In this document: positions 1-64,000 of the stretch, piece by piece | How the letters are laid out: the number at the start of each line of letters is the position of its first letter | How positions within the stretch are numbered: position 1 is the first letter of the stretch | Assembly: GCA_964036665.1 (NCBI GenBank) | Contig: OZ038531.1 | Coordinates: 4,464,001 to 4,528,000 of the forward strand | DNA length: 64,000 nucleotides | Direction of reading: 5' to 3' | From: Gordius sp. MW1 | Taxonomy: Eukaryota; Nematomorpha; Gordioida; Gordea; Gordiidae | Translations under genes and position numbers: made by a program | The notes under the pieces: model-generated | What the model was told of the DNA's origin: nothing | What the model saw: only the letters and a program-made list of their open reading frames with translations | The model's database searches: none

Positions 1-660
1 TGAAATGTGAATTACCAATGAACGAGAAGGTGTCGACATGTTTATATTTTTTTAATTCGCAATTTGATCACCCACAAATCCGCCTTAGCAAATTAATTTT
101 TTTTAATATTACTAATTCAAAGGATATGAGGAGATTCGTTTTAATATTTCTATCCCTAAAATGAGTATGTCACCTTTGAATATTACTAATTAATTATTCT
201 TTTCAATTGAACTCTATCAAGCTTAATAGGAAATTTCAATGCGGTTTATGCATTATGATAGTGAATTGGATTTTACAAAGTTATACTAAGTTTTTTAATT
301 GTTCTCTTTATCGTTAGTTGATTGGGATGGTATATGTTTAAATAATTTTTTTGCTAAGGCTTAAATTACGAGACTACTCGTACGTAACTTGGCAGGAGTG
401 GGGCTAATATAGTTATTTAATTTTTTGATTAAATTTTTTAAGTTCATCAAACCATTTTTGGTAAATAAAGACGTAATAGAACTTTATTTATCAGAAACAT
501 TAACTGAATCGAATAATACTCAGAAATACATGTGTGAGCATCAATCATATTGCGCATAGACTCACCATATCTAATTGACTTATAATATTGTAAAATTGAT
601 TTTAAAACATTTGTCAGCCTTAGATTAGAAATATTGATATAGTTTATATCCGAATCATAC
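1..660. other. AT-rich intergenic DNA, no gene seen
   Basis: Very AT-rich sequence with many short T runs. No ORF here has protein-like composition, and I recognise no repeat before the SINE-like module that starts near 663. Confidence 0.5.
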
Positions 661-662
661 AC

Positions 663-945
663 CCATGGTCTTCCAACGTTCTGACCCCGTCTTCAACGTT
701 CTGACTTGCTGGTTCGATACCCGAAGAGGACAAATATTTTTTTTAATTAAATTAATATATTGGTTTTGTTAATAACATTGATAATATGACTTTTTGGCTG
801 TCTGCTGGATACTAACCAATGAAAAACTGACCATTGGCCAAATTGTGATTCGAAATTTTTTTTTGTTTTGAATTGGTATATTAGGTTAACATTGATAATT
901 ACCCTATGCCCTCCCGAAGAAGGGTCTCTACGCCCATGACAATAT
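663..945 (+). repeat. Composite repeat module (family A), single copy
   Basis: A B-box-like stretch (CTGGTTCGATACCC near 714) leads into GAGGACAAA, a T run and TTAATTAAATTAATAT. The inverted pair ACCAATG...CCATTGGCC follows, and the module closes with GGTTAACATTGATAATTACCCTATGCCCTCC. The same order of blocks recurs at about 48.0, 51.2 and 52.0 kb, which identifies it as a dispersed family. It is probably a tRNA-derived or Helitron-like non-autonomous element. Confidence 0.7.
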
Positions 946-1107
946 GTCTTCTTTTATTTGTATGTTTACGCCCTGAACTTCAAAATACATATTAATTATT
1001 CCCCTGCATAAAGACATTACTTATTAATTAGTGCTGTGCTGCATAAAGACATTATTTATTAATTATAAATGAGAGAATATCATGATAAATCATCATATAT
1101 GTTTAAT

Positions 1108-1530
1108 TAATTGCTATGCAATTTATGGTCTCGCTTTTTGATGTCCATCCGTTGTCCGTCCGTGCGTTTTCCGTCCAACATGTATCTTAATTGCTGGTTC
1201 AATACCCGGAAAGGGCAAAAAATTTTTTTAAAATAAATTAATATATTGTTCTTGTTAATACCATTTATAATATGACTTTTTAACCGTGTCCTGGCTACTG
1301 ACCATTAAAAAAAATGACCATTGGCCAAAGTATAAATCGAAATTTTTTTTTCTATATTTTAAATATAGGCTATTTGGCCTTTTGCTGGCTACTGACCAAT
1401 GAAAAAAATGACCACTGGCCAAAGTGAGCATAAAATTGATTTTTTTTTCTAGATTATAAATAAACTTTTTTTGACTGTCTGCTAACCATTAGCAAAAATG
1501 ACCAATGGCCAAGGTCTAATTGGAAATTGG
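1108..1530 (+). repeat. Composite repeat (family A) with hairpin start and three CCATTGGCC units
   Basis: Begins with the palindromic hairpin AATTGCTATGCAATT followed by TATGG and a TGTCC/CCGTCC-rich stretch. A B-box-like CTGGTTCAATACCC comes next, then three successive units around the core TGACCA...TGACCA(T/C)TGGCCAA (near 1310, 1405 and 1500). The block order matches the larger arrays at 47.8-50.4 kb. Confidence 0.7.
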
Positions 1531-1714
1531 CTTTTCCAAGGTCATACCCTCTATTTGCGTTCCTTTCGTCATTTTGATTAATTTAAAAGTTGATAAATAA
1601 GAATGAATGAAAGAAAACCTATTCCTCAATAAATAAAATATTAATAAAAGTTTTATAGCAAGTTTTACAAAAATTAAACTTTTTAAATATTTGTATAAAT
1701 ACTTAACTAATCAT

Positions 1715-1955
1715 TTTGCATTTTATACCCCCCTCACTATAGGCATTCTCGCCCCTTCCCACTTTTCTCGCCCATAAATTGCATAGCAAATATGCTACTT
1801 ATATACGGAGTATAGATGAGTTTCGTTCCCCTTCCCTCCTGTACGTCCCTCCCCCCTTCCTCCCCCCCCCCCCCTTCCCCCCCCCCCCCCCCTTCTCTTC
1901 CCCTCCTCCCCCTCCCCCTTCCCCTTCCCACGAATGTCGAAGGCCCGAATATATA
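1715..1955 (+). repeat. Family C repeat: TATAGGCATTCTCGCCCC element with C/T tract
   Basis: Shares AACTAATCATTTTGCAT, TATAGGCATTCTCGCCCCTTCCCA, CATAAATTGCATAGCAAATATGC and TACGGAGTATAGATGAG with copies at 51.39, 52.26 and (minus strand) 22.44 kb. A nearly pure C/T tract (about 1829-1929) precedes a 3' GAA-loop hairpin, intact as GGGCC/GGCCC in other copies and degraded here (GTCGAAGGCCCG). The proline- and glycine-rich ORFs on both strands here are translations of that tract. Confidence 0.7.
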
Positions 1956-1959
1956 TGTA

Positions 1960-2758
1960 TATATATTTTATTGCAGGTTTCCAGAGAACACTCTGTTTAT
2001 TACAACGGAAAATCATACGTGATTAATGATCAAAATCCAACCATTGCCATTAAATTTGGTTTTCTACCTATAATATCTTCCTCTCCAGAAACGACAACTA
2101 TTAAATTTATTATAATTCAGGATTTATTATTTTTAACACCATTGTTTTAAGATAAACCGATGAATGTAAACGCTGATGTTATAATTCATTTATATCATTA
2201 ATAAACAACATAAACTAAGCTATAATAAATTCAATTATCAACAAAATTTATTAATAGGTATCTGCTGTTTCGTACGAAATGAAGTTTTTTAAGTGACCTT
2301 TTGTCTATAAAGTTAAACAAATGTTATAATTTAACAAAATAATATGCAAATTAGCAAAATTTCCAAATGTTAATAATAGCGTTTTCAAGTTAATTACAAA
2401 TAATAATGGTGAATTTTTAATACTAATATCAAAGCTTTCATTATTTATCCAACTAACAAATTTTAATTTCCAAGCTACAGCCATTATTGATATTATTAAT
2501 GGTTGACAAAAAGTCATAATTAAAAGGGTTATACTATTATTTATTTACACAACTTTGTTTACAATAACAATGTTCACGCCCATAAATATATGTATCTAAT
2601 TATACAGAATTTTAACCTCGGTAGGATTTATACTCGCGAGGAGAAAAATTAAATGTCACGCAGAAATAAGTAGTCAAAATCGAACGAGATTTTTACAAAA
2701 ACGATTCATTCTGAATCATAAAAATGTTAGCGTGCTTTATAAAGGAGAAACTAATAAT
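1960..2758. other. Intergenic DNA, no gene seen
   Basis: AT-rich, with short ORFs of non-protein-like composition. No recognised domain or repeat. Confidence 0.45.
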
Positions 2759-2766
2759 CTGCGTTT

Positions 2767-2935
2767 CATGGGCGTAGCCAGCTTTGGAATTAGAGGGGGG
2801 CAATAATGATTTAAGGATGGAGGGGCAAAATGAACATTTTTTGAAATTTTGGCTATAATTTTAATGAATTTCCACAAAATTTTGGATTTAGAGGGGGGCA
2901 GCCGCCCCTCCCTGCCCCCCTTGGCTACGCCCATG
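2767..2935. mobile_element. MITE with CATGGGCGTAGCC termini
   Basis: The left end CATGGGCGTAGCCAG and the inverted right end GGCTACGCCCATG enclose 169 bp. The interior reads GGGGGGCAATAATGATTTA...GGGGCAAAATGAACATTTTTTGAAATTTTGGC, as in several other copies. No 8-bp target duplication is visible here, so the copy is old or its flanks have changed. Confidence 0.8.
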
Positions 2936-2943
2936 CTTGGCAT

Positions 2944-4893
2944 TTCACAAATGCATCGTTTTTTATATTAAGCGAAAGTGAGAGAAGGGGGGGGGGAGTA
3001 ATGTGGTGTAGCGCATGTACATGTGACCCGAATCCAACCCGACAAATCTTGAAATGCTTTCGGGTTGGGTTGATATGCTCTCGGTCGTGTTGGACTAAAT
3101 AAAAAAGTTTATAGTCGGTGACTTTAAACTATAAATCAAACTTGTTCGCCATTAAGCTGAACTTTTAATACTTGCATTGCAATCAGTGCTTATTGTAATA
3201 ATTTAGACGCCAGCTGGATAGCCTCATAAACTTGAGAAAACATTTCGTGAATTTGCATTTAAAGGTAAAGCGAATTTAAGCAAAATAACTTGTAGAGATA
3301 GAGGTAGAATGGGTTTAAACCATTAATTATTCCGCCCAACCTTACGGTATTTTTGAATATATGATTTTATAAGTGTGCTTTTATATACATTATAAGTATT
3401 ATTTTTTAATAATTAAAATGGCTTTAAATTAATACACATGATTTTTATATGTTTATGAAAAACACCATGTGTTTAATTCTTTTGTTACACTAACGAGACG
3501 ACTTATTAGATACTACTGTATTACTGTTTATATCTACCATATTTTCTGGGTTCTAAAATTTAAAGTGTGAGTGTAATAACAAGATATCTTAAATCAAAGC
3601 AGAAACTGATAAATTTAAGGATTGCAATCGGCACATGATTTCTAATGCAATTTGAGCATGAAACTCTGAAAATGCCAAATTGTCCCAACTAATCTACTAT
3701 GAAAATTTGAAACTATCTATTTAATTTTGCTTGATGAAATTTTAAATCGGCTCTCGAGTGTCAGGTTCTTCATTAAAAACGTGCAATTGATGATCCTCAT
3801 GGAATTTACTTACTATCAATAATTGCATTATAGCATTAAGAGCATTTCCTCTCTTTTTATTAGCTAAAAAATGATAGATAAAGTAAGATATACTAAAACT
3901 ATTCTTCAAATCCATCCAGGGCCAAAGGTCTTGAGTCAGGTTATGATTGTACATCGCTAATAACCATTTAATTTAAACAAAATAAAACTGGGCGAATATT
4001 TGGCATTAAGGAATCTCTCCCAATAGGTTAAAATGCCAATTATTTCTTGCTATAAGGGCAAAAGAGGAAGCTACTATGGGGACAATATGTTAGAGGGACT
4101 AATAAAACGGTACTTAGATGTTTTACGATTTACGGCAAAAATGATTTAAAATTGTTCTTAAACGACGCGAAGATATCAATGCATGTTAAGCTCCAAGCGA
4201 AAAACTTACTAACCCAAGAGACTTAGAGGCTTTGTCGCAACACATGCCAACCTTTAGAAATGGATTGGATTGTTAGAGGATGGAAGGCTTGCCATTTTTC
4301 GAGCGGTTTATAATAAAGGGTTTAGCTTTTGATGACTTATATACCGATATTTATTTGGAAATGAAGCAAATATTTTTTAAATATGCATTAAATACAGTGG
4401 TGGGCCCTTTATACCCTTAAAAATTTTATATTTAGCCATTTTTCCATATTAACGTAAAAAGCTTTTAGGCACAAAACTTAAATTGTAGTATTTGTTCAAG
4501 ATACATTAAATTTATTTATTATTAGATATTGAATTCAAATATTATTAAATTGATGCGAAATATTCGAGTTCTAATTAACAAGAGCATCATTATTTTAACG
4601 GACATTGTTGATTTAGAAAATTCATTAAATTACTATAACAAATTAACATGTTACAAGAAAATCAATGATAACATTGTGCGTTGAAATTGATCCTTGAAGT
4701 AAAATAGATTATTGTAACTTTTTTGTCCAATTAGAGCATGAGAATATATTTGTAGAAAAATTGGAAACAATATCTAAGACCAGCAAGATAAATTGAGTTT
4801 TAACAAATTTTGATAACACTTATATAATGATTGTTTCAGCATCGGCTCATTCGTTTAACTCGTCCTACATGTTGCAATCCGGGAAACAACAAT
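2944..4893. other. Intergenic DNA downstream of the b561 gene, no gene seen
   Basis: AT-rich. A patch near 3018-3095 (GACCCGAATCCAACCCGAC and CGGGTTGGGTT) resembles the subterminal repeats of hAT MITEs, but no terminal repeats could be assigned. No convincing coding region; AATAAATAAA on the minus strand near 4510 is too distant to call as a poly(A) site. Confidence 0.4.
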
Positions 4894-6567
4894 TTAAGTG
4901 GCTATTAAAATAATCATGGCTATCACAAATCCAAGAGTTACGACTCCAAAAATACTTATAATCATGAATTTTAAAAGTGTCCATTTATTGCCCTTGTGCG
5001 TATCGGGTGGTAAAACGGAATTAGTTTGTGCTCCAGGGGGTAGATTACCAGTATAAGCAGGATTAGTGATTCCAATGGGTCTGCCAGTGGCAGGATCTAT
5101 CGGGTTTAGGTCATAGCTCGTTTTAGCATCAAGTTGTCTTTGTCGATGTCTGTAAGCCCTTATAGCAAATAACACAATTTCGGTTATGGCATATATAACT
5201 ACGAAGGCGATCATAATGTTTCTTATAGGCAAGGTCCTGAGAGCTCTTAATTTCGCCAATTTGGTGGACAAAAATATAGAAGCTAGAGCTAGTATAAATG
5301 CGAGAGAGCCTATGATTCGATGTGCCCAGTTGAATAATGGCCGTTTAGGAGTGCCAGGATGAGGGCGAAAAAATGCGAATATTGGTTGCATCAGCCCCAA
5401 TATTACAGCTAATATCCCTGTTATAGAATGAGCCAAAGGTTTGCCATTTCCATCGTAGCTCCAAGCACGGATCGACACGAATATAAGAATAGCCCCAACG
5501 ATGATGAACAGTAAAGCGATGTAATTAGCCGTCCTGTGAAATACGAACCATAACTTTAAACCTCCGCACATTGTTTTGTCGGGGGATAAATTCTTCAGGT
5601 GGCGAGCAAATAAGATTGCCAAACTTACAAAAAATATCCATCCAATAATCATGAATATCCCGTGAAGTCTGATCAAAACATCTGGACCACTTCGAGCAGG
5701 AATCGCGCTTACCGATTGTGCGACATTAATAGGAGTGCCGCTAACTATCGGAGATCTGACCGCATGATATTGCGGGAGACCGTTGGCCAAACCACTTTCG
5801 GCTATTATTAAATAATAGGGAATTGGGCTTCCTGCCTCATTCCCTCTTGATGTTGGTTGAGAGGCCTGCCTTTTTTCTCGATTTGCAACAGCTTGTGTGA
5901 CCGATTGAGTAGAGATATTATTTATTACGACAACTTTTTTAATGGTAACAACTGTGGTCCGAGGAACGGAAAAATTTAAAACGGCTGTCGATGGATTTAA
6001 CAAAGGAGAATTAGTTACAGAGCCTGCAGTGGTAACGAGCCTATGAATCCTATCTGTTCCGATATTTTTGTCTTTACTGAAAGAGCATATTAGTTGTTTC
6101 CCGTCTAGTGAAAGTTTGGCTCTAATTTCGGTAAGACCGAGACGATCTTGACCAGCTGGAAGGGGAACGTTTTTGTAACCTTGATTATAGGTGTTTATGA
6201 GGGTCGCTGGTTTACCCGTCTCTTTTTTACACATTAAAACGCTGGCTCCGTCCATCCTAGGCTGTGTGTTAAGACCCAAAGCTAGGTAACGGTCCTCACC
6301 TCCATCTCCCTCTATGTAAAAATCCACCAAATTCTGGCTATTAGGATTTTGACGATACAACACGAAGTTGCGACAGGAGCCGTTTTTGGTCAAATCGCAA
6401 CCTGGGGGATCTGTAAAGCATCCAAAATTTTTGCCACAACCTTTTCCACCAACGGCTGCATTTTTCCAAGCCTCTTCTAAAGTTGTGACAGCCTGACCCT
6501 CCACATATCCCTCAAAGGCCACCACTACGACTAGTAAACAACATAACTTTAGTTGCGGAGGGACCAT
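4894..6567 (-). CDS. DOMON and cytochrome b561 domain protein, ferric-chelate reductase 1-like
   Basis: Single-exon 557-residue protein. Residues 1-24 form a hydrophobic signal peptide. A DOMON domain spans about 45-200, Cys-rich at its start (C44, C50, C57, C65) and with M105 in the stretch RMDGASVLMC. A Ser/Thr/Gln-rich linker with NREKRQ at about 229-234 follows. The cytochrome b561 core runs from about 295 to 475, with helices carrying H302, H344, H380 and H416, the expected four histidines for two b haems. Residues 480-530 are a hydrophilic, proline-rich loop and 531-556 a last transmembrane helix. In the FRRS1/SDR2 family such proteins pass electrons across membranes to ferric iron or other acceptors; that role here is inferred from domains. 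The closest alternative is another DOMON-b561 (CYBDOM) oxidoreductase. No introns, frameshifts or missing histidines were seen. Nearest neighbours are repeats. Confidence 0.9.
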   Translation of the reverse strand: MVPPQLKLCCLLVVVVAFEGYVEGQAVTTLEEAWKNAAVGGKGCGKNFGCFTDPPGCDLTKNGSCRNFVLYRQNPNSQNLVDFYIEGDGGEDRYLALGLNTQPRMDGASVLMCKKETGKPATLINTYNQGYKNVPLPAGQDRLGLTEIRAKLSLDGKQLICSFSKDKNIGTDRIHRLVTTAGSVTNSPLLNPSTAVLNFSVPRTTVVTIKKVVVINNISTQSVTQAVANREKRQASQPTSRGNEAGSPIPYYLIIAESGLANGLPQYHAVRSPIVSGTPINVAQSVSAIPARSGPDVLIRLHGIFMIIGWIFFVSLAILFARHLKNLSPDKTMCGGLKLWFVFHRTANYIALLFIIVGAILIFVSIRAWSYDGNGKPLAHSITGILAVILGLMQPIFAFFRPHPGTPKRPLFNWAHRIIGSLAFILALASIFLSTKLAKLRALRTLPIRNIMIAFVVIYAITEIVLFAIRAYRHRQRQLDAKTSYDLNPIDPATGRPIGITNPAYTGNLPPGAQTNSVLPPDTHKGNKWTLLKFMIISIFGVVTLGFVIAMIILIAT

Positions 6568-6750
6568 TCGAATATGGATATCAAGTTATTTGAATGAAGA
6601 GTCAGATGTCCTATAAAAATATAAATTAAAAATAAGAGTTTGGACATATATATTTTGTAAGAATTTATTTGTTAGCCGCTAGGGATTATTTTTTTAATTG
6701 ATATAGGTTATTAAATGAATGAATATTTAAAGTTGAATAACGGCCGGACT

Positions 6751-6902
6751 CATGGGCGTAGCCGGGGGGGGGGGATTACGGAAAAAAAAATTCCTAATGC
6801 AAAAACTTTGGAAAATTAAAAATTTTTATGTTTTGCCCCCCTCTAATTGAACTTTTAAACGTTTTGCCCCCTCCCCTAATCCAAAACCTGGCTACGCCCA
6901 TG
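6751..6902. mobile_element. MITE with CATGGGCGTAGCC termini
   Basis: CATGGGCGTAGCCGG at the left and CTGGCTACGCCCATG at the right, with G and C runs just inside each end. The flanking 8-mers GCCGGACT and GGTTGACT agree at five of eight positions, as expected of an aged target duplication. It lies about 180 bp upstream of the b561 gene start. Confidence 0.85.
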
Positions 6903-9277
6903 GGTTGACTATCTAGATGTTTATATAAGAAATCTTTGTTAGAAAAAATTCTGCCCGAACTCCGCCCGGTCCAATACTGAACTGCCCCCCGTGCCCGCCC
7001 GAACCCTTCTAAGTTTCCTCACGTGCTCGCCCGATATCTTCTAAGTGTACACACGGGCATGCCCAAATTAATTAATAAAAAATTATAAGTTTGCCTCTTA
7101 TAACCAATAAAGTTTCATGAAGAAATTTATAATAAGTTTAATGTGTTTTTTCGAAGATTGTTAGGGAATCATTGATTTAACTGCATTATTTATACCAAAG
7201 CATCATATAAACTGAAAATCACAAAAATTAAGGTTATAATAATTGCATATAAATAAGATATCTTAATTGCAACCAATCTTCATTGTTATGTGTTTTTGTA
7301 CATTTGGCCTTACAAGTTACAAATGTTTTTAGTCCTTTAAATATGAACACATATTAATAAGAAATTGTAATAATTATTTGTTATATCACAAAGTAAATAT
7401 GTTAGAGTAATAAAAAATCGTTATAAAAACATATTTGCTAGTTAAAGCTTATTGCCCTTAATACACTGGTAGCCTCAGGGGTTTTCAGAGAGATATGGGC
7501 ATAACAAACTCGGCTAATACTCTTTGTAACAATATCCTTTAGCCTAATTTTCCCTATGATGCCCGTCTAAAATCCATACAGTTGCCAGGCCCGCTTTACA
7601 GGTTAAAAGGCTGGTCCCTGATCTTTATTATCAATAGAACAAGATGTAAAAATATTTATTGGTACATAGCTCCCCCCCCCCCCCCTTGAGATTATCCTGG
7701 CTAGGCTAATTTACACCATCTAGTCATAGGTATCGGGGGCTCATTAGTTATAAATTATTTATAAATCTCTTTTCAGTGATTTAGCGTTATATTACCCTTA
7801 ATAAATAATTGTATAATTAGAATCAAGGGTAAATCTTGGGTGAGGTAGCGGATAATTATTTTGGCACCTACTTTATAAAAAATCTTGTTTTGATCCTTAA
7901 GTAATCAATTATTTTATCAAAAAAATTAATTTATGTTAACATTTTTTAGAGGTATTATTTAATATTATAAATGTGTCTGATTATCAAAGGGCTCGGTTTG
8001 TAATTGATTTATTTCGCTTTATATTAGAGATAATATTTGCTAAAATATTAGTGCACACTTTTAACCTATAATTTCCTATATATATTAATTGCTATGCAAT
8101 TTTTTCTTTAATTATTAATATTCAGCCAGGTTTTTTCTTCGTCCAAAATTATTAACCTATTAAACTGCATATGACTAAATCAGTTATTCCGTTATAAAAT
8201 TTTTTTTATTACGCATTTCAATCAAAGAGTCTATTGACATTTATAACCAAAGATAAAGATATTGAAAATTAGATTCCAATAATGTTTATTTACAATCGCA
8301 AGGTACAAATAAACTTATAGAAAATTTTCCTGAGAGTTAAAGTCACTACCACTAAGAGAGGGGATCCATAAGGTTAAGTAAAAAGATCTTTCGGCATTTA
8401 TGAAACAACACATTGCTATTAGTAGTTTAATAGGCTTCGACCTTGATCGTGTTTTGTTGTTTATGACTTACCAAAAAACGTCGTTGAAAGACTTAAAATT
8501 TGAGAAAATAAAAGCTTTTATATTGCCGACAAGTTGGCTTTGACGCGCCATCATAATAAGATCTTAATTTACCTGCATTAAATGACTTTTAAAGAGAATG
8601 ATATTGAGTAAGAGTTAACGAATAAATTAAAATTTATTATTGTAGAAGGAAGGGCAATCTTATTATTTAAAAACATTTTTCACCATATAGAGATTTTTTT
8701 CTTCTTTTAGCTAAAAAACTTACCGTGTTATCATTGAAATTTAATCAGGGTACCAATAACAATTTTTTTAAATGAACTATTATTGATTTTGTTTATTTTT
8801 TCTAAAACTATAGAAGTTAAAGTCATTAAAATAATCAAATCAAAGAAAAAATGAATAAACATTTTGACTTAAAAATGGGACAAATTAAAGTTATACACCT
8901 TACAAAATACAGATCTTAATTATTAAAAAAGTCTTGGCTTTCTTTTAAATCAGGTTTTACTTAAAACAATATGTATATTATTGAAAATAACTTGGTTAAA
9001 AATTGAGGTTCAGATTCTCAACCTAGGTAATTTCATAAGATATGGATTATGCAATCGGCAGGCCCATCATTAAAATTTGATTTGTTGCAAAATTATATTA
9101 AATCATCCCGGATTCAGATAATTAATAAAAATTAATCACAGCACCGCTCACTAGCCAGATAATTTTGGTTTAATTTTATTATTACCAAAAGAAACTATGG
9201 CCGCATTTTTAATAAACATATATTTAGAAAAAAATTTGATACAAATACGCCACTTTAGTGAAGGGTAGTTTATTAGG
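6903..9277. other. Intergenic DNA, no gene seen
   Basis: AT-rich. A patch at about 6950-7065 rich in GCCCG (for example ACACGGGCATGCCC) looks like decayed hAT-MITE subterminal repeats. A C-run lies near 7671-7685 and a lone AATTGCTATGCAATT hairpin near 8088. Nothing protein-like in six frames. Confidence 0.4.
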
Positions 9278-9428
9278 CATGGGCGTAGCCACGGTTGACA
9301 TTAAAGGGGGGGGGGACAATAAGTATTTAGGGGCAACGTGATCCCTTTTTAAAATTTTAGCCATAATTTATTTATTTTCAACAAATTTTTGGATCCTGAG
9401 GGGGGCCCGCCTCTTGGCTTTAGGTATA
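9278..9428. mobile_element. Decayed CATGGGCGTAGCC MITE
   Basis: The left end CATGGGCGTAGCCACGG is intact. The interior (GGGGGACAATAAGTATTTAGGGGCAA, TTTTAGCCATAATTTA) matches the family, but the right end has decayed to CTTGGCTTTAGGTATAACC. No target duplication seen. Confidence 0.7.
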
Positions 9429-9429
9429 A

Positions 9430-10390
9430 CCAAAATTATTTTATTTCAGTAAATAGGGGTCGTTTTTTTACACATTACAAATCAAAGATTTCACATAACT
9501 TTATGGTTATAATTATTTAAATAAAAATGTTATAACATCAAATCTACTCATTTTTCTAGGCCAAACAACGTGCATTTACCTTAGTTTTCATCTTCGGAAT
9601 GCAAGGTGTTCGATTTGATTATGAGCCTCAGCGAGCAAGAATTTCAATATCATTCATTATAAGGTAAGAAGGAAGAAGAGGTTTAATGTAGAGAGCTAAA
9701 ATAACTGATAAACATGGCAAGGCGGCTTGGCAACGACTCGTCACCCGGAGCTATTTTATTGTGCGCGATTTAATGATTAATTCCTTATATCGGAAACTTT
9801 TTAAATGCTATTTGCTGAATTAATATATCAAGAGTTTTGTTTGAAGTTTGGTTATTAATCAAATTATCGACTTTCAATTTGGCAGGGGGGGGGGGGTGAG
9901 GTGGAAGCATAAATCAAGGTTAAAGGTGTAGAGAGTTTAGCCTAAGTATATTAAGTAATTAGATTGAATGAATAAGGTAAATATAGCAACTGAACGAGTA
10001 AAAAAAAATATATGGTATAGTGGAGAAAAAAATAATAACCTTGTTGTGGGTAATATAAACAAGTTTGTCAGACTCAGAGTGACAATGAGGTTCAAAGGTC
10101 GAATCGAGGCGGACACATAGATTAGATCATAGATAGAGAGTTTAAGTACTTCACAAACCTCCCTTGCTTTATTCCCGTCTTGCGAACAACAACCACGACG
10201 ATGGTTGTAAAGTGTTAGGTAGGTAGTATATGTTATTTTATTATGTGACAGAAGTCAAGGCTGATCCTTGAGGCGGATATGCGTGTTAAGCTGTTAGGTA
10301 AGATTTGCCATAAATTAGATTTTTGTTGGTGCGTACGATTAAAATAACATAGCACTCTATGGTTTGTTTTAATTTTATGTTTCATTTATT
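9430..10390. other. Intergenic DNA, no gene seen
   Basis: AT-rich, with a 12-bp G run near 9885. No protein-like ORF and no repeat that I can match elsewhere in the window. Confidence 0.4.
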
Positions 10391-10870
10391 TAGTAGCTAT
10401 GCAATTTATGGGCTCGGTTGGCCATCCTATCCTGGTAAGCTTGTAATTTTTCACATTTAATGGCTTTGGTCATGCTTATGGGAAATTTTTTTTATTTTGC
10501 TTCCGCATCTAGACTAGCTAATGAACGCTGGCTGTCTTAAAATTTTTCGGCATCGCCTGAGCCTAAATTTCATTATTGTTTACGTGTCCGATTGTTTAGC
10601 TTTATATATAAATTCCTTTTGGCAACTTGTCTAAGTTGTTGCTTTATAACGGATAATTGCGAAACTGGCCAATTAATTCCCTGCAAATTTCGATGACCGT
10701 TGCTTACTTCTACTTGGTCTGACCCTGGCTCGAGGCCAAACTCCTTGTTAATTGCTATTTATATTTGATTTAGATTTTCCTTACTCTTAATTTTTGAAGA
10801 TTGATCTACATTATTTTTATGACCGCGGCCCGAGCGAGGCCAAACTACGATTTTGCCGAAGTATTTGCCA
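10391..10870 (+). repeat. Family B repeat (hairpin start, ACTAGCTAATGA core)
   Basis: Begins with GCTATGCAATTTATGGGCTCGG, the end shared with family A, then carries GCATCTAGACTAGCTAATGA, TTGGCAACTTGTCTAAGTTG and TACTTGGTCTGACCC...CGAGGCCAAA blocks. The same blocks occur at about 56.05 kb (plus), and at 16.93, 21.84 and 47.2-47.5 kb (minus). A partial second copy of the CGGCCCGAGCGAGGCCAAAC part lies near 10825-10850. Confidence 0.65.
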
Positions 10871-12269
10871 CAGATTTTTTGAACATTATAATGGATGTCT
10901 TAATAATTCATAGCTTTCTAATCTTTTTTATTGAAATTTCTTTAAAAAGGCTGTTTATATGTCATTAATCACCTACCACTGATATCAAACATATGGTAAA
11001 CTAACAAGAAGGGTGTTTGTATTATTTAAGTTTAAGTAGAAAATTACAAAATATTAGTAATTTATGTTAAGTTTTTTTTAAATTCTAAGTATTTTATTAA
11101 AACGCGCTACGTTTGCCAAGTATTTTAATCAAATGCTAAGTTTTTTCAAAATGCATAATTTTTTTAAATGCAAGTTTTTTACATAGTTTTGATGAAGAAA
11201 TTACATATATATGTTAAGTTTTAAGAAAAAAACAACAAATATTGTTGTATTTTAGTTAAATGCGCTAAGTTTTTACGGTATGTATTTCAACTAAAATGCT
11301 TAGTTTTTCAAAGTAATAATTTTTTTAATGCTGAAATTTATTGATAAAAAATACAAATAGTGATCTCTTTTCAGGTAAAAAAGCGATAAGTTTCTATTTT
11401 AAACAAAATGCCAGATTTTAATAATAGTAAAATTACAAAAATTATATTTTGAATTGATTATAATAAAATTTTTCTACTCTTTTATAATATTAAAATTTAT
11501 TTTTTATTGCTATCATAAAAAAACTTTTTTTTTGTAAAAATTAAATCCAGATTTTAAAACTGATAAAATCTAAATATTTCTTATAGTTGGTGCAGAAGGG
11601 AGACCTGTGCTAGAATGGACACATAAAATTAAATCGCGTTTAGAATTGAACTATAAATTAATTTTTATAATAAATTTTTAATGTATAGTTTTATCATAAC
11701 AAACATTTTGTAAAAAAAAGTAATAATTTTTTTCACACTAAGTTTGAAAAGATAACATAAATCCTCCAAAATTTTAAAGTGCCTTGGGTTAGTTACAACC
11801 TCGCCCCATTTTAGAGATGTAATTACCTTTATGTTTTTACTATTTTTTTAGAGTATACCAACTCAAATCAATTAAAGGATTGTTTCAGACAAAGAGAATG
11901 CAAAAATTGGAATATTTTACGTAAAACTAATAGAAATGGGTCAAGATGCCAACCTGACTTATGTACCCATAAAAACAAATTCTGCTATAAAAAGTTTGTT
12001 ATTATTATCCTAACAAGCGAACCAATTTCTATGATATTTTTGGTTCATTTTAATATGCTCTAGATAGCCAAAAAATGAAGAAAATTTGAAAAAAAAATCT
12101 ATAAGGAAAAACGTGAATAATTCCAAAATATGCAACCAAAAACTATGTGCAATTTAGAAAATTTTAAGAAGGCCCATCCGCCTCCGAAAAACGTTTTTCC
12201 ACACGTTAAATTTTATTTTTTACAAACAAAATTCTTAGATGTACTTTATTACAAAATTCAGATATAATA
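10871..12269. other. AT-rich intergenic DNA with a degenerate AAGTTTTT-type periodicity
   Basis: From about 11050 to 11420, short stretches of the type ATGCTAAGTTTTTCAAA recur every 30-120 bp, suggesting an ancient tandem array. No protein-like ORF. Confidence 0.35.
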
Positions 12270-12391
12270 GGGCGGCTGCCCCCAATCCAAAAATTTGTTA
12301 AAATTATGGCTAAATTTTCAGAAAATGATCATTTTGCCCCACCCTAAATCTTTGTTGCCCCCCTCTAATTCCAATGCTGGCTACGCCCATG
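12270..12391. mobile_element. Truncated CATGGGCGTAGCC MITE, reverse orientation
   Basis: The right end GCTGGCTACGCCCATG and the interior CTAAATCTTTGTTGCCCCCCTCTAATTCC match the family in reverse orientation. The left side starts at GGGCGGCTGCCCCCAATCC and lacks the terminal CATGGGCG. Confidence 0.7.
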
Positions 12392-12957
12392 GCCAAAGTC
12401 TCATAAGGGAAAGGTGTTAATTAAAAGTCACTTTTGTCTTACTAAAAACAAAGTTAAACTATGTTTCAAAAATCGCTACACCAAAGGTTGTTTCATGTTT
12501 CGTTTAAAAATTCATTTAATTCAGGCTCGTACTGGTGAAAGTTATCATAAGCTATAGTATAAATAAAAAAAATTCTATCTTTAAAGTAGCCATCATTTAC
12601 TGCTAAAATAATTTAGAGATGCGGAAAATCCGTAATCTCATGATTGAGACGAGAATTTTGACCTCGAGACGATACGATGAGATTTTACAAGATCTCGGCT
12701 TTAAAATTCCTTTATTTACCATCATAATTATGTAAAGTAATTTTAGTTTTGGATATTTTATTTTGTGATTCACATTCAGGATGTTAATTGTAAAGTGATA
12801 TAATGGGATTGATATTTCGTACTTTAAACACACAAGTACCCGCGTAAAACTCAAATTTTAAAACTTTAGGTTGTAAATAATAGTGGCTTTTAGGGCGGGT
12901 AAATAATTTTTTTTAATATATTAATGGCATATTATTATCCTTAGCATTAATATATAG
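12392..12957. other. Intergenic DNA before the LINE remnant
   Basis: No protein-like ORF and no repeat recognised. Confidence 0.35.
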
Positions 12958-13998
12958 TACAAAACACTACCTACGACTGTCCCAAGTCCGTGTGCAAAAA
13001 GTAAAGGGTTGGCGTCAAGTCGGAAACCTGCTATAAAAACCAAATCCAAAATCATGATAGTTTCAAACATATTACAACAGAAAGCTAGGGCGTTCTCCAC
13101 AAACGACGCGCACTGCATACCCCGCCCGTGCAATGTGGAAAATACACTAGGATTATTGCCCAACCGAAGGCGGTTAAGGAAATTAGTTGTGCATAGAAAT
13201 AACGTGCTGGAAGGTGGGAACGTTGAGGGGGAAGAGCATCGAGGTCGCACAAATGCTAAAAAGAAGAAAGGTACACAGCGCAACTATTTCTACAGTGGGT
13301 CACTAAATTGTAGAAACGAGTTCGGTATCGTTCGGATCGAATCGCTCAAGGACAAAGTGGTGGAAGTCATAGCGTTGCTCATACGGGCTAATGTGGGTAA
13401 AGATTGTAGATTAAGGGGGCCTCCTAACCATTATGTGCGCGTATGCTTTCCAAATTGGGTGTATGGAATTATAGAAAGACAAATTTATTCATTGTAAAAG
13501 GGAATACAAGGAACAGGACAGGAAGATGGGCTAATTGTCCCTTTATTTAAGGGCAAAGGACACCCTCAAGACTGTGACAATTACAGAGGTATCAACCTAA
13601 CTTGCCACTCCTTGAATGGAAAGGATCTTAGTAACAAGGTTGAAAAAGAGGTGGAAATATCTGCAAACCAATTCGGATTTGTGGCCGGCAAATTCACGAC
13701 CCACTATTCGCACTAAGACAAATGAGTGATAAATATGGTGAAACGAGAAGAGACACATATAGTCTTTATCGACTTGGAGAAGGCTAATGACATGGTCCCT
13801 CAGTATTTAATATGGTAGTGCATGAGAAAACATAATATTACTGACGCATATCTAAGGCTTATGAAAAATATTTATGAAGCCTCAAACTCTTGCGACGACA
13901 GTTGGAGACTCTAAACCTTTTTGAGTAGAAATTTGCATCAAGGATCTGCTTTCAGTCACTTTTTATTTAATAAAATTATGGACAGGATAACGATAGAC

Positions 13999-14760
13999 TT
14001 TGATTGGATGGTGGAATGGATAAAGAAATCCAAGCAAGGATAAATTCCGGGTGGCTCAAATGGACTTGACTGGCGTTCTATGTGACAAAAACAACCCAAA
14101 AAGACTAAAAAGTGACCTGTATAAATCCATCATACAGCCAACAGTGTTGTATAGCTCGGAATCATGTGCTATACGTAAAAGGGAAGAGCAGCATCTTGCG
14201 GCCATGTAGATGAGAATGCTAAGATGGGTGCTAGGAGTATGTAAAAAGGAACATAAGCGAAATGAAGAAGAAGATATTTGGGTGCTACATCTATAACGAC
14301 AAAGCTTTTAACAAACAGACTAAGATGATATGGCCATGTCGAAAGAAGGGACGATAGCTACGTCGGAAAGAAAATCGAGATGATAAATTTCGCAGAAAAA
14401 AGAAGGAGAGGAAGACCCAAGCTTATCATCCATAAAATATGGCACGATATGAAAGTCCACAAGATAAAGAAATATCTATGTAATATTGAGACAAATGGAA
14501 ACGAATGCTAAAAGGACTGACCACCAGCGAAGAAGAAGAAGAAGAAGAAGAAGAAGAAGAAGAAGAAGAAGAAGAAGAAGAAGAAGAAGAAGAAGAAGAA
14601 GAAGAAGAAGAAGAAGAAGAAGAAGAAGAAGAAGAAGAAGAAGAAGAAGAAGAAGAAGAAGAAGAAGAAGAAGAAGAAGAAGAAGAAGAAGAAGAAGAAG
14701 AAGAAGAAGAAGAAGAAGAAGAAGAAGAAGAAGAAGAAGAAGAAGAAGAAGAAGAAGAAG
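13999..14760 (+). mobile_element. Nested 5'-truncated LINE (second RTE-like family) with (GAA)n tail
   Basis: Encodes a degraded RT C-terminus (DLYKSIIQPTVLY, MRMLRWVLGVCKKE, a Gly-Arg-rich GRPKLI-like end) that is related to, but clearly diverged from, the host LINE, and ends in a (GAA) tail. It is flanked by AACGATAGAC (13989-13998) and AACGAGAGAC (14761-14770), a 10-bp duplication with one mismatch. The host LINE reading resumes directly after it (ACATTCAAAAGCCATTGCC, compare 30091). This is a 3' end inserted by target-primed reverse transcription. Confidence 0.8.
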
Positions 14761-14762
14761 AA
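14529..14762 (+). repeat. (GAA)78 microsatellite, LINE 3' tail
   Basis: 78 uninterrupted GAA units that form the 3' tail of the nested LINE. It yields long Glu, Arg, Lys, Ser, Leu or Phe runs in six frames, none of them a real protein. Purine-only on the plus strand, so it could adopt triplex (H-DNA) structure. Confidence 0.97.
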
Positions 14763-15540
14763 CGAGAGACATTCAAAAGCCATTGCCAGGTGTATGCTAT
14801 TGCCGATGATATAGTACTATGCGAAGAAACAAAGGAGAAAGTTTTCGAAGAAGCCGAAAAGTGGTCAAAGTGCTTAGCTGGATATGGATTAAAGGTCTAC
14901 GATAGAAAAACGGTATGAAAATAAACGTTACAGGCAGCTCATCGCTGGATGACCATCTACCCAAAGGTACATAGGTTTACATACTTGGATCGATGTTCCA
15001 TTAAGAGAGAAGTTGCGCAACATAAGTCAATGCCCGGATCCAAAAAGGATGGCTTAAATGGCAAAGTATATCCGTCGTAATGTGCGACAAGAAAATGCCA
15101 ATATGGTTGAAGAGCAAAGCTTATAAATCCATCGTAAGACCGGTGTTACTCTATGGAAGTGATAAGTGGGCATTAAAAACCACCGAAGAAAAGCTAATTC
15201 AAGCCACAGAAAAGAGAATGATACGGTAAAGCTTGCGGTATACTAAGCTCGACTATATGACGAATGACTTTCTCATTACAAAAATGGTTAATCAACATCT
15301 GGCGGACATGATTAACGAAAATCGGCTAAGGTGGTATGGACATTTACTAGGAAGGTACACGAATAACGTGATTCAAAAAGTAGTGGATATTGAGGTGGCG
15401 GTGAAGAGAGGAAGAGGACGACCCGGTGCAACGTGAAAAGGGCAAGTCGATAAAGTTATGAAAACAAAAGAGATTGCTAGTAAAGATATAGCACTCTCCC
15501 GGTCAAGACGGAAGAAACATATTAACTCGACAGGTACCAG

Positions 15541-16925
15541 TTTAACCTTTAGATGTATCAACTTTAAAACCACTTTACTTAAAAAATACTTAAGATATGA
15601 ACATTTTTTAAATTTAATTTGAAAGATTGGATTTGATTAAATCATCCGAATTTTATTACTTCTTCTTCATTGTTTCTTGAATTATACTTGTTCAAAACAT
15701 GTAAAGATCGCAATTCCGACTTGCCTTCTTTTATTCATTATTTATGTACACTCAACAATATGTTTTTGCAACTAAATTTACACATTTAAAATTTGTATAA
15801 TTTTTCCAACGTTTTCTTAGTAATTTTTAATTTATATGAATACTTTAAAAACTTTAGAATTTGCCTTAAAATTGAACGTTACCGGTTACACTGGGCAGAG
15901 CTTATGTGCCTAGTGCAACCCTTCAAATGATTAAATTATTAAACTAAGAATCCATTTATACTTTTTTTATTTAAAAGTCTAAAATTGCAAAAATTTGTTT
16001 TTAAGTTATAAAAAGATATTCTCGATTCTTTGATTTTTCTATAGGAAATAGATACATGTATATGCCAAATAAGGCTAAAATTAGTATCATTAATAATTTT
16101 AATGCGGCCTTAGATAGAGGTCAACATTTCTATCATTCATTCTGATTTTAGGAACTTTTATAGAATTTACCCTTGATTTTAATCGTAGATGTTCGACTTT
16201 TTAAAACTTGGTCTAATTTTCAGGTTTGTAGCAATAAATCCGCCTTTATAAAAAGTTAAAAGAGATTGAAAATTAAATTTCAAATGTCGTTAAACCCATT
16301 TAAATAATATGAAAATTTTATTATTTTGCTTTAGATTTAAATTATATACAAAAAACACACCCATAATTTAAAATTAACGATCAAAAAATTTGAAATTTAT
16401 TCTACAATTTTTTTAACTGGTATAGTCTCTCAAAAATGTCTAAATGTTTTGAAAACTCAAGAAATCCTATTCATTAACAAAATAATATCCAATGGTATGC
16501 CTAGAAATAGGTTTCAAGACATAATCAGACAACTTTAGACAGTCCTAACAAATTTTCCAAGGTTTGACATTTTCTGGATATTTTAAATGATAGGTTTAAA
16601 ATCAATTAGAAATAGTGTAACCCATATTTCAATGAATAAATTCATGGTGCCTTTTATGGACATCACACATTAAAGCCATCTATAAAAGGTAAGCCTTTAT
16701 TTTTTGTTTTAAGATGTGTTGTGAGGCCCTAAAACCAGCAGTCTTGTTACCTAGGAACAGTATCAGGCCACGTTATCGTTGTTTAAGCAAAATGAAAGAG
16801 GATTAGAAGGAGCTGTCATAAATGACTTAGCTGCCTTTTAGTTTTGTCTCTTTTAATCCATAAAATATCTTTACAAACGCTTAATTATTAAATTGTCTTT
16901 CAAAAGTGAATATTGGAGCCACGAA
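15541..16925. other. Intergenic DNA, no gene seen
   Basis: AT-rich. No protein-like ORF or recognised repeat. Confidence 0.4.
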
Positions 16926-16929
16926 AACA

Positions 16930-17215
16930 ATATGTTGAAATCGTCTCAAACAAATAAATAGCAATTAGCAAGGATTTTGACCTCGGCCCGCGGTCAGACT
17001 TAGTTGAAGTAAGCAACTATCATCATTAATATGCACTGAATTACAATTATTTTTTATAAGCAACAACCTAGTCAAGTTACTAAAAGAAATTAATATAAAA
17101 AGTGACCAATCAGGTCCAAAAACGAAAGTGGAATTTGGGCTCGGGCGAGGTCAACATTAGAAAAGGCATAGACAAGCGGAGGGCTTTGAGTTCGAATTCC
17201 CCACGATTATTTTAC
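16930..17215 (-). repeat. Family B repeat, reverse orientation
   Basis: On the minus strand it carries GACCTCGCCCGAGCCC, TAACTTGACTAGGTTGTTGC and ACTAAGTCTGACCGCGGGCCGAGGTC, the same blocks as at 10.4 kb. A B-box-like TTGAGTTCGAATTCC lies at its outer edge (about 17188). Confidence 0.6.
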
Positions 17216-17890
17216 TAAATTTTTTGGATTAATTTTAATAGGTATCTGCTTGTGTGGTCTTGTGTTATTAAATTTTATTTTCTCTATAAAATGTTGGGTG
17301 AAAATTTTATAATGCCTTATTCACCAATATTAAACTTTTGTTAACTAAAAATATTAATTGAAATAATACAACCTATTTTAGCAATAGACGAGGCCAAATT
17401 AATTATTTATTTTTATCGATTATATAGAATATGACAATTATTACAATTGCCACCTGTATGACTTTAAAGTCTGATAAAAAATGTTTTTTATAAAATAGTA
17501 CAACTTATTTTAGCCATAGCTGAAGCTAAATTTCAAACAATTACAATTGTTAAAAGTGGCACCGCAAAGCTTGTTGCATAAAATATTTTACACATAGATG
17601 ATGCATAATTTCGGAATATTTCTGCGAAAAAAAGATTATGATATTAGTCACCTATGTGGCGACCAAAAAATTGAACCGTCCTTTATTTATCAACCAAGCA
17701 TTTATTATCAATAACTTCAAATATAAGTTAAAAATTCACATAACTGCACGCACCAATCAGAGGGATCACAACAAAACCGAAAAGTTGGCTAACATTGTGC
17801 ACCAACTCCCGAATGAGCCACACGCTTTGTTATATAAATTGAGATCGGGCTCGGATTTAATATTTTCAAACATAGGATATATGAAGTGTT
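17216..17890. other. Intergenic DNA, no gene seen
   Basis: AT-rich. A 113-codon ORF starting at 17638 runs into the LINE fragment at 17897 and has no recognisable domain. Confidence 0.35.
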
Positions 17891-17896
17891 TAAAAC

Positions 17897-18320
17897 TGTG
17901 GTCAGTCCTTTCAACATTAATTTCCATTTGTCTCTATATTTACATCTTTTGCATTTTAATATCGTGCCTTATTTTATGATTCCACGTAATTATCTCATAT
18001 CGTGCCTTATTTTATGATTCTACGTAAGCTTGGGTCTTCTCTCTTTCTTTTTCCTGCGAAATTTATCTTCTCAATTTTCTTTCCGACGTAGCTATCATCC
18101 CTTCTTTCGACATGGCTATACCATCTATGTCTGTTTGTTACGACTTACGAGCTTTGCCTTAATAGATGTAATACCCAAATTATTTCTTCATTTCTTTTAA
18201 GTTCCTTTTTGCTTCAGCATCCATCTTAGCATTCTCATCTCCATGGATGGAAAGCGTTCCTCTTCCCCTTACGTATAGCCCATGATTCCGATAAAGGAAT
18301 GTTGGGGCAGTATGATGGAC
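17897..18320 (-). mobile_element. LINE fragment (second RTE-like family), reverse orientation
   Basis: The reverse complement matches the nested LINE at about 14150-14526: GACGATAGCTACGTCGGAAA, AGGAAGACCCAAGCTTA, and the 3' end reading GGACTGACCAC. This is a 3' fragment without a GAA tail. ORFs drawn across it are not genes. Confidence 0.75.
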
Positions 18321-18391
18321 CTATACAGGATACCTTTAAGTCTTCTTGGAATGTGTTTGGCACACAGAACGCTTTCTCTGACCATTTATTG

Positions 18392-18535
18392 CCTAGGCTG
18401 GTGGTTAGTCCTTCCAACATTAAATTCATTTGTTTCTAGATTTACCCGCCTTTTTTATCTTCTCAGATTTCCACGTCGCTATCATCCCTTCTCTTTAAAA
18501 GACCAAACACTGGGAGCCGTTATTCCTATGGTCAC
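18392..18535 (-). mobile_element. Second short fragment of the same LINE 3' end, reverse orientation
   Basis: Repeats the 3' terminal part (reverse complement of CTGGTGGTTAGTCCTTCCAAC, and GATAGCGACGTGGAAATC) directly beyond the first fragment. Either two insertions or a rearranged one. Confidence 0.55.
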
Positions 18536-18539
18536 ATAA

Positions 18540-19650
18540 ATCACACTCAAATAGTCAACATTAAAAAACTTAAGAATGAACTTAGATCCACGGTTCCATC
18601 CTTTTGCAAAAAGGGGAGGAAATATAAAGAATTAAAATTACAAACCAATTAATTTGTCTATTGTACACTATAGTCCGCTTAAGCTATTATGCGTTATTTT
18701 AATTTTTCGATAATCATATAATTTATCGACCCAATATTTATTGTCTCCTCAATTTTTACTCTTACAAATTGTTATTTGTAAGTGCCAACATTGAGAAAAA
18801 TTATTTCATATTTGGTTTTAAGAAGGGGATTCCTCATTTAATACTCCAATATGTGATTTATTAAATAAGAATAAAAACATATAAACCTAGAGCTAAATTA
18901 TAGAAAAAATCATTTGATTTTTCTGGAATGTTTTAATAATAAGCTGCATATGTCTTTAACTGTAGCATAGCATGCTTAGTCTCATTGCGGCCCATCGTGC
19001 TTGTTTAATAGGAACCCTTTACTTGAAAATAATAAGGATAACCACCTTGAGCTAACTGCTTGATTTTCAATTTGCCTACTTACAACATTCTAAATTTTAA
19101 ACAAATATTATTTTAGTTAATTGCACCAACAATAACTTTTGCTATACATTTAAGTTTACGCATTTAAAATTTATTAAAATTGATTTTACCCTTTTTTATT
19201 TATATATTACGGATTGCAAGGCGACTGCAAATAAATGATAATTGCCTCTTCATTTAATTAAAAAACCACAAATATTTATAACATAAATTTAATATTGACA
19301 TCTTTTTATGTAATTTTTGCCGTTTATAAGATAATCGATTATAAAATCTTTTTCATCTTGTCTTGTTGCAAAAACTAAAAATCATGTTTTTCTTAACCTT
19401 TAATATCAATGCTACCAAAATATTTTCACATATAACATATTTAAGTTATCAAAGTATTGAAGATTTAACTTAGATTCTATTTGCTGGACTTAATGAGGAG
19501 TGTTTGGAGAATAACTTTGTGTAATATTTAATCCCAATACCTATAATATAAACACGTTTTCGCTATAATACCTTTTCCATTTTATTAGTTTATCCCGACT
19601 CTCTCTCACGAAGGATAGTATCAATTTAATCCAATTTTGTAGAATTATGT
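18540..19650. other. Intergenic DNA, no gene seen
   Basis: AT-rich. No protein-like ORF or recognised repeat. Confidence 0.4.
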
Positions 19651-19656
19651 CCACCA

Positions 19657-19823
19657 CATGGGCGTAGTTAGCATTGAAATTAGATGGGAGGGGGCAATAA
19701 TGATTTAGGGAGGGGCAAGATGAATATCTTTGCAATTTTAGCCATAATTTTATAAATTTCAACAAATTTTTGGATTTAAAGGGAGGCAGTCGCCCCTCCC
19801 CGCCCACCCTGGTTACGCCCATG
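19657..19823. mobile_element. MITE with CATGGGCGTAG termini and 8-bp target duplication
   Basis: Left CATGGGCGTAGTTAGC and right CTGGTTACGCCCATG. The flanking 8-mers GTCCACCA and GTCCACCC agree at seven of eight positions, supporting an 8-bp duplication. The 167-bp length and the interior match the family. Confidence 0.88.
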
Positions 19824-20291
19824 GTCCACCCTTATAAATAATTGGCTCAGCTATGTCAAAATTTCATAACTTATACCTCACCGATTCTAAGCTTATAGGG
19901 CAAGTAAATGTTTAAAATTTACAGAACTACATAATTAACAACCCATAGCTTTTGCAAAGCGTATCACTTTCAGGCGATATAATGTTCTCATTCAAGGAAA
20001 AATCTTTAAAATAATATATCTTAATGGTCTTAATATATTTGTTAACAACATTTTTAAGGACATCTTATTAATAATTTATGTTAAAAGTTTTTTGTTAATT
20101 CAATTAATAACACTCATAAGTATACAGAGATTTTAAAAATTTTACCGGTACTTAAGTTTGACTTTCCATTACCTAAAATGCTTTTAAAAAATTAATAATT
20201 TTATGTCACAAAAAGGCTTGACATTGAATAAAAAGGCTTTGTTCAATCTCTAAATTTTTTGCTAAAGTTACTTTTATGTTAAATTTAAAAA
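19824..20291. other. Upstream region of the receptor gene
   Basis: 468 bp of AT-rich DNA between the MITE and the receptor start codon. No TATA box or other element stands out against the base composition. An in-frame TAA (20286-20288) lies just before the chosen ATG. Confidence 0.4.
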
Positions 20292-21422
20292 ATGGGAAAC
20301 TTTAGTGAAGATGATATAATTTCACAATTTACGGTATCCTATATTGAGCGCCTCTGTTTTCATAAAATAACCCTGGCTATGGTTGTTCTCAATTTTCTAG
20401 GGAATTTCGTCTACTTTTGGAGTCTTAACAAGGTTAAAACGTTAAAACCTCATTTTTACATCTACATCTATCAAATAATGATATGCGACATAGTAGCAGC
20501 TATAACAAGCATTATATGGCCGATATTGCCTTATTCCTATCCCGACATTGGATCTACATCTTATCTCTTTAACTTTTATCAGGCACACCTAGATTATGTC
20601 ATCAAAAATTCTTACGCCACTTGCGTCAACTGGACCACAGTTTTCATATCTATTGATCGCATCGTTGCAATGCATTACCCTATCATTTACCTCAAGCGAA
20701 TCAAACGATCTTCTATACTTGTAGCATGCGAAGCCATGGTGGTTTATTTTATACTCCTTTCAACCCCTTTAACTTTCTACTATAAAGTAAATAAGCTAGA
20801 TTTAGGTACAGAATTTGGAGGTAGACGACAGATCAGTTACAGTTTTCAACCTACTAATTTATTTTGGCTATTAATTTACGAAAAATTTGTGAATATTCAC
20901 TGTTTTCTCATTCCCATGGCGATCATCGTTGTATTGAATGCCTTACTAACATACTCCATATATTTAAAAAAAACGAGTTTAAAACGATCAAATACTAATC
21001 TGGCGACGGTAAGGATTTCTAACGTTGACACAAATATGAAGTACACTAGATGGAATAATAAGATATTGCCTAGATTAGCATCTCAGACTATAAAAAGGAA
21101 GCGCCAATTTAATTTCTGGAATAACGCAAATACAAATCAAAGACATCGAGTGCAAAGGTGCCAGGCTAAATTGTTAATTAACATTAATTTTATAGTAATA
21201 TTTTGTACATTACCATACGTTGTGGGCATATATGTTACGGGTAACTCTTGGTCTAATGAATCACGAAACATAATGAAAATAATACAAACTTTAGCCGTAA
21301 CAATAGTCCTATCTCAACCTACGTTACTAGTATATAATAATATATTTATGGATAAAAATATAGTCGGTGTATTAAAACAAATATTAACCACGTGTAAACA
21401 CAAACTATGGGTCAAAAGATAA
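20292..21422 (+). CDS. Divergent rhodopsin-family G-protein-coupled receptor
   Basis: Single-exon, 376-residue membrane receptor with seven hydrophobic segments: TM1 about 25-45 (G37-N38), TM2 57-78 (D66), TM3 103-125, TM4 141-161, TM5 197-222 (P208), TM6 293-315 and TM7 328-350. N3 is a possible glycosylation site. The DRY box is IDRIVAMHYP (121-130) and the third intracellular loop (about 223-292) is long and basic, typical of G-protein coupling. It departs from the family in several ways: no cysteine in the second extracellular loop to pair with C111, no Trp in TM4, CTLP instead of CWxP in TM6 (305-308), and no regular NPxxY (QPTLLVY, 342-348). It is therefore a fast-evolving peptide- or chemoreceptor-like protein whose ligand cannot be named. 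The start is supported by the in-frame stop two codons upstream. Confidence 0.88.
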   Translation: MGNFSEDDIISQFTVSYIERLCFHKITLAMVVLNFLGNFVYFWSLNKVKTLKPHFYIYIYQIMICDIVAAITSIIWPILPYSYPDIGSTSYLFNFYQAHLDYVIKNSYATCVNWTTVFISIDRIVAMHYPIIYLKRIKRSSILVACEAMVVYFILLSTPLTFYYKVNKLDLGTEFGGRRQISYSFQPTNLFWLLIYEKFVNIHCFLIPMAIIVVLNALLTYSIYLKKTSLKRSNTNLATVRISNVDTNMKYTRWNNKILPRLASQTIKRKRQFNFWNNANTNQRHRVQRCQAKLLININFIVIFCTLPYVVGIYVTGNSWSNESRNIMKIIQTLAVTIVLSQPTLLVYNNIFMDKNIVGVLKQILTTCKHKLWVKR

Positions 21423-21457
21423 AATAACATAAACTTGTAAAATTTATGAAATATCTA

Positions 21458-21463
21458 AATAAA
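21458..21463 (+). terminator. Candidate poly(A) signal of the receptor gene
   Basis: AATAAA about 36 nt after the stop codon. In such AT-rich DNA this hexamer is common by chance, so only the position supports it. Confidence 0.5.
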
Positions 21464-22436
21464 TAATATGTTTGTGTTATAAATAAAAAGTGTGCAAATT
21501 TATTATATGATACAGTTTTCACATATCTAATAAGCAATCAGCCGAGGGTCCGAGATGGAGCTCGTTTTTTCACCTTGGGATTAGCGCCTAGTTATAGGAT
21601 ATTGTTCTTACTAAATCAATCCAAACTTCGTATAAACGTAGCACATTTGCTATGCAATTTATGGGTGAGAGGGTGGAAGGGTAGCGAAACGGTCAAACTT
21701 TAAGCAGGACAGGAGGTTAAAGAAATATGTACATTTTTAATCTAAAGGTTAGTCGCCCACAAATAAAAAAATTCGTAAAAAAGTCACAAAAAATAGGAAT
21801 CAAGTGAGGCCCAGAGAAATTTATAAACGTAAATAAGTAGCAAAAATAAATAGCAGTTAGCGAGGATTTTGGCCTAGGGCCGGGGTCAGACTAAGTAGAA
21901 GTAGGCACGTCATTAATTTGCAGGGAATTCCTTCTCAAATAAAAGGAAATGTTTAGAAAAATTTAGTTTACAAATAGGTTAAGAATTTCAAAAAAAAAAT
22001 ATTGAAATTTATTTTTTGTTTCATATTGTGGAAGGTGGGGTCCTGGAAGACCCCGGGCATCTAAAACACGCTGTATCTTACAAACTATTTGATAAAAACA
22101 AGCCAAATTTTGCAGAGGTATTCTTGGATAAATTTTATTCTAACTTATTTTGTACAACATTTAGTAACCGCTAAGGGTCCTCATGACTCCACCTAACCAA
22201 CGGAGTGTTAAAAACTTTATATTAAAAGTTGTTAAGAGGCGTGGGCTAAGAGAGGGATAATTGATAGTTAAGGTGTTATGCGTGAGCTTCAAAATACATG
22301 ATAAAATAAATAAATTATTTTCTTTTAAAATTAACTCATTGAATCGAAGTATCGCCCTTGGCTTTTATGATAAAAATGGTATTACATTAATATTATGACA
22401 GCCTCATCTTATCACTAAAAATAAAAAAATAAACTC
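21464..22436. other. Intergenic DNA with two degenerate repeat fragments
   Basis: A degenerate family C fragment in reverse orientation lies at about 21619-21700 (CGTATAAACGTAGCACATTTGCTATGCAATTTATGGG). A family B fragment in reverse orientation lies at about 21830-21930 (GGCCTAGGGCCGGGGTCAGACTAAGTAG). The rest shows nothing recognisable. Confidence 0.55.
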
Positions 22437-22640
22437 GGGCCTTCGGCCCTCGTGGGAAGGGGGAGAAGGGAAGGGGAAGGGGAGGAGGGGAAGGAAAGGG
22501 GGGACGACTCATCTATACTCCGTATAAATGTATCATATTTGCTATGCAATTTATGGGCGAGAACGGTGGGAAGGGGCGAGATTGCCTATAGGGAGGTATT
22601 AAATGCAAAATGATTAGTTAATTATTTATACAAATATTCC
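22437..22640 (-). repeat. Family C repeat, reverse orientation
   Basis: On the minus strand it reads TATAGGCAATCTCGCCCC, CATAAATTGCATAGCAAATATG and TACGGAGTATAGATGAGTCG, then a C/T tract and the hairpin GAGGGCCGAAGGCCCGAG. It has the same block order as the copy at 51.39 kb. Confidence 0.75.
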
Positions 22641-23165
22641 ATTCAATTTAAAAAAAAATTTGCCCTCTCCGGGATTCAAACCCACATTAATAGAGGCATA
22701 GGCTTTTGTAGGGGGGGGGCACAGGGACCCATATCAGTAGAGGCATAGGCTCTGCTAGGGGAGGGCATAGGGTAATTGTCAATGTTACCAAAAAAACGAA
22801 AAAAATAAATAACAATATGTAGAGCTGCATATAAATTCTAGTGCCTTAGGCTGCAAAATTTAATGGGGACGACTTTAAAGTTTATTTATGAATTTTTATA
22901 ACAAATTTGTTATACCTTTGTTACAATATAGCTAATATTTAATTTCAGACAATTTATCTCCCTTAAAAAACTTAGGAAGAACGTCTAGCTAGGTTGTGAG
23001 GCGATGACTCCATTGCTATTATGACTTTTTGGCCGTCCGCTGGCTCCTGACCGATGGAAAAAAATGACCATTGGCCAAAATGTGAATCGAAATTTTATTT
23101 TTTCGTTTTTGAATTGGTTATATTAGGTTAACATTGATAGTTACCCTATGCCCTTTCCTACAAGG
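22641..23165. repeat. Two family A modules in opposite orientations
   Basis: About 22660-22790 is a minus-strand module (reverse complement of GGGTTTGAATCCCGGAGAGGGC with GCCTATGCCTCTA repeats). About 23015-23165 is a plus-strand module (TTTTTGGCCGTCCGCTGGCTCC, TGACCATTGGCCAAAATG, GGTTAACATTGATAGTTACCC). Confidence 0.65.
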
Positions 23166-24890
23166 GCTTACGCCTTTTTAGAAATTATTCTAATATATGA
23201 GGCCTACACCCTCGCAAAAAATTAAGTATTCATAAAGGTTTTATAGTGTTTTTTACAAAAATTAAGATTGTTAACCATTTTACTTAAATCTAAGGTCGAA
23301 TAAGGCGATATTTGCAAACTATCGTCTGCATTATTACCCCTGAATATACTTTGGCATCAAAGCTTAGATTTTTTAGTAAAAATTGATTTTATATTATTAA
23401 TTGGAATTCGTGACAATTATTGTTTTAAACCTTTTTAAAAACGCTGAAATCAATCACAATTCACCCGTCATTTATACCACTAATCGGTATTAGGGAGTTG
23501 AACTTTCTTATATAAACTTATAGATTGTATAACGAGAAAAATTGATACTAATTACATTACTGTTTCTATATGGCATTGTCTGATCCCTTAACTAATTGAT
23601 TAATTTTGAAAATTTACGATACGCCAAAATATTTGTTCAACGTTTCCCTCCAGGATTTTCATTAACAACTTGACGGTTGTTCCAAAGTTTAGTGTGGAAT
23701 GAACTATCAAAATTAATTTTCGCTTAAAAGCTACACCTGTAAATTCAATACGAAAAACAATTATTATGTTTATTGGAAATTTCAGACATTTCGAAATCTG
23801 CAGCTAAACATTTTTCTTGTTGCTCTACATGTTGCCCATTATATATCTCAACTTTTCTTAATTATTGCCATTTTAAGTAACAATAAATAATCGATTAGCC
23901 ACCTCGAACTATAAACCAAAGATCAGACCGTTTATTGATTATATAAGAATTTTAAAAGCGGGATATAGTAAAAAGTTGGCGTAGTTTCAAGTAGGATTAA
24001 GTTAAAATGGGTTAGTTTTCGACTCTAGTTTAAATTACAAGCGTTATTATTATTATTTTTTTCCACAGCGGCTGATCTTAAAGCATAAAAATTTATCCCC
24101 TCCACTCCCGCCCCCTAATACAATAATGACGTATTGATTTTACAGGGAGGGAAGGGAGAGAGTTATTAATAGCTATCTAATTCTATTGATTCAAACGCGA
24201 TAAATAAAATATGCAAAATATCGTGCAACCCCCCCCCCACCCATCCCTCTAGGCAAGGATATATTACTCCGGCGTGGAAAACTATTGATTTTATAGGGAG
24301 GGAGGGAGAGGAGATGTCAATTTATTGATTTTGCTCAGTATGAGGGCATTATAGATTTGATGACTTAGCTCGGAAATTCTCCAATATACCCTTGAATTTA
24401 TATATAAACGAAAATAAGCTTCTTTTATTCCCCACCCCGTCCATGTAATCAGGATATGTCTATTAAGACAAAATAAGGAATATAAGAAGTTAGCATTATA
24501 CATGATAAATATAGCGTGCACCATTTTAAATATGACAAACCAATAAAAATGACAAAAGATGGTATTAACTTTGTATCTTTATAATAACAAAATTCAATAA
24601 TATAAAAACATGCACCAATTTGTAAGTAAATATTTTTTATTAACGTATATAATCCAAATTCAATTTTAAAGTGCAAGTCAAGTAATAATCATAGTATAAT
24701 TTAATAAACTTCATATAGAAAAGTGTTTTTAAATTTTTGGAATTTATAAAAACGTTAATATTTAATTCGAAGGCATTTCATCAATTTTTTTTAAGGTTCG
24801 GATTGATAATTAACAAGTAATGGGTGGAGCTAAGGCTAAAAATTTTTTGCATATTTTGCCGGGCTTCCCATTTAGGTAATATATTGCTAT
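23166..24890. other. Intergenic DNA, no gene seen
   Basis: AT-rich. Two GGGAGGGAGGGAGAG-type purine tracts (about 24145-24160 and 24297-24315), each following TATTGATTTTA(C/T)A, suggest a decayed local duplication. No protein-like ORF. Confidence 0.4.
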
Positions 24891-24894
24891 GTTT

Positions 24895-25060
24895 ATCATG
24901 TAATAAATAATAATAGAAAATCAATATATTATAGATAATTTAGCAAATATAAATTATTATGAAAAAAGGGGGGCCGCAAAAAAATTATAAAATATTTGGG
25001 GGCGGGGGGTGGCCGCGTGTATAAAAAGGTTAAGAATAGGTGTTTTTTGATCACCAAATA
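24895..25060 (-). repeat. Repeat module shared with 51.58-51.75 kb, reverse orientation
   Basis: The minus strand reads TTTTTATACACGCGGCC, a C run, AAATATTTTATAATTTTTTTGCGGCCCCCC and TTCATAATAATTTATATTTG. Nearly the same sequence is on the plus strand at 51622-51704. It adjoins the family A array in this copy. Confidence 0.65.
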
Positions 25061-26695
25061 TTCAAGAATTTGATTCAGTATTTTATAATGATTTTGGGAG
25101 GAGCATTTTGAAAGTTTAGCATTTACTTAAAAACAATTTGGCCAATGGTGATTTTTTTTATTGGTCAGTATCAAGAGACGGTCTATAAATACATACGAGT
25201 CAAAAAATGACGAAAAAAAATTTCGAATCTCAATTTGGCCAATGGTCCTTTTTTCCATTGGTCAGCACCAAGATACGGTCTATAAATACATACGAGTCAA
25301 AAAAAACGAAAAAAAATTTCGATTCACATTTTGGCCAATGGTCATTTTTTCCATTGGTCAGCAGCCAGCGGACGACCAAAAAGCCATATTATCCATGGTA
25401 TTAACAAGAACAATATATTAATTTAATTAAAAGATAAATAAAAATTTTGCCCTCTCCGGGATTCGAACCCACATTAGTAAAGGCATAGGGTTTGGTAGGG
25501 GCACAGGGACCCGTATCAGTATAGGCATATGCCCTTGTAGGAGAGGCCATGGGGTAATTATCAATGTTAACCAATTCAAAAACGAAAAAAATATTTCGAT
25601 TCACATTTTGGCCAATGGTCATTTTTTCATTGGTCAGTAGCCAGCGAACGACCAAAAAGCCATATTATCAATGGTATTGACAAGAACAATATATTAATTT
25701 AATTTAAAAAATAAATTGAAATTTTGCCCTCTCCGGGATTCGAACCCGCATCAGTAGAGGCATTTGTAGGGGCACAGGGACCCGTATCAGTAAAGGCATA
25801 GGCTTTGGTAAGGGGCACAGGGACCCATATCAGTAGAGGCTAGGCCCTTGTAGGAGAGGCCATGGGGTAATTATCAATGTTAATTTCGATTTATACTTTG
25901 GCCAATGGTCATTTTTTTATTGGTCAGTAGCCAGCGGACGACCAAAAAGCCATATTATCAATGGTATTAACAAGAACAATATATTAATTTAATTTTAAAA
26001 ATAAATAAAAATTTTGCCCTCTCCGGGATTCGAACCCACATTATTAAAGGCATAGGGTTTGGTAGGGGCACAGGGACGCGTATCAGTATAGGCATAGGCC
26101 CTTGTAGGAGAGGCCATGGGGTAATTATCAATGTTAACCAATTCAAAAACGAAAAAAAAATTTCGATTCACATTTTGGTTTTTTCATTGGTCAGTAGCCA
26201 GCGGACGACCAAAAAGCCATATTATCAATGGTATTAACAAGAACAATATATTAATTTAATTTAAAAAATAAATAAAAATTTTGCCCTCTCCGGGATTCGA
26301 ACCCACATTAGTAAAGGCAAAGGGGCACAGGGACCCATATCAGTAGAGGCATAGGCCCTTGTAGGAGAGGCCAGGGGGTAATTATCAAGGTTAACCTATT
26401 CAAAGACGAAAAAATACCATAAATTGCATATAGCAATTAAAAATTTCAATTTATTTGGCCAATGGTCATTTTTTTCATTGGTCTGTAGCCAGCGGACGGT
26501 CAAAAATTCATTTTATCAATGGTATTAACAAGAACAAAATATTAATTTAATTTAAAAAAATTGAAAAAAAATTCGTCCCCTCCCTGGCTTGAACCCGACA
26601 CCTCCAGGTCACAAAGCTGGCGCCAATACTTGGTGGACGACGGACAACGGACGACGGACAACCAAAAACGAGCCCATAAATTGCATAGCAATTAA
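25061..26695 (-). repeat. Family A tandem array, about 1.6 kb, reverse orientation
   Basis: Read on the minus strand, it starts with TTAATTGCTATGCAATTTAT, GGGCTCGTTTTTGGTTGTCC, CCGTCGTCCACCAAGTATT and a tRNA-like part (GTGACCTGGAGGTGTCGGGTTCAAGCC). Then come about seven units centred on GACCAATGAAAAAATGACCATTGGCC, several separated by GGTTCGAATCCCGGAGAGGGC. It ends in GACTCGTATGTATTTATAGACCGT and AATGCTCCTCCCAAAATCATT. Units vary from about 90 to 280 bp. Both ends and the block order match 47838-49400 on the plus strand. Confidence 0.85.
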
Positions 26696-26898
26696 TAAGT
26701 TGTCTATTTTTCCTATCAACCCTCCTTTATTTTGGCGGCGCAACAGTTGCAATGCAAATACAGGATGACATGCTATATCCACCCCTTTTATAAATTACAC
26801 ACATGTGTGCTGGCTGTGCATGGTGCTTTAGGTCTCTCTTCATATCCTTTATAGCGTTAAAATTTCTATAATTTAAAATTGATATATAACATTATACA

Positions 26899-27036
26899 GA
26901 GGGGCGGCTGCTCCCCTCTAAATCCGAAAATTTGTTGAAATTTATTAAAATTATCGGCTAAAAATATGTTCTTTTTGCCCTTCCCTAAATCATTATTGCC
27001 CCCCCCCCTCTATTTCCAATGCTGGCTACGCCTTTG
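26899..27036. mobile_element. CATGGGCGTAGCC-family MITE with decayed ends
   Basis: The interior CTAAATCATTATTGCCCCCC and the right part AATGCTGGCTACGCCTTTG belong to the family in reverse orientation. The left end starts at GAGGGGCGGCTGC and lacks the terminal repeat. Confidence 0.7.
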
Positions 27037-27490
27037 ACATTATATGACCAAAAAGTGGATTATCAGTGGTTAATTTTATCTGATCGGATGAACTTCATTT
27101 TGTAAACATTAGATGGAATTCCCATTCGACCACAACGGTAAGAATTAATTTTTTATAATTTTTTTAGTCGGCCCATATTTGTAAATTTTAAGAAGTTCAA
27201 ACCAAAGTTTTTAACTTTTGCGCATAATTTAAACCCACAAATCTAAATTATAAACAATTTTACATTTTTAGCCATCAATTTATTAATATAAAAAATTGAA
27301 AATTATTATTTCTTAACTGTGCGAAAATTTTTTATCTACCCACAAATTTAAGGCAATAAAAATAATATTCAGTTATTAATTTAAAAAATTGACATTTAAG
27401 CTATAACAATAAATAAATTTATTAAATGAATTTAATATTTCGATATCAAATGTTTATTGCAAAATTAACTCAATTTATTGGAAATACTTA
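27037..27490. other. Intergenic DNA, no gene seen
   Basis: AT-rich. No repeat or coding region recognised. Confidence 0.4.
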
Positions 27491-27502
27491 TATGACAAGA
27501 GC

Positions 27503-27675
27503 CATGGGCGTAGCCAGGGGGGGGCAGGCCCCCCCCCCCAAAGGCGAAATAAAAAATTTCAATGCAAAAACCCATAAAAATTAAAAAAGAATTAGGTTTT
27601 GCCCCCCCCCTCCCCTGATTGAACTTTTAAATGTTTTGCCCCCCCCCCCTAATTCAAAACCTGGCTACGCCCATG
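27503..27675. mobile_element. MITE with CATGGGCGTAGCC termini and 8-bp target duplication
   Basis: CATGGGCGTAGCCAGG at the left and CCTGGCTACGCCCATG at the right, a 16-bp perfect terminal inverted repeat with long G and C runs inside. The flanks ACAAGAGC and ACAACAGC agree at seven of eight positions. Confidence 0.9.
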
Positions 27676-27820
27676 ACAACAGCACCCAAAGATTTAATTT
27701 TGAAAAGTATATTTAAAAATATTTTTTATCGCCTTAAAAACCATCACTTTTTGGATAAACGTTACAGGAAGGAGAAGTGTAAAGAAAAGGCGGGAGGTCG
27801 ATTGTTCTTATTGCTTTATT

Positions 27821-27837
27821 AATATAATACTACGTCA
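27821..27837 (+). repeat. Left target-site duplication of LINE copy 1
   Basis: AATATAATACTACGTCA, repeated with one mismatch at 30886-30902 directly beyond the LINE 3' tail. Confidence 0.85.
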
Positions 27838-28081
27838 AACAATACTTACGACGGTCCCAAGTTCGTGTGCAAAAAGTGGAGGGTTGGCGTCAGGTCGGAA
27901 ACCGTCTATAAAAACCAACTCCAAAATTATGATAGTTTCAAACAAGATTTTACAAGAAAAGGCTAGGGCGTCCTCCACAAACGACGCGCACTGCATACCC
28001 TGACCGTGCAATGTGAAAAATACACTAGGGTCACTGCCCAACTCACAACAAAGGCGGTTAAGGATATTAGTTGTTGAAAGA

Positions 28082-28801
28082 ATGCGAATAACGTGTTGGA
28101 ATGTGGGAACGTTGACGGGGAAGAGCATCGAGGTCGTACAAATGCTAAAAAGAAGAAAGGTACACATCGCTTGCCTACAAGAGACGAGGTGGAACGGAAC
28201 GAAAGCTCGGGAATTAGGAGAAGGGTACAAGCTTTTCTACAGTGAGTCACCAAATCGTAGAAACGGGGTCGGTATCGTTCTAAGCGAATCTTTCAAGGAC
28301 AAGGTGGTTGAAGTCAAGCGTTGTTCAGACAGGCTAATGTGGGTGAAGATTGCAGATCAAGGGGGCTTCCTAACCGTTATGTCCGCGTATGCTCCGCAGA
28401 TTGGGTGTCCGGAATCAGAGAAAGACATATTCTTCGATTTATTGGAAAAGGAAATACAAGGAATAGGACAGGAAGAAAGGTTAATTATTCGGGCGGACTT
28501 CAACGCTCACGTAGGGAAAGATCGTCTCGGGTATGAACGCAATCATGGAAGATATGGGCATGGTCTGAAGAACAAAGAAGAGGAAAAACTTCTCCAAGTA
28601 TCCCAAGCATATGACATGGCGATCGTTAACACGTATTTTCAAAAACGCGAAGATCATATTGTGACCTATAGAAGTGGGACTGAATTCAGTCAATTTGACT
28701 ATTTGCTTATACGGCGAAAGGACTTATGGAGTATCAAGGATTGCAAAGTATTACCGGGAGAAGAAATCGCCAGGCAACATCCCCCTTGTTATGGATTTTG
28801 A
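28082..28801 (+). CDS. LINE endonuclease domain (EEP family)
   Basis: A 239-residue reading frame beginning MRITCWNVGTLTG. It holds the exonuclease-endonuclease-phosphatase landmarks: N in CWNVGTL, E in LQETRW, VMSAYAPQIG, the D and N of ADFNAHVG, VNTYFQKRE, D in FDYLLIR, and the terminal RQH. This enzyme nicks target DNA for target-primed reverse transcription. The frame closes at a stop soon after RQH, where relatives continue into the RT polyprotein, so the downstream part is cut off by a frameshift near 28790. It is part of the LINE, not a host gene. In-frame sequence extends upstream to 28013, but homology starts at the chosen Met. Confidence 0.85.
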   Translation: MRITCWNVGTLTGKSIEVVQMLKRRKVHIACLQETRWNGTKARELGEGYKLFYSESPNRRNGVGIVLSESFKDKVVEVKRCSDRLMWVKIADQGGFLTVMSAYAPQIGCPESEKDIFFDLLEKEIQGIGQEERLIIRADFNAHVGKDRLGYERNHGRYGHGLKNKEEEKLLQVSQAYDMAIVNTYFQKREDHIVTYRSGTEFSQFDYLLIRRKDLWSIKDCKVLPGEEIARQHPPCYGF

Positions 28802-30660
28802 CAGAAGAGTATTTCCCGAAAGAAGAAAGGTATATGAACCTCAAATTCGATACGAAAGGCTAAAGGATAAGTCGACGAACGAAAAATACCATCAAAAAGC
28901 CTCCTCACTCTTGGGTGCAAGGAAGTTGCAAAGGGACGTAGACGACGATTGGGAGACGTTATCTAAGGGCATTAAGGAAACAGCGATTCATGTTCTAGGA
29001 CAGACCAAAGGAGGCAAAGCTATGAATAGGGAACTATGGTGGTGGGATCAATCGGTTAAAGATTTCATCGAAAGAAAGAAAAATCTATATACATAGACGG
29101 TGGCATAAATCAAAAAAGTCGGAGGATTATCAAGAATATAGGGACGCAAAGAGGGCCACACAGAAGGCCGTTGCAATAGCAAAGAATGCCGCCTACACCG
29201 AGATGGCAAGCAAACTGGATCATAAAGGGGGCGATAGGCTTATGTACAAATTGGCCAAGATAAGGGAGAAGAAAAGTCGCGATGTCGGAGTTCTGAAAAT
29301 AGTCAAAAACGAGAAGGGTCAAACCTTATTCAAGCCGAAAGAAGTGATGGAAAGGTGGAAATTGAGAAACTTATGAATATAGCAAATGACAAGGATTCCC
29401 TTCCCAAAATTGAGCCAAATATAAGTATGGTCGAACTCTTTAAGGAGGATGAAGTTAGGACACAAATGAACAAGATGTAAAAAGGAAAAGCAAATGGCCC
29501 AGATGAAATGCCTATGGAAGCATTGTCGGATGTCATGAAGAAGGAGTCACCACAATGACTAACCTCCTTAACAAGATATTGGTAGAAGAGCGAATTCCTA
29601 ATCAATGGAGAGCAAGCACGATTATATCCTTATTTAAAGGCAATGGAGACCCTCAAGACTGTGGCAATTACAGAGGTATCAAGCTAACTTGCCACTCTTT
29701 GAAGCTTATGGAAAGGATCTTAGTAACAAGGCTGAAAAACGAGGTGGAAATATCGTCAATTCGGATTTGTGACCGGCAAATCCACAATCGACCCAATCTT
29801 CGCTCTAAGACAAATGATGGATAAATATGGTGAAATGAGGAAAGACCTACATATGGTTTTTATAGACTTGGAGAAAGCTTATGACACGGTTCCCCGCGAT
29901 TTAATATGGTGGTGCCTGAGGAAACAAAATATCCCTGACGCATATATCTTATGAAAAACATTTATGAAACCTCAAACTCATGCGTTAGGTAGACAGTTGG
30001 AAACTCTAAACCTTTTCGGGTTAAAATTGGATTACATCAAGGATCTGCTTTAAGTCCCTTTTTATTTAATATAATTATACACGATCGAAGGACATTCAAA
30101 AGTCATCGCCATGGTGTATGCTATATGCCGATGATATAATACTATGCGAGGAAACAAGGGAGAAGGTATTCGAAGAAGCCGAAAATTGATCAAAGCGCTT
30201 ACGATCAAAAAACGGTATTCATGGAAATGAACGTTACAGGCACCCTATCGCTGGATGACCATCTAAAGTACCTAAAAGTAGACAGATTCACATACCTCGG
30301 GTCGATGCTACATCAAGAGGGAGGTTGCGCAGCGGAAGTTAATGCCCGGATCCAAAAAGGATGGCTAAAATGACGAAGTATATCCGGTGTAAGTGCGACA
30401 AGAAAATGCCAATATGGTTGAGGAGCAAAGCTTACAAATCCATCGTAAGACCGGTGTTACTCTATAGAAGTGAAACATGGGCATTAAACACCACGGAAGG
30501 AAAGCTATTACAAGCCACAGAGATGAGAATGATACGGTGGAGCTTGGGGTATACTAAGCTTGACCATATGACGAATGACTTTCTCATCACAAAAATGGGT
30601 ATTCAACCTATGGCGGACATGATTAACGGAAATCGGCTAAGGTGGATGGGCATATACTAA
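28802..30660 (+). pseudogene. Broken reverse transcriptase of LINE copy 1
   Basis: Pieces in several frames lie in the expected order. First an RT N-terminal linker (ERLKDKSTNEKYHQKASSLL to ELWWWDQSVKDF, to 29096), then a stop and a shifted continuation (EDYQEYRDAKRATQKAVAIA). The palm follows with IPNQWRASTIISLFKGNGDP and GNYRGIKLTCHSLKLMERIL (29555-29720), and box A in FIDLEKAYDTVPRDLIWW (29860-29915). The YADD region near 30122-30145 is disrupted by a shift, and a thumb piece is MPIWLRSKAYKSIVRPVLLY (30400-30460). At least five interruptions, so no active RT. Confidence 0.8.
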
Positions 30661-30908
30661 GAAGGGACACGGATGACGTAAATCGAAAAGTACTGCACAT
30701 GGAGGTACCGGGGAAGAGAGGAAGAGGACGACCCCGTGTCACGTGGAAAGGGCAAGTCGATAAAGTTATGAAAACTAAAGAGATTACTCAAGACATACCA
30801 CTCAACGGTCAAGATGGAAGAAACTTATCAAAACAAACCCCACGAATGTGGGACCAAATAACTGATAAAGAAGAAGAAGAAGAAGAATATAATACTATGT
30901 CATCGTAA
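30642..30908 (+). pseudogene. C-terminal tail of the LINE polyprotein
   Basis: The frame carries the VEVPGKRGRGRPRVTWKGQV-like basic end that is typical of RTE polyprotein C-termini. It then runs into the GAA-rich 3' tail. Separated from the preceding RT piece by a frameshift at about 30655. Confidence 0.7.
30886..30902 (+). repeat. Right target-site duplication of LINE copy 1
   Basis: AATATAATACTATGTCA, matching 27821-27837 at 16 of 17 positions. Confidence 0.85.
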
Positions 30909-30918
30909 ACAAACAAAC

Positions 30919-31098
30919 TGTAGAGAGATAATTGGAGTGCGAAGTGCCTCAGGGGATACGTTATTTACCGATGTGTTGTCAATCAAATTACCGTTAATTG
31001 GTTGTAACTTATATATTTGTTTGATATACACGATATACTTACTTTCTATTTTTGTATTCCTTCGTAACGTGTATTAAAAAATATTCCCAGTCATAACA
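30919..31098 (+). repeat. 5' LTR (180 bp)
   Basis: Starts TGTAGAGAGATAATTGG and ends CCCAGTCATAACA. Aligned without gaps to 35141-35320 with seven substitutions. Confidence 0.93.
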
Positions 31099-31099
31099 G

Positions 31100-31117
31100 T
31101 GGCGACGTGAAGCAGAA
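31100..31117 (+). promoter_or_regulatory. Candidate primer-binding site
   Basis: TGGCGACGTGAAGCAGAA, one base after the 5' LTR. The TGGCGAC start is typical of Gypsy primer sites. Which tRNA it pairs with cannot be settled from the sequence. Confidence 0.6.
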
Positions 31118-31129
31118 ACCTACGCGGAG

Positions 31130-31676
31130 ATGCAGAAGTATAAAATAACGGAAAACATCGAAGCTTTTAAAACGCAATTTGAGCTATTCCTACGGAGCAA
31201 TAAGCCTGAGACATACGAGCAAAAAGCGGCTCTACTATTAACGAGCCTCGATGGGAGGCATTTCAATTAATATTAGAGGACTATAGACCTCAAGATTTGA
31301 CAGGAATTACATATGAAGATGATAAAAATCGGCTAATAAAATTATTCCAAAGGAATTCATGCGCGAAAGCAAAGAGGTTTAAATTTTTAAAGGTTCGACA
31401 AGGCCAGGGAGAGACGATAGACGCGTACGCAAATAGACTCAAGGCTGGAGCTAACAGCTTCAACTTCGGGAACGAAGAATTGCAGAACAGAATTGTTGAC
31501 CAATTTATTATAGGTTTAAGTGATAGAGGCTTACAGGCAAGGCTATTGGCAGAAAATTACATCAAATAGGACTTACGAGAGCTGGCGTTAACGGCCGAGA
31601 CGATAAATAGGGGGCTAAGCACCTTGCAGGACGGGTCCGAAGAGGCGTCGAGCGTAGTGGCGAGACGAGAAGCGTG
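31130..31676 (+). pseudogene. gag remnant of the Gypsy-type element
   Basis: Starts MQKYKITENIEAFKTQFELF. A one-base shift near 31260 moves the frame, which continues as EDYRPQDLTGITYED to LAENYIK, with stops at 31567 and 31674. The segment KVRQGQGETIDAYANRLKAG fits the retrotransposon gag (capsid) family. No CCHC zinc knuckle is visible before the protease. Confidence 0.75.
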
Positions 31677-31757
31677 ACCTGGGCCGGTCCGGATTCCCAG
31701 GTTAAACCATACTATAGATGTGTTAACAGTAGATATATATATTAATAACGAATCGAA

Positions 31758-32040
31758 TTGTTCCAATGTATCTTCGATACGGGCGCTACGGTATCGATAA
31801 TACCGGCGCGAAGATGGGTGAAGGAGATCCCATGCAACAAGGAGCCCGTCCTGACGGTGTACGCGTACGGCCACGAGGAAATAAAGATCGTAGCCCAGGT
31901 GCAAGCCGATGTCCGAATGGGTAACACGAGAAAACAGCTGTCGTTATTGTTAGCAGACGTAGCTGGGCCCCCGTTGTGCGGATTGATAAGATCCAAGAAT
32001 TCGAACCCGAAATCTGTCGACGAATTCGTTGAAACTCGAG
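31758..32040 (+). pseudogene. Aspartic protease of the Gypsy-type element
   Basis: MFQCIFDTGATVSIIPARRW carries the DTGA active-site box of a retropepsin. The domain continues to about QLSLLLADVAGPPLCGL and then shifts frame into the RT. Confidence 0.8.
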
Positions 32041-32047
32041 AGCTGCG

Positions 32048-33130
32048 GTGGAACGGTTCGCGGTCAATTACGTGGAAAGACCCAAGAATATGAAGTCCAC
32101 GATCCAGCACGTGGCGAAGCAATGGGATGGCCAGCTAAACGAATTCCTAAAAGCAGTCAAGGGAATAAAGGTGGAAGTACCGTTAAAAGAGGGCATAGAT
32201 CCCGTATTTATCCTCGCACGAAGGGTGCCGATGGCGTGGAAGAAAGAAGTAGAAGAAGAGCTTAATAAATGGGTCAGAGACGGGGTGATAGAACCAATCG
32301 ATTTCTCAAGATGGGCCAGTCCAGCGGTACCCGTAAAAAAAAGCGATGGGAGCTTACGATTATGCATAGATTACTGGTACCCCTTACCCAAAATCGACGA
32401 TTTGTTAAATAAACTCGATAACGCGTGTTGTTTTACTAAGTTGGACCTAACTAAAGCGTACCTACAGCTTGAATTAGATACAGAGACGAGCCAACGATTG
32501 ACTATCTCCAAGCACAAGGGCTTGTTTAAAGTTAACCGGATGCCTTTTGGCTTAAATTGTGCTGCGGCTATTTTCAATGGATCAAATATTAGAAGGCATG
32601 GAGGGAGTCGCGGTATACATTGACGATATACTAATTGGGGAAACGGAAAAAATCCACCGAGCGGTTGCTCAAAGTACTAGAAACGTTACAATAGTGGGTG
32701 TTTGTGCCAAACATTTCTAAGAGCATCTTGTGGGCTAAGGAAGTAACATTTTTGGGATACGTAATAAGTAACAAGGGGATTCATATCAACGACAATAGAG
32801 CCGAACTAGTCAAGCAGTGGAAAAATTTAACAAACAAAAATGAAATAAAATCGTTTCTTGGGTTAACAGCATATTTTTCAAAGTTCATTAAGGACTACGC
32901 CAAAATCGTGCACCCGATTCAGAAACTCATGAAAAAAACGTGACGTACCACTGGGGTGGAGAACAACAAGGCGCATTTGAAGCCATCAAGTCCGCGCTTA
33001 CGAAAGCCCCCGTACTGACATACTTTAATGGAGATTGGGAGAAGGATCCGAAAACGCGGCAGATTTCTTGTGCGAGGCAGAAGACTCGAAAAAACCATTT
33101 ATATCAATGGACGTAGTGAGACAACACACC
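32048..33130 (+). pseudogene. Reverse transcriptase and RNase H remnant of the Gypsy-type element
   Basis: RT motifs occur in order: PVKKSDGSLRLCIDYWYPLP, CFTKLDLTKAYLQLELD, FKVNRMPFGLNCAAAIF, then after a shift VAVYIDDILIGETEK (catalytic YIDD, about 32610), and after another shift KEVTFLGYVISNKGIHIN and KSFLGLTAYFSKFIKDYAKI (to 32943). After a stop, YHWGGEQQGAFEAIKSALTK marks the start of the connection/RNase H region, but most of RNase H is missing. Not functional. Confidence 0.85.
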
Positions 33131-33239
33131 TTGGATGATCCGGGCGTCAGTTAAAAGAGTGGATTAGAGGTAAACAAAACACAATGGTCACTTATGGTCT
33201 AAACGCTCCTACGAAAAACACCTGCCAAAGTTACATGAA

Positions 33240-34039
33240 GCAAAATAATAATATTTTACAAAGGGCGAGGGATATTAATTCCGGCTAAGTTAAGAGGAGC
33301 GGTACTCCAAAGACTACATAGGGGCCACGTGGGTATCAAGCAAATGCAAGAAATGGCGTGGCAGTATATATGGTGACCTACTCTCGACGATGACTTATTG
33401 AGCGTAACGAAAGGGTGCCGGAATTGCAATTACACTGCCGCGGCGGCGAAGAAGGCACCGTTGATAGAGTGTCAACCTAGCCATATACCGTGGGTTCAAG
33501 TACATATCGATATCATGGGTCCTCTCAAGGGTAAGTCATACCTGGTGATGGTGGACAATAGCTCGAAATGGGTAGGTGTTTAAATTAGAAGACACCACAT
33601 TGACCATTATTATAAAAAAAGCCGAAACGTTTGCTTGATTTGTAAATCCACCATGGTTAATATCAGATAACGGCCCGCAATTCAAAGGGCAGGAATTACA
33701 GAAGTTTTGCAAAATGAGAGAGAATAATCAGCGATGGACAGCCCCTTACCATCCTGCGTCTAACGATCTGGCAGAAAGGTATGTACTATTAATTAAAGAA
33801 GCGATTATTAGAAACGAGTCGGAAGTAGGACTAAGTAAATTTTTGGAAAACTACAGATCTACAAAACACCCCACAACCAACAAAATCCCAGCAGAGGTGA
33901 TGCTAAAAAGGCGTATGCGAACCGAATGGGAGGTATTGATGGAAACCGTACCACAACAATGGTTAGATACCGGGAACCCGCAGATGTTCAACGTAGGAGA
34001 CTTGGTTGGTGTACGCATGTTTTTGGGACCAAGCAAATG
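33240..34039 (+). pseudogene. Integrase of the Gypsy-type element, 5' part
   Basis: The HHCC zinc domain is recognisable as LHRGHVGIKQMQEM (two His) and GCRNCNYT (two Cys, about 33415-33440). The catalytic core follows across frameshifts and stops: first Asp in VHIDIMGPL, second in ISDNGPQF (about 33662-33685), and Glu in NDLAERYVLLIKEAI (about 33765-33805). The frame GVRMFLGPSKWVE is then cut by the hAT-like insertion. Confidence 0.82.
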
Positions 34040-34047
34040 GGTAGAAG
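34040..34047 (+). repeat. Left 8-bp target duplication of the nested hAT-like element
   Basis: GGTAGAAG, matching AGTAGAAG at 34851-34858 at seven of eight positions. Confidence 0.75.
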
Positions 34048-34850
34048 AGGTAAGCGCGGGCCTAATTTTTTATTCACGGCCCGCCCACTCACGGTAGTAT
34101 TAAAAAAAATTCACTCCCACTCACGCTTACCACTAAAAATTTTTTGACCCGACCCGCCCGCTCACGAAAGGTAATATTTTGATTCACGCACGTCACGCCC
34201 GAAAATTCACGGTGTTTTTAAAATTTTCAAAATTGGTTAGATCTTTGAGTTTAATTGTTAATAAAGAAATAATTATTATATATTAATATAATATTATAAA
34301 TTCTACTCCTTCACTACTCATACATTACATTAAAGCATTTATTACAAATGATAAAAAGTAAAAACTTTCAATGACATTTGTAAATACTAAAATTTATAAT
34401 TTAATGCGAAGAATTACATATTCATTGTAAAATAATTTATATAATAATAAAATACTTGAAAGAAGATCACTATATACATGTAAATAAGCTTGTTGATAAA
34501 TTTGATTTGAATTTGAACATATAAATTTTTAAAAAAAAGCTAGCAAAAGTAAAAATAGGTTCTGGATGTTGTTTATAAAATGCCAAAGATTTTATGTTTT
34601 CAAAAACTAATCGTTTTTTTAATAAATTAAATAATATATATTATTTTAAAAATTATAAATCTGCAAATTTATATTAATAAAAAACAATTTTAAAAATTAA
34701 AATTTCCGTGATTTATGGAAATTTGTGTTCACGCCCACTCACGCACGGGGAAAATTTTGGAAAGGCCCGTCACGCCCAGTCACGCCTAATAATTTAAAAT
34801 TTCTTCAAAATCACGCCTCACGCGTAATTTCACGGCCCGCGCCCACCTCT
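34048..34850. mobile_element. Non-autonomous hAT-like element nested in the integrase region
   Basis: 803 bp. The left end AGGTAAGCGCGGGCC and the right end (reverse complement AGAGGTGGGCGCGGGCC) form imperfect inverted termini of the hAT type. Subterminal GCCCG and CACTCACG repeats crowd both ends. The 600-bp AT-rich middle has no coding capacity. The 8-bp flanking duplication fits hAT. Confidence 0.82.
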
Positions 34851-34858
34851 AGTAGAAG

Positions 34859-35139
34859 GCACGATAAAAGCCAAGCAGGGTAGTCGTTCCTACGATGTAT
34901 GGGCACAAAGAAAGCACCACCGACACGTGGATCAAGTAAGGAAACGGAAAATCTTGGACTGGACCACACTGAGACAAGAGAACTGGCTGCAAAGAATATC
35001 ATCAGAAAGGGAAGCGGAAACAAGTGCTACAAGGGAACAAATTCAAAACCAATCAGTAACGCCTAGAGAAGAACCTAGATACCCACAGCGCAGTCGGAAA
35101 CCGCCAGCACTTAGGATTTTGTCTGTGAAAAAGAGGGAA
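34859..35139 (+). pseudogene. Integrase C-terminal part, beyond the nested insertion
   Basis: Continues the integrase tail after the insertion: a basic segment around RSYDVWAQRKHHRHVDQVRK (about 34885-34945), then a hydrophilic end with PRYPQRSRKPP and a stop at 35143 inside the 3' LTR. Confidence 0.65.
35127..35139 (+). promoter_or_regulatory. Polypurine tract before the 3' LTR
   Basis: GAAAAAGAGGGAA, one base before the 3' LTR, the expected plus-strand priming site. Confidence 0.8.
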
Positions 35140-35140
35140 C

Positions 35141-35320
35141 TGTAGAGAGGTAATTGGAGTGCGAAGTGCCTCTTGGGATACGTTATTTACCGATGTGTTG
35201 TCAATCAAATTACCGTTAATTGGTTGTAACTTATATATTCGTTTGATATACACGATTTACTTACTTTCTATTTTTGTATCCCTTCGTAACGTGTATTAAA
35301 TAATATTCCCAGTCATAACA
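35141..35320 (+). repeat. 3' LTR (180 bp)
   Basis: Starts TGTAGAGAGGTAATTGG and ends CCCAGTCATAACA. About 96 percent identical to the 5' LTR. Confidence 0.93.
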
Positions 35321-35619
35321 AAAACAAACTCATAATCTTATCGTTATCATATAAGAGAGAGGCTCAAAGAAAGATATCACCTCAACCTTACTAAACACAA
35401 CCGCGCCAAATTCATTCAATATGGAAACCGCCAAGGAAATATATTTTTGACCCGTATTTTGGTAAGTATTATTTAAAAACTCCCATCATAATTTTTAAAG
35501 TTTACATTTATATTATTAGTCTTTGTCCAACTTTACCACAAATTTATTTTAAAATCTCGTGAAAATATAAAATATTGATTTAAAAATTTTAATAATATAT
35601 TTTTTTATAAATTGATTTT

Positions 35620-35727
35620 GTTGTAGTTACTTACTACAGATGCCTCACACGCGTAATTAATCGGGGAGATAGATGGGGGGGGGGGGGAAAATACGCGTGT
35701 GAGGCATCTGAAGTAAGTAACTACAAC
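35620..35727. repeat. Hairpin with 36-bp stem and G-run loop
   Basis: GTTGTAGTTACTTACTACAG at 35620 is the inverse of the sequence ending CTTACTACAAC-type at 35727 (AGTAAGTAACTACAAC), with one mismatch over about 36 bp. The loop contains a 13-bp G run. It sits inside the larger foldback. Confidence 0.85.
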
Positions 35728-36052
35728 ATCATACCCTTCAAGATAACCTCCTCCGACCCGAGTGTTGATTCTTTCAGGACGGTCGTCGGATTTGTGTTCT
35801 TGTCCGCATTAAGTTTCCATGCGATTCTATTTTTTATGGTCAATGATGAAATCAGATCGATACGTACACTCGAACAAGGGACAGGTGACAACTTAATGTG
35901 GACAAGAACTCAAATCCGACGACCGTCCTGAAAAAATCAACACTCGGGTCGGAGGAGGTTATCTTGAAGGGTATGGGTTGTAGTTACTTACTACAGATGC
36001 CTCACACGCGTATTTCCCCCTCCCCCTCTATCTCCCCGATTAATTACGCGTA
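35649..36052. repeat. Foldback: 165-bp inverted repeat with 75-bp spacer
   Basis: The left arm (35649-35815) and right arm (35890-36052) are near-perfect inverse copies. Shared landmarks are CGTAATTAATCGGGGAGATAG, ATACCCTTCAAGATAACCTC, CTCCGACCCGAGTGTTGATT and AGGACGGTCGTCGGATTT. No coding capacity. It overlaps the start of the direct repeat described next. Confidence 0.85.
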
Positions 36053-36474
36053 GTAAGACCAGCTGCGCTGGCAAGGCAGTTACTCTTGAAGGAGCGTACG
36101 GGGCATTTATTCTCTTTGTTTATAATGTTGTACCACGGATGTACAGAATTCACGGATTCCCACACACACCCCCCCTCATCATCTCTCTCATTGATTTGTG
36201 AGACGCCTATTAATGTAGACGCGTAGTAATACATACGCGTGTTTCCATGTTGTGATCACGTGTCTACACACATATATCTCACTCCGCGTTTTTTTGTTCT
36301 AAGAATATATAATTAATCTCTCACGCGTTTTTTGTACTTTCTATAATCGCGGAGTTATTCGATTGGGACTTAAACATTAGTAATACAGATGAAATTAAAT
36401 GGAAATAAACATATTATCGGATAAATGATATAGTTCTATAATTCTAAATAAATCCTAATAAAATATAAGGTAAG
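35821..36474 (+). repeat. Long direct repeat, copy R1
   Basis: Matches 37735-38457 in two blocks. Block one: TTTTTTATGGTCAATGATGAAA to GGAGGTTATCTTGAAGGGTATGG. Block two: TCATCATCTCTCTCATTGAT to AATAAAATATAAGGTAAG. Both copies are rich in ACGCGT and both end at AAGGTAAG. Confidence 0.8.
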
Positions 36475-37116
36475 ATTGCAATAACGTAATAATAATCATA
36501 ATGGCCTTAATTTACATTGGTGTCAGAATAAAAAAGGAATACATTTAAATTTAATAAGCTTTAAATATGAAAGGATAATGTTTATGCTTTTGATTTATTT
36601 ATTGTTTGGTTGGTGTAATGTTAACTTAAAAATATTAGGAGTAAAATATAAGGAATGGAACTATTTGGATTGTTATTTTAATATTAATTTTTGGGTATTA
36701 AAAAGGGTGTGGCAATATTTTTAATTTTTAACGATGAGTTAATTCATAAGTCCCAATAGAATCGCGCGAAGGTAAACATTTTTTATAATGCATGTTTTAT
36801 TCCTTCAAATTTTTCCGCTTTTTTCGCATGGAATTCATTTTTATTTATGAATATGATTGACGCGCATGTGACCGTCAATCGCTATCCGTCATTGGCCTTG
36901 ATTGATCAGCTGGTATCTGACAGTGCAATAATAGAGCGCCGGAGGTGTGTGATGCCGGTGCTGTGAGACGCTATTGCGGTTCTGGAAAATTCTGTCGGTA
37001 CCTGCTGATAGACAAGATGACGCGGTGGTATTTAACGGGAGCAATACGTGTACGACGAGGTTTCGGATATTTTATTTAGTATTGCATGAGCGCACGTGTA
37101 ACCCAGAAGCGAATTA
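36475..37116. other. DNA between the direct repeats, no gene identified
   Basis: AT-rich at first, then clearly richer in GC from about 36860. No recognised domain. Confidence 0.4.
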
Positions 37117-37272
37117 ATGAGACCTTTTACGACGCTAAGTGTCGGTACACTTTTGGGTGTGGCGCCTACGGGTGCGGCGTCTACGGACGCGTTTTGGCTT
37201 AATGCCGTATCACCTTTAATTAGGTTTGATGAGGTCGAGTTTCCTGGGTGGGCAAATTGCCCGTGCGCATGA
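37117..37272 (+). other. Unidentified 51-codon ORF with signal-like N-terminus
   Basis: Begins MRPFTTLSVGTLLGVAPTGA, a short hydrophobic start, and ends FPGWANCPCA. It lies in a locally GC-rich stretch between the direct repeats. I do not recognise the family. It could be a chance ORF or an exon of an element remnant. A 109-codon ORF on the opposite strand covers the same DNA, so the coding strand is uncertain. Confidence 0.3.
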
Positions 37273-37370
37273 TTGATTGATTTGGAGTTAATTACCTCGC
37301 ATGTACGAAGGGAAGTTAATACCATCGTTGTCAGGTCCAAGATTACCGTTATGGAGTTCATAGCTCCCAG

Positions 37371-37936
37371 GTGATTATGGTAGGCGGAGTTGCATTTTAT
37401 GCCAGATACGTCTGTGACAATTTTTTACACTTAGTGATGTTGCTGGTGCCTATGTCGGCGTTGATAGCTGATGTGTGGTATAGCGACGTCACCTATAATT
37501 ATACGGAAATATCGTACGCTTTGTGTCGAGAGACTAGCAGCTCATATGGAGAAGCAGCTTGAACGACTTAGAGTGGCGAAGATGTTTCTGTCTCGCTCTA
37601 TGGGAAAATCATCAAAAAGCTATTATGGGTTGCGTTAACGAAAACAATTGGGTGAAGTATCCTATCCCGAACCCAACGCCACCCGTATACATTGACAAAA
37701 GTTCGGCCCCCCCCCCTAGCAAGCTTGAAGGGTATGGTACGATTCAATTTTTTATGGTCAACGATGAAACAAATCGAGAAGACCAATTGGAAGGCCGAAG
37801 CAGAAAACGATCCTGGAGACGTTCGTTCAACAATACAGTTCGATTCGTACGTCCGAACAATGGACAGCGGTCAAAAAACTCAAATCTAACGACCGCGTTT
37901 AGAAGTCAACAATCAGGTCGGAGGAGGTTATCTTGA
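37371..37936 (+). other. Unidentified pair of overlapping ORFs between/into the direct repeats
   Basis: 37371-37562 encodes 63 residues with a hydrophobic segment (NFLHLVMLLVPMSALIADVW) and a glycosylation-type NYTE. An overlapping second frame (37559-37936, 125 residues) continues in protein-like composition (NDLEWRRCFCLALWENHQK, YPIPNPTPPVYIDK) and becomes arginine-rich inside repeat R2. The join needs a frameshift. Possibly a decayed membrane-protein gene of the repeat element. No family recognised. Confidence 0.3.
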
Positions 37937-38457
37937 AGGGTATGGTGTTGTGGTTGCGCGCCGCAACGCAACCACAGTCTATTATACACAATCTCTCATT
38001 GCGGTACAGTGACTCCCATTGTGGTGTAGTCTACCATACATGTGTACCCCTCCCCATCATCATCTCTCTCATTGATTTGTGAGACGCATCTTAATGTATA
38101 CGCGTAGTCCCTCTCCCCCATCGCTCTCTCCGCGATTTATTATAGTGATATGCTAACACGAGTATTTCCCTCATTATCTCTCTCGTATTGATTTGTTAGA
38201 CGCGTAGTAATACATACGCGTGTGGCCATGTTGTGATCACGTGTTTACACACATATATCTCACTCCGCGTTTCTTTTGTTCTAAAAAATATAATTAATCT
38301 CTCACGCGTTTTTTGTACTTTATATAATCGCTGAGTTATTCGATTGAGACTTATGAACATTAGTAATACCGATGAAATTAAATGGAAACAAACGTAGTAT
38401 CGGATAAATGATATAGTTCTATAATTCTAAATAAATCCTAATAAAATATAAGGTAAG
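37735..38457 (+). repeat. Long direct repeat, copy R2
   Basis: Second copy of R1. It has an extra internal piece of about 90 bp (CTCTCTCCGCGATTTATTATAG to TTAGACGCGTAGTAATAC) and a small GC-rich hairpin (GTGGTTGCGCGCCGCAACGC, about 37953-37976) where R1 has the foldback arm. Ends AAATATAAGGTAAG as R1 does. Confidence 0.8.
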
Positions 38458-38690
38458 CAAAAAATGAGTATAAATATTAACCTTTTAAATAATAATTAAT
38501 TAACTTTAATTTACAGATTTTTAAAAACATAAATAAATATTTTAATTCTAATCATATAAGAAATTGACAATAATTGAAGAAAAATTTTTATTACGAATCA
38601 TTTTGTTAAAAGAATTATTTAAATGGTACAATATTTGCTCCGAACAATAAGCTAAATATATTTGACCAGGTCTTATTAATTAGTAATTGC

Positions 38691-38847
38691 CATGAGCGTA
38701 GTCAAGGGGGTGGCGTGCCCCCCCCCCTTAAATTTAAAAAATCTTTGAAATTTATTAAAATTATGGTCAAAATTTCAAAAAATTATCAATTTACCCCTCC
38801 CTAAATCATTCTTGTCCCCCTCTAATTCTATGCTGGCTACGCCCATG
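38691..38847. mobile_element. CATGGGCGTAGCC-family MITE
   Basis: Left CATGAGCGTAGTCAAGG, right GCTGGCTACGCCCATG, with the usual C run and CTAAATCATTCTTGTCCCCC interior. No matching 8-mer flanks. Confidence 0.8.
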
Positions 38848-40222
38848 CACTTTTAGGAGTTGCCAAGGCGTACGGTCTCTAAGCTCAATGTTAGACAGTA
38901 GGTCGTGAAACGTTGTTGAATCTAACTTTGTTATTCGATCGAGGATCGCTGCTTGAATTAAGGTGTAAGAGGTGTCATGCGGTATGTTTTATAGGAGATC
39001 TTGAATTTCAATTGTAAGCTCCTGGGGGAGTGATTCTATGACGTAGCATAGTTTATTTAATTTCGATTTTATGTGGCGAATTGAAAACAATGCCTTGATT
39101 TGGATGAACCAGAGGCGGGGATATTAAAGGTTAAAAGGTGTTAATTTAAAAAACATAGCATTATCGGTTTTAATGTGGAAATAAGCTGCCGGGTTGTTAT
39201 TCATTGCGGGGTCACCAATGTTAAATTTAATTAATGTGTATATATAGCTATATATATTGCGAGGATATGAACGAATTTTGTTAGACAGAAAGGTTAATCG
39301 AATGTAATTTACATCGTCTGCGTTTATAATCACGTGCCTTTATTTCGTAGTACAATTAAAATATTTAAATTTTTAATATGCATTAAACATACTTTATGCA
39401 TTTTACTAAACTGATGTTTAAAAAAATTGAATAGAGATTCCCTGAATATATATATAAATGACTGAACATTATATAGATAGAGATATATATGTATAACACC
39501 GTCGATTATGAGTGTAAAAAGTAACATGTTTTTAAATTTATTATAAAAAATTGTCAGTGCGTAGACAATTAATCTAAAAATTTTAGAAAGTTTTTAATAT
39601 GCAATTTACCATTAGTTAAATTATTTTCTTTATCCATAATATACTCAAATAAACAATTAATAATACTCAAACTATTGCAACATTTTGTTTGAAAGCTATT
39701 ATAACTAAATAAATTTGTTACATGTGACTCTTTATTAATACGTGACACATTATGTACATTTAAAAATAATTATACGCAATCTTTTAGCCAGTGCTATACA
39801 ACAAACAACAGAAAACAAAGGTTTATGAAAGGTTGTAACTTTTTTTGTAAACTTTTAAAAGAGCTGAGCTTGTAATAAATTTTGCTCATTTCCAATTAGT
39901 TTAAGACAACTATTATTAAAGTCTATAACTTAAGACTTAATTTTATTTTGTTAATCAATACTGACATAATAAACAAAACGAGAAAAGATTTGGGTTTGAA
40001 CAAAGTACAACGCAATGCGTGCAACCATCGTATTTACTACATTGAGCTTGTAAATTTTCTAGTGGCATTCACAATGTTTGGGGTTAATTCGTAATTGCAT
40101 AGTAACTAAATAAAGACCGTTTGAAAATTGTAATATTAACTGTAAACAACGGCAAAGAATCGAGAACTCTATGGGTATAAAAGAAAATAACAGTTAGGCG
40201 AGTGAGTAAAATTAGCACGTAA
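38848..40222. other. Intergenic DNA downstream of the collagen gene
   Basis: AT-rich. No protein-like ORF. A minus-strand AATAAA near 39950 could serve the collagen transcript but is weak evidence. Confidence 0.4.
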
Positions 40223-43200
40223 TTAACCCAAGCATACGACGCATGAAATTTCTCCCCCGCTAGGATATTTGTCACAGTTAAGGCTACCACAATGTGACTC
40301 TACTAGAATCAAGGCAGCCCCTTGTCTTTTCTCAGTGCCACCGTTGGGATATATGTCTAAAGCTTGATCTACGCAAACATATTCATTTCTGGCATATTTT
40401 TCTTCGGATGACATGAGAAAACCTTTATAAGCTAGCTCTAAGCCAGCGGGACAGGTTACAAAACCCGGTAACATGAGATTATGCGATTTCTGATCTGCCA
40501 CACACACGCTACAAGCTCTGTAAAAAATATCGTACAAATGCCAATGTTAAACCACGTTATTTAAAAAGTTATGCGGAGGGGAAAGGCATATAATTCTAAC
40601 AAGTAACAATTTATAGTATTCAAACTCACGCATTTTCGTTCAATCTAGATCCCGACGGAACTGGAAAAGCCATGACTTTTTTGCCAACTCTATATTCGAC
40701 ACCGAAAATGAGAGCCTGACTTTGAAAACCTTCTTTGGAACCTTCGTGCTGAGGCATATCCGGTAAACATAGATAATTGCCACCACTCCCCGTATAATGA
40801 TAATGTCCGCTACCCATGTGTCCTAAAACCAAAGTTCATTATCCCAATTTTACCACAAGACTATAAATTTATGAATAATTAATTATACCGAAATAGATTT
40901 GTCTAGCATTGCCTGGACATGTTAGCGATCCCCATCTTATAAAATTTGTGGCCACCGTGACAGCTGTAGAATAAACGGCACTGGATTAATGCTGGTTATA
41001 GATATATAGCAAAAAATCACCAAACCCCGTTTAGCATGAACGCATAGCAAGTGATACTTACAACAAACCTGTTTCTTTATTACCTGACATACAAGCGGAT
41101 CACGCTTAACTCTAATTAGGCCATATTGTGCATACTATAAATTAAAAAAGTAAAAGGCTTCCTTCTTTTAAAAACATTAATGAAATATTCATAATTAGTA
41201 ATCAAAAATAATTTAATAAATATGTGAAAACTCGGAGAATAACCAATAGAAACACTTTAAGCTGACTACAATTGAAACCTGCTCTTAGAAGCAACTATTA
41301 AAATATTAAACGGCAGTTATGTTGAAGAATAGCACATTGAACCATACCTGGCAATGTAGGGGTAGGAGGGCTGGTGTAAAATTGGTCACACCCTGGACAT
41401 ATACCGGGTGCACCGGGGGGACCTTGTGCCCCTGGCTGACCATCGCGCCCGGGTGTTCCGGGAAGTCCTTGAGGTCCGGGAAAGCCAGCAGGTCCTCTTT
41501 CCCCTGGTGAACCATTTTGACCGGGTGCGCCATCTTTCCCAGTAGCTCCGTCGTATCCATCCAAACCAGGTTTTCCCGGCTCACCGAATGGTCCGGGGGA
41601 ACCTTGAGGCCCTGGACCACCAGGTCTACCATCAGAACCGGACGCTCCGTCAAACCCGGGTCGGCCATCTTGACCTGGCGTTCCAGGTTCACCCTTAGGT
41701 CCAGGTTGTGGTTTAGTTTGATCGTAAATAACGCGTCCCGGTGCTCCTGGTGCCCCCGGAAATCCTATTTCACCCGGTGGTCCAGGCAATCCTCGAGCAC
41801 CGACTCCACCAGGTTTCCCATCGGAGCCAGGTGTTCCTGGTAAGCCGGATGGTCCGGCCATTCCTTTAGGACCGGCAGGGCCTTGCAAGCCAGGAGCTCC
41901 CGAGGTTCCGGGCTTACCCGGGGGACCTTGTACTCCCTAAATTGATAATTTTATATATAATTAAATGAAGCCTTTTCATACTAGATAAAGAAAACGTAGT
42001 TAGGCAATATTTTGCGCTTGCTGCATCTTATAACAGACTCCATTTCTATTCACATTTTTAGCGAACAATCTAAATATTTAAAGCTGGGATCTAAGCAACA
42101 AAATTATATTAAATTATATATTACCGGTGACCCATCTCTTCCAGGACTACCAGGTAAACCAGCTGCACCGGGTGAGCCAGGCGATCCAGAAGAGCCTTTA
42201 GGGCCTTGAGGACCAGGAAATCCAGGTCCACCAGGAAAGCCATCCTTGCCATCTTTGCCGGGCAAACCATTTCCACCGTCTTTCCCTGGCAGCCCCGGTG
42301 CTCCGCTTAATCCTTAAATCAAAGTTGTCAAATATTGTGTAAACAGATTGATTGCCTAAAATTTAATCAGCAAATTTTTAATATACAAGTCTTGAGATTA
42401 AAAGTTCCTTGTATTAAAAGTTTTTTGTACACTCTAATAATCATTTCAAGTATTCAATGGGTCATTAACCCAAAAATTTAAAATGGGCATAAATAGGGCT
42501 GGAAAAATTTGGCTTAACCGAATGATAACTCATAGTTTGTAATTAACCTTTTGGTCCAGGGGCACCATCCTTCCCAGGATTTCCAGGTCCGCCAGGAGAG
42601 CCTGAAGATCCTTGAGGTCCAGGAGCTCCATCGCTTCCTTTAGATCCAGGTTGGCCCGGTGGTCCTTGGGGACCTTGTGGACCATTCATACCTTTGGGAC
42701 CCTATAAACAAATAACATGCTTAATATGAAAATTCTAGAAGCTTCATAAATAAGACGAAAAAAGGATTATATTTTGTGAAACAGAGAGATGGCATTTTAA
42801 AGAGAACTTTAAATTACGGACATTTTATGATGTAAAAAATATATTGATCAAGCGCGCGTCTAAAGCTCTATACGGGTCGAAATTTCGTGAAACAGAGAGA
42901 TGGCATTTTAAAGAGAACTTTAAATTACGGACATTTTATGATGTAAAAAACATATTGATCAATTATCAATTAGCGCCGTCTAAAGCTCTATACGGGTCGA
43001 AGGCATGGGCTTAGCGAGGGGGAGGCAGGGATGGAATGCTGCCCTAAAAATACAGAAATCTTTGAAAACTTAATATGATCATGGCTTAAAATTCAAAAGA
43101 TTCTCCAAAACATTATTGTCCCCTATGGTCGAAGGGGAATAATATTCGAAAATGCACCCATAAATAAACTAAGTCTTGGCAAAATTTCTTCAGAAAGAAT

Positions 43201-45680
43201 ATGTAGAATTTAGTTAAAGTATTTATCTAGCATTTATAAAGTTACTTGAGGTCCAGGAGCGCCATCCAAACCATCTCTACCGGGTTTGCCATCAAACCCT
43301 GATAAGCCTTGTGGACCAGGTAACCCGGGTGTCCCCGAGTCGCCCCTTTCACCTGGGGGTCCTTGCACTCCTGGTGTGCCAGGTTGACAATTACAAACTA
43401 AGTATCAAAAAAATTTGACATATAACTGACAAGCTTGATGTTAGTGAGATAAACTGTAAACTTTTTATATATGTGGTTTAAATGATCAAGTTAGATAACG
43501 TTGTAAATAAAATATATTCTAATATAAAATGTGATTTGCCTCTTAGTTGGTATGGAATGGCTAAAACCTGTTATTTTTATTAAGGGCTTCAATTTCGATT
43601 AAATTATAAATTAATAAGGTTATTATGGTAACAAATTATGTATGACTATCAAAATTTTATAGCTAAAATTCAAAAAAAAACTATGTACTTTAAACTTAAT
43701 GTAATATAAGTCACATTACATTAAATTTTTTCATTATTCTTTATTTTGATCAAACCTAATGCGTGCAACGTCTGTTATAAACTATTTTTTGTGCGCACGC
43801 ACACATTGTTTAAAAAGTCGAAACCACACATAATATGTTTATTATCCAACCAATTGTTAAAATCTTTATTGAATATCGTTAAATGTCATTATTTCAATTT
43901 ACCGCCAATGCCTCTGTTTCCTCCATTGATTCCGCCTCCTCCTGGTGCCAATATTCCTTGACCATTGTAATAGCCTGTAAAGGGTGGTTCATCGGCATCG
44001 TCTTTAGCAAACTGTTATTTGTGGAAAAATGTTAAATAAAAAACATTTGATTTACAAAATGTTTTATAGTTCTTTACAAAATAACATAGCTTTATATAAG
44101 TAGGACTAAGGGTAGCGATTTGTATTGCCAACTTCTAATTGATCTTTTAAGAGGAAAGCTGCTACAATTCACATTGTACTGTGTCAATTTCTTTTTAGAA
44201 AAAAAGTAACACATGATAGTATGTAAAATTCCCATTTATTCTATTCATCTCTTCGCAGATTATATTTTTTAAAAACATAGGATTAAATAAAGCAGACTGA
44301 GGTGCAAATTAAAAATCTAAATATTGCAATTTAAAATAGCGGCATGCTTGGCTATGCTCTAATAAATGTAATGGGCCTAGGGAATATAACAAAATTCAAG
44401 CGGACCCAATTCAGATATATTATTTATTTAAATTTGATTGATAACTACGTAGAATTGACCTCTAAATTTTTAAAGACTCCCTACATCCGAGGAATTAATC
44501 TGTAAGAAGTGATTCATATCAGGCGCGTAGCCAGGATTTTGTCAAGGGGGAAGAAAAATTCAAAAAAAAATTCGACACTTTTGTTTATAATGTAACAAAA
44601 GTAGACTTCGCGTACAATATATGCGAAACTTCAAGGCGCTATATAACCAGCTTTGGAAAAATGTCTTCTCTTCATTAATCAGAGCATTTACTATCGATTT
44701 ATACCTTAAAAAAGGACATGGACCTTCAAAAAAATTTCAAATTTTGGTCAAGGGGGTAGAAAATTTTCGCTTTCTGCCCCCTTGGCTACGCGCCTGATTC
44801 ATATAGGTGTGAAGCTACCATTTCATAGTTAATTAGGTTAACCTTTCTATTCTACCATAGAGAAGTCTAGGTAAGTCCTTGACCAGCATATAAAAAATTT
44901 ATAATTTATAGTGTACATGATAGTGTTAGTAGTAAATTTATTGTAAAACCAAGTTTGTCTCTCAAAATCCGGCTTTATTATTTGACCTATGAAATTTTTG
45001 TTACATTACACAGTGACTAATTTCTCATAGAGGACACCCGGGTTATGTAAATTTGAATAGTGTATACATTTTACATGGTTAAGCAATTGTTAAAGCGTCA
45101 AATGTTTATTAAACAATGATTAAAAAAATGTAAAGAAATAATTATAAAATTTGTAAGTGTAAGAAATCCAATTATAATAGAATCATAAAAACATAAATAA
45201 TTGTTCTTTCAAAAGGCAATTAACGCATAAAAAAATATAATTTTAAATCTAGACACACATTATTTATATGTTCCAATCGTGCTAGCAATATATTAAATAA
45301 AAAAAACTTAGTTAATATATTTTTTATTTAAACATCGAATTATTTCAATGGATTCAACTTTTTTTATGTTACAAAAACTAATACATATTTTAAAAATCTA
45401 TAATTAATTATACACTAAAAGTTTTATCAATTATTCATAAAGTTTTGTAAATTTTTATTAATTAGATTTATTCCATCATTTTTTCAATTAAAAATTCTCC
45501 TATTTTCCGTAATATAAATTGTAATGTTATAAACTTAAAGCTCCTTACCAGTTGTGGATCATCATCAAAGTGATTTACACTTCTTCTCCTTTTGCGCGCA
45601 CTAACCGCCGAACTTGTGGTGAGAAGAGCCAAAGCCGTACTCAAGATCAACAGCAATTTATACGAATCCCTCAACAACAT
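40223..45680 (-). CDS. Collagen with spongin short-chain (C4-type) C-terminal domain, nine exons
   Basis: Exons (minus strand): 45680-45549, 44011-43903, 43397-43246, 42701-42548, 42312-42125, 41936-41348, 40963-40889, 40822-40630, 40517-40223. All introns are GT-AG, phases agree throughout, and the sum is 1887 nt (628 residues plus stop). An in-frame TAG lies 12 nt before the start. Residues 1-25 are a signal peptide, 29-33 a basic RKRRR (possible processing site) and 45-80 a glycine-rich acidic lead. C82 and C84 open a Gly-X-Y helix running to about 424, with one interruption at about 312-327. The C-terminal domain (about 449-628) has ten cysteines (C457, C485, C533, C536, C553, C579, C607, C612, C623, C626) and landmarks [31 protein letters not shown] and ISCVVC, as in spongin/short-chain collagen C4. 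It is an extracellular matrix protein. The length exceeds typical short-chain members. Confidence 0.92.
42772..43003. repeat. Tandem duplication of about 111 bp inside collagen intron 3
   Basis: GTGAAACAGAGAGATGGCAT to AAGCTCTATACGGGTCGAA occurs twice in a row (42772-42882 and 42883-43003). The copies are nearly identical apart from a small insertion near the end of the second. A recent local event in non-coding DNA. Confidence 0.92.
43004..43127. mobile_element. MITE in collagen intron 3 with perfect 8-bp target duplication
   Basis: Left CATGGGCTTAGCGAGG, right shortened to CCCCTATG. The flanks GTCGAAGG (42996-43003) and GTCGAAGG (43128-43135) are identical. The interior has lost the usual CTGGCTACGC end. 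Confidence 0.82.
44520..44796. mobile_element. MITE in collagen intron 1, CAGGCGCGTAGCC type, perfect 8-bp target duplication
   Basis: CAGGCGCGTAGCCAGG at the left and CTTGGCTACGCGCCTG at the right, 277 bp. Flanked on both sides by ATTCATAT. Interior unlike the CATGGGCG elements (TTCGACACTTTTGTTTATAATG), so a related but separate family. Confidence 0.92.
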
Positions 45681-46884
45681 AATTGTAGTCTAGGAGGCGA
45701 TATTTTTACAATGTTTATTTTACTCTACCGAAAAATCGAAATATTTAGCCGAAAAAAGTGAATGGAATTTTTTGGGGAAAAAACTTTTTTACTTTACGAA
45801 AGCGTTATGCGACAAAAATATCAAGCATAAATAGTGTTGTTATGCGGAGCATCTCCACACTCATGCACTACTATGGGTGAGGGGGTTAAAGGCGAGGTGC
45901 AAAGGTCCCCCCCCTGTCCTACCCCCCCCCCCCCTTCTTAATTCTGCCAAAACGACAATGCATTTTGGACATTCAAATGCGACGCCTGGGGTGTTTTACA
46001 TTTAAATTTTTGAACCGTTTGTCACATAGGATTGTTCATTGCGCAAAATTTTAACAGTATCTACATATACGTACTGCGTACTCATACATACATTATAATT
46101 TGTTAACACTCACCCCGTCTAGGCCCAAAAATTTGTTGCTCAAAATTTTGTCGGGTTGTTACCCTAAGTAACCTTAACAGCCCCGTCTCAAACTGAAGAA
46201 AGATGCTAATTTTGAATAAATTAACGGAGGTGATTTAGTGCGGCGCAAAAATAAAAATAACTCTAAAACTTTGCGAATATCTACGACAAAATTCCCTAAC
46301 TTTTTTTTCACAATTACTTAAAATTACTTAAAGTTCTGCCAGGGTTGTGCTGCCATAAAATTAATATTGAAAACGATATTAGAAAAAAAAAGTTAAAAAT
46401 TGATGGATTAGGCTGCAGTGGTAAAACATCACGTAAACCACAAGACAAAGTACAATCATTTGTCCTCGTCCCCTAAAATAAGTGTCTGAGGCACAAATAC
46501 TGCAAAATTTGGGACTTTTTAGGAAGGGGGGTTGGTTATTAGTTGCCTTAAGGTCGCAGTAATTTTCGATAAACACATTTTTGGTACATAATAAAATTGG
46601 AGATTGCCAGACTGATGGCTCAAACTCTACCACTACGTGCACGTAGATTAAGTAAAATTGTCGGTGTTTATAAGGGGCCCATGATGGGATAATGACAAAA
46701 TTCCGAGCTAATAACTATGAGAAAATTGAGACATTTTAATATGCCTCGTCTCTCGCTGGAAACACCCTAGATGTCTTAGGTTATAGTAATAATAATGTCG
46801 ATTTCGAAGCAAAAATAAGTTGGAACCTTACCTTAAAAAATAATATTTTATTTGCAGGAATAGAAATTGTCAGTTATATAAAAT
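45681..46884. other. Upstream region of the collagen gene
   Basis: Contains long C runs (about 45908-45934). No TATA box, repeat or coding region that I can defend. Confidence 0.4.
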
Positions 46885-46892
46885 ATTATAAC

Positions 46893-47146
46893 CATTGGCG
46901 TAGGGAGGGGGTGGTTTTCGGGTTAGAACCCCTCCTATGATTTTCAATTTATATAATTTTTATATTGTACATTTAATAAAAGTAAATATTTGTTGGAATT
47001 TTATTTTTAGTATTTTATTATTTTTACGCTATTTTCATTTTAAACGTTTAGGGAAAAAGACATTTTTAACCAAAAAAATAATTAAAAACAAAATTTCACG
47101 TTGAAAATTTCCCCCCCCCCTTCAGGAAAACCTAGTTACGCCTATG
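46893..47146. mobile_element. MITE with CATTGGCGTAGGG termini and perfect 8-bp target duplication
   Basis: Left CATTGGCGTAGGGAGG, right CCTAGTTACGCCTATG, 254 bp. Flanked by ATTATAAC on both sides. Confidence 0.88.
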
Positions 47147-47179
47147 ATTATAACTATGGTGTGATTGTATTGTTGAAGT

Positions 47180-47545
47180 CTGTAGGTATAAAGTTCTATT
47201 ATTTAGGACGAAGAACGCAGGGGTTGATTAAAATGAAATATATAAAAGCAAGAACCTTGTCAAGTTGCCAAAAGAAATTCATAAGTAAAAAGGTAATAAT
47301 TAGTCGAGCACAAAAACAATAATGGGATTCGGGCTCGGGCGAGGTCGAAAAATTTAAAGCCAACCGGCGGTCGTTAGCTGATCTATTTGCGAAAGCAAAA
47401 TAAAAGTCTTTTACAGAAGCTTAAGTCCACAGCCATTTAAAACCCGTATAAATTTTTACAGCAATTATTGAAAAATTACAAGTTGGACAGGACTTACATG
47501 AGAACCAAAAACGAGCATATACATTGCATAGCAATTAATTAAATG
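47180..47545 (-). repeat. Family B repeat, reverse orientation
   Basis: On the minus strand it starts TTAATTGCTATGCAATGTAT, ATGCTCGTTTTTGG and continues to TTTTATTTTGCTTTCGCAAAT, CGACCTCGCCCGAGCCC and TTGGCAACTTGACAAGG. Same blocks as at 10.4 and 56.05 kb. Confidence 0.65.
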
Positions 47546-47837
47546 GTTGTGTATAAAATATGCGGGTGGATATAAAAAAAGCAATAAAATATTATAATAA
47601 TTATACTAATTATAATTTGTTTTTAACACCCTCTAACATTCTTGATAATAAATTTATGAAGAATAATAAAACATATTTTTCTAAAATTCTATTCGACTTT
47701 TTGCATTGAAATCTAAGCCAAGTATTTATCTAATTTTTTGGGGGGGATGCCTGTGGCTTTAAACCTTATGAATTCATCAATCAGATTAATCATGGTTGAA
47801 AAGTGTGGGAAAAAGAAAATTTTCATTTATTTATTTA
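47546..47837. other. Short intergenic stretch, nothing recognised
   Basis: AT-rich DNA between family B and family A repeats. No coding signal. Confidence 0.35.
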
Positions 47838-48501
47838 ATTTATTTATTAATTGCTATGCAATTTATGGGCTCGTTTTTGGTTGTCCGTCGTCCGTCGTCC
47901 ACCAAGTTATTTGCCCCAGACTTCTGACCTGGAGGTTCGAGTTCAAGCCCAGGAGAGGACGAATTTTTTCAATTGTTTTTTTTTAATTAAATTAATATAT
48001 TGTTCTTGTTAATACCATTGATAATATGACTTTTTGACCGTCCGCTGGCTCCTGACCATTGAAAAAATGACCATTGGCCAAAATGTGAATCGAATTTTTT
48101 TTTCGTTTTTGAATTGGAATATTAGGTTAACATTGATAATTACCTTATGCCCTCCCCTACAAGGGCCTATGCCTCTACTGATATGGGTTCCTGTGCCCCT
48201 ACAAAAGCCTATGCCTCTATTAATGTGGGTTCGAATCCCGGAGAGGGCAAAATTTTTTTTTTTTTTAATTAAATTAATATATTGTTCTTGATAATACCAT
48301 TGATAATATGACTTTTTGACCGTGCCCTGGCTACTGACCAATGGAATAAATGACCATTGGCCAAAATGTGAATCAAAATTTTTTTTTCGTTTTTTTTGAC
48401 TCTTATGTATTTATAGACCGTTTCTTGGTACTAACCAATGGGAATAAATGACCATTGGCCAAAATGTGATTCGAAAATTTTTTTCGTTTTTTTTGACTCG
48501 T

Positions 48502-48509
48502 ATGTATTT
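48502..48509 (+). repeat. Left 8-bp target duplication of the hAT MITE
   Basis: ATGTATTT, identical to 49276-49283. Confidence 0.92.
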
Positions 48510-49275
48510 TAGAGGTGTGCACGGATCAATCCGATCCGACATCCGATCCGATTTGTCCGAACTCGGATCGGATGAATATTTTATTTTAGTCGAATCGGAT
48601 ATGATTTTCAAATTTAAAATAAACAATAATAAGTTCTAATTAATTAAATTAATAATTTTTAGTATACCTTTTCATAATTATCTTTGCATTCTTTTTTTAA
48701 TTTACCATTTTTGATGCCTAATACCACCTCTCACCTTACTTACCCTAATATATTTATCAGTATTTCCCTAGCGTTTTTCCCTAGCTAGACTTTCTTGTTT
48801 GGCGAGAAAGGAGCTAGTGTCAATGATAAATCAGCATCTCCCGTTTCCTTTTTAGCACACGCATCTCTTTCTATCTCAACTCAACTCCGAAAATCATCAA
48901 TCACAATCTCCCCTTTCCTTAAAGCACACGCGTAGCTCCTTTCCCCGAATTAAACCAGAAAATTTAGATTCTTTATTATTTTTATATGATAATATGGAAT
49001 TAGTCAAATAAAATTTTATATTTATTTCAGGTCTATTAAAATTGCTATACCTTATTTTTATGTATTTTGAATTTAATCATCAATAAAAAGTTCTGTTCGT
49101 AAAATTTTAATTTAAAAGTTTCGGATCGGATCGTATTTAGATTTTAAAAAACTCAGATCGAATCGGATCGGATTTAGATTTTAAAAAACTCGGATCGGAT
49201 CGGATGGATATAAAATTTTTCAAAACCCCCTCGGATCGGATCGGATCAAAAAAATTTGATCCGTGCACACCTCTA
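48510..49275. mobile_element. hAT-type MITE, 766 bp, perfect 20-bp inverted termini
   Basis: Both ends read TAGAGGTGTGCACGGATCAA inward, with an identical 8-bp duplication outside. Subterminal CGGATCGGAT repeats are clustered within about 110 bp of the left end and 155 bp of the right end. The right cluster includes a duplicated GGATTTAGATTTTAAAAAACTC. The middle is AT-rich and non-coding. TAGAGGTG ends and 8-bp duplications are hAT hallmarks. Confidence 0.95.
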
Positions 49276-49403
49276 ATGTATTTATAGACCGTCTCTTGGT
49301 ACTGATCAATAAAAAAAATGACCATTGGCCAAATTGTTTTTAAGTAAAGGCTAAAATTTCAAAATGCTACTCCCAAAATCATTATAAAATACTGAACCAA
49401 ATT

Positions 49404-50395
49404 CTTGAATATTAATTGCTATGCAATTTATGGGCTCGTTTTTTGGTGTCCGTCCGTTGTCTGTTGTCCGTTGTCCGTTGTCCGTTACCTCCCTATCTAT
49501 TTGCATTGGGTATATTAGGTTATCGCTTTTTTAAATTAATGCATGAGAAAGAGGTGCCCCACCCCTCATCTCTATTAAGAGGTGACCCACCCCTCATCTC
49601 TATCTCCCTCGCTTTCGGGCGGGGTCGGGTTTTAATTGCTACGTTAAATTAATGCATAAGTATATCTATATTTAAATTTTGGTAATTGCTATGCAATTTA
49701 ACTAGTTTTGGGGTTAGAATCCCGGAGTTTTTTTTGACTCTTATGATTGTTCTTGTTACTATCATTGATAATAAGACTTTTTGGCCGTCCGCTGGCTGCT
49801 GACCAATGAAAAAATGACCATTGGCCAAAATGTGAATCCGAGTTTATTTTTTCGTTTTTTTTTGACTATTATGATTGTTCCTGTTACTACCATTGCTATT
49901 ATAACTTTTTGGCCGTCCGTTGGCTGCTGACCAATGGAAAAAAATCACCATTGGCCAAAATGTGATTCGAAATTTTTTTTTTCGTTTTTTTTGACTATTA
50001 TGAATTTATATCCACTTTTACCGTGTCCTGGCTGCTGACCAATGGAAAAAAATGACCATTGGCCAAAATGTGATTCTAAAATTTTTTTTTAGTTTTTTTT
50101 GACTATTATGAATTTATATCCACTTTTACCGTGTCCTGGCTGCTGACCAACGGAAAAAAATGACCATTGGCCAAAATGTGATTCGAAATTTTTTTTTTCG
50201 TTTTTTTGACTATTATAAGTTTATATCCACTTTTACTGTGTCCTGGCTGCTGACCAATGGAAAAAAATGACCATTGGCCAAAATGTGATTCGAAAATTTT
50301 TTTTTCCGTTTTTTTTGACTTATGAATTTATATCCACTTTTACCGTGTCCTGGCTGCTTACCAATGAAAAAAAATGACCATTGGCCAAATTTTAT
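49404..50395 (+). repeat. Family A tandem array with two hairpin boxes, about 1 kb
   Basis: Starts with the hairpin and GGGCTCGTTTTTTGGTGTCCG, then CCGTTGTCCGTTG repeats, a GAGGTGCCCCACCCCTCATC duplication, and a second hairpin followed by TAACTAG (49681-49705). From about 49740 there are six units of about 105-125 bp, each with GACCAATGG, a run of A, TGACCATTGGCCAAAATGTG and a T run. The first part is repeated at 63205-63935. Confidence 0.88.
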
Positions 50396-50954
50396 ATATA
50401 ACCTAAAAATTTATTATAGATGGTCTAACAGACAGCCAACTATGTAATATATATTTTTAACCTTATAAATGCTTATATATTTTTTTATTGGGTTAATATA
50501 TTTCATTTAATTAGATTGTGATTTCATAGAAAACCTAAAAAGTAATATTTAAAAAATAATATAGGTATTAGATTCTAATTTACGATAAAATATATCGATA
50601 GAAACTAACACAAAATTCGAAACCTCCTTCAAAGGTATAATCATAGCCCGTTATTTCTAATTAAATTGAATCTACTATTAAACTCAAACACGAATTGTAC
50701 TTTATTAGATGGCGCGCGTAAGTTTATATAATTAGTATAATTTTTCTACGTGTCATAGATATTACACCGCACGTGTGGCAGGGAAATGTCCGATATTTTT
50801 AAAATGAAAAGGTATTTTAGGAATCTGAAAAGGTTATTTTACCCCCGGCCGCCCTTAGCACCTACGAATAAAGTTTCGAGCGAATCGGGCTGGTAGTTTA
50901 AGAATTTAGCCCTTTTTTAAAACTAAAAAAAAACTTTTTTTTTTAATTTTTTTT
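50396..50954. other. Intergenic DNA, nothing recognised
   Basis: AT-rich, with a GC-richer patch at about 50700-50890 (ATGGCGCGCGTAAG, CCGCACGTGTGGCAGGG). No protein-like ORF and no match elsewhere in the window. Confidence 0.35.
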
Positions 50955-51385
50955 TTACATTAAATTAATATTTTGTTTTTGTTAATACCATTGATAATAT
51001 GACTTTTTGACCGTCCGCTGGCTACTGACCGACGAAATATATTGATTTTCTAAACATAAAACACAACTTTATTATTTCATTATCTATATAAATAACATAA
51101 TAACTTCTACTATTTTAAAGCTAGCATGGTATAGTGGTTATAGCGCCGGCTTGTGAACTTGAGGTGTGGGGTTCAAGTCAGGGAAAGGACAAATTTTTTT
51201 TTTAATTTTTTTAAATTAAATTAATATTTGTTCATGTTAATACCAATGATAATATGAATTTTTGACCGTCCGCTGGCTACTGACCAATAAAAAAATGACC
51301 ATTGGCCAAATAAATCGAAATTTTTTTTCGTTTTTGAATTGGTTAACATTGATAATTACCCTATGTCCTCCCCTACAAGGGCCTA
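50955..51385 (+). repeat. Family A modules with a tRNA-like head
   Basis: A partial unit at about 50955-51035, then a piece (ACATAAAACACAACTTTATT, 51055) repeated at 51757. The tRNA-like head 51124-51195 has A-box-like TGGTATAGTGGTTATAG and B-box-like GGTTCAAGTC, followed by AGGACAAATTTT and a family A unit. Confidence 0.75.
51124..51195 (+). repeat. tRNA-derived SINE-like head
   Basis: TGGTATAGTGGTTATAGCG fits an RNA polymerase III A box and GGGGTTCAAGTCAGG a B box, 72 bp overall, with a CTTGTGA loop-like centre. Acceptor and anticodon stems do not pair properly, so this is a tRNA-derived element head and not a tRNA gene. A related copy, more degenerate in its A box, is at about 51876-51940. 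Confidence 0.6.
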
Positions 51386-51575
51386 TAACTAATTATTTTG
51401 CATCTAATACCCCCTATAGGCATTCTCGCCCCTTCCCACCTTTCTCGCCCATAAATTGCATAGCAAATATGCTACGTTTATACGGAGTATAGAAGAGTTC
51501 CCCCTTCCCCTCTTCCCTTCCCCTACTCCCCTTCCCTTCTCCCCCTTCCCACGAGGGCCGAAGGCCCGAGTTTTT
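51386..51575 (+). repeat. Family C repeat with C/T tract and 3' hairpin
   Basis: AACTAATTATTTTGCATCTA, TATAGGCATTCTCGCCCC, CATAAATTGCATAGCAAATATG, TACGGAGTATAGAAGAG, an 80-bp C/T tract, then GAGGGCCGAAGGCCCGAG and a T run. Confidence 0.8.
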
Positions 51576-51756
51576 TTTTGATGATCAAAACACGCCTATT
51601 GCTGAAGTGTTTTACTTAACCTTTTTATACACGCGGCCCCCCCCCCCAAATATTTTAAAATTTTTTTGCGGCCCCCCATTTTTTCATAATAATTTATATT
51701 TGTTAAATTATCTATAATATATTTTTCTATTATTGTTTCATTTTATTATATAATAA
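51576..51756 (+). repeat. Repeat module shared with 24.9-25.06 kb
   Basis: GATCAAAACACGCCTATTGC, TTTTTATACACGCGGCC with a C run, AATTTTTTTGCGGCCCCCC and TTCATAATAATTTATATTTG, matching the reverse complement of 24895-25060. Confidence 0.65.
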
Positions 51757-52254
51757 ACATAAAACACAACTTTATTATTTCATTATCTATATAAATAACA
51801 TAAAAACTTCTACTATTCAAAAAATTATTTTCATTATAAATAAAAGTTACACAGATTTTTTTAATACCATAAAGGTGTGAGTGGTTATAGCGAACGGCTT
51901 GTAAACAGGAGGCAAAGAGTTCGAATCCCGGAGAGGACAAATTTTTTTTTTTAATTAAATTTATATTTTGTTCTTGTTAATACCATTGATAAAATGACTT
52001 TTTGACCGTCCGTTGGCTCCTGACCAATGAAAAAGAATGACCATTGGCCAAATAAATCGAATTTTTTTTCCGTTTCTGAATTGGTATATTATATTAGGCT
52101 AACATTAATAATTATCCTATGCCCTCCCCTACAAGGGCCTATGCCTCTACTGATATGGGTCCCTGTGCCCCTACAAGAGCCTATGCCTCTACTGATGTGG
52201 GTTTGAATCCCGGAGAGGGCAAATTTTTTTTTAATTAAATGGAAAATGTGATAA
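51757..52254 (+). repeat. Family A modules with second tRNA-like head
   Basis: Repeats ACATAAAACACAACTTTATT from 51055, then a tRNA-like head (GTGAGTGGTTATAGCG, GAGTTCGAATCCCGGAGAGG). A unit at about 52020 and two GCCTATGCCTCTACTGATAT/GTGGG blocks follow, closing with GTTTGAATCCCGGAGAGGGC. Confidence 0.75.
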
Positions 52255-52442
52255 ATAATTAACTAATCATTTTGCATTTAATACCCCCCTATAGGCATTC
52301 TCGCCCCTTCCCATCTTTCTCGCCCATAAATTGCATAGCAAATATGCTACGTTTATACGGAGTATAGATGAGTTTCGTTCCCCCTTCCCTTCCCCCCTTC
52401 CCTTCCCCCCTCCCCCTTCCCACGAGGGCCGAAGTCCCGAGT
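52255..52442 (+). repeat. Family C repeat directly before the (TTTA)n tract
   Basis: Same blocks as the copy at 51386. The 3' hairpin is GAGGGCCGAAGTCCCGAG (one change). The microsatellite begins right after it, where other copies have a T run. Confidence 0.8.
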
Positions 52443-53138
<696 letters not shown>

Positions 53139-53390
53139 CTGTTTGTTAATTCAAAAAAGTCATCATTTAGTGTATATTATTAAAAACAATATTGTTGAGA
53201 GATATAAAAGTTTCATTTAAATTAAATTGAAATCGATCGGTACAGTGTTTTAATCATATTAGCTAATTTTTGCGCGCCAATAAAATGTTAAATAAATTTA
53301 AAATAAATGAACCAATCCACTTATGCAGATTGAAGCAAACATTATGTAATTTAATTTCAAATTTTTCTCCATACATTTTTCATATTTTAT
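53139..53390. other. Short intergenic stretch, nothing recognised
   Basis: AT-rich. No coding signal. Confidence 0.35.
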
Positions 53391-53553
53391 CATTTGGGGT
53401 AGCCGGAATTGGAACTGAAGAGGAGTAATTATGATTTAGGGAGGGGCAAAATGACATTTTTTTTTAAATTTCCACTATACAAAAATTTAAAAAAAATTAT
53501 GGATTTAGAAGGGGGCAGCCGTCTCTCCCTGCCTCCCCCTGGCTACGCCCATG
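53391..53553. mobile_element. CATGGGCGTAGCC-family MITE with altered left end
   Basis: Left CATTTGGGGTAGCCGG, right CTGGCTACGCCCATG. The interior (TAATTATGATTTAGGGAGGGGCAAAATGACATTTTT) is typical. No clear target duplication. Confidence 0.75.
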
Positions 53554-56044
53554 ATTTTTTCCGTTTTCAAATCTTATATATCACCCATTTTTTAAATTAT
53601 AATCAAGCAAAATTTTGATATTTTATGAAGGCAATGACTTCTGCCCGCAACCGTTTATAGATTATAAGTGCGAATTTCGCAAAACCTATTTCAATCTTTT
53701 TTTAAAGATTTTTTTCCCGTAAAATATAACACATTAAATGTCGGGTTTATGGGAATTTATGGAGCCCCTCGAACAATTTACATTCTCAAGTCGAGACACT
53801 AGAAGGAAGGTCAAAAACTTTCAATTTAACTAATGTTATTTTAAAAGGGAGATAAATAAAAAAAACAAATTTAATTTTATTCCCAGTTGTAAGAAGCTAT
53901 TTTATTTAGTAGAAAGTGTCCATAAGGGCTTATTAAAAAAATTTTGGCGTCTATAAGACTTTAAGCCTTAGGCTCAAAATTAAAATAAAATTAAAGGCGG
54001 AATTTTTTTGTAAATACAACCCAAACCACACACACACACACATTTGTTAGGGACTTATCTTTGAAGTTTAGCTTAGAGATTTAAAATTGAAATTATTTGA
54101 TATCGGGAAATTTTGAGTTTTAATATTGATTAAATAAATAAACAAATTTTAATAATATAGGTATTTTTACTACACACCTAGTTTGTCTGCCCAAAAATGC
54201 TATAATTTGCTTGAGTCTTAGTAGATTAAGCAAAATCTAGAATGTTAAATTAACATAATTTTCGCATTTATTAATGCAAATTTGTAACGGGCACTGAGCA
54301 GTGATGAGTCAAACATGAAAATAAAGCAAACGAGACCTCCCCTGGCTAAAATTTTGTTTTATTTTAACTTAGTTAAATATAAATTTGTCAAATATTTTTG
54401 TAAAAAATATGCTATTTTAAAATATTCCAAAACATAATTTTTGATTGTAATTTATTGATTTAACACTTGACAATCCAAACAAAAAAATGAAATGAAAACG
54501 CAATGATTTATATGAATCGGAAGGGGTGTTATGGCATATATGGGCTTTTACCGAAATAACTAAACAAATTCAAAATGGCTGCCAGGCACTTGAAAAACTA
54601 AAGTTTCCAATGATTTATTTTGTCCTGAGGTGTTCATGCTTTTTAATTTATGACTCTCAAAATTTAGATTTTTTTTAGCTAGAGTGTCTATTTGCAGTTT
54701 TGTGTTCACAGTGTAAAATACTCTACTTATAAAGCAAGTTTTTTTTAGCAATAAAAAGGGTGTCTGCTTAGAAGTAGAGTTGTAAAATTTCTTGCATAAT
54801 TAACAAAATATTTGGAAGATAATTATTTATAATAAATTTGGAATTAAAACGAACTGACCTCGCCGAGTTAAAAATTTACAGAAAACATATTTGCCAATGA
54901 GCTTATAAATTTTAGGTATAATTTTTATTATGTGTTATAATGAAAAAAGTTCATAACCATTTATTCCATAATTTTCATAATGTGTGTGTTTTTTAACTTT
55001 TAAATATATCCATTTAACATTAATTTTATATAGTTTTAAAAAGCTGTTTGTACAAATTTAAACTTAAAACGGAAAAGCTAAAGCATTATGTTTAAAGAAA
55101 AAATAGGACACAGTTTATATAAATCTGTCGAAAAAAAGTTTTAAATATTGCTCTTCGAATCTAAAATAAATACTATTACATCTAGAGCAGAGGTGAGATT
55201 TGTTAAGAAAATTTTTTCGGGAATTGATCCACACCGTATTTATAACCAAATCCCCCCCCCCCCCCAAAAAAATATCTTTCAAGTTTCGGGCCCACCATGC
55301 CCATATCATTAAAGCTGCCCTTGCTCAAAATGATGATCTCAATTTTTTAACTGTAACTTTATTGTGTTTTCCAAAAAACTTCAAAATTTTGATATTTTAC
55401 GATAAGAGCTGCGATTACGAAATATTATAAAAATAAAAAAGTGGCAAATGATACGTGAAAACATAATAATACACTTTAAACTGGGGGGTTTTATTAATGG
55501 TCGACATTAATAAAGCCCCCTAGTTTATACAATGGATTGATTATTTCTGAGTATATTAAATAATACACTATATAAAAATCTCATTGAACCCGCATAGCCA
55601 GAATCTTATTATGATGCTTGTCAAGCCTATGTGGAAATCTAAATTTACGACATTTGCGACCCAGGCCGGGCTTTTCTGGTATCTAATCTTTAAGGCTCAA
55701 GCTATTTATGATAGATTGATCAAGTTTTATAAAAATTACAGTTAAGATTACATATTCTCCCTAGCCCCAGTTTTTGTTTATTCACAACTTGTAAATATGA
55801 AAAGTGTTTATTAAAACGAGGGATCAAAAAAATTTATACAAGCATACAATGAGCGGTCAATGGGAGAATATTATTAAGTTTTTTTTTATTTTATGAGATC
55901 ATTATGGAACATTTATGTATCTTAAAACTCTGATAATGTAAATGAGTGTTTTGAGGATTATATTTTTTATGAAGTGATGTAACAAAAAAATATTAAAGTC
56001 ACTACTATGAAGCAACCATATTCGGTCTAATAATTCAAGATCTT
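53554..56044. other. Intergenic DNA, no gene seen
   Basis: AT-rich. A short (CA)8 run near 54027-54043 and a 15-bp C run near 55252. A short inverted pair, ACTGGGGGGTTTTATTAATG and CATTAATAAAGCCCCCTAGT (about 55480-55525), could form a hairpin. No protein-like ORF. Confidence 0.4.
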
Positions 56045-56340
56045 ATTTATTGGCTTTTGGTTGTCCATCAGTCCGTCCTGTCCGTCCGTCCTGTAAATTG
56101 GCTTTTTAATAATCGTTATGGAAACCGTGTTTTAATGGCTGCGGATTATGCTGTAAAGACTTTTATTTTGCTGTCGCATCTAGACTAGCTAATGACCGCA
56201 GGTTGACTCAAATTGCTTCGACCTCGCCCATGTCCAAATTTCATTTTTGTTTTTGTGCCCGACTAATTATTACCTTTATATATTTTCTTTTGCCAACTTG
56301 TCTAGGTTGTTGCTTTATAACATATAATTATCATGTATTG
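56045..56340 (+). repeat. Family B repeat
   Basis: TTGGCTTTTGGTTGTCCATC, GCATCTAGACTAGCTAATGA, CGACCTCGCCCATGTCCAAA and TGCCAACTTGTCTAGGTTGT, as at 10.4 kb. The hairpin start is missing or decayed. Confidence 0.65.
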
Positions 56341-59035
56341 CGATTGAGGATGTAGTGATATTTATTACTTTTTAAATAGGATTTGCGCAAACTTTTAGTT
56401 TCAGGCTATAGAGATTTTACAATAAAATAAAAATATGGTTACAATATACATATCTAAGACGTAAAAATAAACTGATGCTGGCGGTCCATCTTTTAATTAA
56501 AATTTTATAATGTATGATTATCGAATCCCACCATCTCAACATCCCAGCTCTCAAAGTTGGAATCGAAATCTCTCTAGTTAGTTTTAAATCTTTACGCGCA
56601 AAATTACAATAATATTATTTTATATTTCCCAATTATTATTTCACCAACTCTTCTTTTTCAACTTTATTCTTTATTATAAGATATAATCCAAAAAAACGAT
56701 CTCGATAACGACAATTTTCTTAATCATGATTTTCTATAATAATACGATAATATATATTTCACAAATTCTATAATCATGATGATATAGATATATATTCCAA
56801 TAACTTTTTTTTTCTTAAACATAAGCGTATATATAAATAACGTATCTTCTTATATCGTGATTGAAAACGTAACATATCTTCTCGGATCGTGATTGATGGT
56901 ACGCGCGGGTTATCGACATAAGTAGGAGATGAAGTAATTAACACAAAAATAAAATTTTACATTAACTGGAAGAGGGAGGAGGAGGATCTGACAAAGATCA
57001 ATGAGGAGAAGGATGATTTAATAAATATACAAATAAAACAAAAATCAATTAATTTTTTATTCAGTTATTCAGCATATAATAAATATGCTACAAATATAAC
57101 CAAAACGCATAATATCAGGCACTTGCAGCGTGCGACAGTAAAAATCTAAAATTTCTAACGATTTAAAAAATCTCACATAATGGCATAATTACGTCTTCAA
57201 TAAATTGCTAATTTATTTGTTAATGCACCCAATCACTTGCTCCCTTAATTAAACAAGAGAGCCCTTTGAAGTCCATAAAAGTCAAAGATAGGGTTAGGCC
57301 CTCGTATTATTAAAAATATCGACATATAGATTTTTTAGATTTTTTTAATTTAGTGTATTGCATATTTTATCATCTTTTAATATCCCTTAATTTCGATGTT
57401 TTTTGCTGTTCACTAATGCTTTCATTTATCACTAGGGATTTTAACGCCCTCGCATAACAGTATATATGAATAAAGCTTGCACTTTTTATGTTTATACAAT
57501 TTGTAGGAACCGTAGTATTTTAAACTTAATATATAAGAAGTTGTTTTATTGCTAAATGACAAACAAACAAAGTAATATTAAAGTATTTTAACTCAATGAA
57601 AATATAGCTTTAGATATATTTTTTACATATCTTTTATGGGGTAGGTATACATACAGTAATTATTTAATAATATACGGTCTCATGAAATTAACTTGATGAT
57701 AAGCCAAGAGTCATAGTAGTTATTGAAACTGGTAAGTTTGTTAACAGGTAATAAATCCTCAAAAGGGTTTAACGGTAAAAAGGATTTATTGAGTTAAAAA
57801 GGTTTTCTGTTCGCATGTCAATTCGAAATGGTTTGTGAATTCGAAATAGTTGATTATGCAAATTGTACCCATTCTCGAGTTCCAACGGAATTTTGTTATT
57901 ACAATTTTAAACTACCGAATACTATTTATTTTATTTTATTCTAAAACTACCGCGACAAAAAGATCCGCGAAATATTATTAATTATTATTTTGTTTTACAT
58001 CTTTTTCCGAATCATAATTACTCAAGAAAATGATATCTGTAAGTGATGCAATAATAATCGATAAAGCAGGGTAATTAAAATCGTATCTATTTATATCATA
58101 GAGATACTAACAAACATGACTCATCATAAACAGGAGTAAAATTTACGCGCATAAGTGTATGTGTATTTGAAATATCATATATCACACACGTAAGGGGGAG
58201 AGGCGTAAGGGGTGGAGGATACCACAAGAGGTAAGCAAAAGGCTTGTGGCTTTATTCCGAATTGATTTGAGGAGACTTTGCATACGATAAGAATGTGAAA
58301 AAATACAATTAAAATTATTGATAATAATATGGATAAATATAAGAGATATGCTAAGAATATTTTAGCAAGAGATCGAGATGAGTTGAAACTTTAAGATAAG
58401 ATATTCTCATATGAACCTAACAAACTTGCCAGCGAATTTTAAAAAAGGACTTAAAATTGTATAAGTGCTAAGTCAGAAAATGGTAAAATTAATTAAAACT
58501 AAACAACCTCCACCTTTAAGCATGGCGCGTACTTGGCCAAAATTGGAAAAAAAATTGATAAATAAATAAAATAAATGCGCTAAACTGTTATAGTTTAGCT
58601 GCATAAAAGATTTTAAGGACACATAGAGAGATATATATACATTTCATTTGTATTTAACTTTTGACGAAAAGCCTATACCCCCACCATTTAATTATTTCCG
58701 CATATTATAGTGCAAATTGCTATGAAAAGAAACTTGATCGAACAATTTTACCCCTTGAATGCATCAGACCTTCGTTTGCTTGTAAATAGCCAACTAAGCA
58801 ATTTAATATAGTAATTAATTTCAATATTTCTATTGTTATGTATATTATAGTTAATTTTTTTAGTTGTTACGTGAGCATATATAGACAAAACATATGCCTT
58901 TTTAAACCTTTAAGCATTAGATTATCAAAATAAATATCATTTATGATTACACAGCTCAACAAATTTTGACTTTGTGATTACATCCCGCAATCCGATCAAT
59001 AATTCTGATAGAGAATTATGCGCTGAAAAATAATC
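56341..59035. other. Intergenic DNA, no gene seen
   Basis: AT-rich. Repeats of the type CGTGATTGA near 56865-56905 hint at a small local duplication. No protein-like ORF or recognised element. Confidence 0.4.
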
Positions 59036-59752
59036 TGTTTTTAGTTTTTTTCTATAATTACTAGTTTTTTAGATATACGCGGTTGAAGGTGCCAAAAATG
59101 CCCTTTTTAAGCTTTTTTGAGGCTATATTTCCACGGTATTTTTAATATTTAGCGGAAAATAGTAATATATTCATGTAGATTAAAGTTTCATCTATAGGTC
59201 CATTAATTTATTTTTTTGTTACACCTCTATATTTAAATTTATTCGCGTTTTTGTGAACCCCTTCCCCTTATCAAAATTTGTCCTATTATGTCTGGAAAAA
59301 GGTTTACCTTAGAGTACATACTACACACGTGCTGTTCACTAATACATCTCTCTCTCCCTTTCTCCATCTCTTCAACTCCCGCCTTTATATCTATCCAAGC
59401 ACACATGAAGGGGGCGGGAGTGGAGGAGAAAGAGAGGAGAGTAGGAGAGATATGTGTTAGTAAACATCGCGTACGCAGTATGAACTCTAATGTACTCCGT
59501 TTACCAGACATCGTGGGACGAAATTTGATAAGGAGAAGGGGTTTACGCAAACGCTTATAAATTTGAGTATAAGGGTAATATTAAAAAAATAAAGGAATGG
59601 ACCTATATATGTAACTTTTCTACATGAATATATTACTATTTTTCACTAAATGTGGCATTATACCTCAAAAAGGCTTAAAAAGGGCATTTTTGGCACTTTC
59701 AAGCTCGTATATCTAAAAAACTGGTAATTGTAGAAAAAACTAAAACATTTGC
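59036..59752. repeat. Foldback of about 0.7 kb, two 355-bp inverted arms
   Basis: The left arm (about 59036-59395) and right arm (about 59400-59752) are inverse copies with moderate divergence. Shared landmarks: AATTAC(T/C)AGTTTTTTAGATATACG, GTGCCAAAAATGCCCTTTTTAAGC, AGTAATATATTCATGTAGA, ACCCCTTC(C/T)CCTTATCAAA and ATGTCTGG. The centre is a short C/T- and G/A-rich palindrome. ORFs on both strands here mirror each other. No target duplication was identified. Confidence 0.85.
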
Positions 59753-60438
59753 AAAAAAATTCCTGACATACTATGACAAACATTTTTAGTGAAACGTATA
59801 ACCGTTAGGGGTTTGAACAAGCTATATAACTACTCCATGTCGTTTTATGCTTAGAATTATAATATATTATGTGTAAGAATACTTTAATATATATAGATTA
59901 GGAATATCTTAAATAAAAAAATTGAATTTTAGAAATATTTATAACCTTTGAAACATATACAAATTGAAAAGATTTTATATCTTTACTTGATGAGCAAGGT
60001 GACAATTCATTATTTATATCGATTTCATAATGCATTTACAATACATTACTAAAGATAATTGATAAATACTAATAACATTAATTTTGACAAGAACATAATG
60101 TGTTCTGAGTTTAAAAATGCAATTTTAAATTATTGTAGATAGTGCAGTGACCCAAGTTTAACAAACTTTCTTATAAAAATTTTAATTAATTTTTAATGAT
60201 AAAAGCTGGTAAAAACTACAAATTAAAATAAAAGGAGTCGATGCCTATATTTGATTAAATTTGATTTAAAAACAAAGCGAAACAAATAAGAACATGGAGA
60301 TGGAAGGAATTGAGTGGTGAATTTCTGATTATACATAGAGTTCTGCAAAATAGCGTTTCATCGGTCCTAATCCGACCTTCTGTTTTTAATTTGTCCAAAC
60401 CCGATTAGTGTCTAAAACCCGTTTTACTTCCCTAGCAT
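59753..60438. other. Intergenic DNA, no gene seen
   Basis: AT-rich. No coding signal or recognised repeat. Confidence 0.4.
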
Positions 60439-60496
60439 CAGGCGGGTAGCCGGGGGGGGGGGGGGGTGGAAAACGAGACATCCCCCCCCCTCTTGG
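60439..60496. mobile_element. Internally deleted MITE, CAGGCGCGTAGCC type
   Basis: CAGGCGGGTAGCCGG, a G run, then CCCCCCCCTCTTGGCC. This looks like the two ends of an element with its middle removed, the right end itself cut short. Confidence 0.5.
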
Positions 60497-61146
60497 CCAA
60501 ATGAAAAAATATATGGTTAATGAATAAATTAAATGCGTTAAATTTAATTTGCTGACCATTTTATTACGCTTACTTAGGTTATAAATGTAATTTTAAAATA
60601 TTGATGAAGTGAGCAAAATTTCTGAGGCATTGACAGTTTTTATATGCATATTTAGTTGTTTACGTGGCAATGCGATTTGTTGTAATTTAGGTACAATTGC
60701 TATAATCAAAAAACTTTAAGTTAAAAGTATGAAAAAAATTAGATAATCTGATGACCATTTATAAAAGTGCAGGAGATCAAGGAGATATAAAAAAGCTAAA
60801 TATTTTAGTGACTTATATATATTAATGTGAAAGTTATTAAACTTACCAGTCAATTTTCAAATATAAATCCATTATTAATTAATAAATTTGCTATTTTATT
60901 TTAATATTTTATCGCTGGAACTAAGCGGAATACCATCAACCCTGAGTCGAGATACCACATATCTTTCTTCATAATTTTCATAATTAGTATTTGTGATATA
61001 TATTAAATAATCATAAAAGCTCTGTATGATAAAAAAAACATAAATGTAAAAGTTTTTCTAAATAGATAAGTATTGAATATCGTGTCAGTGATATTTTTTT
61101 CAATTTAAGCAAATTTCATTTTAATGCCTTAAAAACATGCTCAAAC
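60497..61146. other. Intergenic DNA, no gene seen
   Basis: AT-rich. No coding signal or recognised repeat. Confidence 0.4.
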
Positions 61147-61154
61147 CAATTAAT

Positions 61155-61406
61155 CAGGCGCGTAGCCAGGATTTTCTCCCGGGGGGGGGAAATCCTCCAA
61201 AATTTTTTCCTAACATTATTATTTCAACATAAAAATTATAAAATCTGGTATAAAACAAAAAGAAAGTCATTATAAATAATCAACTTGGTCAGTTACGTTG
61301 CACAACTATAAAATATAAACTTTAGATCTAAAATATTTCATTTTTTCATAAATCCGGGGGGGGGGAATTTCCCGTTCCCCCCCCCCCCCCCGTGTCTACG
61401 CCACTG
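61155..61406. mobile_element. MITE, CAGGCGCGTAGCC type, perfect 8-bp target duplication
   Basis: Left CAGGCGCGTAGCCAGG with a G run, right CCGTGTCTACGCCACTG with a C run, 252 bp. Flanked by CAATTAAT on both sides. Confidence 0.9.
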
Positions 61407-61414
61407 CAATTAAT

Positions 61415-61970
61415 AGAGTATAATTAAGCCTAGGGTGCTTAATAAGCAATTTAATGGGTATTTTATTTGATTTTGCAAACTAACCTACGATACCATACAT
61501 GATAACTTTATATTGGGTACTAAAGTTCAGTATTAATTTTTTGCGGTTCCAGTTTACTGACAACAATGCTTTTTGTTTATAAATTCTTGTATATCCCTAA
61601 ATCCCTCATGGTGAATAACAAAGAATGACCAAAATTCGGAGATTATCATGACGACCAGATATATCATGTCCATAACATCACACATAGCTTTATGGATTTA
61701 ATTTTCAAAGAAAAACAAGCATGGGGACATTAAATTTATCAATTAATAATTGAGGATTACTACAATTAGATAAAGTTATATGCGAGGCAGGCACTGATTC
61801 CTTTTCTCTACACATAATTTAAACACTCAGTACCTTTAACAGACTTTTGAGCTAACTTTTTTCTTATTTTGATTATACAATAAATCAATTTATTCATATA
61901 AAATAATATACTGATATCTATTTGATTAAGGCCTTAATTTGGAGGTAATGGTTTTGAAAACAAGTTGAGA
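61415..61970. other. Intergenic DNA, no gene seen
   Basis: AT-rich. No coding signal or recognised repeat. Confidence 0.4.
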
Positions 61971-61978
61971 TATAATTG

Positions 61979-62146
61979 CATGGGCATAGCCACAATTATA
62001 ATAGGGGGGGGGGGCAAGAGAATTTTAGGGAGGGGCAATATCATAAATTTTTGAAATTTTAGCCATAATTACATTCAATTTTAAAGAACTTTTTGATTTA
62101 GAGGGGGGCAGCCGCCCCTCCCTGCCACCCCCTGGCTACGCCCATG
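61979..62146. mobile_element. MITE with CATGGGC(G/A)TAGCC termini, perfect 8-bp target duplication
   Basis: Left CATGGGCATAGCCAC, right CTGGCTACGCCCATG, 168 bp. Flanked by TATAATTG on both sides. Confidence 0.92.
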
Positions 62147-62154
62147 TATAATTG

Positions 62155-62540
62155 ATTACAATTTATAATCGTAGTGCTTGTTAGGGGTAAACGCAGTGAA
62201 AGATTAATTAAATAGAAAAGAGCATGCTAGCTAATTTTAAAAAATGGATCAAGAAATTTACATGTTTTAATAATAAGATCTTACTTAATTATATCAAATT
62301 AGGTTAAAATATTTGCTTCAAAGGGCCAAAGGTGCCGAACTTTTTTCCTTGAATAGTCGAAGGGGCCAGAATTTTGCTTTTGAAAGAGCCTTGGCCCCCT
62401 CGCCCCGTCTTCTTATTTACGCCTGTGGTATCCCATGTGTCTTTACCCCACGCATCCATATACATCGATCAATGAGTTTATATACGCAAGGGCTTCCTCA
62501 TCCCCTTCCCCTCACCCATTATTAATTGTGTTACTTACTT
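62155..62540. other. Intergenic DNA, no gene assigned
   Basis: Contains a 70-codon ORF at 62313-62525 with unconvincing composition. Its GCCCCCTCGCCCCGTC part resembles decayed MITE sequence. Nothing else recognised. Confidence 0.35.
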
Positions 62541-62544
62541 TTTG

Positions 62545-62706
62545 ACAGAGGTGTTAAGTAACTAGTTACATGTAACTAGTTCCTGGAACTAGTTCCTTTT
62601 CTTCAGTAAAGTAACTGTAACCAGTTACTTTTACTTCAGGGTAACTGTAACTGTAGTTAGTTACATTATTTCAGTAACTGTGTAACTAGAGTTACAGTTA
62701 CTTTTT
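62545..62706. mobile_element. Single end of a hAT-like element with GTAACT subterminal repeats
   Basis: Starts ACAGAGGTGTTAAGTAAC, a CAGAGGTG-type hAT terminus, followed by about ten copies of GTAACT or its inverse in 150 bp, typical of transposase-binding subterminal repeats. No opposite end was found before the window ends. Confidence 0.5.
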
Positions 62707-63204
62707 ATCAATTAAAATTTTTTTAAATATTCAAATTACACTTCTAGTTTGTGTACTTCACTTTAATTTAAATTTCCTTCGCGGATCAAATTTGAATTTC
62801 GAATAGATAATCTATTATATCAGTAAATTACCAATATTATATAAAATATTATTTTAATACAAATTTGTAATTCAAAAATTTAAAGAAGTGACACAACAGG
62901 TAAAAAATGCAATGAACATTTAATGAATTTCAATTGGTTATCTCTTATCAATTGTTCAGTTCTTTTTATATATGTGCAAAACAAATTTTTACCAACTTAA
63001 TATATCATATGATTTTGGCCCAACCTCTAAATTTAAATTTTGAAAGCCATTTGAGTTTAGTACAATATTAATGAATGTTATTGAAATAATAATATATTTT
63101 AATGGATGTTATTTAGATGCTTTAAAAAATTCAAAAATGCTCATTAAATAAACTTAATAATGCTCAGTTATAAATATAAATGCTCAGTAATTTGAAAAAA
63201 ATAC
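62707..63204. other. AT-rich DNA, possibly the interior of the hAT-like element
   Basis: No coding signal. If the element starting at 62545 is complete, this is its non-coding interior. Confidence 0.3.
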
Positions 63205-64000
63205 TCAGTCATTTTTAATTGCTATGCAATTTATGGGCTCGTTTTTGGTTGTCCGTTGTCCGTCCGTTGTCCGTCCGTTGTCCGTCCGTTGTCCGTTGTC
63301 CTCCCTATCTATTTGCATTGGGTATATTAGGTTATCGCTTTTTAATTGCTATGCATGAGAAAGAGGTGCCCCACCCCTCATCTCTATCTCATGCATAAGA
63401 GGTGCCCCACCCCTCATCTCTCTCTCCCTCGGTGTGTTATATATAAGATTTGTTAAATTATCTATTATATAATAAACATAAATAAAGTTGTTTACTTTTA
63501 ATTGCTATGCAATTTAACTAGTTATATAATAAACATAAATAAAAGTTGTTTACTTTTAATTGCTATGCAATTTAACTAGTTTTTGTTATATAATAAACAT
63601 AGATAAAAGTTGTTTACTTTTAATGCTATGCAATTTAACTAGTTATATAATAAACATAAATAAAAGTTGTTTACTTTTAATTGCTATGCAATTTAACTAG
63701 TTTTGGGGTTAGAATCCCGGAGTTTTTTTGACTCTTATGATTGTTCTTGTTACTATCATTGATAATAAGAATTTTTGGCCGTCCGCTGGCTGCTGACCAA
63801 TGAAAAAAATGACCATTGGCCAAAATGTGAATCGAAATTATTTTTTTCGTTTTTTTTGATTATTATGATTGTTCCTGTTTCTACCATTGCTATTATGACT
63901 TTTTGGCCGTCCGCTGGCTGCTGACCAATGTTATATAATAAACATAAATAAAAGTTGTTTACTTCTAATTGCTATGCAATTTAACTAGTTTTTGGGTTAG
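63205..64000 (+). repeat. Family A array with repeated hairpin-CTAG units, runs off the window
   Basis: Hairpin plus GGGCTCGTTTTTGGTTGTCC, four CCGTCCGTTGT units, and a GAGGTGCCCCACCCCTCATC duplication. Then four units of about 60-70 bp (63455-63705): TTATATAATAAACATAAATA, AAAGTTGTTTACTTTTAATT and a hairpin ending TTTAACTAG. Two CCATTGGCC units follow and another hairpin unit lies at 63930-63990. Homologous to 49404-50100, which has one hairpin-CTAG unit only. Truncated by the window end. Confidence 0.85.

Follow-up and report, generated by a model that had tools for sequence, protein, structure and literature searches.

The repeats that share the palindrome AATTGC-TAT-GCAATT very probably belong to one abundant family of non-autonomous rolling-circle transposons of the Helentron type (Helitron2 clade), in the manner of HINE and DINE-1; and, since that shared palindrome marks the ends of the element, the family is a new one of an already known type. 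The order and orientation of the parts, the borders, the nesting of copies, and, at two empty sites, insertion into a run of Ts were observed directly, and the analogy with known elements suggests that these copies arise by a rolling-circle process. An earlier note on this DNA had likewise proposed non-autonomous rolling-circle elements of the DINE-1 kind, which assignment is borne out by the order of the parts on C1, by the two empty sites, and by the HINE description in the available part of PMC4067079. For this family, whose exact left ends number 6421 in the 212-Mb genome, correct borders are now at hand.

Order of the parts and borders of the element

In the window—that is, the whole 64-kb stretch of DNA analysed—the palindrome had 20 matches with up to two mismatches allowed, against a mean of 0.82 and a maximum of 5 in 100 shuffles, and is thus real; the genome contains 16,974 exact copies (8387 + 8587), the reversed-sequence control over the same 212 Mb giving 0 exact matches. 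Its continuations are also those given in the earlier note, namely TTTATGGGC(T)CG, which follows at the left ends, or TTTAACTAG, which follows within the element bodies; near the right ends, on the opposite strand, the palindrome runs into TTTATGGGC(G)AG. The letters of the palindrome, in three forms, were not found in the literature searched.

What the palindrome marks is the left end; it had been taken for the 3' hairpin, which is in fact GGGCC-GAA-GGCCC-GAG. From left to right, the element consists of a T-run, the palindromic 5' subTIR (the palindrome plus TTATGGGCTCG), a GTCC-type microsatellite, central tandem repeats (some of whose cores hold 58-bp units closing with the palindrome and TTTAACTAG), the inverted 3' subTIR, a C/T-rich stretch, the terminal hairpin, and a further T-run. 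The absence of inverted termini, as previously asserted, does not hold, since the palindrome with TTTATGGGC is present at the left end and again, inverted, a short way inside the right end: 20 bp are identical between the left (n = 33) and right (n = 20) consensus sequences, from which sets the right subTIRs caught by the left-end pattern had been removed by their letters, the HINE definition requiring at least 11 identical bp, inverted, near both ends. Of the 16 complete copies, 15 have the 3' subTIR 83–103 nt from the right end, and one has it at 158 nt. The right border reads GGCCCGAG followed by Ts, and the hairpin GGGCCGAAGGCCC was unbroken in 14 of 16 right ends. With its 5-bp stem, that hairpin alone folds no better than its shuffles (-5.2 kcal/mol; z -0.84; 31/200 as good); the 136-nt right end (z -3.26; 0/200) and the 5' subTIR (z -2.60; 6/200) fold beyond their shuffles.

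Exact genome-wide matches numbered 3221 + 3200 for the left ends, 2101 + 2169 for the right subTIRs, and 1411 + 1468 for the 3' hairpin, with 0 in each reversed control. Among the matches listed for C1:0–3.16 Mb, where exact matches alone were counted and several left ends may share one right end, for 34 of 60 right subTIRs the hairpin followed on the same strand at a start-to-start distance of 83–166 nt, against 0 upstream, 2 on the opposite strand, and 0.1 at random; a right subTIR followed within 4 kb for 40 of 100 left ends, against 12 upstream, 5 on the opposite strand, and 3.6 at random. The left end occurs more than once inside one copy at C1 324424–326190. The 19 C1 stretches that we read were chosen for carrying the palindrome and are not a random sample. 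At 10–40 nt off the element, the outside flanks were near random (0.30 and 0.32 vs 0.28). The longest stop-to-stop frame measured 79 codons in the inner copy of the window and 133 in the interrupted outer copy, so that the element, like a HINE, is without coding capacity.

Nested copies in the window and insertion sites

The interval singled out by the earlier note, 47838–52442, matches our outer copy to within 11 nt; it holds, however, one nested pair, in which one element is interrupted by a second (Table 1), rather than separate bodies. Of the proposal that several repeat bodies share a border palindrome, what stands is the palindrome at the left ends, whereas the bodies in this interval are not independent; the variable tandem repeats and the shared modules are both real. 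The outer copy sits in a (TTTA)n repeat, with TTTA units flanking both sides, and is interrupted by a MITE as well as by the inner copy. Protein matches to cytochrome-b561, a rhodopsin-family receptor, and collagen were also recorded and point to an animal host.

Table 1. Positions in the window of HINE copies, their parts, and an empty site.
Feature	Position	Strand	Remark
Outer HINE copy	47849..52441	+	Left end, then right subTIR, then 3' hairpin
Inner HINE copy, nested in outer	49414..51570	+	Both ends present
Palindromic 5' subTIR, outer copy	47849..47863	+	Palindrome match
Palindromic 5' subTIR, inner copy	49414..49428	+	Palindrome match
Inverted 3' subTIR, inner copy	51444..51468	+	
Inverted 3' subTIR, outer copy	52319..52343	+	
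3' terminal hairpin region, inner copy	51549..51570	+	5-bp stem on folding
3' terminal hairpin region, outer copy	52420..52441	+	One stem pair broken
GTCCGTT microsatellite behind inner-copy left end	49452..49486	+	
Internal palindrome + TTTAACTAG unit, first taken for an end	49684..49705	+	
Central tandem repeats, inner copy, 108–128 bp units	49727..50389	+	
Third complete copy, carrying the empty site for the inner copy	22434..26693	-	
Paralogous empty site for inner copy	24888..25194	-	Inner-copy flanks, joined, align uninterrupted
Fourth complete copy, right end degenerate	1109..1949	+	
Fifth copy, left part, 58-bp palindrome + TTTAACTAG units, leaves window	63217..64000	+	

The informative empty sites were two, both paralogous, and in both the insertion was into a T-run, the number of Ts alone differing besides single substitutions; the earlier statement that target duplications are missing thus agrees with both sites. 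A duplication at the HINE borders would have shown, since the MITE in the same copy has a visible 8-bp target duplication. The filled sites exceed the empty ones by 8 and 4 Ts, so that a duplication of Ts only may have taken place. In the border check, from which right subTIRs fitting the left-end pattern had again been removed by their letters, TT directly preceded 35 of 35 left ends—where insertion between A and T had been predicted—and at least two Ts followed 16 of 16 hairpins. The elements, therefore, insert into TT or T-rich sequence with no other change of the target at the two empty sites, as HINEs do.

Internal units and alternative readings

The unit composed of the palindrome and TTTAACTAG, in which a hairpin lies a few bases before CTAG, has 6040 exact copies in the genome, and that abundance, along with the residence in the same genome of canonical Helitrons ending in CTAG, would favour canonical (Helitron1) non-autonomous elements with this unit as the 3' end and an insertion between A and T. 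We nevertheless consider that reading exceedingly unlikely. The CTAG proposed as an end lies inside the element, and AATTGCTATGCAATTTAACTAG is likewise internal: 44 of 46 units continue into element modules (27 into the GGTTAGAATCCCGGAG module and 17 into the next unit; one other runs into a degenerate unit and one leaves the region read), while each of the 46 has a left end on its own strand less than 3 kb before it. Moreover, TT and not A precedes the left ends, and both borders are T-runs, one of the sets checked for these leaving out the element at C1 836243–834060, whose middle was not read; the right border is not the hairpin followed by CTRR that Helitron1 would have there; and the resident canonical end carries a different hairpin. 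A hairpin plus CTAG can thus lie within an element and misdirect structure-based searches for Helitrons. That the internal units might themselves be functional, as secondary, Helitron1-like sites for nicking or stopping within a Helentron-type element, at which copying sometimes ends within the body and restarts, so building the 58-bp arrays and the shuffled bodies with two kinds of rolling-circle end, seems to us very unlikely.

The inverted repeats with their 20 identical bp, in a non-coding element of many copies, might also suggest a MITE bounded by terminal inverted repeats and moved by cut and paste, a reading that we judge highly unlikely: a MITE has its repeats at both extreme ends and a fixed target duplication, whereas here the repeats are asymmetric, the left one being at the border and the right one 83–158 nt inside with the hairpin beyond, and the T-only change at the empty sites contrasts with the 8 bp of the true MITE. 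Least probable of the readings considered is a tRNA-derived SINE or a dispersed satellite with palindrome-bearing units. B-box-like GGTTCGAATCC modules, tRNA-like stretches followed by T-runs, and tandem units do speak for it, but the copies have sharp, oriented borders on both sides, ARAGORN found 0 tRNA genes in the window, and Rfam gave for 46000–53200 two matches only, both below threshold. A SINE may have been captured inside the HINE body, the borders arguing against such an origin for the whole element; we found no literature combining three of the terms HINE, Helentron, tRNA-derived, and SINE.

Candidate partners and known relatives

On the Helentron-type reading, a Rep/helicase acting in trans would recognise the subTIRs and the hairpin, one strand would be peeled off by rolling-circle replication, and the peeled strand would insert at T-rich sites, a sequence of steps taken from what is known of the family, in part from PMC4067079; slippage or unequal exchange would, we infer, alter the tandem cores. 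A single machinery moving all the repeat bodies, as had been proposed, is plausible. As a lead, its supplier might be a Helentron-like gene family of the same genome, in which a DUF6570 gene has an RPA70-like ORF downstream; we read the upstream part and that ORF, and at four loci a variant left end lies upstream, with no inverted variant of it near the DUF6570 genes. Copies of this gene lie at about 4080000–4095000 on C8 and about 2700000–2716000 on C6, besides 19 other matches. An autonomous Helentron carries Rep, helicase, and endonuclease, and often RPA. In the first-ranked literature matches Helitron appeared alone, not joined with DUF6570.

Our Rep list comprised the best 150 of 714 candidates and the PIF1 list the best 150 of 970. 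HINE ends lay within about 1.5 kb of 0 of the 30 Rep loci read, whose upstream breakpoints enter tandem 5' repeats with no clear termini; and, among the matches listed for C1 below 5.5 Mb, an exact hairpin end lay within 12 kb of 0 of 7 Rep/PIF1 hits, a test of little power because the covered part of C1 holds those 7 hits. Among the matches listed, an exact canonical end followed within 8 kb downstream for 1 of the 18 Rep hits on C1 and for 0 of the 22 PIF1 hits. The canonical Helitron L052 + L091 was discarded as a partner, its hairpin and end being different. This genome offers a pairing that can be tested by matching ends, since it houses thousands of HINEs together with canonical Helitrons and a Helentron-like gene family.

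The comparisons that follow rest on those parts of the cited papers that were available. FoHeli/Helitron2 of Fusarium oxysporum (PMC5148889), compared by description, similarly has terminal inverted repeats that are placed asymmetrically and each form a hairpin, a 3' repeat copy set back from the end, and a T at the insertion site, but these elements are described mainly as coding and have other end sequences. Drosophila DINE-1/INE-1 (PMC4067079) shares the subTIRs, the 3' stem-loop, the TT target, the microsatellite, and the many copies; its subTIRs, however, are of 13 bp and not palindromic, the likeness leaving the cores aside. In published HINEs the subTIRs are palindromic, there is a 3' palindrome, the target is rich in T, the terminal Ts vary, and the core is made of tandem repeats (PMC4067079, PMC7492417). 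Among them HINE-Mo of the mite Metaseiulus occidentalis, a set of non-autonomous Helentrons (PMC4067079), agrees with our family in the palindromic subTIRs, the 3' palindrome, the T-rich target with no other target change, the varying terminal Ts, and the microsatellite or tandem cores of some copies; the 3' subTIR, by contrast, is 38–60 bp from the end in the mite HINEs and 83–103 nt here (15/16 copies), and the 58-bp internal units that here repeat the end palindrome plus TTTAACTAG distinguish our family from the mite elements as described. Cg_HINE of the Pacific oyster (PMC7492417) likewise has subTIRs and a 3' palindrome, a microsatellite next to its left end, and central tandem repeats, and it too inserts into T-rich sequence and into other repeats, its monomers being mostly of 140–180 bp, whereas those observed here are of 58 and about 100–128 bp and carry B-box-like modules.

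Ends, internal units and class of the element

The palindrome AATTGC-TAT-GCAATT is recurrent, as the earlier note had it: 20 matches (up to 2 mismatches) occur in the window versus 0.82 expected, and exact copies in the genome searched (211.8 Mb, 12 contigs) number 8387+8587 (reversed control, 0). The window itself lies at C5:4464001-4528000 of that genome. We compared its surroundings in the window and 19 merged stretches of contig C1, chosen as palindrome-bearing (136,207 bases in total), and saw three contexts: a left end, where TT precedes AATTGCTATGCAATTTATGGGCTCG, a GTCC-type microsatellite is often next and the sequence on the left side is unrelated; a right end, where the inverted copy CTCGCCCATAAATTGCATAGCAAAT is followed by C/T-rich sequence and then by CCACGAGGGCC-GAA-GGCCCGAG and Ts, past which the sequence is unrelated; and an internal form, AATTGCTATGCAATTTAACTAG, within elements. 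The termini, described earlier as not inverted, prove otherwise: a consensus built from 33 left ends and another built from 20 inverted right copies (subTIRs) have 20 identical bp in common.

The 16 copies complete at both ends measure 841 to 4593 bp (13 within 1258-2157 bp); the right subTIR ends 83-103 nt short of the hairpin region's end in 15 copies and 158 nt short of it in one, a 3' spacing longer than that of mite HINEs (non-autonomous Helentron-type elements) in the available text of PMC4067079; and GGGCCGAAGGCCC is intact in 14/16 ends, these being matched with up to 3 mismatches. The mean pairwise identity of 30-nt segments starting 10 nt outside the ends was 0.30 at the left end (n=34) and 0.32 at the hairpin (n=16) versus 0.28 for random window segments, and 0.54-0.67 on both sides of the TTTAACTAG unit. 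Such units number 46: what comes after them is a GGTTAGAATCCCGGAG module in 27, a further 58-bp unit in 17 and a degenerate unit in one, and the remaining one runs off the end of the region. Each of the 46 follows a same-strand left end at a distance of <3 kb. The unit is therefore internal, and the palindrome with CTAG does not form the element border once supposed, 44/46 units continuing into element modules or units.

Exact genome counts were 3221+3200 for left ends, 2101+2169 for right subTIRs, 1411+1468 for hairpin plus TTT, and 2944+3096 for TTTAACTAG units, with 0 for each reversed control. Within C1:0-3.16 Mb (100 left ends, 60 right subTIRs, 49 hairpins), a hairpin lay <=250 nt from the right subTIR downstream on the same strand in 34/60 instances, upstream in 0 and opposite in 2 (random, 0.1); a right subTIR lay <=4 kb from the left end downstream in 40/100, upstream in 12 and opposite in 5 (random, 3.6; largest, 12); and the hairpin, relative to the left end, was downstream in 33, upstream in 5 and opposite in 8 (random, 3.0; largest, 10). 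Folded as single-stranded DNA and compared with 200 shuffles, the 5' subTIR (-3.5 kcal/mol, z -2.60; 6/200 equal or better) and the 136-nt right end (z -3.26; 0/200 equal or better) were more stable than most shuffles; the 3' hairpin by itself was no better than shuffles (-5.2, z -0.84, 31/200 equal or better), nor did a canonical Helitron end give a folding signal (z 0.10).

Of the proposed DINE-1/Helitron-like assignment, the DINE-1 part holds: the element has the HINE structure set out in the available portions of PMC4067079, PMC5148889 and PMC7492417, and canonical Helitron features are lacking. It is well defined and of a known kind, a new HINE family filed on structure and compared with published HINEs by those partial descriptions; the known family would imply a rolling-circle-type mechanism. 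Less usual are the amplified internal end palindromes with CTAG, the copy number and the tRNA-like core modules, which last are possibly a captured SINE; ARAGORN called no tRNA in the window.

Nested copies and insertion sites

With the inner copy taken out, its two flanks together match window 25194-24888 (minus strand) without a break; the empty site reads GAATATTTGGTGATC and the filled one GAATATT-element-TTTTTTTTTGATGATC. Another copy, C1:346238-344476, is inserted in an element module (ATATTGTTTT-element-TTTTTGTTAATACC), and its empty counterpart, ATATTGTTCTTGTTAATACC, is present in several paralogues. At these two sites only the T number differs besides single substitutions (A/G, T/C), the filled sites carrying 8 and 4 extra Ts, so that the suggested insertion between A and T is not supported. 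The positive control for detecting a target duplication was the MITE: uninterrupted copies of its host module, 3 in number, carry the duplicated sequence once; since 8-bp duplications are typical of hAT elements, it is probably hAT-like. Varying T numbers at insertion sites, and the same ambiguity as here, are reported for HINEs in the accessible part of PMC4067079.

Features of the window and DUF6570 gene loci (window coordinates unless a contig is named)
Feature	Position	Strand	Remarks
Outer HINE copy	47849-52441		in (TTTA)n repeat; interrupted by second copy
Inner HINE copy	49414-51570		nested within outer copy
Third copy	22434-26693	minus	holds paralogous empty site of inner copy
TTTA repeat	52443-53138		174 perfect units directly 3' of outer copy's right end
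MITE	48510-49275		in outer copy; 20 identical bp at inverted ends (TAGAGGTGTGCACGGATCAA); 8-bp duplication ATGTATTT
tRNA-like stretches	51120-51200, 51868-51950, 48200-48260		in HINE bodies; A-box-/B-box-like motifs (GGTTCGAATCC), then T-runs
GAA repeat	14529-14762		78 perfect units
Retroelement remains	28004-28801, 32033-32623		endonuclease domain, reverse transcriptase domain
Cytochrome b561-domain protein	4894-6585	minus	host-like gene
Rhodopsin-family receptor	20289-21422	plus	host-like gene
Collagen	41298-41936	minus	host-like gene; with the two above, suggests an animal genome
DUF6570 gene (L092)	G000 C8, about 4091300-4094800
DUF6570 gene (L093)	C6, about 2709900-2715100

Candidate autonomous partners

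Canonical Helitrons are abundant (Helitron_like_N, best 150 of 714 candidates listed). One of them (L052 + L091) has a 1441-aa open Rep-helicase frame, within whose first 1023 aa lie Helitron_like_N, at the start, and the beginning of PIF1; a PIF1 match for the whole frame is among the matches listed. Its 3' side reads GCCAAAGCAACGCTTGGCCGGGCACAGCTAG before a T, with a CTAG end, and the 23-base end has 343+370 genome copies (713). We rejected it as the HINE partner, its 3' end belonging to another family. A palindrome remnant (ATTGCTATGCAATTTATAACATTT) sits past its end.

As to the expected Rep/helicase partner, 0/30 Rep loci have HINE ends within about 1.5 kb. A lead is offered by another gene type, DUF6570 (21 matches, the longest frame being 1767 aa), which we take to accompany Helitron2-type proteins; co-mention of DUF6570 and Helitron was not found among the top-ranked matches of a literature search. 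A variant left end, AATTG-ATGCAATTTATGGG plus TTTTATTACA, occurs 11 times (10 exact, one with one mismatch), and by hand count 9/11, at four loci, precede a match to the DUF6570 protein's N-terminal part by 645-1107 nt in the same orientation; as tandem or duplicated copies, the nine do not count as independent cases. At both tabulated loci the gene is preceded by tandem copies of its 5' coding unit, spaced at about 290 bp and with repeated variant left ends, and on C6 the sequence after the variant end is ~70% identical to HINE bodies over about 150 nt. The variant end may be the Helentron's own, yet an old HINE carried within the Helentron would explain it equally well. Counting against the partnership, no inverted variant end was found near these genes among 21 places, the locus beyond the C6 gene (L094) contains a hAT transposase end, and no Rep or PIF1 match falls on the C8 and C6 genes among the matches listed (150 scored candidates), although such a match may lie outside that list. 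Downstream of the C8 gene, on the same strand, two ORF pieces resemble RPA 70 kDa (1jmc: E 2.6e-14, 5.9e-07), a likeness to Helentrons as described.
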